From: Streptomyces antimicrobicus
GTDB lineage: Bacteria; Actinomycetota; Actinomycetes; Streptomycetales; Streptomycetaceae
Assembly (NCBI RefSeq): GCF_020532625.1
Contig: NZ_JAJAUY010000002.1
Location: forward strand, 1-64,000
Direction of reading: 5' to 3'
DNA: 64,000 bases
The translations under genes and the position numbers were made by a program. The number at the start of each line of letters is the position of its first letter. Within the stretch, counting starts at the first letter, position 1. The notes beneath the pieces were generated by a model that searched no databases, was not told where the DNA came from, and was given only the letters and a program-made list of their open reading frames with translations. Positions 1 through 64,000 of this stretch are shown piece by piece.

Positions 1-240
1 GGGGCTCGGCTTCGCCGAGCCAGGGCCGGCCTTCGGCCGGAGTCCTTCGCTTCGCTCCGGACAGGTTCGGGTTCCGCTGCGCTCCACCCGAACGGCCTCT
101 CCGCAGGCCTGGGTGACCCCGTTTCACGGGGTCCGCGCCTACGGCCCGTTGGGTGGGTCCGCTCCGCTCCCCCGCCCAGGTCCTTCCGGCTCCGCCTCCA
201 GGCCCAGCCCGCTTCGCGGGCCGCCGGCAGCGGGGCCAAG
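1..240. repeat. Cluster of short GC-rich hairpins with TTC loops
   Basis: At least four short inverted repeats stand close together: GGCTCGGC/GCCGAGCC at 3-21, CCGGCC/GGCCGG at 26-40, GACCCCGT/ACGGGGTC near 115-133, and CCCGC/GCGGG near 210-226. Their loops are mostly TTC. No convincing gene covers them. Such REP-like hairpins are common in Streptomyces non-coding DNA; a role as terminators or in replicon structure is only inference. Confidence 0.55.
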
Positions 241-378
241 CTGAGCTGAGGATGGAAAGGGTCCTCGATCCACAGCGCAGGCTTACCCAGGCCTGTCCTC
301 AAGCAAAGACAGTCCTCACGGAGCTTCCCTCACCGGCATGATGAGGTGCGCCACTGACATCAGGAGAGCGGGGGCACC

Positions 379-633
379 GTGAGTCGGGTCAAGCGATGGG
401 CACTCATCAGCGGGGGGCTGTGCCTGGTCACCTGGACGATCGCCGCAGCAATTGCACTCATCCCGGCCGCCCAGGACATCCAAGACGCCTTCGGTAAATG
501 GCTTAAAGCCCTCGCTGCCACCCCCGCAATCATCGCGGTCATCGGCTTCTGGGTCCTCGGCGCAAGCGGCGGACCCCCAGACGGCACCTGGGGCAGCAAT
601 CCAGGCGGCTACCCAAACGGCATCGACATCTGA
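379..633 (+). CDS. Small two-TM membrane protein
   Basis: This 84-residue protein starts at GTG 379, preceded by a GGAGAG-like ribosome site about 10 bases upstream. It has a basic start (MSRVKRW), a hydrophobic segment at about residues 8-32, a short amphipathic stretch and a second hydrophobic segment at about residues 46-65, then a Gly/Pro-rich polar tail. That predicts a two-span inner-membrane protein. I recognise no family. Small membrane proteins of this size occur beside transfer genes on Streptomyces plasmids, but no transfer gene is visible here, so function is unknown. Its neighbour to the right is a decayed transposon. Confidence 0.5.
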   Translation: MSRVKRWALISGGLCLVTWTIAAAIALIPAAQDIQDAFGKWLKALAATPAIIAVIGFWVLGASGGPPDGTWGSNPGGYPNGIDI

Positions 634-759
634 CCAACTCCCGAAACGGGTAGTGCTTCAAAAGCCTGGCTCGATGAACTCTGGGATCCGCTGCGCATGG
701 GCATCCCACGCCCCTGCCAGCTGCTGTCGCGGATCAGTGGGACTGCGCACTGAGGGGTG

Positions 760-1432
760 TCAGCTGCCCAGCTTGCTGAAGGCCCAGCGGAGCACCTCCT
801 GGTCAGGGCAGTCGCGGCCTGTCCGTTCGAGCGCGGTCACAGTGGGGGGCTGTTAGCCGGGCCCAGTTACGGAAGTTGCCATGCGCCGCGTGGCGGTCGG
901 CGAAGGCGACATCTACGGGATCGGTCCGTGCCCAGACGGGATGGGAGCGGGATGGCTTGCTGAACTTCCTCCAGGGTGAGCTTGGTGACGTGCTGCCAGA
1001 TGAAGATGCGGGAGGAGAGCATCGGCTCCTTCCGCAACACCGTGTGCACTCCCTCGCCGCCGGCGAACATGATCGCGATCTGCGAGTATGGGTAATTCCA
1101 GACGAACCGGAAGTATTCGAACGTCTCTCGATTGAGCCACTGAGCTTCATCCACGACCAGCGGACGCGGGTGGGCCGCCAGCGAGTGCAGAAGCAGCCGA
1201 TCGAACTCGGACGGACAACGCGGAGGTTCTCCGGCAGACCGAGCCCAGCGAAGAGCTCGTGGCGCACCGCTCGAGCTGTGGGGCGGGCGCGAAAGGCGAC
1301 GCGGCAGACCTCCTCGCCACGGGTCCGCTCCAGCTCGCGCAGGCAGACGTTGGCGGCGAGGGTCGTGACGACCGCCGCGTCCGCGAGCTGGGTGTAGTGA
1401 TCGGTCTCCCGCGGCGGCAGCTGGCTCGTCAT
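760..1432 (-). pseudogene. tniB: TniB/TnsC-like AAA ATPase, frameshifted
   Basis: The start is ATG 1432 (MTSQLPPRETDHY). The N-terminal part continues in one frame to about 1240. The Walker B region (LVVDEAQWLN) and following sensor region are in a second frame near 870-1190. The terminus (DQEVLRWAFSKLGS, stop at 760-762) is in a third. At least two indels therefore break the gene. Family members are transposition-activating ATPases that work with a DDE transposase, consistent with the transposase remnant immediately upstream. Clearly not functional as it stands. Confidence 0.7.
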
Positions 1433-1439
1433 CTCTTCT

Positions 1440-2800
1440 CCTCTCGGACGCGTGGCGCAGGGAGGCCGGGGTGTTCCAGTCACCGGGCGGCGGGGCGGGC
1501 GGGACGAGGTCCGGCAAGGCCAACTCCGGCCTGCCATCCACGCACCGAGGTAGGCCCGGCCGCGCCAACGCACGCCGTGGCTGCTCAGCTTCCGCATCCG
1601 GCCGTCGTCCTCCAGCATCAGCCCCCACAAGGCGGCCTCGGGAATGTCCGGGAGCTGACGTGGGGTCGGCCTGCCAGGCCTCCAAGGGAGTCCGGCCGGC
1701 CAGGTCTGCGGGACGGTGCTCGGTGTTCCACCACCGCGGCCACTCCAGCACCTCAAGCGGTGAACTCGGCGAAAGCCAGCGGTACCGGCTCCTCAGGGGC
1801 GGGCTTCTTCCTGGAGCGCCGGGGCTTGGGGGTGAGGGTGTAGCCGGGCAGGACGGCGAAGGGCATGCGGTCCACACACCGATCGAGGTTCTCCACCGTG
1901 CCCTTCAGATGCGGCTGTAGGCAGGGAGGTCCTCGGTTTCGGAGTTCAGGACGGCGCCGAACGCGCCCAGGACCGCCTTCGACAGGAAGTCCCGGCCGCG
2001 GTCGACCCGCACGTGCTCAGGAATGCCGCCCGCGGGCCCGTACGGGCCGGTGCGCAGCACCGCGGCGCGCAGAGCTGCCAGGATCGAGGCCCTCGAGGGA
2101 TGGCCTGGAGTGACCGCCGTGCCGGTGATGGTCTTCGTCGCGACGTCGATGAACCACGTCACCCACGGCGCACCAGCACCCCGTCCGCGTCTACCACAAG
2201 CGGCGCCTGGACGTGGTCGGACTCCCAGGTCTGGTTCCGCCACAGCCTCGGCCTGCGCCCGAACACATCGTGAACCCGGGCCGCCTCCGGCCCCCAGGCC
2301 AGACCCGCGCGTTCACCCGCGGTCAGATCACGGCACACCCCAAGCAGGAACGTCGACAACGACGGCACCGGATCCAGCAGCGGCACCGACTCCGTCGGCG
2401 CCCCGCCCGGCACCGCGGTGACCGGCTCACCGGCAGCCGTCTTCGCACGGGCCACCAGCTGCCGGTGGACCGCCGAGGCGTTTCCCCGCCAGTACGCAAG
2501 CAGCACCCGCACCTGCGACGTCACCTCGAACCGGTCCACCGGTCTCGCCCCCAGGCGGGCCGCCGTACAGGGCTCGGCTTCGGCCTGCGCGAGCCACCGC
2601 CACACCGTCCGCTCCGACACCCCCAGGCACTCCCCTGCCAACCGCACATGCCCCCGTGAAAGCCGCCTCTGGGCCCGCAGCGGCAGCAGCCGCTGAACCG
2701 CAGGACCGCGCAACGCGGCGAGCCCCGGACCCCGGATCTCAGGCACCGGCTCTGGCACGTCCAACGGTGCCGACGCTCCCGCCTCGGATGAACTGATCAC
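1440..2800 (-). pseudogene. tniA: Mu-type DDE transposase, frameshifted
   Basis: The N-terminal part (about 2160-2800) carries a helix-turn-helix resembling LAGECLGVSERTVWRWLAQ and a conserved lead-in to the catalytic core (DVFGRRPRLWRNQTWESDHV). The DDE core continues in another frame at about 1905-2160, with TWFIDVATKTITG and VDRGRDFLSK. The C-terminal part follows in further frames down to about 1480 (HRPADLAGRTPLEAWQADPT). Several indels separate these blocks. The frame at 2800 begins with GTG. It would have acted with the ATPase downstream; it is dead now. Confidence 0.75.
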
Positions 2801-2858
2801 GGAACCGCTCCCTACCGCCCACTGTCGGTCTCCCTTTTCGATCCTGTGCCGCCAGCCG

Positions 2859-3912
2859 TTACGGACAGGGGCCAAGCCGGGCGCAGGCCTGCTCGATCAC
2901 CGCACGGTCCACGCGTACGTCCCTGCCTCGCTTGGACAGGGCGTAGACGCGGGAGGTGATCTTCGCCCAGGTTCGGAAGGTGCCCCGCGCCACCGTCGCA
3001 TCCGCCCATCCCACCTTCGCCGGATCGACGCCCTCCCACACGTCGTGGAACATCGCCAGCGTCTCCGAGAGCCGCTCCTGATCCAGCCCGGGGACCTGGT
3101 ACCAGGTCAGCACCCGCGACCTCAACGCCGGCGCCCGCGCGACCACCCGCTCCGCACCCGCCCCGCACAGCAACAGCGCGGCAGCGGTCCCCGGCTCGTC
3201 CCACAGCAGCCGCAGGTAGCCTGGCAGCAGCGGGGACAAGCGTTGCGCGCCGTGGAGGAACAGCACCCCATGCCCGGCGCAGCGCCTCCCTCAGAGCGCG
3301 GTCGGCCGGCTGCGCGCGGTGCGAGAGAGAACCCGCCGCCAGTCCTAGCGCCTCCAGCAACGAAGCCCGCATCTGCGGCAGCCCCGGCTTCACCCCGACC
3401 ACCGCCCGCCAGACCGGAACCCGATCAGGCAACAGGTGCAGCGCCTGCTGCACCGCCACCGTCTTCCCCACCCCCGGGCTCCCCGAACACACACCCAATC
3501 CCCCGCGCGGCAGCCGTGTGCCCCACCGCTTCCACCACCGCAGCAACGCCGGCCGTCGACACCACCCGGGCGCCCGGCACGAACAACCGCACCCCACCCC
3601 GCCACGGCCCGCGTCCTCCTCGCCGACCGTCCCAGGCCCCGGCGCGGGCACCGGTTCCGCGTCGACCACCGGCAAGCCCTCACCCGCCCGCTGCAACTTC
3701 AGCTCGGCCAAGACCCGGTCATAGCGGCTGGCCTTGGCCCGGTTCCTGGACGGCCTCGCCACCTCCAGCACCCGCCCCGCACGCAGATCCCGGAGCACCG
3801 CACGCTGCAACGTCCCCAACGACGGCACCCCCACAGCCGAAGACGAACCATCGGCCGTCATCCGCCGGTGCAACGCCGCGACGTTCCCACCACCTCCGCC
3901 AGGCCAGCCCAC
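2859..3912 (-). pseudogene. Second transposase fragment and TniB-like ATPase, frameshifted
   Basis: The right part (about 3650-3900) resembles the pre-core region of the same transposase family (VPSLGTLQRAVLRDLRAGRV). It then runs into an AAA ATPase with an intact Walker A (GSPGVGKT, near 3490). After a frameshift near 3270 the ATPase continues in another frame to a stop at 2859 (LFLHGAQRLSPLLPGYLRLL onward). The transposase piece lacks its catalytic core. Having an ATPase both upstream and downstream of the 1440-2800 transposase suggests two related elements collapsed together. Confidence 0.6.
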
Positions 3913-4213
3913 AACCCGTCATCCAACCGACGCACCACCACACCCCGCCCCAACCGACCCTCCTCACCCATACCCACCAGCACACCCGGCCACCACGGCA
4001 ACAAACACTGGAATGAGCCAACCCATGACAGCCACCCGCCCTGCCGCTAAGCACCCCGCGGCAGCAACCTGGTCACGCAGTGGCAGCCAAGATCAGCATC
4101 AATCCCCGATGAGAACAGCGACGACCACGCGGACCCGGCTGACGCCCAACCAATGCCACCCACCCACCCATTCACACCCGGACAGGGCCGGTGGGGCGTA
4201 CGCTGACGTGTGG
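3913..4213. other. Gene-free stretch
   Basis: No supported gene. The long plus-strand frame running from here through the kinase is an antisense shadow. The segment near 4080-4190 is less GC-rich than its surroundings, but I see no promoter or repeat I can defend. Confidence 0.4.
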
Positions 4214-6163
4214 TCAGGGGGTGGCGATCAGTCGGCTCGGGCGGTTCAGGAGTGTCCTGCCCACCGGTTCCGGCAGGGGTCGTCCCAGGCAGTCGGCGGC
4301 CAGGTCGAGCAGCCTGTGCGCACGTTCGCGGGGGTCCGGTGTGGCAGCGATCGTCGATGCCCGGGCGCGCGCGGTCGGGGCGTCCAGCGGTTCGGTCGTC
4401 CCGTCGGCCGTCGCGCCGGGGGCGGTCGCGATCGCCTGTTCCGCATCCTGCAGCTGACGGGCCAACTCGCGGGTGGAGTTCTGTTCCCCGCCGGAGATCA
4501 TGTCCATGGCGTCGCTGAAATCGATGTCCGCGATGGCGATGCGGACTTGGACGGTGCGATGGTCGATGGGTCGCTGTGCGAGGCCGGCTGCCTCGTACCG
4601 TTCGAACTCCTCCCGGGCGGTGGCGAGGAAGTGGCGCCCGCCCCTGGGATCGCCGGCCGCCGCCAGGGCCTTGGCGACGCCGCACAGGGCGTCGATCCGC
4701 GTGTGCGGGGTGCCGATCTGCCCGAGCGCGCGCAGGACCGCGTTCATGTGGGCCGGGGCCATGGTCGTGGCAACCCGGCTCAGCGCCAGGTCGCGGGTTC
4801 CGGGCACGCCGATCTCGTCGGCCCAGGCGAGTGCGCGTTCCGGAACGCTGTGGGCGGCGGCCTCGGCGAGGCGCATCCAGGCGACATCGGCCCAGATGGC
4901 CGGGAGTCCACGGGCGATCTCTTCGGCGCGCGCGGATTCCACGGAGGCCATGGCCCCGGCGAGCCCAGCCCGCAGCTGGTCCCCGACCGGGAGTTCGGTG
5001 CCGGCCGAGTCCAGCGTCCGCAGCGCGTGTGCCAGGAGGCTCGCGACACGCAGGGGTGCCAACTCGGTCCACTCCCGGGTCAGGTGCAGGCAGGAGAGAA
5101 CTCCTTCCGCGGTGTCGGAGGCGAGCAGGGCGAGGGCCCGGGTCTCGGACTCCTCGGCCAGTGTGAGGGCGAGGGCGGGGTCGATCCGGGCGGCCAGGGA
5201 CACGGCACGGGACTGTGTCACGGCGTCGCCGGCGCGGGTGGCGCCCCACAGCAGCTCCTCCATCAGGACCCGGTCGACCGTGGGAGGGTGGGGACGGTCG
5301 GAGCGCGTGGACGTGGACCCGGGCCGCAGTGCGCCCCGCGCGTGCGCGTCGCGGAGCCGGACCACCTCGGCCGCCACCTCACGGGCCGTGCCCGGACGCC
5401 GTGCGGGCTGCTTCTCCAACAAGGCCTCGACGAGGAGCTCCAGATCCGGGGGCACGTCCGGACGCTGGGACCGCAACGGCTCCGGCACCTCCTCGACGTG
5501 GCGGCGCAGCAGCTCGTGGTACCCGCCCGAGAACGGTGGACGTCCCAGCAGCAGGGCATACAGGACGCACCCCAGCGCGTACAGATCGCAGCGCCCGTCG
5601 ACGTGGTCGCCGCGCCACTGCTCGGGGGCCATGTACGCGGGAGTGCCGAACGGTCGTCCGGTGACAGTCAGGCCGGCCGTGGCCTCGGCGAAGCGCGCTA
5701 TGCCGAAGTCGCAGACCTTGACCCGGCCGTCGGGGAGCAGGAAGAGGTTGCTCGGTTTGATGTCGCGGTGGACGATGCCCTGCCCTTCGGCGGCGGCCAG
5801 CACGTCGGCCGCCTGCGCGGCGATGCCGAGGACGTCACCGAGGGGCAGCCCCTCCGGGTGGTCGCGCAGGACGGTGCCGAGGTCGGATCCCTCCAGGAGT
5901 TCCATGACGAGGAAGAACCGACCGCCGTCGTGGCCGACGTCGTGCACGACCGTGACCCCCGGATGACGCAGGCGGGCGGTGATGATCGCCTCACGGCGGA
6001 ACCTGCCGACGGCCTCGTCGCCCGCCGAGGAGTCGAGGAGGAGCTTCACGGCCACGGGGCGGCGCAGTGACAGGTCCTCGGCCTCCCACACTTCGCCCAT
6101 CCCGCCCCGGCCGATCACCGTGTTCAGCCGGTACCTCCCGACGAGCCGGTCCCCCTGTCGCAC
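4214..6163 (-). CDS. Ser/Thr protein kinase with C-terminal helical region
   Basis: This 649-residue protein starts at GTG 6163 behind a strong AGAGGGGGAG ribosome site. Residues 1-270 form a Hanks-type kinase domain: glycine loop GRGGMGEVWEA, catalytic lysine in VAVKLLL, HRDIKPSNL and DFGIARFAE, followed by the GTPAYMAPEQW activation-loop end. These motifs are intact, so it should phosphorylate Ser/Thr residues. There is no transmembrane segment or PASTA repeat, so it is predicted cytosolic, unlike PknB. The remaining ~380 residues are Ala/Leu/Glu-rich and helical, resembling TPR- or HEAT-like scaffolds, and may bind substrates. It stands alone between transposon debris and gene fragments; its target is unknown. 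Confidence 0.9.
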   Translation of the reverse strand: MRQGDRLVGRYRLNTVIGRGGMGEVWEAEDLSLRRPVAVKLLLDSSAGDEAVGRFRREAIITARLRHPGVTVVHDVGHDGGRFFLVMELLEGSDLGTVLRDHPEGLPLGDVLGIAAQAADVLAAAEGQGIVHRDIKPSNLFLLPDGRVKVCDFGIARFAEATAGLTVTGRPFGTPAYMAPEQWRGDHVDGRCDLYALGCVLYALLLGRPPFSGGYHELLRRHVEEVPEPLRSQRPDVPPDLELLVEALLEKQPARRPGTAREVAAEVVRLRDAHARGALRPGSTSTRSDRPHPPTVDRVLMEELLWGATRAGDAVTQSRAVSLAARIDPALALTLAEESETRALALLASDTAEGVLSCLHLTREWTELAPLRVASLLAHALRTLDSAGTELPVGDQLRAGLAGAMASVESARAEEIARGLPAIWADVAWMRLAEAAAHSVPERALAWADEIGVPGTRDLALSRVATTMAPAHMNAVLRALGQIGTPHTRIDALCGVAKALAAAGDPRGGRHFLATAREEFERYEAAGLAQRPIDHRTVQVRIAIADIDFSDAMDMISGGEQNSTRELARQLQDAEQAIATAPGATADGTTEPLDAPTARARASTIAATPDPRERAHRLLDLAADCLGRPLPEPVGRTLLNRPSRLIATP

Positions 6164-6365
6164 TGCTCCCCCTCTGCACGGTGATGCGAACGGCTGTCAT
6201 TGTGTCCCAAGTCGAACGGCGAACGGGCGCGGTTCGGTGCGCTCTGTACGGGGAGTTCGTCCTCCTCAGCCGCCGCGGCGTGCAAGGCCGGCGGGGGTCG
6301 GCTCTGGCGGCTGGTGGGGGGTCGTTCGGTTGCTCCGCCGGTGCGGGGCGGGGGCCGGCAGCGGT

Positions 6366-6615
6366 GGCGGCGCCCTTCTCGTGGCGTGAGGCCGTACGCC
6401 GCTCGGAACCGGCGGGTGAAGTGGCTGGGGCTGGTGAACCCGGAGCGTGCCGCCACGGCCGACACCGGGAGGGCCGCGTGCTGCGGGGAGGCGAGGAGGA
6501 GGCAGGCCGCTTCGAGACATTCGGAGATGGCCCACTGTTCGAGTCTGATCCCGGCCCGGCCGAGGATCTCGTACAGGCGGCGTCGGGAGATGCGGTGGGC
6601 GCGGGCGATGCTGTC
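6366..6615 (-). pseudogene. AraC-family regulator, C-terminal DNA-binding fragment
   Basis: About 83 residues match the double helix-turn-helix of AraC/XylS regulators: DSIARAHRISRRRLYEILG, then VSAVAARSGFTSPSHFTRRF and RAAYGLTPRE. The usual ~200-residue N-terminal sensor region is absent. Upstream sequence in this frame looks non-coding and merges with the Rhs-like remnant on the opposite strand. It is a truncated relic. Confidence 0.7.
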
Positions 6616-6754
6616 CGCGTTCGTCCTGCAACTGCTGGTCAGCTGGTTCGCCTTCGGGGGCCGCGACGTGGTGGCCGCCACCCTGATGGCCCGTTTCTCG
6701 GGCCTGTGGCTGGCCTCCGCCCTGAACGCGGTGCTGGAGCTGCCGGGCGCGAGT

Positions 6755-7082
6755 CGGGTCCACACGGACACCGAGTACGACGGCGCCGGGCGCGTCACGG
6801 CCGTCATCGCCAAGCGGTTCGGCGACGAGACCAAGCGCACCACCACGCTGCACACCGACTACGAAGAGCTCGGCCGGAAGACCGCGCCGCCAGCGCATCG
6901 AGGACGCCCACTACACCTACGACCCGGCCGGCAACCTGACCGCGCTCTCGACGTCGTGCGGGCAGGACGCCGCGCGCACCACCGACACCCAGGGCCTGCG
7001 CCTGGACGGACTGCGCCGCGTCACCGAGGCCTGGACCGACCGGAACCCCGCCTGCTCGGCCGCACCATCGAAGACCCTGTGA
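6755..7082 (+). pseudogene. Rhs/YD-repeat protein fragment
   Basis: Two YD-type repeats are readable in different frames: TDTEYDGAGRVTAVIAKRF near 6770-6860 and YTYDPAGNLTALST near 6912-6950, followed by LRLDGLRRVTEAWTD to about 7040. Rhs proteins are large secreted shells carrying polymorphic toxins. Only about 110 residues remain, with no toxin tip or immunity gene that I can identify. A frameshift near 6885 separates the repeats. It abuts the AraC fragment, marking a recombination junction. Confidence 0.65.
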
Positions 7083-7259
7083 CCCTTCGGGCTGTACGGA
7101 GGGTCTCTCTCGGGCAGACCGGAGAGGTCAGTTTCACCAAGGCGGAGTTCGCCGCTGAAGCCCAGCTTCAGATCTCAGCAGGCCAGGGCCCCAGGCTGAC
7201 TCCCGGCACTGCTGGCGACGGCACCCAATGGTCCGTGACGTCGCTGCGGAGTGATCTCG

Positions 7260-7823
7260 TCAGGCTGATCCAGCGCTGATCTCGAAGCGCTGGAACAGTG
7301 CCGGCAGGAACTGTTCCATGAGGGCTTGGGCGTCGCGGGCTTCTTCGAGTTCGTCATGGCCGAACCGGAGAACCTCGTACCCCCTGAGCTTGAGATCGCG
7401 GTCGGCGGCCACCATCTCGGCGTACTTCGCGGTGTCGGGGCGCCGACCTTCGTCGCGGGTGAAGTGCTGGGACCCGTCGACCTCCAGAACGATGCGCTGT
7501 CCGTGCGGAAGCAGGAGCAGGAAATCCATGCGGGAGCGGAGGAGGGCCTGGGGGCCGCGTTCGCGGACCGTGCGGGGATCCCAGTGGAGCCACACTTCGG
7601 GGAGCAGCACTGTCAGGTCGTGGACCCTGTCACTGAGGACATGGTGGTAGGCGCCGAAGAGGTTCCGCTGGCCCGGCGGGTTGGCAGGCAGACAGCGGTG
7701 CAGCCGCGACTGGGCAGCCCACGGGATTTCTGCTAGGGCACTCGATGGAGTGGAGCTGACCCAGGGCGAACCGGGCGACCCGAGCGGGGGTTCGCCGGTC
7801 ATGGACGACGAAGGCCTGATCAC
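7260..7823 (-). pseudogene. PD-(D/E)XK (DUF559/Vsr-like) nuclease remnant
   Basis: The C-terminal ~150 residues look like a DUF559/very-short-patch-repair-type nuclease. They include LLPEVWLHWDPRTV, the catalytic block MDFLLLLPHGQRIVLEVDGSQH (D and ExD in PD-(D/E)XK spacing, read in two parts) and the helix AADRDLKLRGYEVLRFG. The first ~35 residues up to the ATG at 7823 do not look like protein sequence, so the gene has lost its N-terminus and the listed start is arbitrary. Such domains often end longer defence or repair proteins. Loss of the remainder suggests it is inactive, although the catalytic core itself is uninterrupted. Confidence 0.55.
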
Positions 7824-8000
7824 GATCGAGATCCGCGGCAGCGAGAAGGCTACGGTCGAAGCAGCGCAGCGGATCGCGGACCTGTTCCTGTCGAGCGGGC
7901 CTTGTCGGCTGAAGCGGGTGCGCGTGTGTACGCGGACGTGGCCCGGGGGCCGATGGACGGCGGCTATCCCGACCCCGGGTGAGACCGCTCAGGCGGCCGG
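7801..8000 (+). pseudogene. Short conserved fragment, frameshifted
   Basis: From ATG 7801 the frame reads MDDEGLITIEIRGSEKATVE and continues as a plausible helix to about 7915. The next sensible segment (RVYADVARGPMDGGYPDPG) is one base out of frame. It resembles a small Streptomyces protein I cannot name. It overlaps the start region of the nuclease remnant on the other strand. Low confidence. Confidence 0.3.
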
Positions 8001-8356
8001 GTGCTGCTCCGTACCGACGCGGAGCACGAGCCGGAACGCAGATGTGGACGCGCGATCTCCCATCTCGCGGGGCGGACCTCGTCCTTCCACCTGGGGCGCA
8101 TGTGGGAGCCCAGCTCGCTGTTGATCCACCGCCTGTTCGATCCGCCTTCAAAGGGCATCCACACCTGAAGCCGCTCGCCACCGCCCACAGGGCGTCGCAC
8201 CCACGGAATCGTCAGCCGTTCCCCCCTCCGCGCCGTGTCTTCACACCTTTGATCACGATAGAACGCCGCTCGCTCAGTTTGTCGGCCAACCAGACAAGCC
8301 AAGGTCGAGATGCCGGTTGTGTCGGAGGAGCCGGACGCCGAGCCCGGACCAACCGG

Positions 8357-9398
8357 TCAGACGGCCACCGGCTCTGGGTGCAGGGCGATTCCCGAGGCCT
8401 CGTACACGCTCGCGGCCATCGTCTCCAGGGCGGCCCGGAATCCTGACGCGGTGGCTTCGGCCTGGGCGGTGAGGGCCAGGGTGCGGCGCGTCGAGCAGCG
8501 GACGCCGCGGGTGACCTCGGTGGCGGGCCGGTAGCCGCAGGCCTCCAGCAGCCAGGCCGCGCTGGCCCGCCAGGCCTGCGCGCGCGTGCGGTAGAGGGGG
8601 GCGCCCTGGCTGCGCAGGGTGCGGGCCTGGTGGTCGGTGACGGTGGGGTTGAGGAAGCAGGAGCCGGCCTGGCGGTGGTCGTGACCTGCCTCGGGCAGGA
8701 GGAGGCCCCGCTCGGCGCGGTCGTGCAGTACTGCGGCCGCAGCTTCTGCAAGTGGGGGCCTGCTGTCCAGTGGTGCCTGGAGTGCTGTGGCGAGGTGCTG
8801 GTAGGTGATGGGGGCCGCCGTGGTGGAGGGGGTCAGGTGGAGGGTGAGGGAGAGGATCGTCCACCTGCCGGGCTGCTGCTTGTACCGGCTGGTGCGGTAG
8901 GCGAACCCGCACTCGGCCGCGGGGATGCGGGTGGTGCGGCCGGTGGTCCAGTCGTGGGCGGTGACTGCCGTGAGGCGGTCGCCGATTTCCTGGCCGTACG
9001 CTCCGGCGTTCTGGACCGGCGCGGCGCCCGCGGTGCCGGTCCGTGCCCGTGGCCCGCTAGATGCCGCCGAGGTACTCGATGCCGGACAGGCCTTCGGCGA
9101 CGGTGTGGGCGACGAGTTCGGCGAGCGGGTGCCCTGCGGCGACGGTGACCTCGACCCGCCCGTCGAGGCGGTGGCGGGTTCGGATGCCGCGGGTGGCCAT
9201 GTGGATGACCAGCCGGGTGGTGCCCTGGTCGGGGGCGAGGGTGTTGCTGCCGCCGCCGAGGGTGAACGACGACTCGGCGTGCGCGGCGGCGGTGCGGGCG
9301 AGGTCGGGCCAGTCGGCGTCGGTGGTGTGGCTGAGCCAGAGCGGCGCGGGGCCGCCCAGGCGCAGCGTGGTGTGGTCGGACAGCTGGTGCTGTCCCAT
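8357..9398 (-). pseudogene. murB: MurB-like UDP-N-acetylenolpyruvoylglucosamine reductase, frameshifted
   Basis: The gene starts at ATG 9398 behind a GGGAGG site, 16 bases after the serine hydrolase stop. The first ~113 residues match the MurB FAD-binding domain (TTLRLGGPAPLW, FTLGGGSNTLAPDQG, GLSGIEYLGGI). They end at a TAG near 9058. The rest of MurB continues in the next frame from about 9035: AGAAPVQNAGAYGQE, the FAYRTSRYK motif and WTILSLTLHL, down to the stop at 8357. Homology at the junction suggests an insertion of about 19 bases inside the conserved GIPG loop. Intact MurB reduces the enolpyruvyl-UDP-GlcNAc made by MurA. This copy should be inactive unless the indel is a sequencing error. 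Confidence 0.8.
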
Positions 9399-9415
9399 GG
9401 TGGGCCTCCCGGGTG

Positions 9416-10447
9416 TCAGGTGGCGGTGATGGTCTTGAGGGCGAGGGCGCGCAGCGGGGCGATCTTCTTGCGGGCTTCGCCGTGGTAGACCGCGTTGGTG
9501 CAGATGGTGAGGTAGCGGCCGGTGGTGGGGGCGAGGTAGAGGCTGGTGCCGGTGAAGCCGTGGTGGTAGGCCACGTTGCCGGGGGCGCAGATCCAGGACA
9601 GGCCTCGGTCGAGGCCGGGCTCGATCGGGGCGAAGGGCAGGGTGGAGGCGCGGATCCAGCCGTGGAGGCGGGTGGCGGGGTCGATGAGGTACTCGGCGTA
9701 GCGGGCGAGGTCGCGGGCGGTGGAGAAGGTTCCGGCGTGGCCGGCGACGCCGCCGAGGAGGGCGGCGTTGTCGTCGTGCGGGGTGCCCCAGATCCGGGGG
9801 GCGCCGGGGATCCGCTGCTCGGTGGGGGCGACCTGCGGGCCGCGCGCGACGGGTCCGTAGGTGGTGGTGGTCATGCCGAGGTCGTCCCACAGGGCGCGGG
9901 CGAGTTCGTCGAGGGGGCGGCCGTGGGCGTGGGCGAGGGCCAGGCCGAGGAGGATGTACCCGCGGTTGATGTACCGGTGGCTTCCGGGCTCGGCTTCGAG
10001 GGGCTCGCGGCAGAGGAGTTCGTGCAGGGGCGTTTCGGTGCCGCGGTAGTGGTCCAGGCGCGTGGAGGCCTTGAGCCCGGCGGTGTGGGTGAGGAGCTGC
10101 TCGATCGTGGCTTCGCCGCTGGGCGCCGGTCCGTCGATCGCGGGCAGGAAGTCGCGGACCGGGGCGGTCCGGGAGAGGACGTCTGCGTCGAAGGCCTGGC
10201 AGACGAGCGGCCAGGTGGCGACCACCTTCGTCAGGGACGCGATGTCGTAGACGGTGTCCGGGCCGGGGGCGGTGTCGCCGAGTTCGTCGGCGATCCGGCC
10301 GGCCTTCAGGAAGCGCGGGGGCTCGCCGAGGGTGCCCAGCGCGATGACGCCGCCGGGGGTGGCGCCGTCGGCGACGGCCTGGTCGAGGGCCTCGGCGAGG
10401 CGGGCGGTGTCGGCGGACGTGAACGGGACGAGCGTCATCGGCTTCAT
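9416..10447 (-). CDS. Serine hydrolase, beta-lactamase/penicillin-binding-protein family
   Basis: This 343-residue protein starts at ATG 10447, its start overlapping the MurA-like stop (ATGA) behind a GGAGG site, implying translational coupling. Motifs of the class C beta-lactamase/esterase/DD-peptidase fold are intact: SxxK at residues 71-74 (S71-L-T-K74), Y159-I-N161, and an HHGFTGTS segment near residue 300 in place of KTG. There is no signal peptide, so it is probably cytosolic, unlike secreted beta-lactamases or PBPs. Sandwiched between MurA- and MurB-like genes it may act on a muramic-acid-like or peptidyl intermediate. That role is inference from context, but it is the only unbroken gene of the trio. 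Confidence 0.8.
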   Translation of the reverse strand: MKPMTLVPFTSADTARLAEALDQAVADGATPGGVIALGTLGEPPRFLKAGRIADELGDTAPGPDTVYDIASLTKVVATWPLVCQAFDADVLSRTAPVRDFLPAIDGPAPSGEATIEQLLTHTAGLKASTRLDHYRGTETPLHELLCREPLEAEPGSHRYINRGYILLGLALAHAHGRPLDELARALWDDLGMTTTTYGPVARGPQVAPTEQRIPGAPRIWGTPHDDNAALLGGVAGHAGTFSTARDLARYAEYLIDPATRLHGWIRASTLPFAPIEPGLDRGLSWICAPGNVAYHHGFTGTSLYLAPTTGRYLTICTNAVYHGEARKKIAPLRALALKTITAT

Positions 10448-11470
10448 GCCTCCGCGGCGGTGGTGGTGATGTCGGCACCCAGCGCGGCCAGGTTGGGCAG
10501 CAGGCGGCCGTAGCCGCGGGCCAGGTGGTACATGCCGCCGATCGTAGAGGTGCCGTCGGCCACCAGGGCGGCAATCAGCAGGGCGGTCACCGCCCGGATG
10601 TCCGCCGCCTGCACGTCGGCCGCCCGCAGCCGGGCCGGGCCGTGGATGCGGATGTCCTGCCCGTCGGCGGTGACGTCGGCGCCGAAGGCGCGCAGCGGTA
10701 CGACGTGGGTGTCGCGCTGGGGGTAGACGGCCTCGTAGACGTGGCTGGTGCCGGCTGCTTGGGTGAGCAGGGCGGCGAGTTGCGGGGCAGTGTCGGTCGG
10801 TGGGCAGGCCGGGGTGCGGGCCGGTACGGGCCAGCACCGCGCGGAGGCCGTCCGGTCCGACGGCGGCCCGGATGCCTCCGGCGTGGGAGGTGAGGGTGAG
10901 GCCGGCGTCGGCGAGGACCTGGCGCTGGCTCTCGGGGAGTTCGGGCAGGGTGATGCCGTCGAGGTCGATGCTGCCTCCGGTCGCGGCGGCGGCCATGATC
11001 ATGGTCGCGGCCTCGATCCGGTCCCCGGCGACCGTGAACTCGCCGCCCTCGATCCGGTCGGTGCAGTGGAGGTGGAGGCCTTTGTCGTCCCAGGCGGCCC
11101 GCACGCCGCGCTCGGTGAGGAATCGCAGGGTTTCGGTGACCTCGGGCTCGATGCTCGCGCTGGTGATGAGGGACTCCCCCGGGATCCGGGCGGCCAGGAG
11201 CACGGCGGTGACCGTCGCGCCGAGGGAGGGCACGTAGGGGGTGGAGACGTCCACGCGGAACGGGTGCAGGCGGCGGCCGGGCGGGACAGCGGCGCAGATG
11301 GTGCGGCCGTGCTCGTCGACGCTGACCTCGGCGCCGGCGGCCTCCACCGCGGCGAGGTCGCGGTGGATCAGGCGGGGGCAGAAGGCGTCCCCGCCCGGAG
11401 TGGGGAAGTCGAACAGTCCGGCGCGGGCGAGGACAGCGGCGGCCAGGACCGCGGTAGTGCGGACCCTCAC
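10444..11470 (-). pseudogene. murA: MurA-like enolpyruvyl transferase, N-terminally short and frameshifted
   Basis: GTG 11470 follows an AGGAG site. The protein aligns with UDP-GlcNAc enolpyruvyl transferase only from the region around E. coli residue 90, so the first part of the inside-out barrel is missing. The loop that carries catalytic Cys115 in E. coli (PGGC) reads PGGD here, with Asp28. Asp at this position is known to confer fosfomycin insensitivity, as in mycobacteria. A tandem four-base repeat (CCGA CCGA) near 10820 shifts the frame. The C-terminal third (LAALLTQAAGTSHVYE to TTTAAEA) then reads in a new frame and ends overlapping the hydrolase start. Either a decayed paralogue or a sequencing indel. 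Confidence 0.75.
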
Positions 11471-11833
11471 TCGCTCCTGAGCCGGGTTCGCGCCGTGCGG
11501 GGCGCGCGTCCGCAGTCCCCGCCGGGCGATCAGGGCGTGTCAACGGTGGCCGGCGCCCCCGGCCAGGCCGTAAACGCCTGACCGGGGCCCTCGGGACCGA
11601 ACCCGCAGCGACCGAAGCGACAGGGCCTCCCGCACGGCCGCGGGGGAGCAAGCCGCCGCAGCCGTGCGGGACCGGGGCCCGGGCCGGGCGGCGGTGGGCC
11701 GCGGCGGCCCTCCCGGATCCGCCGAGTGGTGGCGCGCCCGCGCAGGCCGGCGGCACCGCCGGCGGCCCCCCGCACGGCCCCCGCACCCGGCCTGCGGTGC
11801 GCTCCGGGGCCGAGCGGTCGGGAGGGGGCACGG
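11471..11833. other. Gene-free GC-rich stretch between precursor peptide and MurA-like gene
   Basis: I see no gene and no trace of the missing MurA N-terminus in any minus frame. Several GC-rich inverted repeats crowd 11560-11700. Whether the precursor genes and the Mur-like trio share a transcript cannot be decided from the sequence. Confidence 0.4.
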
Positions 11834-12163
11834 TCAGCCCGCGCGCAGCACCCTGTGCACCGGATCGGCGTCGAGGGCGAAGACCACGGTGTGCGTCCCG
11901 GCGCCCAGCAGGTAGCCGCGCAGCTGGTCGCGGGCTTCGGCGATGGCCTCCTTGTCGGCGAGCTGATCCACCATCAGGCAGGCGAACGACGAACCCGACC
12001 GCAGCTGCTCCTCGGACAGCTCGTGGCCGGCCCGGACCAGGGCCGCGTGGCGGTCGGCCACGAACAGCGCGCGGAACTCGTCGTCGGTGGCGAGCAGATC
12101 GAGCAGTCGGTCCACGACCTTCGGCGGGATCGGCATTTTGGTGTCGGGCACGGTCGACGGCAT
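11834..12163 (-). CDS. NHLP-type RiPP precursor peptide (putative modified peptide family)
   Basis: This 109-residue protein starts at ATG 12163 behind a GGGGGG-rich site. After a short lead the segment MPIPPKVVDRLLDLLATDDE begins a long helical leader. This resembles the NHLP-related modified-peptide family (TIGR04509-like) known mainly from Xanthomonas and Lysobacter, which pairs with SagB-type dehydrogenases. The leader ends in DKEAIAEARDQLRGYLLGAG, followed by a short tail, THTVVFALDADPVHRVLRAG, that should hold the core. The tail has Thr and His but no Cys. A second, shorter precursor-like gene lies 58 bases upstream on the same strand, and the partner dehydrogenase is divergent beyond it. 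The product is unknown. Confidence 0.75.
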   Translation of the reverse strand: MPSTVPDTKMPIPPKVVDRLLDLLATDDEFRALFVADRHAALVRAGHELSEEQLRSGSSFACLMVDQLADKEAIAEARDQLRGYLLGAGTHTVVFALDADPVHRVLRAG

Positions 12164-12221
12164 GGTGTCCCCCCGGACGGGTAGGTGCGGCGCGGCGCGC
12201 CGCGGCGTGGTCCGATGTGAT

Positions 12222-12385
12222 CAGTGGCGCAGTACTGCGTTCCCGCCCCCGGCTTCGAAGGCGTGCGGCTTGCTGTACGCAGCGTCGGACGGAAGGTGCG
12301 TGCGCAGCTCCTCGCGGGCGGCCGCGATGGCGTCCTCGCCGGCCGGAAGGTGCAGTTTCTCTTCCCCCGCTGAATGAGTCTGCAT
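12222..12385 (-). CDS. Second, short RiPP precursor-like peptide
   Basis: This unflagged 54-codon gene (53 residues plus stop) starts at ATG 12385. Its middle and C-terminal half parallel those of the 109-residue precursor downstream: EDAIAAAREELRTHLPS against KEAIAEARDQLRGYLLG, then a FEAG..NAVLRH tail against FALDADPVHRVLR. The long helical leader is replaced by a 12-residue head (MQTHSAGEEKLH). The C-terminus YSKPHAFEAGGGNAVLRH is the likely core. Its 5' end faces the SagB-type dehydrogenase gene only 42 bases away, so both share one promoter/operator region. It could be a second substrate or a truncated decoy. The family call rests on motif resemblance only. Confidence 0.6.
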
Positions 12386-12404
12386 GATAAGAACCCTAGC
12401 CGAC

Positions 12405-12416
12405 TTTCACGTGAAA
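12405..12416. promoter_or_regulatory. Perfect palindrome TTTCACGTGAAA between divergent RiPP genes
   Basis: A 12-bp perfect palindrome sits in the 42-bp gap between the short precursor (minus) and the dehydrogenase (plus). Its placement makes it a likely operator controlling both directions. No regulator gene is adjacent. Confidence 0.5.
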
Positions 12417-12427
12417 CGGACGATCCC

Positions 12428-13633
12428 ATGCGCATCCGCCGTTGTGCCGTGCTGTTCCTGGAGCCCCGCGAGGACGTGGCCTTCGATATGGAGTCGCTGC
12501 TCACCGGCGGTGCCGGCCTGAGCCGCACCCGACGCTGGCTGGCCCTGGCCGCCCACCTCGACGCCGAGGTCGAAGTCGATGCGCAGCAGCGCGAGTTGCT
12601 CGGACGGCTGAGCCCAGGCGAATGGCTGGACGCCGCATCGCTCGACCCCGGCGATGCGGCCCTGGTGGCCGAACTGGCCGACAGCGGGCTGGTGATCGCC
12701 GACGACGGCCGGCACGACGCCCACCGCGAACGCGACAACGCGCTGCGCGCCGCCCACTGGTGGCCGCCCGCGGCGATGGCGCACCGGCTCGCCCGCTGGC
12801 AGGGCATGGACAGCGTCACCAGCATGGAAGCCAACGAGCTGACCACCGCCGCCGACCTGCGACGCAAGCTCGGGCCGCCGCCCACGCACGCCCCCGAGCG
12901 CGGCGGCGCACCGGACCGGGTGCCCCTGCCGCGCATCGAGGGCAACGCGTTCGACGCGCTGCTCGCCCGCCGCGCGACCTGCCGCAACTTCGACGGCACG
13001 CGTCCGCTGCCGCTGGCGACCTGCGCCCACATGCTGCAACGCGTCTTCGCCGCGCAGGCGCTGGTGCGCGTCGACGAGGACACCGTGTTCCTCAAGAAGC
13101 ACACGCCGTCCGGGGGCGGCCTGCACCCCACCGAGGCCTACCTGATCGTGCAGAACGTCGACGGCCTCGCCCCCGGCCTGTACCACTACCACGCGGTCGA
13201 CCACGCCCTGGAGCCCCTGCCCGCCCCGGACGAACCGCTGGAGCAGTTCGCGCGCCGCGCCCTGGCCGGCCAGCACTGGTTCTCCAACGCCCCCGTGCTG
13301 GCGGTCCTCGCACCCCGCTACGCCCGCAGCTTCTGGAAGTACCGCCAGCACGCCAAGGCCTACCGCGCCCTGGTCCTCGACAGCGGACACCTGTCGCAGA
13401 CCCTGTACCTGAGCGCGACCGAACTGGGCCTCGGCGCCTTCGTGACCTCGGCGGTCAACGAGGTCGACATCGAGCGGGGCTTCGGCCTGGATCCGCTGGC
13501 CGAAGGCCCCCTGGCCGTCTGCGGCTTCGGCCTGCGGGCCCCGGCGATGAACACGAGCGAATTCGATCCCGCCGAGGAGGTCTGGCTGCGGGCACCCGAT
13601 CCGGCCGACGGGGAAGCCGCGGCTGCTCCGTGA
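12428..13633 (+). CDS. SagB-type peptide-maturation dehydrogenase
   Basis: This 401-residue nitroreductase-fold protein resembles the putative peptide maturation dehydrogenase family (TIGR04511-like), the partner of NHLP-related modified peptides in Xanthomonadaceae. ATG 12428 is preferred over upstream starts because family members begin MRIRR. An N-terminal ~170-residue region (LFLEPREDVAFDMESLL, a likely leader-recognition module) precedes the FMN-binding domain with RRATCRNFDGTRPLPL, SGGGLHPTEAYLIVQNVDG, YHYHAVDHALE and YRALVLDSGHLSQTLYLSA. In azole-forming systems SagB oxidises azolines, but no cyclodehydratase (YcaO) is visible here. The substrate is therefore probably the divergent precursors, with an unknown reaction. 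Such genes are unusual in Streptomyces and suggest transfer. Confidence 0.8.
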   Translation: MRIRRCAVLFLEPREDVAFDMESLLTGGAGLSRTRRWLALAAHLDAEVEVDAQQRELLGRLSPGEWLDAASLDPGDAALVAELADSGLVIADDGRHDAHRERDNALRAAHWWPPAAMAHRLARWQGMDSVTSMEANELTTAADLRRKLGPPPTHAPERGGAPDRVPLPRIEGNAFDALLARRATCRNFDGTRPLPLATCAHMLQRVFAAQALVRVDEDTVFLKKHTPSGGGLHPTEAYLIVQNVDGLAPGLYHYHAVDHALEPLPAPDEPLEQFARRALAGQHWFSNAPVLAVLAPRYARSFWKYRQHAKAYRALVLDSGHLSQTLYLSATELGLGAFVTSAVNEVDIERGFGLDPLAEGPLAVCGFGLRAPAMNTSEFDPAEEVWLRAPDPADGEAAAAP

Positions 13634-13673
13634 CGGGGGCGAAGCGCGCGGCCGGGACCTCGCCCGGGACGAA

Positions 13674-13714
13674 GCCGGAGTCGAGGCGGAGCCGGAGTCG
13701 AGGCGGAGCCGGAG
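13674..13714. repeat. 17-bp tandem repeat, 2.4 copies
   Basis: The unit GCCGGAGTCGAGGCGGA occurs twice in full (13674-13690, 13691-13707) and then in part. It lies just past the dehydrogenase stop, between it and the truncated ligase fragment. It is too short for a CRISPR and may be replication slippage at the island junction. Confidence 0.7.
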
Positions 13715-13739
13715 CGTGACGGGCTGCCGGGCCGTGGTC

Positions 13740-13986
13740 GGCGCAAACTGCTGCTCGGCGGCCGCCACCAGGTCCGGCCAACGGTCCTGGACCAGCGACC
13801 CCCGCCGGGTCTGCACCAGCACCCGCCCACCCGGGCCGGCCGGGTGAACAGCAACGCCCGGTGGCCGTCCGGCTTCTGCTCGAACGCCGCCGCCGCGCAG
13901 CGCGGCCGGGCCCGGCAGCATCTCGGCGGCCTGCCCAGCATCGGCTCCAGCGGCGGTCCGAGCACCATCCCGGGACCTCCCCTCAC
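13740..13986 (-). pseudogene. ATP-dependent DNA ligase, severed N-terminal fragment
   Basis: The start region (PPLEPMLG) and adenylation-site segment AAAFEQKPDGHRALLFTRP, with the nucleophilic lysine of KxDG, are followed in a second frame by VLVQTRRGSLVQDRWPDLVAAAEQQ. This is the first ~80 residues of a Streptomyces-type ATP-dependent ligase; a frameshift near 13850 splits it. Everything after about 13740 is gone and replaced by the RiPP island, so the fragment probably marks the island's right boundary. Confidence 0.7.
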
Positions 13987-13999
13987 GGCCCCCTCACCG

Positions 14000-14160
14000 C
14001 TCGTGCCTGCCCCTGCTGCTCGCCGCCCTGCTCACCGCGGCCGGGTGCCTCACCGTCCACCCCGGCTCCACCCGGCCCGCCGAGGCCTTGCCCGCCGTGG
14101 TCCCTGCCGTGCGTGCTGTTGCGGCGTCGCGGACGGCCCCGAGGCGGCGCTCGTGTTCCC
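14000..14160 (+). pseudogene. Lipoprotein signal fragment
   Basis: One plus frame reads RSCLPLLLAALLTAAGC, a lipoprotein signal peptide with lipobox LTAAGC, followed by LTVHPGSTRPAEALPAVVPA. Coding character is lost by about 14160. It begins just beside the ligase fragment and points away from it, suggesting an old divergent pair now cut on both sides. Confidence 0.45.
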
Positions 14161-14640
14161 GCCGCGCTGCTCGGCGGCCGCACCACGCGCACTCTTGCAG
14201 TGGCGTGGTGAGGCGGTCGTCTGTCAGTACTGGGCAAGGACTGCGCCGTCGCTGCCGTCCTGTCCGTCGGCTCCTTGGGGGGGCACCGACGGAGCCTGCT
14301 GCGCCACCGCTGCCGTAGGTCCTGCCGTCGATGGCGCCGCCACGGCCGCCGGAGCCCGCCCCTCCGCTGGTCGTCGTCGCGCCGTGCGAGCCGGGCGCGC
14401 CGTCGGCCCCCGCAGCGAGGGTGACGGTCGTGTCAGCCGAGATCTGGATGCACCGCGAATTCAGGCCCCTTCCTCCACCACCGGCGTCGGTGCGGTCGCC
14501 TGGGGGCGATCGCGTACCCGGGAAGGGGGTGACGGCGTGCATCGCGAGCACGTCCCCGCGCAGCCGAGGCCGGCAGCCGTCGAGCCGGGGCGAGGTCACC
14601 ACGAGATCGCTGTGACCGGGTGCGCAGGATCGCCGGTGCG
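14161..14640 (-). other. Stretch with a weak Gly-rich coding remnant
   Basis: One minus frame at about 14270-14460 reads ISADTTVTLAAGADGAPGSH and then Gly/Ser-rich sequence, resembling a collagen-like or glycine-rich surface protein fragment. It has no credible start or stop, and flanking sequence in the frame looks non-coding. Nothing else is supported here. Confidence 0.3.
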
Positions 14641-14669
14641 GCAAGGTTTGAGGGGCCGCAGCTCCACCG

Positions 14670-15188
14670 TCAGTGGTCGGGGACCTGGTCGATGACCCTG
14701 ATCTCGAACTCCGTCCTGTTGTTCCGTGCGTTCCGGTCGTCCGCGCTGCGCACCGTGAACGTGCCCTTGTAGGTGCCCAGTTCTGCGGCGTAGTCGATGC
14801 GGAGCGGGATCAGGGCGGTGGCGGAGCGGTCCTTCCTGAGCCCCGCGCCGAACTCGCAGCGCACCCGGTGGTCGTCGGCGTACGGCTCGCAGGTGTCGGG
14901 GAAGAACGGCCTCTCGACCTTTACCTGGGGCGGCAGGGTGACCGTGATGAACAGTGAGGAGTTGGTCGTCTCCGGGCCGAGGTTGGCGACGAACGCGTGC
15001 AGATCGGTGCGGCCGCCCGGCGCCATGGGATCCGGGTCGATGCGCACCACTTCCAGATCGGAGTTCGACGGCGCGGCGGCCACGGCACGCGGCTGGGCCC
15101 AGGCGGGGCCGGCGACCAGCAGGGTCGCCGCGCCCACCCACGTTGCGACCCGGTACCGGGAAAGCCTCGTACGGGGAGTGTTCGCCAT
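14670..15188 (-). CDS. Secreted beta-sandwich (DUF11/CARDB-like) protein
   Basis: This 172-residue protein starts at ATG 15188, with GAAGG immediately upstream. Residues 1-31 are a Sec signal peptide: basic RTRLSRYR, hydrophobic VATWVGAATLLVAGPAW, cleavage near AWA. The mature part has features of an extracellular Ig-like/CARDB fold: DLEVVRIDPDPMAPGGRTDL, FVANLGPETTNSSLFITVTL and a final RNARNNRTEFEIRVID strand. A pair of Cys (CEPYADDHRVRC) may form a disulfide. It is probably exported and binds or decorates the surface; the ligand is unknown. A Gly-rich remnant lies downstream. No operon partner is evident. Confidence 0.75.
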   Translation of the reverse strand: MANTPRTRLSRYRVATWVGAATLLVAGPAWAQPRAVAAAPSNSDLEVVRIDPDPMAPGGRTDLHAFVANLGPETTNSSLFITVTLPPQVKVERPFFPDTCEPYADDHRVRCEFGAGLRKDRSATALIPLRIDYAAELGTYKGTFTVRSADDRNARNNRTEFEIRVIDQVPDH

Positions 15189-15333
15189 CCTTCACCACAC
15201 CTTTCAGGTCGGGAGCGCCACATCCTGAGGGCGCACGCGTGCCATGATCGGTGAGGTCGCCGGGACAGCCCGGACATCATCCCGCCGAAGTCGCCGCCCA
15301 CCACCCGTCCGGCGGTCACGGCTTCCCCTGTCT

Positions 15334-15370
15334 CCCCGAAACCCCCTGATCCCGCAAGCGGGGTTCGGGG
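15334..15370. terminator. Hairpin terminator after the HATPase-like gene
   Basis: CCCCGAA(A)CCCC pairs with GGGGTTCGGGG across a 14-base loop, an 11-bp stem with one bulge. It lies downstream (minus strand) of the gene ending at 15476 and upstream of the secreted-protein gene. Confidence 0.55.
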
Positions 15371-15475
15371 CGGCGGACCGGGCGCCCGTCCGCCTCCGGA
15401 CGCGCCCTTGGCAGGTGGGTGAGGAGACCCGCCTTCATGGGGCCGAGGCGGCGACCATGAGCGGGTAGGCCGGCG

Positions 15476-16030
15476 TCATGCGCTGGTCCGTGCCCGCGGC
15501 TCGGCCGTGTCCAGCAGCACCCAGACCCGCCGTCCATCGGCTACCGCGTCGGTGCCGCAGCTGACGGCGCCGGCGATGGCCGCGAGCTCGGCCAGGGCCT
15601 CGTCGACGGTGGGTGCGGGGTCGGGGCGGTGGCTGAGGGCGAGGATGAGCAGCCGGTCGTCCTGGTCGGCGAGGTGGAGGCTGAGCCGCTTGCCACCGTC
15701 GGCGAGGACGGCGGCGATGAGCCGCTGGACGGCCACGACGAGGGTCTCGTCCTGCGGGTATGTGTAGCCCCAGGAGCGGGTGGTCCCGGTGACGTGGCGA
15801 GCCGCCTTGCGGGCGGCCCACTTGTCGGCGGTGAGCGTCCAGTTCGCCGACCGCCGGTTGCGGACGCTCATCCGGGCCGGCCCGGGCACGGCGGGCAGCA
15901 GCCGAGCAGTGGCCAGCGGGGCGTCGCTGTGGGGCCGCTGCGGCTCCACCGGACGCTTGGGTGGGGGCGGCGACTTGGGCGGGTAGGTGGGCGGCAGCTT
16001 GAGCCCGCCCTCATGCATCGGCTCCGCCAT
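15476..16030 (-). CDS. Divergent HATPase-fold (anti-sigma-factor-like) protein
   Basis: This 184-residue protein starts at ATG 16030. A Pro-rich head (PPTYPPKSPPPPKRP) precedes a domain resembling the small stand-alone histidine-kinase-like ATPases of Streptomyces: KAARHVTGTTRSWGYTYPQD, a central helix and strand KRLSLHLADQDDRLLILALS, and C-terminal GRRVWVLLDTAEP. The usual ELVTNAVRH block with its Mg-binding Asn is replaced by QRLIAAVLADGGKR. The protein may therefore not bind ATP and could be a non-catalytic partner. Such proteins normally regulate sigma factors or pair with XRE/DUF397 genes; none is adjacent. It is followed by a hairpin terminator. Confidence 0.6.
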   Translation of the reverse strand: MAEPMHEGGLKLPPTYPPKSPPPPKRPVEPQRPHSDAPLATARLLPAVPGPARMSVRNRRSANWTLTADKWAARKAARHVTGTTRSWGYTYPQDETLVVAVQRLIAAVLADGGKRLSLHLADQDDRLLILALSHRPDPAPTVDEALAELAAIAGAVSCGTDAVADGRRVWVLLDTAEPRARTSA

Positions 16031-16454
16031 GACGATCCGCCTCCCGCTGGTGTCCTGGGTGGGTGAAGGGAGCCTACCCCCGAAGCCGAGCGGCAGACTC
16101 CAGAAGCCCGACGCAGGAGCGGACACTCCCCGACCGAGCCGGCCCGTAGGTCCGTCGGCCCGGGGCGGCCACCTGAGGACGATGCAGGGCCCGATGCGGT
16201 CAGTACGTGGTCCTGCTCTCGCCCCGGGCGACGGTGACGCCGTCGACCTTGAGGATCGCGAAGTTGTTGTCACCCACCGCCCGAACTCCGCCAGGAGCAC
16301 TACCGCCCCGGATCCGGACGGCGCCAGCCGGTCACCGGCATCCGCAGAGAGGTGAGCGCTGGGTGCCGCACGCAAGGGGTGGGGGCAGCCGTCAGTACCG
16401 CGCCGAACCGAAACGGCTGCGCGGCTTGTCAGAGGGGCGTGGAAGCATAAGGCT
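16031..16454. other. Gene-free stretch upstream of the STAND gene
   Basis: I find no supported gene. The 3' end (16380-16450) probably holds the promoter of the STAND gene, including a weak GGAAG at about 16440. No clear -35/-10 pair is evident. Confidence 0.4.
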
Positions 16455-18049
16455 GTGAGCGGCGTAGACACGGTCCGAGGCATTGCGTACCAGCAGGCAC
16501 AGGGTGTGCTCCAGGCAGTCGGGGTCCTGGAGGACCCCGACCTGGGCGGTCTGCGGGTCGAGGGCACCGACGACGCTGTCGACATCGAACTGCTCGGACG
16601 TGACGGAACGCTGCGCCACGCCATCCAAGTCAAGGTGCGCGCCACCGACTATACGTGGGGGGAGTCAGCACTGCTCACCGTGCTGAAACGCTGGGCAGTG
16701 CTCCCTGCGGCCGCGCATGCATCGTTCGAGTTCCTCACGGATGGACGACTCGGTCCGAGCGGCCAGCGCGTCCAGCAGGCCCTGAGATCTGCGGCGGAAG
16801 GGGATACCGATGACCTCGCCCGACTGCTCGGTGCAGGCATCGACGACCCTGTGTACACAGCGCTAGGCAAGGCGACGATCCGTCAGGACCCGTCCAACAT
16901 CGGTGCTCTCCTGAAACGTGCCGAGAGTCAAGTCGCCGCGATGCTGCCCTCAGCTCACACGGACGAGGATCGGCAGGAACAAGCAACAAAGGCTGTCGAC
17001 CGCTTGTTCCGTGCCCTGTTCGACTTCACCAGCAACCCCGAGCCACGCCATCGCGAGATGGATCGCCAGGTCATCGCGGCGCTTCTAGGCGTCCCCGCTG
17101 AACAGTCTCCTGCACACCGGTGGGCGACTGCACGGGCAAGCTACCTGGAGGCAGCTGCGCGCCGTGTTGTGCAGGAGGCGGTCGTGCCTTCGGTCGCCGA
17201 CATCCAGGTGCAAGTCCCCTCGCTCTTTCGGCAGCACGAATGGGGAGAAGGGCAGAGGACGCACCTGGGCGAACTGCTCAGTGGGGCCGGCCCAGTGCTC
17301 CTTACTGGCCGGACGGGGACAGGGAAGTCAACCGCGCTACGCATTCTGCGTCAACAGGCCGCAGAATCCGGTGAAGTGGTGATCATGGTGCACGCCGAGA
17401 GCTACTTGCCCGGGCGTATGGCCGCTCTTGCCGCTGATGGCCTCGCTGCGGTGCTCGAAGAAGCGTTCCCCACGGCCACCGGCGCGCAGGCCCTGTCGGA
17501 CAACACCGTTACCCTAGCCATCGACGGCGCCTCAGAGATCGCTGAACCGATGCGCCGAGCCCTGCACCAGGAGCTCCTGGCCCCCGTCTCCTCCGGCCGT
17601 GGGGCACGACTTGTCCTGGTGGGACGCGATGTGGCTGCACTGCGCGAGATCCTGCCCAGCAGTGTGTCTCCAGCCACGTACCAGATGGTGGGGTTCGGGC
17701 ATGAGCAGCGCGTCGAGCTGGTGGAAAAGGCAACTGCGGCTGCCGGAAGGCCGTGCCCGCCTCAGTTGGCTCGCACTGTGGTAGTGCCTCTGGAACAGAC
17801 GCTGGGTGATGCAGCGGCCAACCCTCTGCTGTTCTCCATGGCTCTGTCACTCCTTGACAACCAGTCGGCTCCGAAAGGCAGAGCAGACCTCTATCGGGCC
17901 TTCATCGAACAGCTGGCCGCGCGAAACGGAGCATCCGGCCTCTCAGCTGTGCGTACGGCGCTGGGCATCGTCTTCGCCCGCCTGCTCAATGAGGGTCGCC
18001 GCTACGCAGACGTCTACGAATGGCACCGCCGGCTCAGTCAAGCCACATC
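16455..18049 (+). pseudogene. Cap4-like nuclease/STAND NTPase, 5' part (split by IS21)
   Basis: From GTG 16455 the protein opens with a PD-(D/E)XK domain of Cap4/restriction type: GIAYQQAQGVL, E36, D39-D43 and QVK at residues 58-60, within RVEGTDDAVDIELL and HAIQVKVRATDY. A helical spacer leads to a STAND/NACHT-like NTPase with Walker A GRTGTGKST (residues 285-293), Walker B near TLAIDG (~353-358) and a GRD sensor motif at ~393. Reading is cut at residue ~531 by an IS21 insertion. The frame then enters the element and stops after FVHG. This architecture is typical of Avs-like antiphage proteins, where target recognition by the C-terminal part activates nuclease killing. The 3' part survives at 21153-22128. 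Confidence 0.85.
18044..18049 (+). repeat. Target-site duplication CACATC, left copy
   Basis: CACATC directly abuts the left end of the IS21-family element (TGGCTTTG...). The identical hexamer follows the right end at 21147-21152. Keeping one copy and deleting the element restores the STAND reading frame. Confidence 0.9.
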
Positions 18050-18194
18050 TGGCTTTGTTCATGGGTAGCGACAGCGGTTGTTCATGGGTTTGGGAGGCAC
18101 CCCGATCCACGGACGGGTGATGTTCACGAGTTTTGACAGCACTGCGGTTCTTGCCAGGGCAGCATCGGGATGCTCCTGGTGAAAGGTGCTGGTC

Positions 18195-19728
18195 ATGCCG
18201 CAGATGTCGAAGGTCGAGCTGTATGCGGCGATCCGGCGTGACCACCGCGCTGGTGAGTCGATGCGAGCCCTGGAGCGGAAGTACGGGGTGACGTACCGGA
18301 CTGTGCGGAAGGCCATGAACTCCGCCTGGCCGGAGCCACGGAAGAAGCTCCCGCCGCGTGCGACCGCGATCGATCCGTACAAGTTCGTGATCGACCAGAT
18401 GCTGCGGGCGGACCTGGATGCGCCGCGCAAGCAGCGGCACACAGTCACGCGGATCTTCCACCGGCTCATCGAGGAGAACGGGGCCGAGGACATCTCGTAC
18501 CAGATGGTCCGTCGCTACGTCGCCGACGGGAAGCCCGAGATCCTGGCGGCGTCCGGGAAAGCGCCGGTGGAGGCTTTCGTCCCTCAGTCCCACCAGCCCG
18601 GCATGGAGGCTGAAGTCGACTTTGGCGACGTCAAGGTGTGGCTGGCCGGCGAACTGGTCACCTGCTACTTGTTCTCCTTCCGTCTGTCCTACTCAGGCAA
18701 GGCCGTCCACCGCGTCTTCGCCTCCTGCGGACAGGAAGCCTTCTTCGAAGGCCACGTGCACGCACTCCAAACGCTGGGAGGGGTCCCGCAGACCAAGGTC
18801 CGTTACGACAACCTGAAGTCCGCGGTCGCCCAGGTCCTGGGGCTCAGCCGGGCCCGGGTGGAGACGGACCGCTGGATTGCGTTCCGCTCCCATTTCGGCA
18901 TCGAGAGCTTCTACTGCCGCCCCGGCATCGAGGGCGCCCACGAGAAGGGCGGGGTCTAGGGGCAGATCGGCTACTTCCGCCGCAACCACTTCACGCCCGT
19001 CCCGGAAGCCGGCTCGCTCGCCGAGCTGAACGAGCTGGTCGATCAGTGGGACCTGCACGACGGACGTCGTCGCATCGGGGCAAGGCCCCGGACGATCGAC
19101 GAGTACTTCGCCGTCGAGCAGCCGCTGCTGGCGCCTCTGCCGGACGAACCGTTCGAAACGGGTCGGCTGTTCACGCCGCGAGTGGACCGCTACAGCCAGA
19201 TCACCGTCCGCACCAACCGCTACTCGGTCCCCGTCCGCTTGATCGGCAAGAAGGTCCGGGTCATGCTGCACGCCTCTCACCTGGTGGTTTACGACCAGAA
19301 CGTGGAAGTGGCCCGGCATGAGCGTCTGATCGCCAAGTGCGGAATCCGCCTGGAACTGGACCACTACCTGGAGGCTCTGGAGGGACGGCACCCGAGCACT
19401 GATCGAGGTGCTGCTGCTGGGCCGGCATATCGCGCACGAACACCTGGTCGCCGGGCTGGCCACAGCCCTGCGAGCCGGCGCTCTGACCGCGGACGCCGTC
19501 GCACTGGAGGCCCGCAAAGCCGCCCAGACCGAGGAAGAACCCGCCTCCGCCCCGCGTGATCCCCATCCGGCAAGCCAGCCGTCGGCGACCATCACGTCCC
19601 TGCACGAGTGGCGCCTCGCACACCTCCCGCCGGACACCAGGCCGCTGCCCTCGGTGACCCCCTATGACCAGTTGCTCCGCCGCCACCGCACCAGTGGCAG
19701 CACCCACCATGAGGGAGAAGCCCAGTGA
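18195..19728 (+). pseudogene. istA: IS21 transposase IstA, nonsense and internal deletion
   Basis: Start ATG 18195 (MPQMSKVELYAAIRRDHRAG). The helix-turn-helix (SMRALERKYGVTYRTVRKAM) and DDE core (EAEVDFGDVKVWLAGE, then KVRYDNLKSAVAQVLG) are readable. An amber codon at 18957-18959 replaces the Glu expected in KGGVEGQIGYFRRNH. The same frame resumes to about 19390 (DHYLEALEG). An internal deletion with frame change then leads to GTRALIEVLLLGRHIAHEHL and the C-terminus, stopping at 19726-19728. The stop overlaps the istB GTG (GTGA), the usual coupled arrangement. Inactive. Confidence 0.9.
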
Positions 19729-20516
19729 CCCTGCCCCGCCAACGGAACATGACCGAGCGGGCCGCCGACGCCGCCATCGACACCGCCTGCCGCCTCCTGC
19801 GGCTGCCCACGATCCGGGCCGAGTTCCCCGACATCGCATCCGCGGCGGCCAAGGACCAGATGACCTACCGCGGCTTCCTCGCCGAGCTGCTGATGGCCGA
19901 GTGCGACGACCGGGCTCGTCGCCGGTCGGAGAGGCGGATCAAGGCGGCCGGCTTCCCCCGGAGAAGTCCCTGCGATCCTTCGACTTCGACGCCAACCCCA
20001 ACATCGACCCGGCAACCATCCACACCCTCGCCAGCTGCGAATGGATCAAGAAGAGCCAGCCGCTCTGCCTGATCGGCGACTCCGGCACCGGCAAGTCCCA
20101 CATGCTCATCGCCCTGGGCACCGAGGCCGCCATGAAGGGCTACCGCGTCCGCTACACCCTGGCCACGAAGCTCGTCAACGAGCTGGTCGAAGCCGCCGAC
20201 GAGAAGCAGCTGAACAAGACCAGCGCCCGCTACGGACGCGTCGACCTGCTCTGCATCGACGAACTCGGCTACATGGAACTCGACCGCCACGGCGCCGAAC
20301 TCCTCTTCCAAGGTTCTGACCGAACGCGAGGAGAAGAACAGCGTCGCCATCGCCTCGAACGAGTCCTTCGGCGGCTGGACGAAGACCTTCACCGACCCCC
20401 GCCTCTGCGCGGCCATCGTCGACCGACTCACTTTCAACGGCACCATCATCGAGACCGGCACCGACTCCTACCGCCTCGCGTCCACCCGGGCCCGCGCCGA
20501 AGCCGAGGCCAGTTAG
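19725..20516 (+). pseudogene. istB: IS21 helper ATPase IstB, two frameshifts
   Basis: GTG 19725 begins MTLPRQRNMTERAADAAID. The frame breaks near 19960, where homologues read GFPREKSLRSF and one G seems lost. It continues in the next frame through Walker A GDSGTGKS and Walker B LLCIDELGYM. It breaks again near 20310, where one extra A lies in CTCTTCCA(A)GG. The last segment (VLTEREEKNSVAIASNESFG to the stop at 20514-20516) is in a third frame. IstB is the DnaA-like AAA+ regulator of IS21 transposition. It is dead here. Confidence 0.9.
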
Positions 20517-20550
20517 CTCCCGCCACGACAGTCGGCCACCTCACCAGACC

Positions 20551-20964
20551 TCATGGCGAGCTGGCCGGCGGTCCATCAGATCGCAGCAAGGACCGCATCT
20601 CATCGAGGGCCAGGGGTCCGGGATCACGAACAGGCTGACCGACCTCGGATGACCAATAGGGGCGGACGCGTCCCACGAAGTCTGTGAAGTCGCTCCGCAG
20701 ATACCGTGAGTCGGACGGCTTCAGTCGGATCTGCTGACGACTGTCGGCCCACCAGATCTCGAAATCCGCAACGGTGCCTTCCGCCGGCCAGTCATCGCTC
20801 TGCTCCGGAAGCAGCAGGACGTCGACGAAGCCTCCGACGCTCAGGCCGATGTCCACGAAGATCCCGATCGCACCGGGCTGGGGAACCTGCACGACGGTGC
20901 CCTCGAAAACCTGCCCGAAACGCAGCCCACTCCGAATCCGAGCCCACTCGGCATCTGTCACCAC
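20551..20964 (-). CDS. S1 RNA-binding-domain protein carried inside the IS
   Basis: This 137-residue protein starts at GTG 20964. An N-terminal helix (EWARIRSGLRFG) is followed by a single S1/OB-fold domain: GQVFEGTVVQVPQPGAIGIF, VDIGLSVGGFVDVLLLP, then WPAEGTVADFEIWWADSRQQ. The C-terminus contains DFTDFVGRVRPYW. Stand-alone S1 proteins of this size occur in Streptomyces, and RNA or nucleic-acid binding is expected; the cellular role is unknown. It lies on the strand opposite istAB and inside the IS terminal repeats, and unlike istA/istB it has no frame disruption. It is therefore either recently acquired or kept under selection. Confidence 0.75.
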   Translation of the reverse strand: MVTDAEWARIRSGLRFGQVFEGTVVQVPQPGAIGIFVDIGLSVGGFVDVLLLPEQSDDWPAEGTVADFEIWWADSRQQIRLKPSDSRYLRSDFTDFVGRVRPYWSSEVGQPVRDPGPLALDEMRSLLRSDGPPASSP

Positions 20965-21146
20965 GAACGCATCCTCGCACCCTCGTCCGGTTCAGGAGCA
21001 ACTGCACCCGGGCGACAGGATCCCCGTCACGCCGTCTGGGAGACACAGCACTGCCGTCACTTCTCGTGAACATTCACCAACAGGCGGACGCTCAACTGCT
21101 GCTGAATTTCATCGACAAACGCTGTCGCTGAACGTGAACGAAGCCA

Positions 21147-21152
21147 CACATC
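21147..21152 (+). repeat. Target-site duplication CACATC, right copy
   Basis: Second copy of the hexamer created by the IS21-family insertion, directly after the right terminal repeat that ends GAACGAAGCCA. Confidence 0.9.
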
Positions 21153-22128
21153 CGCCCTTCACAGCGTGGGATTGCCAGCCGACACGTCAGCCCTCCACGA
21201 GGCGGCCCGTCGCTGCGGGCTGATCACTGCATTGGGATGGGACCAGACGGTGGCCGCCATGCACGACTCGTTCGCGGACTACCTCGCCGGAGCTGCGCAC
21301 GCCAACGGCGCCGAACCCCTTCCCGAACGGCTCCTCGCCGGCGACGACCAGCGCATGCTGTTCTACGCAGAGATTGGAGGCGTGAACGAGGAAGCCGCAG
21401 GGTTGGTTGCCCGTGACCTGCCATTCACCACAGTGGCGTTGGCCCGCTATGACCGCAGACCGCTCGGCCAGGAGGCGCCCGCCGAGGTCGCCTCTCTGCT
21501 CCACTACCTTTCCTCGGCCCAAGAGCCATCCGTCGTAATGAGCCGGCTGAGGGACGGAAGGGTGCTGGCAATGCTCGCTCCCCGTGCTGGATCAGGTTGG
21601 ATCGACGAGGCCTCCGGTATCGAACTCGCGCACACCTGTCATGCAGCCGTCGCCGACCAGAAGGCCGGCCCCCTGGCAATTGCGACAAGGTTGTGGCGCC
21701 AGGAACTACGCGCCTGCCTTGACCACCGCACAGGCTCCCCGCTGCGCCCGGTGAAAGGCTTGAGTCCCCAAGAGGTGCTGGCCCAGCACACCGAACAGAC
21801 CGCCACGGCGGCAAACCAGATGATCGAGCGCATCGCGCCCCCCGGTCACGTCACACGCCTGAGAGCCCAGGTGGGCCCGCTCGGCCTTCACGCTGTCATC
21901 GGTCAGCCGAGGCAGGACGCACTGGGCGTGCACACACCCGTCGACTATCAACGTGCGATCGGCGTCTCCATTGCCGAAGCGCCGGCTGGCCCCAGCCTTC
22001 CGCAAGGAGAGCACGGGGGCTCCACGACCCTGGAGTACCTGCTCGACACCCCACCGGCCGCCACGGCTGCTCAGCGAATCCGGGAAGCCATCGAAGCTCT
22101 CACGAAAAAATCGTGGCTTGTGCCCTGA
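21153..22128 (+). pseudogene. Cap4-like nuclease/STAND NTPase, 3' part
   Basis: Joined to the 5' part across one CACATC, the frame reads SQATSALHSVGLPADTSALH and continues for 324 codons to TGA 22126-22128, making an 856-residue protein. This part begins with the winged-helix/ARM-like segment that follows a STAND NTPase (GLITALGWDQTVAAMHDSFA, then DYLAGAAHANG). It ends in a ~240-residue region without recognisable repeats, presumably the sensor. An ATG at 21166 could start a separate polypeptide, but it lacks a clear ribosome site. No further frame damage is seen, so the insertion may be the only lesion. Confidence 0.85.
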
Positions 22129-22163
22129 TACCCCCTGCCCGGTTCACCGAACGGAAGCACACC

Positions 22164-23264
22164 ATGACCGACCCAGATGTCTGGCAAGCCGTGACGCAAC
22201 AAGCCGACGCCTGGGCAGCCCTGCCAGTCGTGCAGGAGTTCGCCCGCCAACTGCCCCGCAACTCGCCTGGCCGGACCGGCGGAGTGGCGGGCAGGCTGCA
22301 GCACCTGCAAGCCGCTGGCGCCGACATCGCCGGAACGCCCATGCGCCTGACCCGGGAAACGCGCATGTTCGAATCAGTCCCCCATCTGGGCCCAGACACC
22401 CCGGTCGACCCGAACCAGTGGAACGCCTGGCTACAGGCAGCTGCACGGATCGAGTCTGCACACCGCACCACCATTGCCTGGCTGCGTTCGCGCATGCCCG
22501 GCTATCCGCAGCTGCCCGCTCCGCAGCTCGCTCCTGGTACCGCGCTCACCACCACCGAGTACACGCGCCGCCTTACCTGGCAACCCGGCGAGCGCGCCGC
22601 CGGCCTCCAAATGCAGAATCTGCCTCCACATGCCACCCTCCCGCTGCAGGCGGCATCCAGCCAAGTGCGCGCGCTCGGAGAAAGCGCCCGCGCCCTGGCC
22701 ACCGCGCTGCAGGCAAGCCAGCCGTGGCAGCAGCTCGCAGCAGCCCGCCAGGCGTTGGACGAGAAAAGCCGCAAGGAGCTGACTCAAACACGCGCGCGCC
22801 TCAGGCAACGCCTCTCCGACGCAGCCGTCGATGCCCACGAACCCAACCGTGTGCTGCTGCGGCACCACTACCGCTGCACCGTGCTGGACGAAGAGATCGA
22901 AAAGCTCACCGGACCAGCCCGGGAGTTCGCCCATGCCTTCGACGCCGCCGACCAGCTCGTGGAACTCGCCGCCAGCGATGTCTTCGGGCAACTCGCCCTC
23001 TACGGAAACCCGCTCCTCCTGCAGAACGTCACTGACATCGACCTCGACCCCGGAACTCCGCGGAAAGTCCACTTCAGCGTCAACGACGACTACTGGCTCA
23101 GCACCGGCGAGCTCATCCAGATCGACGACCCTCTCCTTGCGGACACATGCCGTCTGATCGCCACCACGGTCAGCTTCGGCTCGGGATCCGCCCTCGCCGT
23201 CCGCCTGACCGCCCAGGTCCTGCCCGGAACATCCTCCCTGTGGCAGGCCACCCCTCCTGGCTGA
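22164..23264 (+). CDS. Unknown protein downstream of the STAND gene
   Basis: This 366-residue protein has ATG 22164 preceded by GGAAG at a 6-base spacing, 35 bases after the STAND stop, so the two form an operon. The ATG at 22113 would overlap the STAND gene and has no such site. I recognise no domain. The sequence is soluble, with long Ala/Gln/Glu-rich helices (PLQAASSQVRALGESARALA; DEKSRKELTQTRARLRQRLS) suggesting a coiled coil at residues ~160-260. A beta-rich end follows (NVTDIDLDPG, RKVHFSVNDDYWLSTGELIQ, LAVRLTAQVLPG). Reading is intact despite its broken partner. Context suggests a component or target of the defence system; function is otherwise unknown. Confidence 0.75.
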   Translation: MTDPDVWQAVTQQADAWAALPVVQEFARQLPRNSPGRTGGVAGRLQHLQAAGADIAGTPMRLTRETRMFESVPHLGPDTPVDPNQWNAWLQAAARIESAHRTTIAWLRSRMPGYPQLPAPQLAPGTALTTTEYTRRLTWQPGERAAGLQMQNLPPHATLPLQAASSQVRALGESARALATALQASQPWQQLAAARQALDEKSRKELTQTRARLRQRLSDAAVDAHEPNRVLLRHHYRCTVLDEEIEKLTGPAREFAHAFDAADQLVELAASDVFGQLALYGNPLLLQNVTDIDLDPGTPRKVHFSVNDDYWLSTGELIQIDDPLLADTCRLIATTVSFGSGSALAVRLTAQVLPGTSSLWQATPPG

Positions 23265-23939
23265 ATTGATGCCCGGCCTCCGCGCATGCCGGCGCCCCGA
23301 CTTCCCAGCAGCACAGCCACGACCGCTCACACAGATTTACCAACAATCAATGAACCTGATCATTGATCACTGATCACCTCAAAGGATCCGACCTGACCAC
23401 CCGGCCCGCAGCCTGACGAACCCCAGCCCAGACCTCGACAGCAGAATCCAGCCCTGTTACCAAGACAGCCGTGCTGCGGGGGTTGGGGGCGTGGGAGTGG
23501 GCGTGACCGCTCCTGGAGCAGGACCGCATCCGAGGGCCCCGGGCGTGACGGGCGGGGCCTTTCCCGTAGCTTCCCACCAGCCCGGACCCGCGATCGCCGA
23601 GGGACCAGCGAACGGCGCATGCGCCGGCAGGAGGACACGACGCAGCGCACCGGCGCCCGCCGGATGCCGACCTCCGAAGCGGCACTCGCCCGGCGGACGC
23701 CGCCGTCGTCGGGCCACCTCCCGCAACCGGGCCTCCCTCGCATCCGGCCGCATCGTCTGCGAAGACGAGCGCCAGCGGCGGGTGCCGTTCACCGTCCGGG
23801 GCGCCCCGGACGGTGGGCCACCAGCGCCACCTCCCGCCCGGCCTCGTGGGTAGTGGATCATGTGGCGGCGTGAGTCGTCGAGTGAAGACGACGAGGTCCG
23901 GCTCGGCCAGGCCTGTCGGGCCTGCGCGGACATCGCCCG
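23265..23939. other. Gene-free stretch
   Basis: I find no supported gene. Near 23348-23375 there is an AT-rich run of overlapping TGATCA palindromes (TGATCATTGATCACTGATCA), which stands out against the GC background and may be a protein-binding site or a terminator after the 23264 stop. Confidence 0.4.
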
Positions 23940-24120
23940 CGCCCGGAGATCGTGCGGCGGTTCACCGACGGCCACCGGCCGCGTGCTGATGGGCCCGGCA
24001 GACCAGGGAGTCGAGGTTGGCCTCCCAGGCGATGAGCCCGGCCGCATCGCTTTCACCTGCAGCAGCGTCAGCAGCGCTGCGCGGTCCCCACGCAGGGTGG
24101 TGCGGATTGCCGACCGTCCA
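23940..24120 (-). pseudogene. IS5-family transposase fragment
   Basis: A minus frame reads AGLIAWEANLDSLVCRAHQH followed by AAGG, resembling the conserved first-Asp region of IS5-family transposases (usually ...DSTVVRAHQHAAGA). A short upstream helix (RAALLTLLQ) in a neighbouring frame fits the preceding part. Only about 50 residues remain. This is an IS relic with no terminal repeats that I can find. Confidence 0.5.
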
Positions 24121-24182
24121 AGACTGGTCCAGCCCCCTCGCCGCCGATCATGTGTTCGGTATTAACTAGGCTGCACCCTGTG

Positions 24183-25589
24183 ATGAAGATCAATATCGTC
24201 CGCGCCGCCACGGCTGCCGTCGCTGTCGCCGTCCTCGGTGCTTCCGCCCCGCTCCCGGCGGTGGCAGCCGACCCCCCGCCCCTCCCTCCCCTGTCGACAG
24301 GCCCGGTGTTCAACAACCCCGCCGGTAGCTGGGCCGAGCAGTCCCGGATCCTGATGCATCTGGAACGGCTCATCAACGGCACCCCGCAGGGCGAGACCAT
24401 TCGAATCTCCCTGTACTTGTACGAGTCCGGCTATCTGCTCCCCACTCTCAAGGCCGCGCACGACCGGGGCGTCGCGGTCCAGGTGGTCCTCGACGGCGAG
24501 AGCTTGGAGGGGCCGGGGCCGGACGAAAGCCCGACCACCTCGTACGCTCGACTGCTTGCCGATCACCTGAACGCGAACGCTGCCGACGGTTCATGGCTGC
24601 GGTTCTGCAACAAGGGAGACGCCTGCCTCGCCAAGGACGAGGCGGGCGTCGCCAACGTCAACCACAACAAGTTCTTCCTCTTCTCCCGCACCACGGGCGG
24701 CGGGCCCGAGCTGAAGCAGAACGTGGTGGTGCAGTCCTCCGGGAACCTCACGGCCGTTGACAACACGAAGTGGTGGAACGATGCCATGACGGTCGTCGAC
24801 AATGCGGCGCTCTACGACGCATACGTGAGGTACTTCGACCGGCAGGCCAAGGCCGCAGAGGGCGGACCACAGGACACAGACGTTCGGGAGCAGGACGCGG
24901 CGGCGGGCAACGCCAAGGTCTACTTCTTCCCGAGGCAGGAACAGGACGTGATCGTCGGCATCCTGCAGACCGTGGGGAGGGCGGCACCGGGCCAGGACAC
25001 GGGCCAGCTCGACTGCGGAGGCAACACCCCGGGCGTCGCCGGCACCAAGGACGGCCGGACGAAAATCCGTGTCGCACAAGGACACTTCAACCGTCCCAGA
25101 GTCGCCGAAATGCTCTGGAAGCTGGCCGACGCCGGCTGTCACGTCGAAGTCGTCTACCGGCAGCTCGACAACACCTGGAACGTAGCCAAAACCCCTCCGT
25201 CGACGCAGCCGGGGACCGTCGTCCCGGACGATGACACCAAGCCGCGTCCTCCTCGCGTGTCGGACTGGCTGACCAGGACGACCGGCAAGGGCCGGATCGC
25301 CCTGCACCAGCTGGACAACGACGGCCGCTATGGAATCGACCCGCTCACCAAGCGGCCTTTGGGCACCAGCACCCACAACAAGATCCTTCTCGTGGAGGGC
25401 AGCTACGACGGCATCAAGGACAAGAAGATCGTCTATACGGGGAGCCACACCTACACGCAGTCCGCGCTCACACTCAATGACGAGGCACTGCTCAAGTACG
25501 ACGACACGGCACCCAAGGCTCCGGTCTTCAGCGCCTACGTGACGTACTTCGATCAGCTCCGCAAGGCAGCCGCCGACGAGGGACAGTAG
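24183..25589 (+). CDS. Secreted phospholipase D-like protein
   Basis: This 468-residue protein begins at ATG 24183, preferred over 24150 because it gives a clean signal peptide (MKINIVRAATAAVAVAVLGA, cleavage near AVAA). Two PLD-type half-sites are present: NHNKFFLF near residue 160 and STHNKILLVEG near residue 397. Both keep the His and Lys of HxKx4D, but the Asp position is Ser and Glu respectively. The overall layout (IRISLYLYESGYLLPTLKAA, then RGVAVQVVLDG; ADAGCHVEVVYRQLDN) matches the PLD superfamily. It should be an extracellular phosphodiesterase or phosphatidyltransferase-like enzyme, perhaps with altered activity. Single gene. Confidence 0.85.
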   Translation: MKINIVRAATAAVAVAVLGASAPLPAVAADPPPLPPLSTGPVFNNPAGSWAEQSRILMHLERLINGTPQGETIRISLYLYESGYLLPTLKAAHDRGVAVQVVLDGESLEGPGPDESPTTSYARLLADHLNANAADGSWLRFCNKGDACLAKDEAGVANVNHNKFFLFSRTTGGGPELKQNVVVQSSGNLTAVDNTKWWNDAMTVVDNAALYDAYVRYFDRQAKAAEGGPQDTDVREQDAAAGNAKVYFFPRQEQDVIVGILQTVGRAAPGQDTGQLDCGGNTPGVAGTKDGRTKIRVAQGHFNRPRVAEMLWKLADAGCHVEVVYRQLDNTWNVAKTPPSTQPGTVVPDDDTKPRPPRVSDWLTRTTGKGRIALHQLDNDGRYGIDPLTKRPLGTSTHNKILLVEGSYDGIKDKKIVYTGSHTYTQSALTLNDEALLKYDDTAPKAPVFSAYVTYFDQLRKAAADEGQ

Positions 25590-26052
25590 GCCGCAAGGCC
25601 AGGGCCGAGCACAGACCGAGGACATCTCTTCGACCAGCCGGCCCGCCGGGCAAGTCCGCCTGGCGGGTCAGCCACATCTGTAACAGATAAAACGGGGCAT
25701 CATCGACATGAACAAGACGGGGCGGCAAGAGCAGCGGCTTCTAGGGCTCCGAGCGCGTCCTGAACGGTGACCTCTTCCGGGTCCTCATCGGCAAGCAATG
25801 AGCGGAGAACAGCGGGGTGGGGCCCACTTGGCGCCGCACCCCGCCCCCGCCCACGCGCCACACCCGCCGCCCCGACGGCATCCACCCGAACCAACGGCGG
25901 CCCGGTAGGTCCGGGCCTCAGCGAGCTCGTCGCAGGAGTTCGAACTTCGGGGCCGACGTTACCCACACGCTTGACGAAGAACATGGAGGCCCCCTGCGGC
26001 GGGAAGCCCCGGCGAGGGAGGCGGGCGGGATGAGGGACCAAGGAGCCGGCCG
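25590..26052. other. Stretch with one weak minus-strand coding remnant
   Basis: Between 25740 and 25850 a minus frame reads GPHPAVLRSLLADEDPEEVT then VQDALGALEA, which looks protein-like, but there is no credible start or family. Nothing else is supported. Confidence 0.3.
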
Positions 26053-26358
26053 TCAAGCCGTGGGGGGTCGGCCGCCCCATCGCCCACGCAGAACCTCGGC
26101 CCAGTCGCCGGCTTCCGGACCCGGATCCTCCCACGGCGGCACCGGATCGGGAGCCGTCTCGATCAGGTGCACGAGCGTCCAGACGGCGCCGTAGCAGTCG
26201 TCGGGGCCGAAGCACGTGGCCAGAGCCGCGGCCTCTTCGGACGTGACAGGGCGGGAGATCGCCGTCAGCTGGCGTTCACGCCGGTCGATCTCTTCCTCGC
26301 TCGCGTCCCAGTCGGGAAGCGGTCCGTCCGCAACGAACGCCTGCACTTCGGGCCTCAT
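26053..26358 (-). CDS. Small acidic conserved protein, possibly immunity-like
   Basis: This protein has 101 residues from ATG 26358 (MRPEVQAFVADGPLPDWDAS). Upstream codons in the same frame look non-coding. The sequence is acidic and helical, with SRPVTSEEAAALATCFGPDD, CYGAVWTLVHLIETAPDPVP and a C-terminal WAEVLRGRW. It resembles a family of small Streptomyces hypothetical proteins whose composition is like toxin-immunity proteins, but I cannot assign a toxin. The Rhs remnant at 6.8 kb is too far away to be a partner. Intact and probably expressed alone. Confidence 0.6.
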   Translation of the reverse strand: MRPEVQAFVADGPLPDWDASEEEIDRRERQLTAISRPVTSEEAAALATCFGPDDCYGAVWTLVHLIETAPDPVPPWEDPGPEAGDWAEVLRGRWGGRPPTA

Positions 26359-26622
26359 GACCGAATGGTCCTCTCCCCCGGCGCCCCAGGACAAGCTGCG
26401 CCGTTCTGCTCCACGCGGTGCGTGTTCGTGCTTGGTGGGGCGCTGTCGGGAAGCGGCCGCTTCATCGAACAGGACCCGTGCCAAGAGGCAGTGATGGAGT
26501 TGGCCGAGCATCGGGTTGAACAGGTGTCGCAGAGATACGATGTGCGGCCTCGACCACCGCGCTCACCAAGCCCCGGCGACCTCGCCGCGGCGGAGTGGAG
26601 AGCCCGCCACCGGTTCCGCTCC

Positions 26623-26669
26623 GGACGCCTTGGGCTCCGCGAGTCGACTCACAGAGCCCAAAGGCGTCC
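26623..26669. terminator. Long stem-loop terminator
   Basis: GGACGCCTTGGGCTC pairs with GAGCCCAAAGGCGTCC, a 15-bp stem with one bulged A. The loop itself contains AGTCGACT. It lies immediately downstream (minus strand) of the gene ending at 26721 and is a convincing Streptomyces-style terminator without a T tract. Confidence 0.7.
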
Positions 26670-26720
26670 CACGGCTCACGAGGCCACCCGCTCACCCATC
26701 ACGTAGCGCGCAGGTGGCTC

Positions 26721-27356
26721 CTAGCGGCTCCTGCTCACGCACCGCTCCAGCAGTTCGTCGGCGGCGTCTTCGTCGAGGCCGAGCCCGGCTGCCACCTCTG
26801 CCGGATCGAGGCGCTGTGCGTCCCGGGCAGGCCGGTACGCGCTGCGCCGAGCCATGATCTCCAGGGTGCGGGCGGCCTTCAGGGCGGCGAGGGGTGAGGT
26901 GTCGGCGAGGTCTTCGAGGTGGGTGTTCAGGGTCTGCAGGAGGGTGTCGAGTTCGGCGGGGAGGGGGATGGTGGACTCGGTGACGGTGGCGATGTGGGCG
27001 TCCCAGTCCTCGCGGCAGTCCTCCGCCTGCTGCATGCCCGCTTCGCGGAACGCACGCCCGTCGTCGTCCTGGTCCTCGTCTTCATCGCCGAAGGCGGCGG
27101 GGGCGGGGTCCAGGGTGCGGGGAGTGCCGGTCCACCCGCAGGAGCACTCCCCGCGCAGGGAGTGCGCCCGCGGCCGGGGGGTGTAGGGGCCCTGGCCGTC
27201 GTAGACGCTCCAGTGCGTCACCTCCCAACCGGACCCGCCGGAGTTGGAGTCGAAGTACACCGGCCTCGGGACCGTACCGTCGGCCAGGAGTACCCCTACA
27301 CGGCCCTCATGCGCACGCCCGTACTCCTCGGCGGTCCACGTCTCGTCCCTCTTCAC
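26721..27356 (-). CDS. Conserved hypothetical protein with CSCGW motif
   Basis: This protein has 211 residues from GTG 27356 behind GGTGGAG. The N-terminal part (VKRDETWTAEEYGRAHEGRV, VLLADGTVPRPVYFDS) leads to a Cys-containing HSLRGECSCGWTG segment resembling a half zinc-ribbon seen in Streptomyces element-borne proteins. An acidic run (DEDEDQDDD) and a helical C-terminus (LDTLLQTLNTHLEDLADTSP, DPAEVAAGLGLDEDAADELL) follow. No enzymatic motif is visible. It ends at a strong hairpin. The 3' helix resembles an HTH-like capping region, but no DNA-binding call is justified. Confidence 0.6.
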   Translation of the reverse strand: MKRDETWTAEEYGRAHEGRVGVLLADGTVPRPVYFDSNSGGSGWEVTHWSVYDGQGPYTPRPRAHSLRGECSCGWTGTPRTLDPAPAAFGDEDEDQDDDGRAFREAGMQQAEDCREDWDAHIATVTESTIPLPAELDTLLQTLNTHLEDLADTSPLAALKAARTLEIMARRSAYRPARDAQRLDPAEVAAGLGLDEDAADELLERCVSRSR

Positions 27357-27612
27357 AGCCGCTCCACCTGCCTGGGCCGCCAGGCGCGGACCCTCGGCGA
27401 CGAGCGTGCCGTACCAGTCGAGGAGGCCGGGTGGCAATCGGCGAAACCAGGCCCATTCGGGGGAGATGGTTCTCAGGTCCGGTTCGGCATGCGGAAGGTC
27501 GCCACCCTCGCCGTCCCCGGCTTCGCTGCCGGGCACGCTGACGACCTGCCGGGGCCGCAGGCGCAGGCCGACGGCGGGCAGTTGTGCACCGTCGGCAGGA
27601 GTTGGCGCTCTG

Positions 27613-28026
27613 CTACGGTGCGGACGTTTTGGTGAGCTTCGGCAAGGGCTTTCCGTCCGGATCCGGACGGAACTCCACCGCTCCTCGTCCGACCGGGTAG
27701 AGCTGGACGCCGGCCACCTTGCGGAGCCCGTCGCCGTCGATCGACAAGTAGATGAAGTCGCTCGACGCCTGGTCATCGAGGAACTCCCATCGGCCACTGA
27801 AATCGGCGGGGTCGGAGTTCAGGTCCGTTGACACGGCGGTGGCGGAGAACCTGCCGTCGGGCTGGAGCACGAGCTCGGCCCCCGTCTTGGCGTTGCGGTA
27901 CGTCCCGGGCAGCTCGTCGGGATCGACGGAGGCTGCACACCCTGAGACGAGCAGCGCAGAAGCCGTCAGGGCGGCGCAGAGCCACCATCCGGCCGCTCTC
28001 CTGGTCGCCGCAGTTCCCGTACGCAT
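27613..28026 (-). CDS. Lipoprotein of unknown function
   Basis: This 137-residue protein starts at ATG 28026. A basic head (RTGTAATRRA) and hydrophobic core (LCAALTASALLVSGC) end in the lipobox LVSGC. The mature part begins AASVDPDELPGTYRNAKTGA and contains ELVLQPDGRFSATAVSTDL and GRWEFLDDQASSDFIYLSID. This pattern (GTYRN, LQPDGRFSAT, GRWEF) is typical of small Streptomyces lipoproteins with a lipocalin-like barrel. It is anchored at the outer face of the membrane; the ligand is unknown. No operon partner is close on the same strand. Confidence 0.75.
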   Translation of the reverse strand: MRTGTAATRRAAGWWLCAALTASALLVSGCAASVDPDELPGTYRNAKTGAELVLQPDGRFSATAVSTDLNSDPADFSGRWEFLDDQASSDFIYLSIDGDGLRKVAGVQLYPVGRGAVEFRPDPDGKPLPKLTKTSAP

Positions 28027-28108
28027 GTTCACAGAGATCCCCCCCAGAGGTTGCACGTCCGGCCCTGCGGCCGCACCCCCTCATTTGAACATGCTCAAAA
28101 ATGTGGGC

Positions 28109-28702
28109 TCACCTCGGGTCCCCCTTCACGTTCGCCGGGGTGGCCCGCATGCCGCCGAGCAGCGTGGTCAGGTAGCGGCGGGCGGTGTCGATCCGGTCGG
28201 CGGACGTGCCGCCGTGGACGTCGACAGCGTGGGCGATGCCGCACATGAGCGGAACGAGGTCGGCGGCGACGACGTCGGGGCGGACCGCTCCGGCCTCGCG
28301 GGCCCGGTCCAAGAGCGTACCGCCGGCCGACCGGAGCGACTTCTTGAGTTCGGTGGTCCGCGGGAGTGCGTCTGTGTCGGTGGCGGTCACCGGCGCGAGG
28401 GAGGCGTCGGTGACCTGTGCTTCGACGACACGCAGCAGGAAGCCCTCGAACGCGCGCCACGCATCGGTGTCGGCCAGCGCCTGCTCACCGTGCGCGGCGA
28501 GGCCTTCCAGGCAGGGAGTGGCGACGACCTCCAGCAGCGCCTCGGGGGTGGCGAAATGCCGGTAGACGGTGCCGACTCCCAGGCCGGCGCGGCGCGCGAC
28601 GTCGTTGAGTTGCAGCGGCGCGCCCTGGTCGACCAGGGCGCGGGCGACGGCGACGATCCGGTCCCGGTTGCGGGCCGCGTCCTTGCGTAGGGCTGTCGTC
28701 AT
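28109..28702 (-). CDS. TetR-family repressor
   Basis: ATG 28702 gives a 197-residue protein. Upstream ATGs (28711, 28729) would place the start inside or beside the operator at 28718-28732, so 28702 is preferred. The N-terminal HTH is typical: VAVARALVDQGAPLQLNDVA, ARRAGLGVGTVYRHFATPEA. The C-terminal ligand domain is SACE_7040/KstR-like in style and ends RRYLTTLLGGMRATP. It lies 81 bases downstream of an SDR gene on the same strand. The same CGGAT-N5-ATCCG motif stands before both genes, so it probably represses itself and the SDR. Confidence 0.85.
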   Translation of the reverse strand: MTTALRKDAARNRDRIVAVARALVDQGAPLQLNDVARRAGLGVGTVYRHFATPEALLEVVATPCLEGLAAHGEQALADTDAWRAFEGFLLRVVEAQVTDASLAPVTATDTDALPRTTELKKSLRSAGGTLLDRAREAGAVRPDVVAADLVPLMCGIAHAVDVHGGTSADRIDTARRYLTTLLGGMRATPANVKGDPR

Positions 28703-28717
28703 GAGGGGCATCCTAAT

Positions 28718-28732
28718 CGGATGGCTCATCCG
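28718..28732. promoter_or_regulatory. Operator CGGAT-GGCTC-ATCCG before the TetR gene
   Basis: A 5-bp perfect inverted repeat with a 5-bp spacer. The same pattern occurs twice before the SDR gene. It overlaps the ATG at 28729, supporting a translation start further in. Confidence 0.65.
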
Positions 28733-28783
28733 GATGGTCGGGGCGCCCGCGCCCGCGCCCTGCGCCGCTCGCGGCGCCGGAGG

Positions 28784-29674
28784 TCAGGGGGCGGTGAGCG
28801 GTGCGTGGCGTTCGCTGAGCAGGCGGACGGCTTCGGCGACGCGGGGGTCGGCCGCCGTGCGGAGCGGCTCGACGGGGCGCGCCCGGGGGCCGATGACGAT
28901 GCCGGTGCGGCCGGTGAGTGCGTCGTCGGTGGCAGCGGTGATCGAGGGCCGGGCGGCCACGGCCGCGGGGCCCGAGGTCGAGCGGGCGAACGTGCGGCGC
29001 ACCAGCGGCCACAGCAGCCGCAGGGCGGGCGAGACGATCCGGGGGTCGGTCAGGGTGCCGTTCGTCATGTCGGTCGCCGCTCCTCCGGGGTCGGCTGCGA
29101 AGACCGAGACGCCGGTGCCGTCCAGCCGCTCGGCCAGGTCCAGGGTGTAGGCGAGGTTGGCGAGCTTGGCGCGGCCGTACCAGTGGAAGCCGTAGTAGCC
29201 GCCGGGCGGCTCCACGGCGTCGAACACCCGCTTGGCGAGGGCTACCGCGCCCGAGGTGACGTTCACGATCCTGCTCGGCGCCCCGGCCGTCAGCGTGGGC
29301 AGCAGGAGTTCTGTCAGCAGGTACGGCGAAAGGTGGTTGACGACGAACGACGCCTCGACCCCGTCTACGGCCTGGCGGACCGGGAACATGGCCCCGACGT
29401 TGTTGACCAGTACCGTCAGCGGTTCACCCGCGGCGGCGCGGTCGGAGGCGATGCGGTCGGCGAGCGCGCGTACCTCCTGCAGCGAGGCGAGGTCGGCCCG
29501 GAGGAACCGGGCTCGGCGGCTCGGGTTCTGCGCGTCGATGCGGTCGACCGCTCGGGCGCCCCGCTCCGCGTCGCGCCCGACCACGGTGACCGAGAACCCG
29601 GCAGCGGCCAGCCCCAGCGCCGTCTCCAGACCGATGCCGGCCGTTCCGGCCGTCACGACAGCTGTCTTCCCCAT
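28784..29674 (-). CDS. Short-chain dehydrogenase/reductase
   Basis: This 296-residue protein starts at ATG 29674 (MGKTAVVTAGTAGIGLETAL). It has the NAD(P)-binding TAGTAGIG, the NNVGAM structural motif, catalytic Ser in NVTSGAVAL and YGRAK as the YxxxK site. It resembles the retinol dehydrogenase/WWOX-like subgroup of SDRs, with no additional domain. It is probably a cytosolic NADP-dependent alcohol/ketone reductase of unknown substrate. Two operators lie just upstream and the TetR regulator just downstream, forming a self-contained regulated pair that likely responds to the enzyme's substrate. Confidence 0.85.
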   Translation of the reverse strand: MGKTAVVTAGTAGIGLETALGLAAAGFSVTVVGRDAERGARAVDRIDAQNPSRRARFLRADLASLQEVRALADRIASDRAAAGEPLTVLVNNVGAMFPVRQAVDGVEASFVVNHLSPYLLTELLLPTLTAGAPSRIVNVTSGAVALAKRVFDAVEPPGGYYGFHWYGRAKLANLAYTLDLAERLDGTGVSVFAADPGGAATDMTNGTLTDPRIVSPALRLLWPLVRRTFARSTSGPAAVAARPSITAATDDALTGRTGIVIGPRARPVEPLRTAADPRVAEAVRLLSERHAPLTAP

Positions 29675-29702
29675 GCGCGTTCCTCCACCCCGAGCAGACA
29701 TT

Positions 29703-29717
29703 CGGATACTTCATCCG
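29703..29717. promoter_or_regulatory. Operator CGGAT-ACTTC-ATCCG upstream of SDR
   Basis: Second copy of the inverted repeat, 29 bases upstream of the SDR start. It is 38 bp from the third copy. Confidence 0.65.
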
Positions 29718-29740
29718 CTTGAGGGGAACGGTAACACGAT

Positions 29741-29755
29741 CGGATTACCTATCCG
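29741..29755. promoter_or_regulatory. Operator CGGAT-TACCT-ATCCG upstream of SDR
   Basis: Third copy of the TetR-type inverted repeat. The paired sites at 29703 and 29741 probably flank or cover the SDR promoter. Confidence 0.65.
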
Positions 29756-31006
29756 GTTGAGGTGGCGAGCGAGTGCGGGTGGCCCACGCCGTGCGGACCC
29801 GCTGCAGGCTCGCCCGGGAAGACCTGGCCACGTGCGCCGGCGGACGTCGACCGCGCCCTTCCCGGCCCCCGTGCGGCCTCAGCGCGGCCGCGGCCGCGGC
29901 GGCAAGGCCGAACGGGATCTGCGCCGACGAGCACCACCCGCTCCCCCGCAGCCCAGGAGCGGGCCGCGGCCCAGGTCCTGCCGATCGGCGCGCCGCGGTG
30001 AACACGCTGCCGATCGTGGTCGAGGACGTACCGGCCATCAGCGCACCTCGTTCAAGTACCGGGACGCCGGTGTCCTGTCCGACGACGGCTGCGACGCGCG
30101 CGCCGAGGTGCTGCTGACCGAGATGTCCGAGGCTGGGGAGTATCTGGGGGTCGGGGCCATTGCGTTCCAGCAGCGACGGGATCGGGCCCGGCGGCAGCCG
30201 GGCGGCTGCGGGACCGGATCAGGCTTCGGGGCCGGAGCCGAAGCCAAATCCGGGCGGGCATGCGCCGGGGCAGCCATCGATCGTGCCCGCGTCCACGCAG
30301 ACCTCGTCTCCGGCGCGCAGCGGGACGCCGCCTGCCTGGTCCCCACCGAGCTCGTCACCAACGCCGTCCGGCACGCCCCGGACCCCGCCCCCTCGACGTC
30401 GGCTGGTCACAGGACGGGGGCGACATCGAGGTCAGCGACACCAGCCACGCCCCACCGCACCCATGCCCGGAGTCGGGAAGTCGTCGGGGCGAGGGGTGAG
30501 CGGCGCCCCGCCGCGGCCGTGCGCACGGCCCGCCAGGCCACCGACGGGCGCGCCACCTCATGACGTCCCTGCCGTCGAGTTGCTCGCCGCCGTGCGCCAC
30601 CTGGTGCGCCACCCTGCGCCGGAACGGCAGAACGAGGCCGACCGCGTCCGGGACGCGTGCGGTATCCCCGTCATGCCTGGCGAAAGCCTGCGTGAGTTCC
30701 TCGACACCCGCCCCGCAGTCCTGGACGTCACCGACTCCCTCCACGGCGCCGCCATCGCCCTCACCGCGCTCCCCGCCACCGGCGACATGTCGAACAGCAG
30801 CGCCCGGTGCCCGTCGGCAGGCACATCCCCCGAGCGGCCGCCCGACCCGAACCCCAGGCCGCCGACCGGCTCGACGTAGACATGCGCCGGTCTCGGACCC
30901 GGCGCGGGGTCGTCCTGGTCGACCGGCCGGCGTTGGACTTTCATGATCACTGCCCGATCCGTAGGCTGGCCCGACACGGAAGCAGATCGATCAACGAGGG
31001 GGTCAC
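29756..31006 (+). other. Stretch of gene remnants
   Basis: I find no intact gene. Apart from the HATPase fragment listed separately, two protein-like frames appear. One, at about 30043-30180, reads SFKYRDAGVLSDDGCDARAE; the other, at about 30565-30790, reads VELLAAVRHLVRHPAPERQN and ESLREFLDTRPAVLDVTDSL. Neither has a good start or a recognised family. The region is a decayed accessory stretch. Confidence 0.4.
30310..30500 (+). pseudogene. HATPase-fold regulator fragment
   Basis: SGAQRDAACLVPTELVTNAV then RHAPDP matches the ATP-binding N-box region of stand-alone Streptomyces HATPase proteins. The next strand (PLDVGWSQDGGDIEVSDTS) is readable only after a frame change near 30390. The N-terminal and C-terminal parts are missing. 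Confidence 0.6.
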
Positions 31007-31198
31007 ATGGGCAACTTGAGCAACAGCATCGCATCGAAGTACAGCGACCTGGCGTGGCGGCACAGCGAGAAGGCCAACGAGGCCTTCCAGAACTGGACGC
31101 TCCGCAAGGAGCAGAAGGACCACGCCGAGGCGATGCTCCACGCCCAGATGGCCACCATGTACGCGGGCATGGCCACCGCCGCGAAACTGGGCAACTAG
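31007..31198 (+). CDS. Small helical protein
   Basis: This 63-residue protein starts at ATG 31007 with a GAGGGGG ribosome site five bases upstream. The sequence is polar and fully helical (SKYSDLAWRHSEKANEAFQN, EQKDHAEAMLHAQMATMYAG), with no signal or membrane segment, and looks like a small antiparallel hairpin. The strong ribosome site and non-random composition support a real gene. It is similar in style to small Streptomyces hypothetical proteins; function unknown. The following ~280 bases hold nothing I can support. Confidence 0.65.
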   Translation: MGNLSNSIASKYSDLAWRHSEKANEAFQNWTLRKEQKDHAEAMLHAQMATMYAGMATAAKLGN

Positions 31199-31483
31199 GC
31201 ACCGCGCACTGCGGACGCACCGGGCCGGCGGGCAGCGCCCGGCACGTCCCCTGCTTGTACAGAAGCCCTTTCCGCTGTGGGGCGGTGCCGCCGAAGGAGG
31301 CAACCCCCGACCCCGATCCGGGTTCCGGAGCGGCGCAGCGTACACGGCCCTTCCTCGGCCGGCCTCGGGCGCCCCCACATCACCGGCTCGGCACGCGGCG
31401 GCCGCCGCCCCCACAGGAGCGACGGCCCGACGGAGGCCGAGGGAACCGGCCGCTGTCGCGTTCAGATGGTGGTGCGAGCGGCT

Positions 31484-31933
31484 TCAGGCGAGGTGGACGG
31501 TGTGGCCGCTTTCCCGGCCGAGCCAGATCGTGGCCTCGCCGTCCAGCGCCACAGCGTGCAGGCGCAGGGGCTTGCCGGAGGCTTCGACGACGACCTCGGC
31601 GCGCTCCAGGCACCAGTTGTCGTCGTCGTAGGGGTGGGGCTCGAAGCGGATGTAGACCGGGTGGGGCTTGACCTCGGCCAGCGGGATGTTCTGCGGGTCG
31701 TTGATGGGTGCGTCCAGGACGTTGGGGTCGCCTCCGAAGACGAAGGTGTTGCTGTCGCCGGGCTGGAAGGGCACCTTGTTGCCGGCCAGGCGGCAGGAGA
31801 ACTCCCGGCCGGCGATGCCGAGGTAGACCTTGCTGTCTCCCTCCACCCCGACCCGCCGCTTGAAGGTCCGCTCCCCGCGCTCCTGCGTCGCCGTCTGGAG
31901 CGTCACGGTGATCTTCTTGATCGTCTCTGACAT
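31484..31933 (-). CDS. PLAT/LH2-like beta-sandwich protein
   Basis: This 149-residue protein starts at ATG 31933 behind AGGAGG. It starts with KKITVTLQTATQERGERTFK and continues VEGDSKVYLGIAGREFSCRL, FQPGDSNTFVFGGDPNVLDA, PHPVYIRFEPHPYDDDNWCL and ERAEVVVEASGKPL. The pattern of a strand, then YDDDNWCLERAEV, resembles PLAT/LH2 domains, which bind lipids or partner proteins (WxLxxVxV). There is no signal peptide. A cytosolic role or non-classical export is possible; the call is by motif only. It is probably monocistronic. Confidence 0.6.
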   Translation of the reverse strand: MSETIKKITVTLQTATQERGERTFKRRVGVEGDSKVYLGIAGREFSCRLAGNKVPFQPGDSNTFVFGGDPNVLDAPINDPQNIPLAEVKPHPVYIRFEPHPYDDDNWCLERAEVVVEASGKPLRLHAVALDGEATIWLGRESGHTVHLA

Positions 31934-32714
31934 GACAGTTCCTCCTGTAGGGGGTTGCTGCGCACCTGGGGACGTGGGCCGCCGGGACCGCTTCACCGGG
32001 CGGGCCGTCATCCAGCCCTGGGCAGGTGTGCGCATAACTCGGCGGGCTCACGGCGGTGGCAGGCCGCCGGTCACTGGGCCGGTGTGTAGGTCAGGGTGGT
32101 GTTCGGGCAGCCTGCAGGCGTGGCGAGGCAGGGTCTCCCGCTTCGGGTTCCGGGCCCCTGCCGGTACGCGCCGCACCAGGGGCAGGACCGGCAGGGCCCC
32201 GGCGGCTGCCGTCGGACCACGCCGAACACTCCTGATCACGCCACCGGTTCTACCGGGCGCACCCGCTCCGACCCGAACACCGTTACCGGCCACTCACCCC
32301 GCCGGAGGACCCGGTCCACCGCAGAAACGCCACTTCACACCCCCACACAGCCCTCACCGCGAGCAGACGTCGGCTCTGCGGTTCAACCGCTCCGGCGAGA
32401 ACGACCCTCAGCCGGCCGCCGCCGGGTGCCCTACCCCAACCGGGGCATCCCACCGACGGCGCGCAGCGAAGCCCATGGCCACACGCAGGAAGGTGAAGTG
32501 GCGTCACGTCCGCACCGTGCGTACGCCCTCGATCATCTCCGAGGCGAACGGCGATGCCAGCACCCGCGGCCCCCGTTCTCGCGGCCCGGACACCCCCGGC
32601 ACCCGGCGTCGCCCTGTGGCGGGTGCGGTCGCACGAGCGGCCCCTGCCACCTGGCACGGCAGGGCGCCCGCGGCGAGGCTGGGCCGGGGGCCCGCTTCCG
32701 AAGGAGACCTGATC
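31934..32714. other. Gene-free stretch
   Basis: I see no convincing gene on either strand. The first bases hold the promoter and AGGAGG site of the leftward gene. A DUF397 gene usually follows an XRE regulator; none is present here. A plus frame from 32474 (MATRRKVKWRHVRTVRTPSI) runs into the DUF397 gene, but it loses protein character after about 20 residues. Confidence 0.4.
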
Positions 32715-32945
32715 ATGGCCGCTGACACCCCGGACATCTACCGTCGCACGGACCTGAGCCGCGCCGTTTGGCACAAGAGCAGCCGCAGCAACGCGGGAGA
32801 GATGTGCCTGGAGGTCGCATTCCTGGACGAAGGTACCGTCGCTCTGCGCGACTCCAAGGACCACAGCCGTCCCGCGCTGCTGTTCAGCCAGGGCGAATGG
32901 GCCGCTTTCACGGCCGGGGTCCGAGACGGCGAGTTCGACCGGTAG
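32715..32945 (+). CDS. DUF397 regulatory protein
   Basis: This protein has 76 residues from ATG 32715, behind AAGGAGA. It has the complete DUF397 pattern: AVWHKSSRSNAGEMCLEVAF, a VALRDSKD block and the ending LLFSQGEWAAFTAGVRDGEF. In Streptomyces, DUF397 proteins are paired with an XRE-type regulator and often act as antidote-like modulators controlling development or antibiotic production (for example the BldB/WhiJ-associated systems). No XRE partner exists within the window nearby, so this copy is an orphan. A perfect hairpin terminator follows. Confidence 0.9.
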   Translation: MAADTPDIYRRTDLSRAVWHKSSRSNAGEMCLEVAFLDEGTVALRDSKDHSRPALLFSQGEWAAFTAGVRDGEFDR

Positions 32946-32966
32946 ACGCACTGCGCCCGCCGATGC

Positions 32967-32999
32967 GGCCCGCGGTCATCCACCGGGTGACCGCGGGCC
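32967..32999. terminator. Hairpin terminator after DUF397 gene
   Basis: GGCCCGCGGTCA and TGACCGCGGGCC form a perfect 12-bp stem with a 9-base loop, 21 bases after the DUF397 stop. Confidence 0.75.
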
Positions 33000-33235
33000 T
33001 CTGCGGAGGGCCCGCCGCCGCCGTCCGGGGTTGGGGAAGGTCACGGCCGTGACCGCTGGCCGGCCGAGCCACCTCCTGCTTGGCTGCCGACCAGGCGGAA
33101 CTCATGCGGAGGGCATTCACTCCTGCGTGTGAACGGCTTTTCGAGTGTCGTGCCGTTGAACGCTGCCGCGCACCGGGCGCCTGCATCATGAGCGCGAAAA
33201 ACCCGGCCACCGGCCCCCACTGAATGGAGTTCCCC

Positions 33236-33610
33236 ATGCGCGCACGCACCGCGCTGCTGGCTGTCGCGAGTGCCTTCGCTCTCGGTCTGTCCGGCCCCGT
33301 CTCCGTGTCCGCGGCCACGCACATGGACGTCGACGGCGCCTTCCACTACTACTACAACGACGCCGGATCCGGTGTGAGGATGCTCGGCACCCTGAACGAA
33401 CCGCCCCAGGCCGAATGCGTCAGCCTCTTCGACGGGCAATGGGAGCTCTACGGGTACGCCCCGCACAACAGCACCAACGCGGTCGCCGAGATCTGGGCCG
33501 ACAGCACGGAATGCCAGGGACTCCCGAGCCGCGTCCTCCTGCCGAACGGTGAACAGCAGCCGGACTCGGTCCAGGTCAAGTCGGTGAAGTTCAGGCTGCC
33601 CCTTCCGTAG
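33236..33610 (+). CDS. Small secreted protein
   Basis: This protein has 124 residues from ATG 33236; the GGAG at 33226-33229 sits six bases upstream, which favours this start over ATG 33224. The signal peptide is RARTALLAVASAFALGLSGP with cleavage near VSA-ATH. The mature protein contains DVDGAFHYYYNDAGSGVRML, two Cys (AECVSL and STECQGL) likely forming a disulfide, and NAVAEIWADSTECQG. It resembles short extracellular Streptomyces proteins of unknown role. It ends at a strong hairpin and is probably monocistronic. Confidence 0.7.
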   Translation: MRARTALLAVASAFALGLSGPVSVSAATHMDVDGAFHYYYNDAGSGVRMLGTLNEPPQAECVSLFDGQWELYGYAPHNSTNAVAEIWADSTECQGLPSRVLLPNGEQQPDSVQVKSVKFRLPLP

Positions 33611-33624
33611 GCGACGCCCCGGCC

Positions 33625-33663
33625 GCCCCGGTACAAGCAAGGCCGAGACCGCTGTACCGGGGC
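33625..33663. terminator. Hairpin terminator after secreted protein
   Basis: GCCCCGGTACA pairs perfectly with TGTACCGGGGC over a 17-base loop, beginning 14 bases after the stop at 33610. Confidence 0.7.
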
Positions 33664-33839
33664 CGGCCGGCGCGACAGCACCGCGACCCGATGCTCTGAC
33701 GCCGTGTCCCCCCTGGAGGACCGTCCCCGCCGGCGGCGGGTTCACGAAGGGCTACCGGCTCGCGCGGAGTCGGCGTGGGGAGCGCAGTGCCGCGCTCGCG
33801 GGCCAGGTGTCGGGGTGGCAGCGGTCCGGGTGGGTGAGG

Positions 33840-34160
33840 AGCAGAGCCGCTGGAGGGGGACGTGTTCGAGGGCGGTGGAGAAGGTGCCGCTCGCGTCCCG
33901 CACGACGGTGTCGATGTCACGGTGGCTGGTGACGACCCAGACGTCGAGTTCCGGGTCGTGGTGGACGGGGTGCTCGCGGTGCAGGTGCGTGTAGAGGCCG
34001 CCCGGCTCGCCGCCCCCCTGTGCAGTGATCGCGCCCGGGGTGACGGCCGTCGTTGAAGCGGTCGGTGCCGGTGGCGACGGGGGCGCGCAGGGCGGGCAGC
34101 AGCGCCTGGCGCAGCTCGGCGAGCCGCGGGTGTCCGGTGTTCCAGAACTCGGCGAGCAAC
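33840..34160 (-). pseudogene. Cytochrome P450 N-terminal fragment
   Basis: At about 33847-34000 a minus frame reads LYTHLHREHPVHHDPELDVW then VVTSHRDIDTVVRDASGTFS, the classic start of a bacterial P450. A neighbouring frame upstream (AEFWNTGHPRLAELRQALLP, to about 34160) may be its first residues or another remnant. The I-helix, ExxR and Cys haem loop are absent. It is a truncated relic. Confidence 0.6.
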
Positions 34161-34387
34161 TCGGCGGGCGTCCATGCCGAGCCAGCCCTTCCGGCTCAGC
34201 TCGTGCGGGTCCCGGTAGGCGGCGGGCAGCGGGTAGGGGCCGGCCGGCGCGTGGGCGGGTACGGCGGGGCCGCCGGGCTTGAGCGCGTACAGGAACAGTG
34301 CTCCTCGGTCGTCAACCGGAGGTGGGGCGTGGTCCGGTCGGATAATCCGCGTGCGGTCCGGCGTCCCGCGTGATAATCCTCCCTGCC

Positions 34388-34909
34388 ATGGACGATCTTG
34401 TAACAGCGCGGCTCGTGCTTCACCCGATGACCGTCGACGACGCTGAGCGCGTGGTGGCGGGCGAGTCGGACAGCGGTGCCCCTTGGGCGCCCGGCTACCC
34501 CACCGACGGGGATGTGTCCGCCGCCAGGCGCTACCTGGACACCTGCGCGAACACCGGTGACCCCCAGCCGTTCGGCAACTACGAGATCCGTCTGCGCGAG
34601 GACGGCCTGGCGATCGGCGGCGTGGGCTTCCACGGACCTGCGGACGCCAACGGCAGCGTCACGATCGGCTACGGCCTCGTCCCGTCGGTGCGGGGCAAGG
34701 GGTACGCCGCCGAAGCCCTCCGCGGACTGCTGTCGTTTGCGCGCTCACGCGGCGTGACCTGTGTGAAGGGCGACGCCGACCACGACAACATCGCGTCCCA
34801 GCACGTCATGTCGGCAGCCGGGATGCGGCCGGCCGGACAGGACGAACGCGTCAGGTATTTCGAGATCGCCTGGACCGACACGGCGACAGAGGCTGACCCA
34901 CGCTCCTAG
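34388..34909 (+). CDS. GNAT-family N-acetyltransferase (RimJ/RimL-like)
   Basis: This 173-residue protein starts at ATG 34388. It opens TARLVLHPMTVDDAERVVAG, a pattern of the RimJ/RimL type (acetyltransferase_3). The acetyl-CoA motif A is present (GYGLVPSVRGKGYAAEALRG), followed by CVKGDADHDNIASQHVMSAA. It probably transfers an acetyl group from acetyl-CoA to an amine on a small molecule or protein N-terminus; the substrate is unknown. The region upstream contains two GATAATCC boxes (34337-34350 and 34370-34379) that may bind a regulator. Monocistronic. Confidence 0.85.
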   Translation: MDDLVTARLVLHPMTVDDAERVVAGESDSGAPWAPGYPTDGDVSAARRYLDTCANTGDPQPFGNYEIRLREDGLAIGGVGFHGPADANGSVTIGYGLVPSVRGKGYAAEALRGLLSFARSRGVTCVKGDADHDNIASQHVMSAAGMRPAGQDERVRYFEIAWTDTATEADPRS

Positions 34910-35118
34910 GCGCCACTTTCGCGGCCTCTCCCCCGCGCGCGGCCACGGGTCACCGCGGGCAGCTCGGGCCGGTCCCGTCCTGATGGGGCGGACGGCTGGA
35001 CGGCTGGGTGGCTCGGGGGCGCAGTCGCGTCGGCATCCGCGGGCCGGGCACGGCGCCGGGCGAGTGGTTGCCCGTGGCCGGCTACCGCCGACGCCGTTGC
35101 GTCGTGCTTGCCTCGGTG

Positions 35119-35736
35119 TCAGTCGCGGCCCGGCCCGTCCTCGGTTTCGAAGAGCCGGTCCAGGTAGCGCTCCACGGCTTCGAGCGCGGCGGCGGGGGTG
35201 ACCGCATCGAGTTCCAGCAGTGTGGTGAAACCGGTGAGGGCCAGCAGGAGGTTCGTCTCCAGCACCGGGTCGCGGTCCGGCTCGATGTACCCGTCGGCGA
35301 TCGCCTGCCGCACCACCTGCTCGACCATTGCGCGGCCCTGGAGGAGTCCGTCGCGGGCCCGCGCGTGGAGCTCCTCGTCGTGCAGCGCTTCCAGTACGTA
35401 CGCGGCGCTCATCCGGCTCTGGGCGCGTGCATCGGCGTGCAGGGGCAGGAGCTCGACCAGCATCACCCGCAGCACCTGCCGGGGGTGCGGGGGCTCGGGC
35501 AGCTCCGCCAGTGCCCGGCCGACTCGCAGCGCGGTCTGTTCGCCGGCGAAGTCCATGGCGAAGGAAAGCATCGCCGCTCGGGAGCGGAAGTAGTGCTGGA
35601 GCTGGCCGAGCGAGATGCCGGCTTCCTGGGCCACGTCACGCATGGTCAGGTGCCTGACGCCCTGCTGTTCCACGACCCTCCACAGCGCTCGCGCGATGGT
35701 CTCACGACGCTGCCGGTGATCGACCTGCTTGGGCAT
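35119..35736 (-). CDS. TetR-family repressor, divergent from esterase
   Basis: ATG 35736 gives a 205-residue protein beginning MPKQVDHRQRRETIARALWR; the codons upstream in frame are not typical of the family. The HTH reads LTMRDVAQEAGISLGQLQHY followed by FRSRAAMLSFAMDF. The C-terminal domain (TetR_C of BetI style) ends LEAVERYLDRLFETEDG. It is divergent from a carboxylesterase across a 95-bp gap that contains TTGACATAATACATCTGAC, with a consensus-like -35 and dyad character. It likely controls the esterase and itself. Confidence 0.85.
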   Translation of the reverse strand: MPKQVDHRQRRETIARALWRVVEQQGVRHLTMRDVAQEAGISLGQLQHYFRSRAAMLSFAMDFAGEQTALRVGRALAELPEPPHPRQVLRVMLVELLPLHADARAQSRMSAAYVLEALHDEELHARARDGLLQGRAMVEQVVRQAIADGYIEPDRDPVLETNLLLALTGFTTLLELDAVTPAAALEAVERYLDRLFETEDGPGRD

Positions 35737-35831
35737 GGGCTCGGCTGCTCCTTCGGTCTCTCCCTTTTCCAATACAGTTGACATAATACATCTGACTTAC
35801 AAAGCTGGGATGCCCGAAGGGGAGTACGCGC

Positions 35832-37325
35832 GTGTTCGAGCAGCAGCCCGTCGTCCGCACCACTGGAGGAATCGTCCGCGGCTTCGTGGACCGGACAGCC
35901 GCGGTCTTCCGCGGCATCCCCTACGCCCGACCGCCGGTCGGGGCGCTCCGCTTCGCCGCTCCCGCGCCGCCCGAGCGTTGGGAGGGCGTACGCGCGACGT
36001 GCGAGTTCGGCCCCCGTGTCCCGCAGTCCGGTCCGCTGCCGGCGGACCCCTCACCTCAGGGGACCGACTGGCTCACGCTGAACGTCTGCACCCCGGATCC
36101 CGGCCGGGCCGGGCTGCCGGTGCTGGTCTGGATCCATGGCGGCGGGTACATCTCGGGGAACTCCGGCGACCCGCTGTACGACCCGGTCGCTCTCGCCCGG
36201 GCAGGACTGGTCGTCGTGAGCGTGAACTACCGTGTCGGTGCGGAGGGGTTCGCTCACTTGGACGGCGCCCCGGCCAACCGGGCGTTCCTCGACCAGATCG
36301 CGGCCCTGCGGTGGGTGCGGCGCAACATCGCCCGGTTCGGCGGCGACCCCGACCGGGTGACCGTCGCCGGACAGTCCGCCGGTGCGGGGTCTGTCGCCGC
36401 ACTGCTGACCATGGACACGGCACGCGGTCTGTTCCGCCGGGCCATCGCCCACAGCGTCCCGGGCAACCTCTGCACCCCGGCCCTGGCCGCCGAGGTCAGC
36501 GTCGAGCTCGCCCGGCTGCTGGGTACCGGATCCACCGCCGCCGCCCTGGCCGAGACGGACCCGTGGCACCTGGCCGCGGCGGTCACCGACCTGGGGGCGG
36601 CCCTGCCGCAGCACCTCCCGCGCTGGGGCCGGCTCGCGGCGAGCGGCATCGCGACCGTTCCCGTCGTCGACGGCGACGTCCTCTCCGCTCCGCCCTGGTC
36701 CGCCTTGGCTTCCCGGCGAGCCGAGGGCGTCGACCTGCTCGTCGGTCACACCCGCGACGAGTTCCGGTTGTTCAGTGTCCTCAGCGGACGGCACGGCACC
36801 TTCACCGGCGAGGAGGCCAGCCATCACCTGGAGCTGTTCGCACCCCCGTCCGGGCCGGCCGGCTACCGCGCCGCGCACCCGGAGGCCACCCCCTCGGACC
36901 TGCTCGAAGCTGTCAGCTCCGACGCACTGTTCCGCATACCCTCGCTCCACCTGGCAGAGGCCAACACCACGGCCGGCGGCACCTTGTACCTCTTCGAACT
37001 CGCGCTGCCCGCCCCGGCGATGAACGGCGCTCTCGGCGCCTGCCACGGCCTGGACCTCCCTCTGGCGTTCGGCACCCTGAGCAGCCCCATGGGCGAGCAG
37101 TTCCTCGGCACACCACCCGCGCCGGAGGTCGTCCAGGCCTCGCGCGAGTTGCAGGAAGCCTGGGTCCGCTTCACCACTACCGGCGATCCCGGATGGCCCG
37201 CTTTCACCCCCCGGCATCAGCTCACCCGGGTCCTGGACGTCCACTCCACCACCACCCGCTATCCCGAGCAGAGCTCCCGCGACATCTGGGCCGGCCACCC
37301 CCTGACCGCTTACGACATCCTCTGA
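35832..37325 (+). CDS. Type-B carboxylesterase
   Basis: This 497-residue protein starts at GTG 35832. It has the full alpha/beta-hydrolase carboxylesterase signature: FRGIPYARPPVGALRF, oxyanion hole HGGGY (residues 102-106), catalytic Ser182 in GQSAGAGS, acidic residue near TRDEFRLF and His in ACHGLDLPLAFGTL. Only one Cys lies in the LNVCTP segment, as usual for bacterial members. There is no signal peptide, so it is probably cytosolic. It should hydrolyse esters or carbamates such as p-nitrobenzyl esters. It is regulated by the divergent TetR gene, probably in response to an ester inducer. Confidence 0.9.
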   Translation: MFEQQPVVRTTGGIVRGFVDRTAAVFRGIPYARPPVGALRFAAPAPPERWEGVRATCEFGPRVPQSGPLPADPSPQGTDWLTLNVCTPDPGRAGLPVLVWIHGGGYISGNSGDPLYDPVALARAGLVVVSVNYRVGAEGFAHLDGAPANRAFLDQIAALRWVRRNIARFGGDPDRVTVAGQSAGAGSVAALLTMDTARGLFRRAIAHSVPGNLCTPALAAEVSVELARLLGTGSTAAALAETDPWHLAAAVTDLGAALPQHLPRWGRLAASGIATVPVVDGDVLSAPPWSALASRRAEGVDLLVGHTRDEFRLFSVLSGRHGTFTGEEASHHLELFAPPSGPAGYRAAHPEATPSDLLEAVSSDALFRIPSLHLAEANTTAGGTLYLFELALPAPAMNGALGACHGLDLPLAFGTLSSPMGEQFLGTPPAPEVVQASRELQEAWVRFTTTGDPGWPAFTPRHQLTRVLDVHSTTTRYPEQSSRDIWAGHPLTAYDIL

Positions 37326-37611
37326 CAAAGGCCCGGCAGACCTCCGCGGAGGCCGCCCCGTGCTCCCCCGCCACGCAGGCCCCGGCCGGCTTCCCGCTCC
37401 TGGCCGGCTGCGGGACCGGCGGAGCGCGGGTCCGGCGGAGCGCGGTCGACACCCGACACCATGACATCGGGCAGCGGCACTTCATCATGTTGAGGGGTGG
37501 GCCGGGTCGCCGCGGCGCGGGGCTCGGATACGAGGCTCGGGACACTCCGCTGACCGAAAGGGGTCGGTCCGCTACTTCCGTGCACGACTTCCAGCGCGAC
37601 GCCCGGGCCTG
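37326..37611. other. Gene-free stretch between convergent genes
   Basis: I find no supported gene. The left part follows the esterase stop; the right part is what remains of the ferredoxin's missing C-terminus, without readable homology. Confidence 0.4.
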
Positions 37612-37875
<264 letters not shown>

Positions 37876-37931
37876 TCACCCCCGGCACTTGTGGGACATG
37901 ACTGCGCTGCGGCAGGGACCGGAAACGGGAG

Positions 37932-38900
37932 TTACAGCTTGCGGGGTTCGTTGTTCCGGGCCGGGTCCGTGATGCTGATGCCCGCGGGGATGAAGCCGCG
38001 CTGGCCCCTGGCGGCCAGTCCTCTCAGGTGCTGCCGGTAGCGCTCGGGGGAGACGACCTTCACGTTGAAGAGCATCCGGGAGTGGTCGACGCCGCAGAGT
38101 TCGGCGCACTTGCCCCTGAAGGTGCCCTCCTCGCTGGGTGTCACCTCGAAGACGTTGACGTTGTGGCCGGGGAAGACGTCCTGCTTCATCAGGAACGGCA
38201 ACACCCAGAAGGAGTGGATCACGTCGGTGGACGTCAGGATGAACCGGACCTTCTCGCCCTTGGGCAGCCACAGGGTGGGACCCGGGTTGCCGGTCTGCGG
38301 GTTGCGGATGCCGGGGACCCCCACGTCGTGGACGCCCTCGGCCCCTGCCGGGAAGGTGTTGATGTGCCGGTCCGGAACGATCTGAAGGTTCCGGTCGGCC
38401 TTCGCGTCACCGGTGGCGGCGTTGCCGTCCACGTCCTCGATGTAGTTGAAGCCCCAGCTCCACTGGAACCCGACCACGTTGATGGTGTGGGCCGGCTTCT
38501 TGCTGAGCTCCAGGAGCTGGGCCTCGTCGCGGGCGGTGAAGTAGAAGAGGACCGAGACGATGATCAGGGGAACCACGGTGTACAGCGCCTCGATGGGCAT
38601 GTTGTACCGGGTCTGCGGGGGAATCTCGACATTCGTCCTGGTACGCCGGTGGAAGATGACCGCCCACATGACCAGCCCCCACACCAGCAGGCCGACGACG
38701 AGCGCGGCCGCCCACGAGCCCTGCCACAGGGAGAGGATCCGAGGAGCCTCTTCCGTGACCGGGGTCGGCATCCCCAGACGGGGGAAGTCCCGCCATGTGC
38801 AACCGGAAGCGGTCGCCAGGACCAGGACAGCGGCCAGCACCCGCACCGGCCTGCGCCGCAGGAGACCCCGCAGAGGGCGGTCACAGCGGTTGAGATTCAT
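37932..38900 (-). CDS. ctaC: Cytochrome c oxidase subunit II (orphan copy)
   Basis: This 322-residue protein starts at ATG 38900. A lipoprotein signal (RVLAAVLVLATASGC) places it in the membrane. Two TM helices follow (AAALVVGLLVWGLVMWAVIF and YTVVPLIIVSVLFYFTA). The periplasmic cupredoxin domain has QWSWGFNY for electron entry and the CuA site: H in DVIHSFWVLPFL, then CAELCGVDHSRM. All CuA ligands are present, so it should pass electrons from cytochrome c to subunit I. No ctaD, ctaE or ctaF lies nearby. It is an extra copy beside a damaged ferredoxin and may serve under special conditions. Confidence 0.9.
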   Translation of the reverse strand: MNLNRCDRPLRGLLRRRPVRVLAAVLVLATASGCTWRDFPRLGMPTPVTEEAPRILSLWQGSWAAALVVGLLVWGLVMWAVIFHRRTRTNVEIPPQTRYNMPIEALYTVVPLIIVSVLFYFTARDEAQLLELSKKPAHTINVVGFQWSWGFNYIEDVDGNAATGDAKADRNLQIVPDRHINTFPAGAEGVHDVGVPGIRNPQTGNPGPTLWLPKGEKVRFILTSTDVIHSFWVLPFLMKQDVFPGHNVNVFEVTPSEEGTFRGKCAELCGVDHSRMLFNVKVVSPERYRQHLRGLAARGQRGFIPAGISITDPARNNEPRKL

Positions 38901-39290
38901 GTAGCGCCTTCCCGAGGCTTCTGCCGGTGGAGCGGACGTCGACGGCGGCCGACTCGCGCGCGGTCGCCGACCCGACGCCGGCAGGACGTACGGAGCCTTA
39001 TGCCGACAAAACACTACTGGTCACGCTCGGCCGTCGCATGGAACGCGCCGCTGCGGTTGGTCTGGCTGGCCCAGGGCCCTTGACCAGGCCACTGGTCGGG
39101 CAGCCCGCCATCGGCCGCTGGCAGCAGGACGGGAGGCGGCACGAGTGTGCGCCCTCCCCCGGACGCTGAGAGCGGCCTGGCGAAGTGCGGACGGCCGACG
39201 GCCGGGCGGGGGCGGGCGTGGTCCGGGTCGAGGAGGAGGGGGCGTACGGGGGGGGCGGCCCGGATGGTCGGTCGGCGAGCGCGGGCGTCT
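38901..39290. other. Gene-free stretch
   Basis: I find no supported gene. The left part is the 5' region of the oxidase subunit gene; the right part lies downstream of the repeat protein that ends at 39291. No clear terminator is visible. Confidence 0.4.
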
Positions 39291-40514
39291 TTAGAACGGG
39301 AGTTCCAGGGAGTAGCCGTTCTCGTCCCGGGTGACGGCGGTCGGCTTCGGTCGGGCGGTGCGCTGTTCGACCACGGTGGGGTGGACGGCGATCGCTTCGT
39401 CGACGCGGCCGGGGCCGGCGAGGGCACAGGCCCGCCAGTGGTGCTGGAACTCCTCGTGACCGTGGTGCGGCACGACGCTGGGGTGCTCGACCAGGTAGAG
39501 CACGTCCTGGGGGCGGTCGAGGAGCGAGACGAGTGGTGCCAGGAGGTTGGAGCAGTCGTACCAGCCGAAGCCTGGTTCGGCCACGGTGATCGCGTCGTCC
39601 AGCCGCCCGTCGCGCAGCAGGGTCGCGGAGAGCCAGGCGCGGTGGCCGACCCAGTCGTCGGCGGCGATGGCCTCCCGCACCGCCGCCTCGGCCTCTTCTG
39701 CCCTTCCCCGGTCGCGCAGGGCTTGAGCGTAGACGGCCAGGACGACACGCGCGTCGCCTCCGGCGGCCAGCTCGCGCAGGGCGTCGAGCCGGCCGTGGCG
39801 TGCCAGCAGCTCGGCGTAGGCGGTCAGGGTGTCCTGCCCGAGGAAGTGACGACCGGCTATGTCCCGGCCGAGGAGCCGGATCGCCTCGTCGACCCGGCCC
39901 GCGCGCTCGAGCACCCGGGCCTGGAGGCCTTGCGCCTGCGAGAACGGGTGGTTCCACCGGCCTTGGCCGCGTGCCCCGCGCGCGCTTCGCGCGCGGGGGG
40001 CGATCAGCTGGAGCATCCGCTCGTCACGGTCCCGGCCCTCTGTGATCTCCACCAGGACCGGCAGGATCCACGGTTCGTCCAGGTGCGGGACGAGCAGGTC
40101 GATGGCCTCGTCGATGCGTCCCGCTGCGGCGAGCAGCTCGGCGAACGCGCGACATGTGGTCGCCGAGGCGCGGCCGGCCTCGTCCGGACGGACCAGATCC
40201 AGGGCCTCCTCCGTCCGGCCGGCCCGGAGCAGGATGTCGGCCTGCGCCCACAGGGCGTCGCGCCACCCGGTCGCGACGAAGGGCTCCATCACCCGCAGCG
40301 CCCGACCGAACTCCTCCGTCCGGCACAGCGCCTGCGCCGCGCCCTGCGCGCAGAACCACTCACCGCGCTCCACCGCCGCCCGGATCACCAGGTCCAGGTG
40401 GCCCTGCTCCAGCAGCAGGTCCACCATGCGCGGCGGAAGACCGCCGAAGTGGCGCGCCTGCCATTCAAGATCGTCCACGTTCACGGGGGCGAGCGTAAGG
40501 GTGCCCCCTGACAT
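39291..40514 (-). CDS. Tetratricopeptide-like repeat protein
   Basis: This protein is 407 residues from ATG 40514. GTG 40484 (VNVDDLEWQARHFGG) is an alternative start that fits similar Streptomyces proteins better. The sequence consists of repeated helical pairs of ~33 residues with the recurring phrase LLxxGRxDEAIxLL (LLRAGRTEEALDLV, LAAAGRIDEAIDLLVPH, LERAGRVDEAIRLL, LRDGRLDDAITVAEP). It is an all-helical solenoid, cytosolic, and likely a protein-binding scaffold. A GC-rich hairpin within the coding region near 39975-40000 encodes the Arg/Ala run RARSARGARG. The binding partner is unknown. Confidence 0.75.
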   Translation of the reverse strand: MSGGTLTLAPVNVDDLEWQARHFGGLPPRMVDLLLEQGHLDLVIRAAVERGEWFCAQGAAQALCRTEEFGRALRVMEPFVATGWRDALWAQADILLRAGRTEEALDLVRPDEAGRASATTCRAFAELLAAAGRIDEAIDLLVPHLDEPWILPVLVEITEGRDRDERMLQLIAPRARSARGARGQGRWNHPFSQAQGLQARVLERAGRVDEAIRLLGRDIAGRHFLGQDTLTAYAELLARHGRLDALRELAAGGDARVVLAVYAQALRDRGRAEEAEAAVREAIAADDWVGHRAWLSATLLRDGRLDDAITVAEPGFGWYDCSNLLAPLVSLLDRPQDVLYLVEHPSVVPHHGHEEFQHHWRACALAGPGRVDEAIAVHPTVVEQRTARPKPTAVTRDENGYSLELPF

Positions 40515-40626
40515 CCCGTGGGCGGAAGCCTCATGGACGGCCTGTGCGTCGGCGCATGCCGGCGGGGGGCTTGCGGCTGCCCGGCAGCTGAGGCCCTCGG
40601 AAGGTGCCCGACATGCGGAGGGCCTG

Positions 40627-41115
40627 CTACTCAGCGACCTCCTGAGCACTCCCCTGGCGTGTGGCGCCGGCTGCGGCCACCACCCAGCCTGCCACCCACA
40701 GCGCGCCCACGGCGAGTGCCGCGGCAGCCGCTCCGGCATCGGGGGGCGGGGCGCCCAGGCCGGGAGCCAAGCCCGTTGCCCGCGCGGCGAAGCCGATGAC
40801 GCCGGACCCGACCATCAGGATGCCGGCCCAGGAGACCAGCAACACGCCCCGCCGGATCCATCGGCCGGCCGGTGGACGGACCAGCAGCAGGGCGACCAGC
40901 GCCATCAGCAGGCCGAGAGCGGCGTTGCCCAGTTGCGCCGCCGTGACATCGCCGATGGACGCGTACGCCTCGGGCGGGGCGGGGAATCCCGGCATGCCCA
41001 GTTCACCGGACCGCGCGAGGTCGACCTTGCTGAGGGTGTAGGCGAGCGCACCCGCGCACGCAGTGAGGGCGCCGGCCCGCTGCGCCCGCGTCCGCTTGCT
41101 CGTTGCCGTGTTCAT
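40627..41115 (-). CDS. Four-TM membrane protein
   Basis: This protein is 162 residues from ATG 41115. Hydrophobic segments lie at about residues 15-29, 62-80, 90-110 and 128-150 (LGLLMALVALLLV, VLLVSWAGILMVGSGVIGFA, ALWVAGWVVAAAGA), with a periplasmic loop between the first two (SKVDLARSGELGMPGFP). It resembles small Streptomyces integral membrane proteins of unknown function. There is no enzymatic motif. It lies 112 bases upstream of the repeat-protein gene on the same strand and may be co-transcribed with it. Confidence 0.75.
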   Translation of the reverse strand: MNTATSKRTRAQRAGALTACAGALAYTLSKVDLARSGELGMPGFPAPPEAYASIGDVTAAQLGNAALGLLMALVALLLVRPPAGRWIRRGVLLVSWAGILMVGSGVIGFAARATGLAPGLGAPPPDAGAAAAALAVGALWVAGWVVAAAGATRQGSAQEVAE

Positions 41116-41382
41116 GACTCCATCCTGGTAGGGAGCCCGCAGTGCCGCGTCCCCCGGCCGAACCGTCCGCCTCCCCCGTCCGGGGGAGGGACCACGAACC
41201 GGTGCCGTCCGCGTGGCTCAGGTGGCGTGTGGCGAAGGTGGCGTGTTCCGACTGCGGCGCCCGCCGGGGACGCGGCTCGCACGTGAGCGTCCCTGGGGCG
41301 GGCAAGCCGAAATCCCGTGGAGGTCACCTGGGTGGCGTGGAATGATCTTCGGCGACTGTTGACGGAAGGAAAGGCCGACAGC

Positions 41383-42186
41383 GTGTACGTACCGCCCTCC
41401 GCGCGAGCTCTCGACGACGACGAGCGTGAGCTCGTGGAGCTGGCGCGCCGCACCATAGACGCGCATACCGACGCCGGGCCCGACGAGGACGGGATCCACA
41501 CGATGGGCGCCGCGGTCATGGCCGCCGACCACCGGATGTTCGCCGGGGTGAACCTCTACCACTTCACCGGCGGTCCCTGCGCCGAACTCGTGGCTCTGGG
41601 CGCCGCGCGAGCCCAGGGCGCCCGCCAGATGCGCTGCATCGTGGCCGTGGGAAACCACGGCCGGGGGGTCATCGGCCCGTGCGGGCGCGATCGGCAGGTC
41701 TTTGCGGACTACTACCCCACCATGCGCGTCATCGTGCCCACGCCCGCGGGGCCAAGGTCGGTTCTCGCCGCCGACCTGATGCCGCTGACCCAGCGATGGA
41801 CCCCGGACGGCATGGCCGGTCTCGATCCCTCGCTCTACCAAGACCCCGAGGCGGCCGGCCCCCCGATCATCCGGTTCAACCCCCGCTACCTCGAAGACGT
41901 CCGCTCCGGCGCCAAGACCAGGACCACCCGCTTCCGGGACCCGGCCCGGCTCGGGCCGGCCCGGCTGGTGTTCGAGAGCGACCCCGAAGTCGTCCTGCCG
42001 GCAGAGGTGACCGGCATCAGGCACTGCCTGGTCGACGAGCTCACCGACCAGGACGCCCGGGCCGAGGCACTCACGACCGCAGACGAACTCCGGGAAGTCC
42101 TCAAGCGCCACTACCCGGATCTGGCTGGCACCGACGAAGTCGACGTCGTCACCTTCCGGATCGACGGCGGGACAGGCGCTGTTTGA
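41383..42186 (+). CDS. Cytidine-deaminase-like/ASCH fusion protein
   Basis: This protein is 267 residues from GTG 41383, with GGAAAGG eight bases upstream. Residues ~10-130 form a cytidine/blasticidin-S deaminase fold: the zinc and general-base site FTGGPCAELVALGAARA and the second block GVIGPCGRDRQVFADYYP. The usual PCxxC is PCGRD, so one zinc Cys is replaced by Asp. Residues ~165-265 form an ASCH domain: IIRFNPRYLEDVRSGAKTRT then TRFRD, with the G-K-T-x-T-R core used by YqfB, the N4-acetylcytidine amidohydrolase. The fusion suggests one polypeptide that removes an N4 modification and then deaminates the pyrimidine. It converges on the next operon across a terminator. Confidence 0.8.
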   Translation: MYVPPSARALDDDERELVELARRTIDAHTDAGPDEDGIHTMGAAVMAADHRMFAGVNLYHFTGGPCAELVALGAARAQGARQMRCIVAVGNHGRGVIGPCGRDRQVFADYYPTMRVIVPTPAGPRSVLAADLMPLTQRWTPDGMAGLDPSLYQDPEAAGPPIIRFNPRYLEDVRSGAKTRTTRFRDPARLGPARLVFESDPEVVLPAEVTGIRHCLVDELTDQDARAEALTTADELREVLKRHYPDLAGTDEVDVVTFRIDGGTGAV

Positions 42187-42273
42187 ATCGCGCCGGCACC
42201 GGCCCGGCACCACAGCGGAACGCGGGCGTTCCGGCGTGTTCCCGGCGACAGGAGCGCTTCCCTGGCGGGACCC

Positions 42274-42300
42274 GTCACAGCCGGCGAGGCCGGCTGTGAC
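42274..42300. terminator. Bidirectional hairpin terminator
   Basis: GTCACAGCCGGC and GCCGGCTGTGAC form a perfect 12-bp stem with a GAG loop, extended outside by GCGGGAC/GTCCCGC. It stands between the convergent deaminase-ASCH gene and the monooxygenase gene. Confidence 0.85.
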
Positions 42301-42311
42301 CGTCGTCCCGC

Positions 42312-43514
42312 TCAGGACGCACCCACCGGTCGCAGCGCCCGCGAGAACCCCCGGTCGTCGTGCAGCCACGACACCTTCTCGTACAGCGCGTCGTCGGAGA
42401 GGCCGGAGAGCATCGCGTTCCTGGCTGCGGCCTCCTGCCCGGCCGGGTGGTAGAGGCTCCGGCCCATCTCCCTCGCCACCCACTGGGCGTCAGCCGTGCG
42501 CCGGCGCCGTCTGCTCTCGTACTCCGCCCACGCCAGGGCGAAGCCGCCCTCCGCGCAGGCGAGCACCTCACCGAGGACGACCGCGTCCTCCAGAGCCATG
42601 CAGGCCCCCTGGGCCGCGTACTGGAGCATCGGGTGGGCGGCGTCGCCGAGCAGGGTCACCCGCCGGTCCGTCCAACTGCCCACCGGGTCCCGGTCGCACA
42701 GCACCCATTCCCTCCACTGCGCGCCGAGCTCCAGCAACTCCCGGGCGGTCCTCCCCAGGTCGGCGAAGGCCCCTAGGACCCGGTCGCGCCCGGTCGGCCT
42801 GCCGACGACCACCTGCCGCGCGCCGTCGTCGCGGGTCGCCGCGAGGTTGAGGTACTTGCCCTCGCCGATCGGGTAGTGCACGAAGTGCCAGCGCGGTCCG
42901 GCCCACAAGGTCACGCAGTTCCACCGCAGATGCGGCGGGACCTCGTCCATCGGGATGACCGAGCGGAAGATCGTGTGGCCCGAGACCCGCGGCTCGCCGT
43001 CGCCGACGAGCTGCGCCCGCACGGCGGAGCGGATGCCGTCGGCGCCGACCAGCGCCGCCCCGCGCACCCGCTGCCCCGACTCCAGGACGGCGGTCACCGA
43101 CGCCGCGTCCTGCTCGTAGGCGGTGACGCGGCTGTCGGTGCGCAGGTCGACGGCGTCGCAGGCGCGGCACGCGGCGAGCAGCGGCTCGTACAGGTCCGCG
43201 CGGCGGACCACCGCGTACGGGTTGCCGAAGCGCTTCCGGTAGCGCTCGGTCAGCGGCATGCTGCGCACGCGCTCGTCGGTCGTGCCGTCCATGAACCGCA
43301 GTTCGTCGACGTACACGGCCAGCGCGCGCACCGCGTCCCCGACGCCGAGCCGGTCCAGGGCGTGGAAGCCGTTGGGCCCGATCTGGATGCCCGCGCCCAG
43401 TTCGGTGAAGGCGCCGCGGCGCTCCAGGACCACCGCCCGGTGGCCCGCTTGCGCGACGCTCAAAGCGGCGGCGAGGCCGCCGATGCCGCCCCCGGCGACG
43501 AGTACGGTCGACAT
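42312..43514 (-). CDS. FAD-dependent aromatic-ring monooxygenase
   Basis: This protein has 400 residues from ATG 43514. It is a group A flavoprotein monooxygenase: Rossmann motif VLVAGGGIGGLAAAL, DG motif LVGADGIRSAVRA and FAD-ribityl motif LLGDAAHPMLQYAAQGACMA. It is most like 3-hydroxybenzoate 6-hydroxylase/salicylate hydroxylase enzymes. As last gene of the chorismate-to-3-hydroxyanthranilate operon it should hydroxylate (possibly with decarboxylation) 3-hydroxyanthranilate or its N-acetyl form. It follows the PhzE-like gene by 23 bases. Confidence 0.85.
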   Translation of the reverse strand: MSTVLVAGGGIGGLAAALSVAQAGHRAVVLERRGAFTELGAGIQIGPNGFHALDRLGVGDAVRALAVYVDELRFMDGTTDERVRSMPLTERYRKRFGNPYAVVRRADLYEPLLAACRACDAVDLRTDSRVTAYEQDAASVTAVLESGQRVRGAALVGADGIRSAVRAQLVGDGEPRVSGHTIFRSVIPMDEVPPHLRWNCVTLWAGPRWHFVHYPIGEGKYLNLAATRDDGARQVVVGRPTGRDRVLGAFADLGRTARELLELGAQWREWVLCDRDPVGSWTDRRVTLLGDAAHPMLQYAAQGACMALEDAVVLGEVLACAEGGFALAWAEYESRRRRRTADAQWVAREMGRSLYHPAGQEAAARNAMLSGLSDDALYEKVSWLHDDRGFSRALRPVGAS

Positions 43515-43537
43515 GGTGTCCCTTCCGTGGTGGTGAC

Positions 43538-45495
43538 TCAGACGAGGGCGGCGGCGGGGGCGGGGGCGCCGGCGAGCACGTGGACGAGGGCGTCTCGGAG
43601 GATGCCGGTTCCGTCCTCGGTGAGCACAGACTCGGGGTGGAACTGCATCGAGCAGAAGCCCGTCCCGCGCAGCGCGTGGACCTCGCCGGTCGCCGGATCG
43701 CGGCTGACCTCGACGACCCCCGGGACGGTCGGCGCCTCGGCCTTGTCCTCGTCGCAGCGGGCGACGAAGGTGTTGTAGAAGCCGACGCGCACCTGGCGGC
43801 CGAAGAGGTCGATCTCGCGCTGCACCCCTTGGTGGGGCACGTCCCGGCGCACCAGTTCGAGGCCGAGCAGCCCGCTGAGGACCTGGTGGCTCAGGCACAC
43901 CGCCACGAAGGGCCGTCCGGTGTCGAGCAGTCGCCGCAGGTCTGCGCGCAGGTGGGCGATCTTGGCCAGTGCGTCGTCGCGGGGGTCGCCGGGGCCCGGT
44001 CCCATGACCACCAGGTCATGGCCGTCCAGGCAGTACGGCTCGTCGAAGCGGCGCACCGTCACCGCCATCCCCATCGAGCGCAGCAGATGGGCGATCATCG
44101 AGGTGAAGGTGTCCTCGGCGTCCACCACCAGGGCCGTGCGGCCGGCCAGTGCCGGTCCCCGGCCGCGGGCCGGGGCGTCCGCCGCGGCCTGCGCGCTGCG
44201 CCGCTGTGCCGCCGCCTCGTCGCGGAGCCAGAAGCCGGCGATGTCCTCGTTGCGGCTCTCCAACGCCCTGCGCACGTCGGGGTGGTCGGCGAACCGGCGC
44301 GGGCGTGGGCTGAGCGCCGCCAGCAGCCCCTCGGCCTTCGCGCGCGTCTCCGCCACCTCGGACCACGGGTCGGAGCCGCGGACCAGTGTCGCGCCGACGC
44401 CGATGCTGAGGCGTCCGGAGCGGTCGATGTCCGCGGTGCGGATGAGGATGGAGGAGTCGAGCCGGCGGGCGCCGTCGGTGTCCCTGCCGATCAGGGCCGC
44501 CACGCCGCTGTAGTAGCCGCGCCCGCCCGCCTCGTGGCGGCGGATGACCCGGCAGGCGCTCTCCAGCGGGCTGCCGGTCACCGTGGGGGCGAACAGCGTC
44601 TCGCGCAGGACCTCCCGTACGTCGCGCACGGTGCGGCCCTCGATGAAGTACTCGGTGTGGGCGAGCCGCGCCATCTCCTTCAGCCGGGGGCCGATGACGC
44701 GCCCCCCGCTCTCGCAGATGCGGGCCATCATCTTCAGCTCCTCGTCGAGGACCATGTACAGCTCGTCGGACTCCTTGCGGTCGGCGAGGAACTCCAGGAG
44801 CGTCTGCAGGGTCGGTCCCGAGGGCGGGTAGCGGTAGGTGCCGCTGATGGGGTTCATCACGGCTGTGCCGCCTGCCACGCTGATGTGCCGCTCCGGGGTG
44901 GCGCCGACCAGGGTCCGGTCGCCGGTGTGGACGATGAAGGTCCAGTAGGCGCCCTGCTCCCGCTCCACGAGCCGCCGGAAGAACGCGAGCGCGACGGCGG
45001 GGGTGTACCCGCCGATGTCGGCCACGAAGGAGCGTCTGATGACGAAGTTCGCCCCCTCTCCCCGGCCGATCTCCTCCTCGACCACGCGCCGCACCGTCCG
45101 GGCATACGTCTCGTCGTCCACGTCGAAACGGGCACCGTGCAGCGGAGCGGGGACGTCGGGGATGCGGCGCAGTGCCTCCGCCAGCGGTACCGAGTCCTGC
45201 TCGCGTACGGTCATGGCCAGCAGCGGGGTTCCGTCGTCGACGGCGGCGTAGCCGCGTTCGGCGATCTGCCGGTAGGGGATGAGCGCCAGGACCTCGTGCC
45301 GGCCGGGTGCGCCGTCCGGGGCCTCGGGGAGCGGCAGGTCGTCCAGGGCCGCCACCTCCACGACCTCGCCCAGCAGGACCTCGAGCTGCTCGGCCGCCCC
45401 GGACTCGGGGCGGTGCAGCAGCGCGAAGGGGGGCGGGTCCGCGGCCAGGACGCGGTCGAGCGGGGCGGGGGCCGGGGCCGACGGCCGGTCCGCGG

Positions 45496-45499
<4 letters not shown>
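43538..45499 (-). CDS. phzE: PhzE-like 2-amino-2-deoxyisochorismate synthase
   Basis: This 653-residue fusion protein starts at ATG 45499, overlapping the upstream stop (ATGA). Residues ~1-420 are a chorismate-binding (TrpE/PabB-type) domain with [31 protein letters not shown] and [20 protein letters not shown] then [12 protein letters not shown]. Residues ~445-653 are a class I glutamine amidotransferase: [12 protein letters not shown], nucleophile Cys in [12 protein letters not shown] and catalytic [14 protein letters not shown]. PhzE-type enzymes add glutamine-derived ammonia to chorismate to form ADIC without eliminating pyruvate. The neighbouring PhzD-like isochorismatase supports this over anthranilate synthase. 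Confidence 0.9.
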
Positions 45500-46287
<788 letters not shown>

Positions 46288-46325
46288 CGTCTCCCCCTGT
46301 GTCCGGCAGTGTGGTGGTAGTGGTG

Positions 46326-47138
46326 TCAGACCCCGAGGGTCGCGCCGCCGTCGACGGTGAGCGTCTGCAGCGTGATGTGGCCCGCGCGGTCGGAGAGCAG
46401 GAACGCCGTGGCGTCCGCGACGTCCTCGGGTGTGGCGATCTTGCCCAGCGGGATGCCCGTGCGGTACTCGGACGGGGTCCCGTCGATGGAGCTCTGCGGC
46501 CCCTGCCCCTCCGACCACAGGGCGGTCAGCATCGGGGTGTCGGTCGAGCCCGGGGCGACGACGTTGCACCGGACGCCGAAGCGGGCGACCTCCAGTCCGA
46601 GGGACTTGGTGAACATCGCCACGGCGGCCTTGGAGGCGCCGTAGGCACTCATCCCGGTGCGCGGGGTGCCGGCGGCGTTCGACGCGATCGTGACGACCGC
46701 ACCCGAGCGGCGCTCCACCATCCGGCCCACCACGGCGCGCGAGACGAAGAAGAGGCCGTGGACGTTGACGGCGAAGGTGTCCGTCCAGTCTCGGTCGGAC
46801 AGGGCGCAGCCCGGGCCGAGGCGGAGGATGCCCGCCGCGTTCACCAGCTGGTCGATGGGGCCCAGGCTCCGCTCGACCTCGGTCACGACGGACGCCACGT
46901 CCGCGCTGGAGGTCACGTCGAGCGGGAAGGGCACGACGGGGAACCCGTCCGCGTCGTGTTCCTTGGCGAGCTGCTCCAGGGCCGCCGTGTCGTTGTCCAG
47001 TGCGGCCACGGTCGCGCCGCGGACGGCCAGGGCGCGCACGGTGGCGGCTCCGATACCGCCCGCCGCGCCCGTGACGACGGCGATCCGGCCGGCGAACTCC
47101 CCCGTGCCCGCCTGCGCGGTCGCGTGCAGCGTGATCAC
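46326..47138 (-). CDS. SDR: DHHA-to-3-hydroxyanthranilate dehydrogenase
   Basis: This 270-residue SDR begins at GTG 47138, overlapping the NAT stop (GTGA). Motifs: [23 protein letters not shown], catalytic Ser in TIASNAAG and YGASK. It resembles 2,3-dihydro-2,3-dihydroxybenzoate dehydrogenases (EntA/DhbA). The operon context makes its likely substrate DHHA, the product of PhzD, oxidised with NAD+ to 3-hydroxyanthranilate. There is no PhzF, so the phenazine branch is excluded. Such a PhzE-PhzD-SDR trio is known in benzoxazole and related Streptomyces pathways. Confidence 0.85.
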
Positions 47139-47965
47139 AGCCGTGCCCCCTGCGGAAGGTCGACGCCGATGTCGGCGAGGACGCCTCGGATCTCCTCCGG
47201 GCCGTTCAGCTCCCGCTCCTTGCGGCTGCCGTCGGCGTACCGCTCCACGACCTTGGTCCCGTACAGGCCGAGGTGGACGTCGGGCCGCGTGATCGACGCG
47301 TAGAGGGTGTGGACGGCGGGGGACCGCGGGTTGGTCGCGATGTGCCAGTTGATCATCGCGATGTCGACGTCCTCGAACGGCTCGAGGGTGAAGGCGTACT
47401 GCACCCCCCAAGCCCCGTTCTCGTACGCCTCCAGAGCCCACATGTCCGAGGGGCCGGTGGAAGGCTGCCGGGTGAACCGCAGTCGCCGGCCGAACCCGGC
47501 GGTCTCGACGCCCTCCTGCAGCGGCATGGCCTCCACCGGCGCGTTGTGGGAGCCGAAGCCCACGTCGGCGATGAACGGCAGCTCCTCGCCGGGGACGTCC
47601 ACGAGCATCATCATGTGGGTGCGCGGCAGCATGGGCCGCCGGGCGCCGGCCACAACCCGCGCCGTCAGGGTGGTGACGCCGAAGCCCACCTCCCGCAGGG
47701 CGGCGCTCAGCAGCGTGTTGTGCTCGTAGCAGTAACCGCCGCGGCGCGCGTGCAGCACCTTCGCCTCGAGGTCGGGCAGGGCCAGGGAGGGCACCGAGCG
47801 GAGCAGGGCCACGTCCACGTTCTCGAACGGGATGCTCATCGCGTGCGCGCGGTGCAGCGCGCGCAGCGTCCCGACGTCGGCCCGCGGGAACTCCCCCTGC
47901 CACCCGATGCGACGGAGGTAGCCCTGGAGGCCGAACCGCCGGTCGCCGTCGTGTGTTCTGGTCAT
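47135..47965 (-). CDS. nat: Arylamine N-acetyltransferase
   Basis: This protein has 276 residues from ATG 47965 ([20 protein letters not shown]; an ATG at 47974 is also possible). The catalytic triad of NAT enzymes is present: Cys in [10 protein letters not shown], His in [10 protein letters not shown] and Asp in [13 protein letters not shown]. NATs acetylate arylamines from acetyl-CoA. As first gene of a 3-hydroxyanthranilate operon it likely makes N-acetyl-3-hydroxyanthranilate or acetylates a hydroxylated derivative. The promoter lies in 47966-48160. Confidence 0.9.
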
Positions 47966-48224
47966 GCCGGTCATCCTCGGGAAGCGACCGAGATGCCAGC
48001 AATGCGCATGACAACAAGCTGCCTCCGCGGGCGATTCGTACCACCGAGACGCAGGTGCCGCCGCCTCGTCGCTGCCCCCCTTCCGGTGGGGCCTGCCGCT
48101 GGACGTCGTTCGCCGCTGGTTCCCTCCGCTGGGTGCGCCGGCATCGTCACCACCCCGGAGGCCGATGTCGCGGCGAGCGGCGTGTGTGCTCGTCTCGGCC
48201 CGCAGCCTGCGCAACCATGGCCGT

Positions 48225-48551
48225 ATGCCGGTGTGGATCCGCGTGTACGACGAAGACCGTGATCTGTGGCAGTACTTCGAGGGCGACGAGGCGGGGCAGG
48301 TGACGCGCCAGGTGGAGCTGCGGGGCGATGACGGCACACCGGTGACCGCCGCTTCCCTGGAGGAAGTGCTGCGGTTCCAGGAATGCTCCGATGTCGACAC
48401 GATGAGCCGCTACCAGCGGCGATACGGCACGATCGCCGAGGGCAGGATCACCGACCGGAACGGCGCAGGGCGGGCCGGTGAGATTTCCGCGGAGGAGTTC
48501 GAGCGGATCTGGTTGGACGCCCGACGCACACTCGGCTCCGCTACGCCCTGA
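48225..48551 (+). CDS. Hypothetical protein, acidic
   Basis: This protein has 108 residues from ATG 48225. It contains WIRVYDEDRDLWQYFEGDEA then GQVTRQVELRGDDGTPVTAA and a C-terminal AEEFERIWLDARRTLG. It is cytosolic, with no signal or TM segment. The pattern of a small beta-rich domain followed by a helix resembles Streptomyces proteins annotated only as hypothetical. It is divergent from the NAT operon but has no visible functional link. Confidence 0.6.
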   Translation: MPVWIRVYDEDRDLWQYFEGDEAGQVTRQVELRGDDGTPVTAASLEEVLRFQECSDVDTMSRYQRRYGTIAEGRITDRNGAGRAGEISAEEFERIWLDARRTLGSATP

Positions 48552-48939
48552 GGGACGGCCGGGCGGAGTTGACCTGACGGCGCGTCACCCTCCCGCGCCC
48601 AGGATCCCCGTCTCGGCCACCGGGCGTTGCGGGTCGGCGCGTCCAGTCGTGGGCCGCGACGGCGACCGGCGAGGTGGCCCGGTGCGTCACCGCGTGGGTG
48701 ACGGACCTGTCGGCGGGTCGAGTCCGGGTCGCCGTCGTGGGGATCGAAGACCTGTGTGCGGGCGCCGAGTTCCCTGGTCTCGGTCAGATCGGCCGTGATC
48801 CGGCCTTGACGCTCGGCTGGAGGATGGCCCGATGTGAGCAGCCCGCAGGCCCAGGCCTGACGTCGGCGCGCCCTCCCGTGCCCGGTCGCCCCGAGCACGT
48901 CCTCGGGCTGCCGACCGTGGACCGGGAGAGCGACGTCGG
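48552..48939. other. Gene-free stretch
   Basis: I find no supported gene on either strand. A plus frame from 48674 reads MARCVTAWVTDLSAGRVRVA but it overlaps the end of the leftward HAD gene in antisense and lacks a family. Confidence 0.4.
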
Positions 48940-49563
48940 TCACGCGGCGCGCGGGGGCAGCCAGGCGTCGATCGCCGCTGTCAGCGGATGGAGTGCCGTA
49001 AACAGGTGTGCGTTCATGCCGAGGGCCTGCGCTGCGCGCACGTTCTCCTCGCGGTCGTCGACGAAGAGGAAGTCGGCCGGTGCGGCCCGCAGGGCGGTGA
49101 CGCAGTGGTGGAACGCCGCCGGGTCCGGCTTCGCCGCCTTGATCTTCCCGGAGAAGGCGACGTGGTCGAGGTGTTGCAGCCAGGGCTGCGCGGCGAGGAA
49201 GGCGTCCGCGTGGTCGGAGGGGATGTTGGACAGCAGGGCGACCTCGGCGCGGTCCCGCAGGCTCTGCACGTAGGCGACGACGCGGTCGTCGACCCGGGAC
49301 CAGCTGTCGATGTCGGCGAGTCGCAGTTGTTCGATCGTGTCGGTGGCGACGGGACGCGACAGCTTTCGCAGGACGGTGGTCCAGTACGCGGCCGCGGTCT
49401 GCTGGGCGGCGTCGTAGGGCGGGCGGGAGGCCCAGTACGCGTCGGTGAAGGCGTCGACGGGTGCGCCGCAGAGGGTGGCCATCTGCTCCAGGGCGCCGGG
49501 GCGTTGGTGGCGGGCGACGACCCCGAAGAGGTCGAACAGCACGATGCGGCGGTCGGTGGACAT
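48940..49563 (-). CDS. HAD-superfamily hydrolase
   Basis: This protein has 207 residues from ATG 49563 (MSTDRRIVLFDLFGVVARHQ). It shows HAD motif I FDLFGV (the second Asp of DxD is Phe), motif II in ALLSNIPSD, motif III Lys in KIKAAKPDPAAF and motif IV DDREENVRAA. Its cap is like haloacid dehalogenase/epoxide hydrolase N-terminal HADs. The DxF motif suggests it may not be a phosphatase or has altered chemistry. It is immediately downstream of the MFS gene on the same strand, which suggests it acts on the imported or exported molecule. Confidence 0.8.
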   Translation of the reverse strand: MSTDRRIVLFDLFGVVARHQRPGALEQMATLCGAPVDAFTDAYWASRPPYDAAQQTAAAYWTTVLRKLSRPVATDTIEQLRLADIDSWSRVDDRVVAYVQSLRDRAEVALLSNIPSDHADAFLAAQPWLQHLDHVAFSGKIKAAKPDPAAFHHCVTALRAAPADFLFVDDREENVRAAQALGMNAHLFTALHPLTAAIDAWLPPRAA

Positions 49564-49621
49564 GGCGGTGGTGTCTCGTCTCCTGGTCGGGGCGGCGGCG
49601 GGGGGCCTGCCGCGTCGGGGG

Positions 49622-50863
49622 TCAGTGGCTGGGGGACGCCGGCTCAGGCTCCGGGTCCGGCTCCGGCTTCCGCTCGGGCACGGCGCCGGAGCCGTTGCGC
49701 AGGACGCCGGCGGCCAGGGCGGTGGTGGCGCAGAGCAGGGACAGCAGCAGGAAAGTGTGGTTCAGCGCGGTCAGGTGGGTCAGCCAGCCGATGACGGCGG
49801 GTCCGGCGAGCATGCCGAGGTAGCCGAGTCCGGCGACCCGGGAGACGTTCGCGCCCGCCGCGGCCGGGTCGGCGTGCCCGGCGGCGCTGAACAGCTGGGG
49901 GATGCAGCCCGACAGGCCCAGGCCGAACGCCGCCCAGCCCACGAACGCGACCCAAGGCGACGGGGCGAATGCGGCGATCGTGATCCCGACGGCGGCCGTG
50001 GCCGAGCCGTGGCGCAGGACGGCCGTCGGCCCGAACCGCGCGGCGATCCGGTCCGCGAGCAGGCGGCCGGTGGTCATCGCCGCGGCGAACGTGCCGTAGC
50101 CGAAGGCGGCGGTGCTGGCGGGAGCACCGAGAACGTCCTTGAGGTGCAGGGTGCTCCAGTCGTTGGCGGCTCCCTCGCACAACATCGTCGTCAACGCCAA
50201 CGCGGCCAGGATCCGGATCCGCCTGGTGGTTGCGGGGCGCCGGGCGGTGCCGCGCCGGTCGGTGGCTGGCGCCTGTCCGGCAGGGGTGGCGGCGACCGGG
50301 GCGGGTGCGCCGGGCAGCAGGCTGCGCGCCATGGCCAGGGCGATCACGACGCCGAGGGAGGCGAAGGCGCCGAGCGTGGCGGCCGGGCTCATGCCGGCGC
50401 CGAGGGCGCCCGCCGCGGCGAGGGCGGCGATGACGCCGCCGACGGAGAAGGCGGCGTGGAAGGCCGACATGACGGGGCGGCCGTAGGCCTTCTCCACGTG
50501 GACGGCGTGGGCGTTCACGCTCACGTCCAGGCAGCCGTTGCAGAAGCCGAAGAGCAGGAGGGCCCCTGCCAGCGTCCATGGACCGCGGGCCAGGCCGGGC
50601 AGCACCAGGGTGGCGCCGGCCAGGACACCGGTGACGGGGACCACGAGGCGCGGGCCGAGGCGGTCGGTCAGCGGGCCGGCCGCCTGCATACCCGCGAAGG
50701 CCCCGAGCCCGAGCAGCACCAGCAGACTTCCCAGGGTGGCGTGGCTGATGCCGACCCGTGTCTCGATCGCGGGGATGTGCACCACCCAGGCTCCCATCAG
50801 GGTCCCGGCCAGGACGAAGTAGACGAAGGTGGCCGCGCGGGCGGCTCGAAGCGAAGGGTTCAC
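49622..50863 (-). CDS. MFS transporter
   Basis: This 413-residue protein is taken to start at GTG 50863 (VNPSLRAARAATFVYFVLAG), because upstream starts lie within the operator at 50878-50896. There are 12 hydrophobic segments in two halves joined by a basic linker (ATDRRGTARRPATTRRIRI). It resembles the fucose/hexose-permease-like group of bacterial MFS proteins (GTLMGAWVVHIPAIETRVGI, GCLDVSVNAHAVHVEK). The C-terminal tail is PEPDPEPEPASPSH. It is divergent from a DeoR regulator of sugar-phosphate type, so sugar transport is plausible but not proven. Confidence 0.85.
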   Translation of the reverse strand: MNPSLRAARAATFVYFVLAGTLMGAWVVHIPAIETRVGISHATLGSLLVLLGLGAFAGMQAAGPLTDRLGPRLVVPVTGVLAGATLVLPGLARGPWTLAGALLLFGFCNGCLDVSVNAHAVHVEKAYGRPVMSAFHAAFSVGGVIAALAAAGALGAGMSPAATLGAFASLGVVIALAMARSLLPGAPAPVAATPAGQAPATDRRGTARRPATTRRIRILAALALTTMLCEGAANDWSTLHLKDVLGAPASTAAFGYGTFAAAMTTGRLLADRIAARFGPTAVLRHGSATAAVGITIAAFAPSPWVAFVGWAAFGLGLSGCIPQLFSAAGHADPAAAGANVSRVAGLGYLGMLAGPAVIGWLTHLTALNHTFLLLSLLCATTALAAGVLRNGSGAVPERKPEPDPEPEPASPSH

Positions 50864-50877
50864 ACCGCCCACCGTAA

Positions 50878-50896
50878 CGAACATATGTGATGTTCG
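50878..50896. promoter_or_regulatory. Operator CGAACAT-ATGTG-ATGTTCG
   Basis: Perfect 7-bp inverted repeat with a 5-bp spacer in the gap between the divergent MFS and DeoR genes; a likely DeoR binding site that supports an MFS start at 50863. Confidence 0.75.
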
Positions 50897-50910
50897 AAAG
50901 GTGCCCTTAC

Positions 50911-50927
50911 GAACACGCTGCATGTTC
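50911..50927. promoter_or_regulatory. Second DeoR-type half-matching operator GAACA-N7-TGTTC
   Basis: A 5-bp inverted repeat with the same GAACA/TGTTC arms as the site at 50878, closer to the DeoR gene; probably a second operator for cooperative repression. Confidence 0.6.
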
Positions 50928-50955
50928 ATTGCCAGGTGGTGTTCAATTCGCTGGT

Positions 50956-51717
50956 ATGAGCAACGCAGACCGTCACTCCGTGATCGCCCAGGCCGTGAGG
51001 GAGTCGGGCCATGTCACGGTCCAGGACCTCGCCGCGCTGACCGGCGCATCGGAGATGACCATCCGGCGTGATCTCGACGTGCTCGCGGGGCAGGGCGTGC
51101 TCGAGCGCGTCCGCGGCGGCGCGCGGACCCTGCTGCTGCGGGGCGAGGAGCCGCCGTTCGCGCTGCGTGTGCGCGCGGCCGTCGACGCCAAGCGCCGGAT
51201 CGCCGCCGAGGTCTCCTCGCTCATCGCCGACGGCGAGAGCGTGCTGCTGGACAGCGGCACGACCTGCCTGGAGGTCGCCCGCCTCCTGCGCGAGCGGCCC
51301 GTCACCGTCATGCCCCTGTCCCTCCAGGCCATCCACGCCCTCAGCGACCCCCCGGGCCGGGCCGTGCTGATGGTGCCCGGCGGACGGCCCCGCGCCGCCG
51401 AAGGAGCCCTGACCGGCCCCCTCACCCTCGCCTCCCTGACCGCGCTGCGCTTCGACACCGCGGTCATCGGCTGCTGCGGCCTGAGCGCAGCGGAGGGTCT
51501 GACCGCCTACGACCTCGACGACGCCGCGGTGAAGAAGGCGGGCATCGCCTCGGCCCGGCGCATCGTCGTCGCCACGGACGGCGGCAAACTCGGCCGCACC
51601 GCCTACGCCCACGTCGGGCCCGCCACGCTCCTGCACACCCTCGTCACCGACACCAGCGCACCCGGCGACGAGCTCGCCGCACTCGAAGGGGCCGGAACCG
51701 TCGTCAGGGCCGTCTGA
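50956..51717 (+). CDS. DeoR-family repressor
   Basis: This 253-residue protein starts at ATG 50956. The HTH is typical of DeoR: VTVQDLAALTGASEMTIRRD followed by LDVLAGQGVLERVRGGA. A C-terminal sugar-phosphate sensor (DeoRC) has SLIADGESVLLDSGTTCLEV, MVPGGRPRAAEGALTG, AVIGCCGLSAAEGLTAYDLD and RRIVVATDGGKLG. It is divergent from the MFS/HAD pair with two inverted repeats in the gap, so it likely represses them until a phosphorylated sugar binds. Confidence 0.9.
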   Translation: MSNADRHSVIAQAVRESGHVTVQDLAALTGASEMTIRRDLDVLAGQGVLERVRGGARTLLLRGEEPPFALRVRAAVDAKRRIAAEVSSLIADGESVLLDSGTTCLEVARLLRERPVTVMPLSLQAIHALSDPPGRAVLMVPGGRPRAAEGALTGPLTLASLTALRFDTAVIGCCGLSAAEGLTAYDLDDAAVKKAGIASARRIVVATDGGKLGRTAYAHVGPATLLHTLVTDTSAPGDELAALEGAGTVVRAV

Positions 51718-51923
51718 CGAAACCGCCGAGCCGCACCCCGCGGGCACCGGAGGTCCGCGCCGGTCCCGGTCGTGGTCGCGATCGCCCCCGGTGGGGTCCG
51801 CGTCCACCGGGTCCGGACACGTCACCGCACCGACGTGCTCCGTGGCCGCGCAAGCGGTCCCGGCGTAGCGTGGAAGTGGAACGACCGCCGCGTCTCGCGC
51901 CCCGCACAAGGAGAGCCGCGCGT

Positions 51924-52409
51924 ATGTCCAGACTCCCCCGAACCCCGCATTCCCGTGCTGTCCACGGCGCAGCCCTCGCGTTCGCGCTCTTCCTCGGACT
52001 CTCCGGGACCGGCCCGGCCTTCGGGGCGTTCGCCGTCGACACCGACGACATCGAAGTGGGGGACTGCTTCAACACCGGTGCCGACATAAAGGGGGCAGCC
52101 CCAGCGCCCTTGTCGGTGGACGTAGTCCCCTGCGAGGAACCGCACCAGTCGGAGGCGTTCGCCGTCTTCGATCTGCCCGACGGCCCGCACCCGGGCGAGG
52201 AGAAGGTCATCGCCACGGCCGACGAGAAGTGCGGGGGCGAAGAGCTCTCCGACTACGTGGGCGCCGACGCGAAGCTGCCGGACACGATACGGGGTTATTA
52301 CTACTACCCGCATTCCGTCAACTGGACCGAGGGCGATCGGAGCATCACCTGCTTCCTCGCCGACTCGGCCGGCCCGAGCACCGGCTCGCTTCGCACCAGC
52401 GCTCCCTGA
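51924..52409 (+). CDS. Secreted septum-formation-domain protein
   Basis: This 161-residue protein starts at ATG 51924 with AAGGAGA upstream. The signal peptide is RAVHGAALAFALFLGLSGTG with cleavage near AFG-AFA. The mature part follows the septum-formation family pattern: DDIEVGDCFNTG, VDVVPCEEPHQSEAFAVFDL, CGGEELSDYVG, GYYYYPHSVNWTEGDRSITC then FLADS. Four Cys probably form two disulfides. Members are membrane-associated actinobacterial proteins, here soluble and exported; the true function is unsettled. Single gene. Confidence 0.8.
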   Translation: MSRLPRTPHSRAVHGAALAFALFLGLSGTGPAFGAFAVDTDDIEVGDCFNTGADIKGAAPAPLSVDVVPCEEPHQSEAFAVFDLPDGPHPGEEKVIATADEKCGGEELSDYVGADAKLPDTIRGYYYYPHSVNWTEGDRSITCFLADSAGPSTGSLRTSAP

Positions 52410-52524
52410 GTACGCGTGCGGGGGGCACTGCGGTGCGCAGCTCCGCTCCTGCAACGATGTCCGGGAACCCCGCTTCCGGGCGACCCCGCCGTACCCAGCC
52501 CAGCCCATCCCACAGTCCCGTGGT

Positions 52525-52617
52525 CCAGGACCTGGTCACCGTGTCCGGTCAGGGCCCTCCGGGTCCTGACCGTCGAGGGGTCCCACAGGCGTACGGTCTT
52601 GTCCGCTCCGGTGCCGG
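52525..52617 (-). pseudogene. WD40-repeat fragment
   Basis: A minus frame reads GTGADKTVRLWDPSTVRTRR then ALTGHGDQV, an almost perfect WD40 blade. Nothing else of a propeller remains. It overlaps in another frame the last ~20 codons of the EamA transporter, so the transporter's native end may have been replaced by this relic. Confidence 0.6.
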
Positions 52618-53478
52618 CCTCCCGGGGGCCGGGAGTTGGCCGCCGACGATGGCGGCGAGGGCGAGGGCGAAGCCCAGCAGTTGGACCGGGCCCAGCGTCT
52701 GGTCGAGTACGGCGGCGCCGAGGACCGCGGCGACCAGGGGTGAGAGCAGGACGAGGACGGCGACGGCGCCGACGGGCAGCGCGCCGATGCCGCGGAACCA
52801 CAGGACGTAGGCGAGCAGGCCGCCGACGAGGCCCAGCCACAGGTGGCCCAGGACCGCGGGCGGGTCGACCGCGGGCGGCGGGCCTTCGAGGGCTGCGGTC
52901 AGGGGAGCCAGGAACAGGCCCCCCGCCGCCAGTTGCCATCCCGCGAAAGCGGTGGGGCCGACCCCGGCGGGACGCCCCCAGCGCTTGGTGAGTGTCACCC
53001 CGAGGGCCATGGAAGCCGCGCTCGCCAGTCCTGCCGCGATGCCGACGACGTCGAACGCGGCGTCCGGCGTGATCACGACCAGGCCGACTCCGACGACCCC
53101 GGCCACGCCCCACAGCAGCCGCCAGGCCGTCATCCGCTCGTGCAGGACGGACACCGCGAGGACGGCGACGACCAGCGGCTGGGCCGCGGCCAAGGTGGCG
53201 GCGACACCGCCCGGCAGGCGTTCGGCGGCGACGAACAGCAGCGGGAACAGCAGCCCGATGTTGAGGACGCCGAGCACCGCGGCCCGGCCCCACCACACGC
53301 CGCGCGGCAGGGTCCGGGTGAGCGCGAGCGCGAACAGGCCGCCGGGCAGGGCGCGCAGGAGCCCGGCGAAGAGGGGGTGCCCCGGTGGGAGGAGTTCGGT
53401 CGTGACGACGTAGGTGGTGCCCCACGCCAGGGGCGCGAGCGCGGTCGAGGCGGTGCGGATCAGCGGGACGGCGGTCAT
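52549..53478 (-). CDS. EamA/DMT-family transporter
   Basis: This protein is 309 residues from ATG 53478. Ten hydrophobic helices form two EamA repeats (LAPLAWGTTYVVTTELLPPG, LAAAQPLVVAVLAVSVLHER; SAASMALGVTLTKRWGRPAG, LVLLSPLVAAVLGAAVLDQT). It is a likely exporter of amino acids or metabolites of the RhaT/YdcZ type. The last ~20 residues (PERTRPYACGTPRRSGPGG) are not family-like and overlap a WD40 relic, so the native stop seems lost. It is divergent from a LysR gene that probably controls it. Confidence 0.85.
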   Translation of the reverse strand: MTAVPLIRTASTALAPLAWGTTYVVTTELLPPGHPLFAGLLRALPGGLFALALTRTLPRGVWWGRAAVLGVLNIGLLFPLLFVAAERLPGGVAATLAAAQPLVVAVLAVSVLHERMTAWRLLWGVAGVVGVGLVVITPDAAFDVVGIAAGLASAASMALGVTLTKRWGRPAGVGPTAFAGWQLAAGGLFLAPLTAALEGPPPAVDPPAVLGHLWLGLVGGLLAYVLWFRGIGALPVGAVAVLVLLSPLVAAVLGAAVLDQTLGPVQLLGFALALAAIVGGQLPAPGRPAPERTRPYACGTPRRSGPGGP

Positions 53479-53558
53479 GACGGAAGTCTCGTGCGGCGGT
53501 GATCGATGAGTCCAACACATGTTTTTCACTTGATCCATCTCGATGCACGATGGATCGC

Positions 53559-54479
53559 ATGGATCTCCAACAGATGCGCTACGTCGTCGCGGTCGCCGAG
53601 ACCGACAGCTTCACCCGCGCCGCCGCCCGCTGCCTCGTCGTCCAGTCCGCCCTCAGCCACCAGATCGCCCGCCTGGAGAAGGAGCTCGGTGCGCGGCTCT
53701 TCGAGCGCACCAGCCGCCGGGTCCGGCTGACACCGGCCGGCGCCGCGTTCCTGCCGGCGGCCCGGCAGTGCCTGGAGGCGGCCGACCGGGCGGCCGCCGA
53801 GGTCGCCGCGGCCGTGGGCGAGGTGCGCGGACGGCTCGTCGTGGGCCTGATCCCCACGGTCGCGGCCGTCGACATCCCCACCGCCCTGGGGGACTTCCGC
53901 CGGCGCTTCCCGCACGTGCGCATCGCCCTGCGGGTGGGCGGCAGCGACCACCTCGTGGAGCAGGTCCGGCAAGGCGCCCTGGACGTGGCCTTCCTGGGGC
54001 TGCCGGTCACCGCCCGGCCGCACGGGGTCGCGGCCCACGAACTGTCCCGCGACCGGCTCGTCGCCGTGGTCGCACCGGACCATCCGCTGGCCGACGAGCC
54101 GGTGGTCGACCTGGACCGGCTCTCCCGCGAGGTCTTCGTCGACCTTCCCGCCGGCACCGCCGGGCGGGCCCAGTCCGACCAGGCCTTCGCGGCCGCCGGT
54201 CTCCGGCGGGACGTGGCGTTCGAAGTGTCCACCGTGGACTTCGTCATGACCGGGCTGGTCGCCCAGGGCCTCGCCGTCGCCCTGCTGCCGTCCGCCTACG
54301 TGCACCGGCTCAGCGGTGTCACCACGATCGAGGTCGTCGACGCCCCGGTGCGCGTCGAGCACGTCATCTGGAGCGACGCGACCCGTACGCCCGCCGCGAC
54401 GGCCTTCCTCGACACGCTGGGCGTCCCGGACACCCCGTCAGGTGCGAATCAGGGCTTTTCATCCCATGGAGTGGTTTGA
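53559..54479 (+). CDS. LysR-family regulator
   Basis: This protein is 306 residues from ATG 53559 (MDLQQMRYVVAVAETDSFTR). The winged HTH reads AAARCLVVQSALSHQIARLE and KELGARLFERTSRRVRLTPA. The effector-binding domain has GRLVVGLIPTVAAVDIPTAL and LVAVVAPDHPLADEPVVDLD. It is divergent from the EamA transporter across an ~80-bp gap with AT-rich LysR-like sequence. Such pairs usually have the regulator activate export in response to a metabolite. Confidence 0.9.
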   Translation: MDLQQMRYVVAVAETDSFTRAAARCLVVQSALSHQIARLEKELGARLFERTSRRVRLTPAGAAFLPAARQCLEAADRAAAEVAAAVGEVRGRLVVGLIPTVAAVDIPTALGDFRRRFPHVRIALRVGGSDHLVEQVRQGALDVAFLGLPVTARPHGVAAHELSRDRLVAVVAPDHPLADEPVVDLDRLSREVFVDLPAGTAGRAQSDQAFAAAGLRRDVAFEVSTVDFVMTGLVAQGLAVALLPSAYVHRLSGVTTIEVVDAPVRVEHVIWSDATRTPAATAFLDTLGVPDTPSGANQGFSSHGVV

Positions 54480-54613
54480 CCGCCGGGGCATTGAGGTCAC
54501 ATTCCGCGTTTCGCCAGAATTCCGTTCGAACGTTCACCAATTGCGGTGTGAGCGGTGTCCCGGCGACGTGCCGGGCATCGGCCGACGGGGCGACGGCAGG
54601 AAGGCGGGGGATC

Positions 54614-56230
54614 GTGGTGCTGCACGGGGACGACGCGCTGCGCGGTGGCGGGCGGTGCGCGGCGGTCATGGGCCGCGCCCTCGACCGGCTGCTCGCCGTG
54701 CCCGGAGTGCTGGCCGTGGGCATCGGCGGTCGGGCGCGACGCGGCCGGCCGACGCGGGAGCGGACCATCCGGGTCTTCGTCGCCCGCAAGCGCCCGGCGG
54801 GTGAGCTGGCGCCGGAACACCTCGTCCCGGCCGAGATCGACGGGATCGGCACCGACGTGGTGGACCTGGGGAACCCGCCGCCCGACCCGCCACCGGGGGA
54901 ATGCGAGGTCCGGGGGCCGACCGGCAGCCCGCCGGGGAGTCCCAGCCGGCTCGACCTGCGCAGGTGGAAGCAGCTGATCGGTGGGGCGATGATCGCCTCG
55001 GACGTGGACCCGAGGGCGCCCGGAACCATCGGCGGATTCCTGGAGCACACCAGCGACCCCGGCAAGGTCTACGTGCTCAGCAACCAGCACGTGCTCGGCG
55101 AGACCCTCGACCGCTCGAGGAAGGCCGATGCCGACACCCGGGTCCATCACCCGATCGAGGCGCAGTTCCCGCTGGACCGGCTCTTCTCCTCCACCTCCGT
55201 GGGCACGTACGAGACGGGCGAGCGCAGCACGACCGTCGACGCGGCCGTGGCCCGCCTGGACCCGGGCGTGAAGTGGTACGCCGACATCCTGGAGATCGGC
55301 CCGGTCACCGGCACGTACGTCCCGACGGGCCCGGAGGTGGACTCGCACTGCTTCGAGGTCCGCAAGCGCGGGGTCGCCACCGGGCTCACCGGCGGCACCG
55401 TCCAGGCCGTCGGCGCGGCCTACGACGTGGACGGCATCCGCTACACCAACCTCATCATCGTCCGGCCCAACCCCAACCGGGGGCTGCCGACCACCGTCCG
55501 CAACCACTTCTCCGACCACGGCGACTCCGGCGCCCTGGTCGTCGACGCCTACAACCGGGCCGTCGGCATGGTGCTCGCCGGCTTCGGCCCCGACGAGCCG
55601 AAGGAGATGCGCGGCTGGGGGAAGGTCCTCCCCATCGGGGTGGTGCTCGACCACTTCGTGACGACCAAGCACATGCCCGTCAAGCTGGCGACGGCGACCC
55701 GCGCCAGGATCCCGCGCGTCGTGGGCCGGCCTCCCCCGCCTCCCGCTCCGTCCCCGCCGTCCCGTGCGCCCGCGTCGTCTGCCCCGCACGCGTCCGTGCT
55801 CCCACCGTCCCCGCTCCCGCCGTCGTCGCTCGGCTCCGCCGCGGTCGTGCTGCGCGCCGACCTGGGCCGTACGGTCGCCGGTCGGCGTCTGCTCCGCCTC
55901 TGGCACGACCACGGCGAGGAGCTCGTCCGGCTCACCGCCGGTCGGCCCGACCTGGCCGGCCTCTGGAGCGCCGACGGCGGACCGGGCCTCGTCCGGCACC
56001 TCGCCGAGACGGTCACCGACCCCGCACGCGCACTGCCGACCACCATCGGGGCCGTCCCCCTGGGCGAGTACGTCGACCAGGTCCACGCCGCCTACGCCCG
56101 GTACGCGGGCCCGGAGCTGCGCTCGGCGCTCGCCAGGGCCCGCAGCGCCCTGCCCGACCTGACCGGCGCGACGTACGCGCAGCTGCTCGAAGCCCTCGGC
56201 CCGCCGGAGGAGGAGCGCCATGACCACTGA
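54614..56230 (+). CDS. Trypsin-fold protease 1 of the kelch operon
   Basis: This protein has 538 residues from GTG 54614 behind GGCGGGGG. Residues ~18-85 form an N-terminal module (PGVLAVGIGGRARRGRP, FVARKRPAGELAPEHLVPAE, DGIGTDVVDLGNP) that is also found in the next gene. Residues ~110-345 are a chymotrypsin-fold protease with His in VLSNQHVLGE, Asp in TTVDAAVARLDPG and Ser in HGDSGALVVDAYN. A Pro/Ser-rich linker (PPPPPAPSPPSRAPASSAPH) precedes a helical C-terminal domain of ~110 residues. There is no signal peptide, so it is cytosolic or exported another way. Its stop overlaps the next start. Confidence 0.85.
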   Translation: MVLHGDDALRGGGRCAAVMGRALDRLLAVPGVLAVGIGGRARRGRPTRERTIRVFVARKRPAGELAPEHLVPAEIDGIGTDVVDLGNPPPDPPPGECEVRGPTGSPPGSPSRLDLRRWKQLIGGAMIASDVDPRAPGTIGGFLEHTSDPGKVYVLSNQHVLGETLDRSRKADADTRVHHPIEAQFPLDRLFSSTSVGTYETGERSTTVDAAVARLDPGVKWYADILEIGPVTGTYVPTGPEVDSHCFEVRKRGVATGLTGGTVQAVGAAYDVDGIRYTNLIIVRPNPNRGLPTTVRNHFSDHGDSGALVVDAYNRAVGMVLAGFGPDEPKEMRGWGKVLPIGVVLDHFVTTKHMPVKLATATRARIPRVVGRPPPPPAPSPPSRAPASSAPHASVLPPSPLPPSSLGSAAVVLRADLGRTVAGRRLLRLWHDHGEELVRLTAGRPDLAGLWSADGGPGLVRHLAETVTDPARALPTTIGAVPLGEYVDQVHAAYARYAGPELRSALARARSALPDLTGATYAQLLEALGPPEEERHDH

Positions 56231-57743
56231 GGAAGAGCTCGTCGCGGCCAAGAACCGGATCAAGGAACGGCTCTTCGCCCTCCCCGGGGTGCTGCTCGTC
56301 GGGGTCGGGGCCAAGGAGGTGGGCGGCGTCCTCACCACGCAACCGGCCGTCAAGGTCCTCGTCCGCGAGAAGTTCCCCGCCCGGGCCCTCGCGGCGGCCG
56401 AGCTGATCCCGTCGGAGGTCGACGGGATCCCCACGGACGTGGTGGGCATCGGCGGCATCGTGCCGCACGCGTCCGAGCGACCGCCCGGCGTGCTCAACCC
56501 GGCCATGCGGGAGGACAAGGAGCCCCGGTTGCGGCCCCTGACGAGCGGGGCCTACCTCGGACCGGAGGGCGTCAACAGCCAGGGCACCCTCGGCTGCTTC
56601 CTCAAGGACCGGATCCAGGAATGGAAGGTCTACGCCCTCACGTGTCAGCACGTGATCACCGACGACGGAGCGTTCACCCCGCTGCCCCTGGTGAGCCGGG
56701 TGGGCCAGCCCAGAGGAGTCGACGGCTTCCTCTGCTCCGACATCTTCGGCGCGTACGTCGCCGGGGCGGAGGAGTACGCGGTCAATCCGGACGGGAGGAA
56801 GAGCCGGGTCGCGGACCGGGACGAGGGGCTGATCCGGCTGCGGCCGGGCGAGCGCTGGCGGCCGTTCGTCGAAGGGATCGGGGAGATCACCGGAGTGCAC
56901 CCGCTGACGCCGCTGGAGTCCAGCAGCAAGTACCCGGTGCGCAAGTACGGAGGACGGACGCAGAAGACCGGCGGCGTCGTCAGCGGCATGTACGACTCGC
57001 CACGGCAGGCGGACAACCTCATCCTCGTCACCCCCCACCCCCGTCCGGACCAGCAGGCCTGGGACACGCGGCACTTCTCCTGGCACGGCGACTCGGGCTC
57101 GGTCGTGGTCAACGACACGGGGACGAACGACCCCGACGGCAAGCCCGTGGTCGAGGTCGTCGGACTGCTCTACGGAGGGACTCCGGCGAACCCCGGCGAA
57201 AGCGCGGTCATGCCCATCCAGAAGGTGCTCGAACGGTTCGCGCACCACGAGCTGCTCGTCCTCGAAGTCGCCACCATCCGCAACTCCGCCCCCGTCAACA
57301 CCGTCCCCGACCCCCCGCCCGGGACTCCCGCGGCCGACGCGTCGGACGGCGCCGTGCCCGCCCCCACGGGGGCCCTGGCCGGCATCGAGGCGGACCTCCA
57401 GGCATCCCCCGCCGGCCGACTGCTGCACGCCCTCTGGCGGGACCACCGCGAAGAACTGGCGGCTCTGGTCCGCCACGAGCGGCGCGTCGCCGTGGCCTGG
57501 CACCGGGGCGGCGGCCCCGGGCTCGTACAGCTCCTGGTCCGGATGTCCGCGCGGGCCGACCTCGCCCTGCCGCAGACCCTGGCCGGCCGGCCCCTGGACG
57601 ACTGCGTCGACCAGTTGCACCGGGAGTTCCGGGAGCACGCCGGCCCCGACCTCAGGGCCGCGCTCGACCGGGCGCACAGCGCCCTGCCCCGGCTCGCGGG
57701 CCTGACCTATCCGCAACTGATCGACGCGCTCGGGCGCGCCTGA
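56220..57743 (+). CDS. Trypsin-fold protease 2 of the kelch operon
   Basis: This 507-residue protein has an ATG at 56220 inside the end of the preceding gene. The same three-part layout recurs. The N-terminal module is LPGVLLVGVGAKEVGGVLTT, VLVREKFPARALAAAELIPS and VDGIPTDVVGIG. The protease core has His in ALTCQHVITDD, Asp in RDEGLIRLRPG and Ser in HGDSGSVVVND. The C-terminal helical domain (GRLLHALWRDHREELAALVR to LTYPQLIDALG) closely parallels protease 1. The cores differ more than the flanking domains, so the flanks probably bind a shared partner. The catalytic triad is intact. Confidence 0.85.
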   Translation: MTTEEELVAAKNRIKERLFALPGVLLVGVGAKEVGGVLTTQPAVKVLVREKFPARALAAAELIPSEVDGIPTDVVGIGGIVPHASERPPGVLNPAMREDKEPRLRPLTSGAYLGPEGVNSQGTLGCFLKDRIQEWKVYALTCQHVITDDGAFTPLPLVSRVGQPRGVDGFLCSDIFGAYVAGAEEYAVNPDGRKSRVADRDEGLIRLRPGERWRPFVEGIGEITGVHPLTPLESSSKYPVRKYGGRTQKTGGVVSGMYDSPRQADNLILVTPHPRPDQQAWDTRHFSWHGDSGSVVVNDTGTNDPDGKPVVEVVGLLYGGTPANPGESAVMPIQKVLERFAHHELLVLEVATIRNSAPVNTVPDPPPGTPAADASDGAVPAPTGALAGIEADLQASPAGRLLHALWRDHREELAALVRHERRVAVAWHRGGGPGLVQLLVRMSARADLALPQTLAGRPLDDCVDQLHREFREHAGPDLRAALDRAHSALPRLAGLTYPQLIDALGRA

Positions 57744-57756
57744 GGAGGCCGGTGCC

Positions 57757-60700
57757 ATGGCGGAGCGACCCGGCACGTTGGAACACCTGGCGGCTGCACT
57801 CGCGGACATCGTCCGGTCCACCGGGGCCATGGTCCGCGACGACCTCGTCCTCGGCACCTTCGAATGCCTCGGCGTGCGGTTCCCGCCGGAGTTCCTGACC
57901 GATCCCCGGATCACGCCGGCCCGCCGGACCATCGGCGCCGCCACCGCGGCCGTCGACGCGCCCGAGCGGCGGCTGCGCGAGGCGATCCGGACGGGCAGGG
58001 CCGCCGACATGGCCACGGCCGCCCTGGAACTGGTCCAGAGCTGCGCCCGCGTGCACGCCGCCCTGCCGGCGCTGACGGCCGCGCTGCGCGCCTCGGGCCC
58101 CACCCTGCCCGGGATCTCGCAGCAGCAGATCGACGCGCTCGCCACCGATCTGGAGGCCAAGCTCAGCAAGCTCTCCCTCGCCCGGGCCATGAACGCCTCC
58201 CCACTGATGGCCGCCTGGTACACCCTCTTCGGCGTGCTGGAGCGGACGTTCCACCCCGGAGAGCCCGCCACCGACCCCACCCGTCCCCCCTACGAACAGC
58301 TCGACCTGTACCTGGAGCGGCTGCTGCCGTCCCTGCTCGATCCCGCCGGCCAGCTGCGCGAGCGGTACGGGTGGGGCACGGCCGCCTTCGACGCGGCGAA
58401 GCTGCTCGCCGTGCTGGAGACCGTCCTGACACGGATCGGGCTGCCCGCGCTGTTCGTGCCCGCCACCGCCACCACCCCACCGCTGCTCCAGGCGCTCGCC
58501 GTCGACGTCACCCCCACCGCCGACGGCGCGGGCCTGGACGTGGAGGTGGTCCTGCGCGGGGAGGGCGAGGTCACCCGGCCGGTCGAGGGACTGCGGCCCG
58601 GCGTCACCGGCACCTTCGGTGCCGCCGGGAGCCTGCCGACCGGCGCCAGGGGGGAGCTGCGGCCCTCCTTCGCGCTCCGGCTCGCCCCACCCGCACCGGA
58701 CCGCCCGGTGGGGCTCCTGCTGTCGGTGCGACTGGAGTCGCGCCCCGGGCAGCCCGTCGTGCTGCTCGGCCAGGCGGGCGGCAGCAGGCTGGAGATCGAC
58801 GCGTTCTCCGTCGCCGCCGGCCTCGCCCTCACCACGGACCCGGCCACCGGACACGCGCACGGCGCACCGCTGGCCGAAGCCTCGCTGAGCGGCGGACGGC
58901 TGGTCATCGACGCCTCCGCGGGCGACGGGTTCATCTCCTCCGTCCTCGCCGGAGGCCGCCTGGAAGCCGGCTTCGAGCTCGGCCTCGCCTTCGCCCCGGA
59001 CACCGGACTGCGCTTCACCGGAAGCGGCGGGCTGGAGGTGCAGATCCCCGTCCACCTCGGGCTCGGCCCCGTGGAGATCCGCACCGTCCTCGTCGCCGCG
59101 CGCCTCGGCGGCGGGAGCGTGCCCGTCGAACTCTCCGCGGGCTTCACCGCCACCCTCGGCCCGGTCACGGCGGCCGTCGAGCGGATGGGTGTGGTGGCCG
59201 AGTTCTCCCTCCCGCCCGGCGGCGGCAACCTCGGGCCCGCCCAGCTCGACTTCGCCTTCAAACCTCCCAGCGGGATCGGCCTGCTCGTCGACGCCGGCGT
59301 GGTCACCGGCGGCGGCTACCTCTACGCCGACCCCGACCGCGGCGAGTACGCCGGCGCGCTGGAGCTGGACTTCGCGGGCCTGGTCGCGCTCAAGGCGATC
59401 GGCCTCGTCAGTACCCGCCTGCCCGACCGGCCGGGCGGGTTCTCCCTCCTCGTGCTCATCACCACGGAGTTCGGCGGTGGCGGGATCCAGCTGGGCTACG
59501 GCTTCACCCTGCTCGCCGTGGGCGGCCTGATCGGGCTCAACCGCGGCATGGACCTGCGGGCCCTGGTCGAGGGCGTCGCGACCGGCCGCGTCGAGTCCGT
59601 GATGTTCCCCAAGGACCCCGTCGCCAACGCCCCCCGCGTCATCAGCGACCTGAGGACCTACTTCCCGCCCCAGGACGGCACGTTCCTGATCGGGCCCATG
59701 GCCAAGATCGGTTGGGGCACGCCCACCCTGGTCAGCGTCTCGCTCGGTGTGGTCGTCGAGATCCCGGGGAACATCGCGATCCTCGGGGTGCTGCGCTGCG
59801 TCCTGCCCACCGAGCAACTGCCGCTGCTCGTCCTCCAGGTCGCCTTCGTCGGCGCGATCGAGTTCGACCGCTGCCGGGTGTGGTTCTTCGCCAGGATCTT
59901 CGACTCGCGCGTCCTGACGATGACGCTCGACGGCGGCATGGGCCTGCTCGTGTCCTGGGGCGACGACCCCCAACTGGTGCTGACGGTCGGGGGGTTCCAC
60001 CCCGCGTACAAGGCGCCGCAGCTGCCCTTCCCGGTTCCGGAGCGGATCTGCGTCGACATCCTCCACCAGCCCGGCCGGCTCATCCGCGTGTCCGGGTACT
60101 TCGCCGTCACCAGCAACACCGTCCAGTTCGGCGCCCACGCCGAAATCCGCCTCGGCTTCGACGACTTCGGCATCGAAGGGCACCTGGGCTTCGACGCGCT
60201 CTTCCAGTTCTCGCCGTTCGCCTTCGTCGTCCGGGTCTCCGCCGGCGTCTGCCTCAAGGCCTTCGGCGTCGGGATCTTCGGCATCGACCTCGACTTCCAG
60301 CTGGAGGGGGTGGCTCCCTGGCGGGCGCGGGGCCGGGGTTCGATCTCCCTGCTGTTCTTCGAGATCTCCGCCGACTTCGACATCACCTGGGGCGAGGAGC
60401 ACCACACCACGCTGCCGCCCGTCGACGCCCTGACCCTGCTCGCGGCCGAGCTGGCGAAGACGGAGGGCTGGGAGACCCGGCTGCCCGCCGGCGGCACCGT
60501 CCCGCTCGTGACCCTGCGCCCGCTGGGCGAGCAGGACCGGCTGGTCCTGCACCCGCTCGGCAGCCTCTTCGTCCGCCAGCGGGTCCTCCCGCTCGGGGTC
60601 CGTATCGACCGGATCGGCGCCCAGCGCCCGGCGGACGCCGTGCGCTTCCGCGTCGAGCCGGCCGCCGGGAGCGAGCTGGTGCGGCTGTCCACCACCGCCG

Positions 60701-62427
60701 ACAAGTTCGCCATGGCCCAGTTCCGCGACATGGACGACGCGGACAAGCTCTCGGCGGCCGGGTACGAGGACCAGGACGCCGGGATCGAGCTGGGCACGGC
60801 CCAGGACGCCTTGGCCGCGGTCCGCGCGGTGCGCCGCAGCGCCCGCTACGAGGCCCACGTGTTCGACAGCACCGCGGCCCCGCACCGCACCGGCTCCGCC
60901 GGAGCCACCGGAGCCACCCGAGCCGCCGGAGCCGCCGGAGCTGTCGGAGCATCCGGCACGGTCACCCGGTTCAAGAGCGTCAGCGGCGCGGTGTTCGACC
61001 GGCTCCGGGCCGGCAGCAGCACCAGCCGCTCCCCGCTGTCGCGGCACGAGGAGCGGCTGCGCCGCCCGTTCGACGCCGAGGACACCGCCCGCGTGTCGGG
61101 TCCCCGCTTCGTCATCGCCCATGTACGCACCAACGCGCAGGCGTTCGCCCCGTCCGGCGGCCTCGACCAGGGCCAGGACGGCTACCGCAGCCGTACCGCC
61201 GCAGAAGAGGCCCTGGCCTCCTGGGTGGCCGCCGATCCCCGGCTGGCGGGGCGGCTGCACGTGCTGCCCGAGTCGGAGGCGGCCCGCGCCCTGGCCCGCC
61301 CCGGCACCTGGTCCGCCGCCGGCCCCGCGCCGTACGCCGCCCACCTCGACGCGGCCGACGCCGTCCGGCTGGCCGACGGCGCCGTCCTGGTCGCCGGCGG
61401 CGCGGACGGCACCGGCGCGGTGCTCGCCTCGGCGGCGGTGTGCGACCCGGTGACGCTCGACTGGACCGCCCTGCCCGACCTGCGCACCGCCCGCACCCGC
61501 CACACGGTCACCCGGCTCGCCGACCACCGGGTCCTGGTGACCGGCGGGCAGGACGAGCACGGCCGAGCCCTGTCCTCCGTCGAGATCTTCGATCCCGTCA
61601 CCGGGGTCTGGAGCGGCGCGGGCTCCCTGGGCACGGCCCGCTACGACCACCGCGCCACCCTGCTCGGCACCGGCGAGGTCCTGGTGACCGGTGGCATCGG
61701 CACCCCGGGCGACGGCACCGCCGGCCGCACCCTGAGCTCGGCCGAGCTGCTGGACCCGCGCACCGGCACCTGGAAGCCCGCCCGGGACATGGCCGACGCC
61801 CGGTGCCGCCACGAGGCGGTCCTCCTCGGCGAGCAGGGCCCCGTCCTGGTCGTCGGCGGCGCCCTGGAGACCGGCGGTGAGCCGGCCGCCCTCGCGTTCT
61901 GCGAGCGCTACGACCGCACCACCGACTCCTGGGCCCCGGCGGCGAGCCTCGCCACTCCCCGCACCGGCCACCAGGCCACCCGGCTGGCCGACGGCACCGT
62001 CCTCGTCACCGGTGGCCGGGCGCCGGGGGCCGACGGGCCCGGTGCCGCAGGCCGGTTCGACAGCGCCGAGCCACCCTCCGTCGAGCGGTACGCACCCACC
62101 GCGGACACCTGGTCGGCCGAGGCCCCCCTGCCCGGCGCCGGCCGCAGCGGGCACCGGGCGGTGCCGCTGCGCTCGGGCCGGGTGCTGCTCACCGGTGGGA
62201 CCGGCGGCCCCGGGCGCACCACCGGCTACCGCAGCACGCTGCTGTTCGACCCGGCCACGCACACCTGGACCGCCACCGGCGGGCCGGCCACCGGCCGCCA
62301 CGGGTTCGCCGCCGTGGAGCTGGACGACGGCCGGGTCCTGGCCGTCGGGGGCACCGTCCGGTCCGGTCCGGCGACCCCCGACGGTGCGCGGACCACCACG
62401 GCGACGGCGGAGGTCTACACCCCATGA
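57757..62427 (+). CDS. DUF6603-like giant protein with C-terminal kelch propeller
   Basis: This 1556-residue protein starts at ATG 57757 behind GAGGAGG, 13 bases after protease 2. After a helical N-terminus (~1-170), residues ~240-900 are a long beta-rich DUF6603-like region. It has many repeated strands (GGRLEAGFELGLAFAPDTGL, VTGGGYLYADPDRGEYAGAL) and the characteristic VGGFHPAYKAPQLPFPVPER and FQFSPFAFVVRVSAGVCLKA. A low-complexity Ala/Gly/Thr linker (residues ~1045-1068) leads to a propeller from ~1188 onward. The propeller has seven kelch blades (VLVAGG, VLVTGG x2, VLVVGG, VLVTGG, VLLTGG, VLAVGG). There is no signal peptide. It is probably a cytosolic or particle-associated scaffold; the family function is unknown. 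Confidence 0.85.
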   Translation: MAERPGTLEHLAAALADIVRSTGAMVRDDLVLGTFECLGVRFPPEFLTDPRITPARRTIGAATAAVDAPERRLREAIRTGRAADMATAALELVQSCARVHAALPALTAALRASGPTLPGISQQQIDALATDLEAKLSKLSLARAMNASPLMAAWYTLFGVLERTFHPGEPATDPTRPPYEQLDLYLERLLPSLLDPAGQLRERYGWGTAAFDAAKLLAVLETVLTRIGLPALFVPATATTPPLLQALAVDVTPTADGAGLDVEVVLRGEGEVTRPVEGLRPGVTGTFGAAGSLPTGARGELRPSFALRLAPPAPDRPVGLLLSVRLESRPGQPVVLLGQAGGSRLEIDAFSVAAGLALTTDPATGHAHGAPLAEASLSGGRLVIDASAGDGFISSVLAGGRLEAGFELGLAFAPDTGLRFTGSGGLEVQIPVHLGLGPVEIRTVLVAARLGGGSVPVELSAGFTATLGPVTAAVERMGVVAEFSLPPGGGNLGPAQLDFAFKPPSGIGLLVDAGVVTGGGYLYADPDRGEYAGALELDFAGLVALKAIGLVSTRLPDRPGGFSLLVLITTEFGGGGIQLGYGFTLLAVGGLIGLNRGMDLRALVEGVATGRVESVMFPKDPVANAPRVISDLRTYFPPQDGTFLIGPMAKIGWGTPTLVSVSLGVVVEIPGNIAILGVLRCVLPTEQLPLLVLQVAFVGAIEFDRCRVWFFARIFDSRVLTMTLDGGMGLLVSWGDDPQLVLTVGGFHPAYKAPQLPFPVPERICVDILHQPGRLIRVSGYFAVTSNTVQFGAHAEIRLGFDDFGIEGHLGFDALFQFSPFAFVVRVSAGVCLKAFGVGIFGIDLDFQLEGVAPWRARGRGSISLLFFEISADFDITWGEEHHTTLPPVDALTLLAAELAKTEGWETRLPAGGTVPLVTLRPLGEQDRLVLHPLGSLFVRQRVLPLGVRIDRIGAQRPADAVRFRVEPAAGSELVRLSTTADKFAMAQFRDMDDADKLSAAGYEDQDAGIELGTAQDALAAVRAVRRSARYEAHVFDSTAAPHRTGSAGATGATRAAGAAGAVGASGTVTRFKSVSGAVFDRLRAGSSTSRSPLSRHEERLRRPFDAEDTARVSGPRFVIAHVRTNAQAFAPSGGLDQGQDGYRSRTAAEEALASWVAADPRLAGRLHVLPESEAARALARPGTWSAAGPAPYAAHLDAADAVRLADGAVLVAGGADGTGAVLASAAVCDPVTLDWTALPDLRTARTRHTVTRLADHRVLVTGGQDEHGRALSSVEIFDPVTGVWSGAGSLGTARYDHRATLLGTGEVLVTGGIGTPGDGTAGRTLSSAELLDPRTGTWKPARDMADARCRHEAVLLGEQGPVLVVGGALETGGEPAALAFCERYDRTTDSWAPAASLATPRTGHQATRLADGTVLVTGGRAPGADGPGAAGRFDSAEPPSVERYAPTADTWSAEAPLPGAGRSGHRAVPLRSGRVLLTGGTGGPGRTTGYRSTLLFDPATHTWTATGGPATGRHGFAAVELDDGRVLAVGGTVRSGPATPDGARTTTATAEVYTP

Positions 62428-62468
62428 GCGCGCTCAGCACCACCACCACGAAGGGTTCGAGGCCATGA
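62424..62468 (+). other. 14-codon relay ORF bridging two genes
   Basis: ATG 62424 overlaps the stop of the large protein (ATGA). The frame MSALSTTTTKGSRP ends with a TGA that overlaps the ATG of the next gene (ATGA at 62465). A ribosome finishing one gene could thus pass through this mini-ORF straight into the next. It may be chance, but the double overlap is striking. Confidence 0.45.
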
Positions 62469-63640
62469 GCAGTCCCCCCGCGGCGGCCGCCGGCGGCTGG
62501 ACGAAGACCGGCGACCTGCCCCTGGCAGCGAGCTGGTACGGGCAGCACGACGGAGCCGTCCTGCTGAAGAACGGCCAGGTCCTCGTCGTGGGCGGCGCGG
62601 ACGCCCAGGGCCGTGCCCTGGCCAAGGGAGCCGTCTACGACCCGGCCACCGGTGCCTGGACGGCCACCACCTCGCTGCGCGACCCCCGCCGGCTGCACAC
62701 CGTGACCCGGCTGGGCAACGGCAAGGTCCTCGTCACCGGAGGCACCAGCGGCCCCTCGCGGCTGTCACCGCCCCTGAACACGGTCGAGCTCTACGAGCCG
62801 GGCACCGACACCTGGAAGACCGTGACCGCCATGCGCGAGGCGCGCTGCGGCCACACCGCCGTACCCCTGGACGGCACCCTGGTCCTGGTCGCCGGCGGCT
62901 ACGCGGCCCGGTCGGCGACCTCCGTACGGGCCCTGCGGACCGCGGAGGTCTACGACTGGGAGGCCGACACCTGGCACGACGCCAAACCCATGAACGACGC
63001 CCGCGCGGACCACGGCGCCGTCCGCTTCAAGGCCGGCCGGGTGCTGGTGTCCGGCGGCACCGTGCCCGTCTCCCCCACCGGGGACACGGCCCTCGCCTTC
63101 TGCGAGTTGTACGACCCGGCCACGGACACCTGGACCCCCACCGGCAGCCTGCTCCAGCCGCGGGGCGGCCACCGGAGCGTCCTGGCCTCCGACACCACGG
63201 CCCTGGTGGTCGGCGGGGCGACGCCGGGCACCGCGGGCGACGGCACGTACGCCCCCTTCCGCACGCTCACGGCCGAGCGGTACGACGTCACCACGGGAGA
63301 GTGGGCGGCGCTGCCCGAGGCACCCGGCGGACGGGGCGCCCACCAGGTGGTGCCCCTGGGCACCGGCAGCTTCCTCGTCGCGGGCGGCACCGCCGACGTG
63401 CACAACGGCGCGGGCTACCAGAGCACCCTGATCCTGGACCCCGCCGCCCCCGCCGCCCGGACGTGGACCGCCGCGGCCGGCCAGCTCACCGGCCGCTGGG
63501 CGTTCGCCGCGGTCGCCCTGGACCGCAACAAGGTCCTCGTCACCGGTGGGACCGTGCAGAACGGCCTCGCCGCCCCCGACCCCGCCACCGCCGAACTCAC
63601 CCGGAGCACCGAGATCTTCACCGCCGGGAGCCCCGGATGA
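62465..63640 (+). CDS. Stand-alone seven-bladed kelch protein
   Basis: This protein has 391 residues from ATG 62465 (MSSPPAAAAGGWTKTGDLPL). Seven blades follow the kelch pattern of a hydrophobic strand ending in GG: VLVVGG, VLVTGG, VLVAGG, VLVSGG, ALVVGG, FLVAGG, VLVTGG, with YDPATGAWTATTSL-type turns. It matches the C-terminal propeller of the preceding gene, so one arose from the other by duplication. There is no signal peptide. Kelch propellers bind partner proteins; here it likely works with the DUF6603-like protein. Its stop overlaps the next start. Confidence 0.9.
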   Translation: MSSPPAAAAGGWTKTGDLPLAASWYGQHDGAVLLKNGQVLVVGGADAQGRALAKGAVYDPATGAWTATTSLRDPRRLHTVTRLGNGKVLVTGGTSGPSRLSPPLNTVELYEPGTDTWKTVTAMREARCGHTAVPLDGTLVLVAGGYAARSATSVRALRTAEVYDWEADTWHDAKPMNDARADHGAVRFKAGRVLVSGGTVPVSPTGDTALAFCELYDPATDTWTPTGSLLQPRGGHRSVLASDTTALVVGGATPGTAGDGTYAPFRTLTAERYDVTTGEWAALPEAPGGRGAHQVVPLGTGSFLVAGGTADVHNGAGYQSTLILDPAAPAARTWTAAAGQLTGRWAFAAVALDRNKVLVTGGTVQNGLAAPDPATAELTRSTEIFTAGSPG

Positions 63641-64000
63641 CCACCAACGGCTATTCCTTCCTGCCCTGGCTGCGCACCGGAATCGCCACCAGGATCGCCG
63701 ACCCGGCCGACCCGGCGGCGTACACCGCCCCGGTGACCGGGCGCGCCACCGTCCCCGTCGAACTCGACGTGACCGGGGAGCCCGTGGTCCCCGGCCCCCT
63801 GCTGCACGCGCCCGTACGGCAGCGCGTGCAGCTCTACGGGCCCGGCGACGTGATCGGCGTGGACCCCAGGGCGATCTCCCGGGTCGAGCCCCGGCCCGGG
63901 ACCACCGAGACCGAACCCAACTACCTCGCCCACATCGAGTTCTACCCCGAGGACTTCGCCTGGCGGTACAGCCCCGCCGCCCCGGACCACGGCACCGGCC
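63637..64000 (+). CDS. Start of a further operon gene (incomplete)
   Basis: ATG 63637 overlaps the kelch stop (ATGA). The visible 121 residues read YSFLPWLRTGIATRIADPAD, RATVPVELDVTGEPVV, VQLYGPGDVIGVDPRAISRV, RPGTTETEPNYLAHIEFYPE and DFAWRYSP before the window ends. The phrase NYLAHIEFYPEDFAWRYSPA resembles a bacterial protein family found with DUF6603/kelch genes, but I cannot name it. It continues the operon, so the system extends beyond the window. Confidence 0.75.
   Translation, partial: MTTNGYSFLPWLRTGIATRIADPADPAAYTAPVTGRATVPVELDVTGEPVVPGPLLHAPVRQRVQLYGPGDVIGVDPRAISRVEPRPGTTETEPNYLAHIEFYPEDFAWRYSPAAPDHGTG

Follow-up and report, generated by a model that had tools for sequence, protein, structure and literature searches.

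A DUF6603-kelch operon with a conserved four-gene core and an exchangeable enzyme slot, possibly a machine that carries enzymes

Extracellular contractile injection systems (eCIS), considered here by analogy only, combine a constant core with swappable cargo enzymes devoid of signal peptides and are found widely in environmental microbes. Bacterial conflict systems with exchangeable effectors similarly place a modular effector next to an invariant core, and in this they resemble the locus reported here. The NAL1-type proteases of plants (NARROW LEAF 1) have a NAL1_N-like N-terminus and S1 catalytic residues in common with the two proteases of this locus, and the 1556-aa protein encoded between the proteases and the separate kelch gene belongs to the DUF6603 family (Pfam PF20248). 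DUF6603 was named in none of the 5.39 million papers searched, which lay mostly outside subscription journals.

The window, which is the whole stretch of 64,000 nucleotides that was analysed, contains four complete genes and one partial gene on its + strand (positions 54614..64000), and the five-gene row described in the sequence-only reading was present in full on this strand. Extension to the right, as that reading had proposed, completed the partial gene (A, 1109 aa) and revealed two further large genes, B and C. The unit is a seven-gene operon consisting of two trypsin-like proteases, the DUF6603-kelch gene (D), a separate kelch gene and then A, B and C; the window edge at 64000 cuts it, leaving A incomplete there and B and C wholly outside. 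The genes of the two proteases overlap by 11 bp. The window's large antisense ORFs were set aside as probable high-GC shadows. The features are as follows, the position directly before D being called the slot.

54614..56230, + strand: slot gene 1, NAL1-like trypsin-fold (S1) protease, 538 aa from GTG, start uncertain
55850..56176, + strand: C-terminal WHR domain, residues 413-521 of protease 1, proposed to dock the enzyme (iterated profile from both proteases; alignment)
56220..57743, + strand: slot gene 2, second NAL1-like S1 protease, 507 aa
57384..57710, + strand: WHR domain of protease 2, residues 389-497 (iterated profile and alignment)
57757..62427, + strand: core gene D, DUF6603 with C-terminal kelch propeller, 1556 aa
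59050..60741, + strand: DUF6603 domain of D, residues 432-995 (PF20248), predicted beta-meander
61369..62391, + strand: C-terminal kelch propeller of D, about residues 1205-1545 (Pfam kelch matches)
62465..63640, + strand: separate kelch gene, accessory, 391 aa
63637..64000, + strand: core gene A, first 364 bases in the window; the full gene runs to 66966, 1109 aa
66959-72235, same operon: core gene B, beyond the window on the same contig, 1758 aa
72228-74324, same operon: core gene C, beyond the window on the same contig, 698 aa

D is a clear DUF6603 member (416 bits against a cut-off of 27), and several kelch motifs scored far above the Pfam cut-offs both at its C-terminus and in the separate kelch gene, in agreement with the giant DUF6603/kelch protein and the second propeller recognised earlier. 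The AlphaFold2 model of D residues 1-1180 (mean pLDDT 84.3) predicted a large antiparallel beta-meander whose likeness to known barrels is loose, at an rmsd of about 8-13 A; the folds considered for D were the outer-membrane beta-barrel and the ApoB-like lipid sheet. Our guess is that this meander could be the shell or pore part of a complex; the kelch propellers are accessory and perhaps bind a target. Apart from kelch, DUF6603 was the only Pfam name in the core. A, B and C had no credible match in Pfam, NCBIfam, PHROGs, PADLOC or PDB sequences; the best PHROG E values were 0.02 for A and 0.07 for B with none for C, the DUF6603 part of D had no credible PHROG match, and the sole PADLOC match of six operon proteins was a 25-residue stretch of C (E 0.066), which is not credible. 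Likewise, the C model matched no fold among solved structures in the comparisons made, and no ATPase, nuclease, cyclase, NTPase or sensor was recognisable in the core. The earlier impression that the set belongs to no described system was supported by the searches made here. B and C form one ORF in L050, and in three genomes, including that of L050, C is part of a frame 2028-2118 aa long. An apparent B-C homology (97.8%) was rejected as it came from this one fused row, and nothing was left when L050 was removed.

The two proteases of the window are intact, as had been claimed, with the His, Asp and GDSG positions kept in both. Their NAL1_N (PF25608) scores were 17.2 and 18.8 bits, below the cut-off of 27, and Nal1_C was matched by protease 2 only (13.4 bits against 26.1); neither protease therefore reached the curated Pfam cut-offs for the NAL1 families. 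Both matched the protease phrog_20754, with E values of 1.3e-31 for protease 1 and 8.1e-24 for protease 2. Of the matching terminal modules proposed earlier for this pair, the C-terminal one proved to be a real domain of ~110 residues, named here WHR, whereas the N-terminal ones are NAL1_N-like and stay below the Pfam cut-off. WHR was found on 28/33 S1 and 7/15 S8 slot enzymes and stood alone in two called ORFs; it was missing from 5/33 S1, 8/15 S8, 18/18 M64 and 8/8 S8b slot enzymes, all these tallies counting the duplicates L043 (of L061) and L044 (of L051). When 25 genomes were searched, 28 of 28 genomic places of WHR fell within the locus, and all six strong WHR places in 150 genomes of the window's genus did so too. 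We infer that WHR may be the part that docks the enzyme onto a D-A-B-C complex, and its absence from many slot enzymes means that such docking cannot be universal.

The conservation of the neighbourhood, a search suggested in the sequence-only reading, was examined in 80 named loci found through A, which are the best 80 of 520 and biased to near relatives, with genes called by a purpose-written script. D-(kelch)-A-B-C was contiguous and in order in 72/80 of them, though two of the 72 had D or B called as more than one ORF, and such constancy (best 80 of 520) makes the operon arrangement more than chance. Of the eight loci with an incomplete core (best 80 of 520), seven sit on short contigs or at the ends of such contigs; the eighth, L063, had no single D ORF called. 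Neighbouring genes overlapped in 48/79 A-B pairs and 46/75 B-C pairs (best 80 of 520 loci). The complete core was present in 10 bacterial phyla (best 80 of 520 loci) and on 3 of 4 haloarchaeal plasmids, and copies were carried by plasmids of about 0.2-2.6 Mb. Within the window's genus, C was convincing in 11/150 genomes, all 11 belonging to the 19 with DUF6603 and carrying it on the same contig. No recurrent gene was found downstream of C. The conserved unit is D-A-B-C and not, as first supposed, the twin proteases with DUF6603 and two kelch propellers: window-type proteases occupied the slot in 18/69 classed rows, window included, and a separate kelch gene lay between D and A in 36/72 complete loci (best 80 of 520). 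A four-gene core with an exchangeable enzyme, spread over ten bacterial phyla and haloarchaea, appears to have gone undescribed.

The slot was found to hold a NAL1-like S1 protease, an M64 or S8 protease, a PhoD phosphatase, PLD, galactose oxidase or tyrosinase. A same-strand gene lay ≤150 bases before D in 69/75 named loci with D, and the distance was ≤50 bases in 67/69 of those with a slot gene (both among the best 80 of 520). Proteases of any class made up 52/69 classed rows; these classes rest on BLAST clusters, the Pfam scan having covered 20/106 slot-set proteins together with the two proteases of the window and four upstream proteins of fetched plasmids, and L097 was classed by its first slot gene although the second is M64. 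On a quick tree of A (79 rows, 10 without slot class, with a known long-branch join), the slot class changed at least 30 times against a minimum possible of 10, and the S1 class alone changed 16 times, 14 of these being forced by well supported branches; several classes nevertheless cluster on this tree. Unrelated protease families occurred on sister core branches, S8 in L117 with S1 in L120 and M64 in L077 with S1 in L081. The catalytic residues were kept in the three largest classes (33/33 S1, 18/18 M64 and 15/15 main-group S8, one M64 row and one S8 row being duplicates), and the canonical Asp and His were missing in eight S8b slot proteins. A simple rule flagged signal peptides in 12/106 slot-set proteins; eight of these were discounted as the conserved PGV motif of S1 N-termini, leaving L084_u2, L087_u2, L089_u1 and L110_u1. 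By the same rule, signal peptides were flagged in 4/78 D, 1/81 A, 0/82 B and 0/76 C proteins, so an extracellular role would need an unusual export route or lysis.

The proteins of the four-gene core probably make up an undescribed machine that carries the slot enzyme. In our leading reading, held tentatively and at somewhat less than even confidence, the four core proteins come together in a single large complex, which would capture the slot enzyme through the enzyme's C-terminal domain and present or deliver it at or beyond the membrane. The constant order, the overlapping genes and the B-C fused ORF in a few genomes suggest that the four proteins could form one complex, onto which the WHR domain of the enzyme would dock. 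The enzyme would be a payload and not a processing factor, and the complex might present or deliver it at the cell envelope or outside. A strongly hydrophobic insert in 11/81 A genes, mostly long enough for two helices and lacking in A of the window, was counted for the envelope site, as were one slot protein with a peptidoglycan-binding domain and one C with a lamin-tail domain; the predominance of proteases in the slot was counted against the payload model, as a processing role is possible. Also weighed against the leading reading were the small number of signal-peptide flags, the slot enzymes that lack WHR, the clustering of several slot classes on the A tree, the S8b proteins missing the canonical Asp and His, the missing insert in A of the window and the loose fit of D to barrels. 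A bolder version is doubtful: in it, the core would be a nanomachine of a new kind, without kinship to phage tails or known secretion systems and common to bacteria and haloarchaea, which loads exchangeable enzymes (S1 and S8 proteases through a dedicated docking domain) and delivers them to the outside or into a neighbouring cell. The particle or injection-like structure suggested earlier is possible.

The predominance of proteases in the slot, the position of the slot gene directly before D and the chance that WHR brings S1 and S8 enzymes to the core would also suit a maturation factor, an enzyme whose cleavage or modification of D, A, B or C would let the core assemble or switch on. A processing site is expected to constrain its enzyme, and the enzyme swaps, with unrelated protease families on sister branches and with a phosphatase, PLD, galactose oxidase or tyrosinase in the same place, speak against such a role; we consider it unlikely, and a protease-activated assembly, as proposed earlier, does not serve as a general reading.

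Less probable still is an intracellular conflict or defence system, in which the core proteins would detect an invader and then set the slot enzyme to work within the cell. The exchange of effectors beside an unchanging core, the patchy presence in the genus, the copies on plasmids and propeller domains that could act as sensors agree with it. Against it stand the PADLOC result on the six operon proteins and the core devoid of a recognisable ATPase, nuclease or cyclase, and oxidases such as tyrosinase would be odd as intracellular effectors. The scan of genes flanking C covered 104 of 108 listed proteins, from a set limited to lengths of 80 to 700 aa; in raw counts, 41 PADLOC families had scattered matches, none of them to more than two of these proteins. 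PADLOC, PHROGs and the viral-contig scan revealed no defence or viral link of the locus, and the conflict system named in the sequence-only reading found no support.

That the locus descends from a phage tail or contractile injection system, with parts diverged beyond recognition, is very improbable. Cargo swapping and missing signal peptides do resemble contractile injection systems, and 1/120 C relatives among the matches listed is named 'Phage tail protein' (P0019). However, the contractile sheath PF04984 had no match in the window's assembly and was found in 3/14 control genomes, A, B, C and the DUF6603 part of D gave the negative PHROG result described above, a two-pattern scan of viral contigs returned no relative of A, the C model resembled no solved fold, and the sole 'phage' record with a relative (L137) is flanked by ordinary bacterial genes. 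The 'phage' record MT835531 was taken for a bacterial scaffold under a wrong label. Just as improbable is an ordinary cluster of enzymes that break down extracellular polymers or build a coat, in which the large proteins would serve as scaffolds and nothing would be delivered. The slot enzyme types suit extracellular degradation, and the propellers, lamin-tail or peptidoglycan-binding domains suit a surface scaffold, but the strict four-gene order spans ten phyla (best 80 of 520 loci) while neither a constant enzyme nor a recurrent gene after C goes with it.

If the core carries enzymes out of cells, it would represent a novel route of protein transport that uses a short docking domain; if no enzyme is exported, D-A-B-C would still be a large, widely conserved protein set with no function assigned. 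Thanks to the enzyme swaps, the question can be tested directly.

Compared with the described systems, the window proteases differ from NAL1-type proteases in scoring below the Pfam cut-off and in carrying the extra WHR domain, and the locus differs from conflict systems in having neither a credible PADLOC match nor a recognised NTPase or sensor. D belongs to DUF6603, a family to which no function is assigned and whose Pfam description, as shown, includes neither A, B and C nor the enzyme slot. The Type II DUF6603 clusters (L031-L040 and L046; L045 is too short to tell) have a DUF6603 gene followed by large unknown proteins; the second gene in these clusters is probably related to A, at a distance, across some 230 residues (85% by hhalign, but only 50% with a larger alignment), and their third protein had no match to B or C at the sensitivity used. 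In contrast to eCIS, the window's assembly has no sheath family and A, B and C lack a credible PHROG match; eCIS are built from many small tail genes, whereas the D-A-B-C core consists of four large ones.

The operon at the right end of the window (bases 1–64000 of a 128,530-base contig) runs on past the window end. The five genes named in the sequence-only reading are real and all present, and gene calling on the extended sequence gave an operon of seven genes, in which D is the DUF6603-kelch protein and A, B and C are the large proteins encoded 3' of it:

54614–56230, plus strand, protease 1
56220–57743, plus strand, protease 2
57757–62427, plus strand, D (DUF6603-kelch protein)
62465–63640, plus strand, separate kelch protein
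63637–66966, plus strand, A (1109 aa)
66959–72235, plus strand, B (1758 aa)
72228–74324, plus strand, C (698 aa)

Adjacent genes overlap or lie at most 37 bases apart, and an opposite-strand gene begins at 74404, 3' of C. A, B and C showed zero Pfam matches even at E 1, and no credible match in NCBIfam, PHROGs or PADLOC. A LysR-type regulator gene (window 53499–54479) lies on the same strand 134 bases 5' of protease 1 and could regulate the operon. A minus-strand open frame of 1549 codons (window 57652–62301), antisense to the DUF6603 gene, was interpreted as a high-GC shadow.

What is conserved across genomes is the block D-A-B-C. The A-alignment search of named genomes returned 520 relatives, and among the best 80 of these, from 11 phyla, D-(kelch)-A-B-C was contiguous and ordered in 72 loci from 10 phyla, counting two (L122 and L123) in which gene calling broke D or B into several ORFs. 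Seven of the other eight loci hit contig ends, and L063 is without a single called D ORF. The closest named relative among the best 80 was Streptomyces sp. WAC06614, whose match is 94% along the second half of A; L043 and L061, and likewise L044 and L051, are duplicates, identical over the tested stretch. Five plasmids, four haloarchaeal and one from Gemmatimonadota, also carry relatives, with D, A and B in order on all five and C on four; B is split and C not recognised on the Halobellus plasmid, and A is split on that of Gemmatirosa.

In the genus set of 150 genomes, DUF6603 was present in 19, at 26 places including the window's, and 20 of the other 25 places were fetched and examined. Relatives of A and B lie beside D in eight (L041–L044, L047–L050), 11 have another architecture named type II (L031–L040, L046), and L045 was too short to class. 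Type II consists of DUF6603, a protein of ~750 residues, one of ~1200 residues and further proteins. Its second protein is probably a distant relative of A over the first ~230 residues, as judged by hhalign (85%, E 6e-6; 50%, E 1.6e-4 with the larger alignment), and profile comparison of its third protein with B and C gave no relation at the sensitivity used. A gene with a similar N terminus lies directly upstream of the type II cluster in L032 and L037, the latter with a sub-threshold metallo-beta-lactamase match (E 0.013), and genome G060 combines four copies of type II with one D-A-B-C locus. C was found in 12 of the 150 genomes, 11 strongly; these 11 all fall within the 19 DUF6603-bearing genomes, and their C always shares a contig with a D, ~14 kb apart at most. 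The twelfth match (G058) is weak, covering 28 residues (E 2e-4) in a genome without DUF6603. No C match occurred in the six genomes whose inspected DUF6603 places were type II only (or too short, L045). B and C are fused in one ORF in L050, and C lies inside frames of 2028–2118 aa in three genomes, including that of L050. Of 7989 candidates scored in the protein database, at least 1217 were relatives of C, and the names shown for the 120 listed were "hypothetical" or "uncharacterized", bar one "Phage tail protein".

The proteases and the separate kelch, which the sequence-only reading counted in the gene set, are not universal. Half of the complete loci (36 of 72) have a separate kelch gene between D and A, and the content of the slot, the variable enzyme gene directly before D, differs between loci. 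Of the 75 named loci in which D was called, 69 have a gene on the same strand at most 150 bases before D, and in 67 the gap is at most 50 bases. In L043 the slot is preceded by a gene that looks LysR-like at its start; LysR is not a constant neighbour of the slot. Pfam searches of 20 slot-set proteins detected M64, S8 subtilase (two kinds), PhoD-like phosphatase, phospholipase D (PLD), galactose-oxidase-like and tyrosinase proteins, some of the 20 giving no match; the haloarchaeal L133 slot is PhoD. A slot class was assigned to 69 of 79 rows of the A tree, window counted: NAL1-like trypsin-fold S1 18, M64 16, S8 14, PhoD 5, second-kind S8 (S8b) 4, PLD 3, galactose oxidase 2, tyrosinase 2 and unmatched 5. 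Catalytic residues were intact in the alignments of 33/33 S1, 18/18 M64 and 15/15 main-group S8 proteins, tallies containing one duplicate M64 and one duplicate S8 row. In the eight S8b proteins the Ser region is retained, whereas the canonical Asp and His are lacking; these proteins, which stand in tandem in L068, L072, L073 and L112, are possibly altered or dead enzymes. The three PLD proteins have two, two and one HKD motifs.

The quick A tree requires 30 or more changes of slot class (minimum possible 10; shuffled labels 43.6). S1 accounts for 16 changes, 14 of them forced by well supported branches, and clusters no more than shuffled labels. Because M64, S8, S8b and PhoD cluster more than shuffles, slot exchange is frequent but not constant. 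Among the window's nearest core relatives, the slot is S1 in L053 and S8 in L051, L052 and L054.

The matching C-terminal modules of the twin proteases proved to be a real domain of ~110 residues with a shared signature around H..E...LV...RRV.VAWHR..GP, named WHR. Iterated profile search of all called proteins found it in 38, namely S1 and S8 slot enzymes (28/33 aligned S1, 7/15 S8, 0/18 M64, 0/8 S8b) and stand-alone ORFs of 138 residues (L114, L115); the L124 genome has a 139-residue open frame that probably represents a third such ORF. The 150 genus genomes contain six strong WHR places in four genomes, all within the D-A-B-C locus, and one weak match outside it (G146, E 9.5e-4). A set of 25 genomes was picked to include 19 that carry the domain and six whose slot genes are of other kinds. 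All 28 WHR places in this set, checked by sequence, were inside the locus, and WHR was not found in the six. Restriction to one cassette and presence on two unrelated protease folds are features to be expected of a docking or sorting tag. Profile comparison of WHR with the four core proteins gave no similarity.

We propose that D, A, B and C would assemble as one large complex, on which the slot enzyme may dock, via WHR in many S1 and S8 cases and otherwise via another part, and that the complex would hold, present or deliver the enzyme at or beyond the membrane. The range of slot enzymes, from protease and phosphatase to phospholipase and copper oxidase, argues that the enzyme's own activity is the output of the system. 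Maturation by the slot enzyme is the main rival, since proteases dominate the slot (52 of 69 classed rows), and the proposed reading is slightly weakened by absence of the WHR domain from 8 of 15 S8 enzymes. Within the proposed presentation of the enzyme by the complex, export is the least certain step, suggested by the enzyme types, by peptidoglycan-binding and lamin-tail domains in single relatives and by a hydrophobic insert. This strongly hydrophobic insert lies near residue 610 of A in L090, L092, L093, L099–L104, L107 and L119, is mostly of two-helix length, spans several phyla and is absent from the window's A. The haloarchaeal C of L133 (20751–23465) bears a lamin tail domain at its C terminus (PF00932, E 1.7e-29), and that of L134 is annotated with one too. 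On the Streptomyces longwoodensis plasmid (L135), the slot protein has a peptidoglycan-binding domain and A (9998–15127) has FG-GAP-like repeats, annotated as a VCBS repeat protein.

The window's assembly has no contractile sheath, and a two-pattern scan of viral contigs gave no relative. The only "phage" record with a relative, MT835531.1 (L137) from human faeces, contains the last part of D, then A, B and C, with ordinary bacterial genes following; it is probably a mislabelled bacterial scaffold. Among 104 proteins downstream of C, the commonest Pfam family occurred in at most five and the commonest PADLOC family in at most two; these raw counts give no indication of a further core gene 3' of C or of a defence island. 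Six operon proteins gave no credible match in PADLOC, and DUF6603 is unmentioned in the literature searched. Thus, with no match to known systems in these searches, D-A-B-C, whose function we infer throughout, is with caution rated as a system new in kind.
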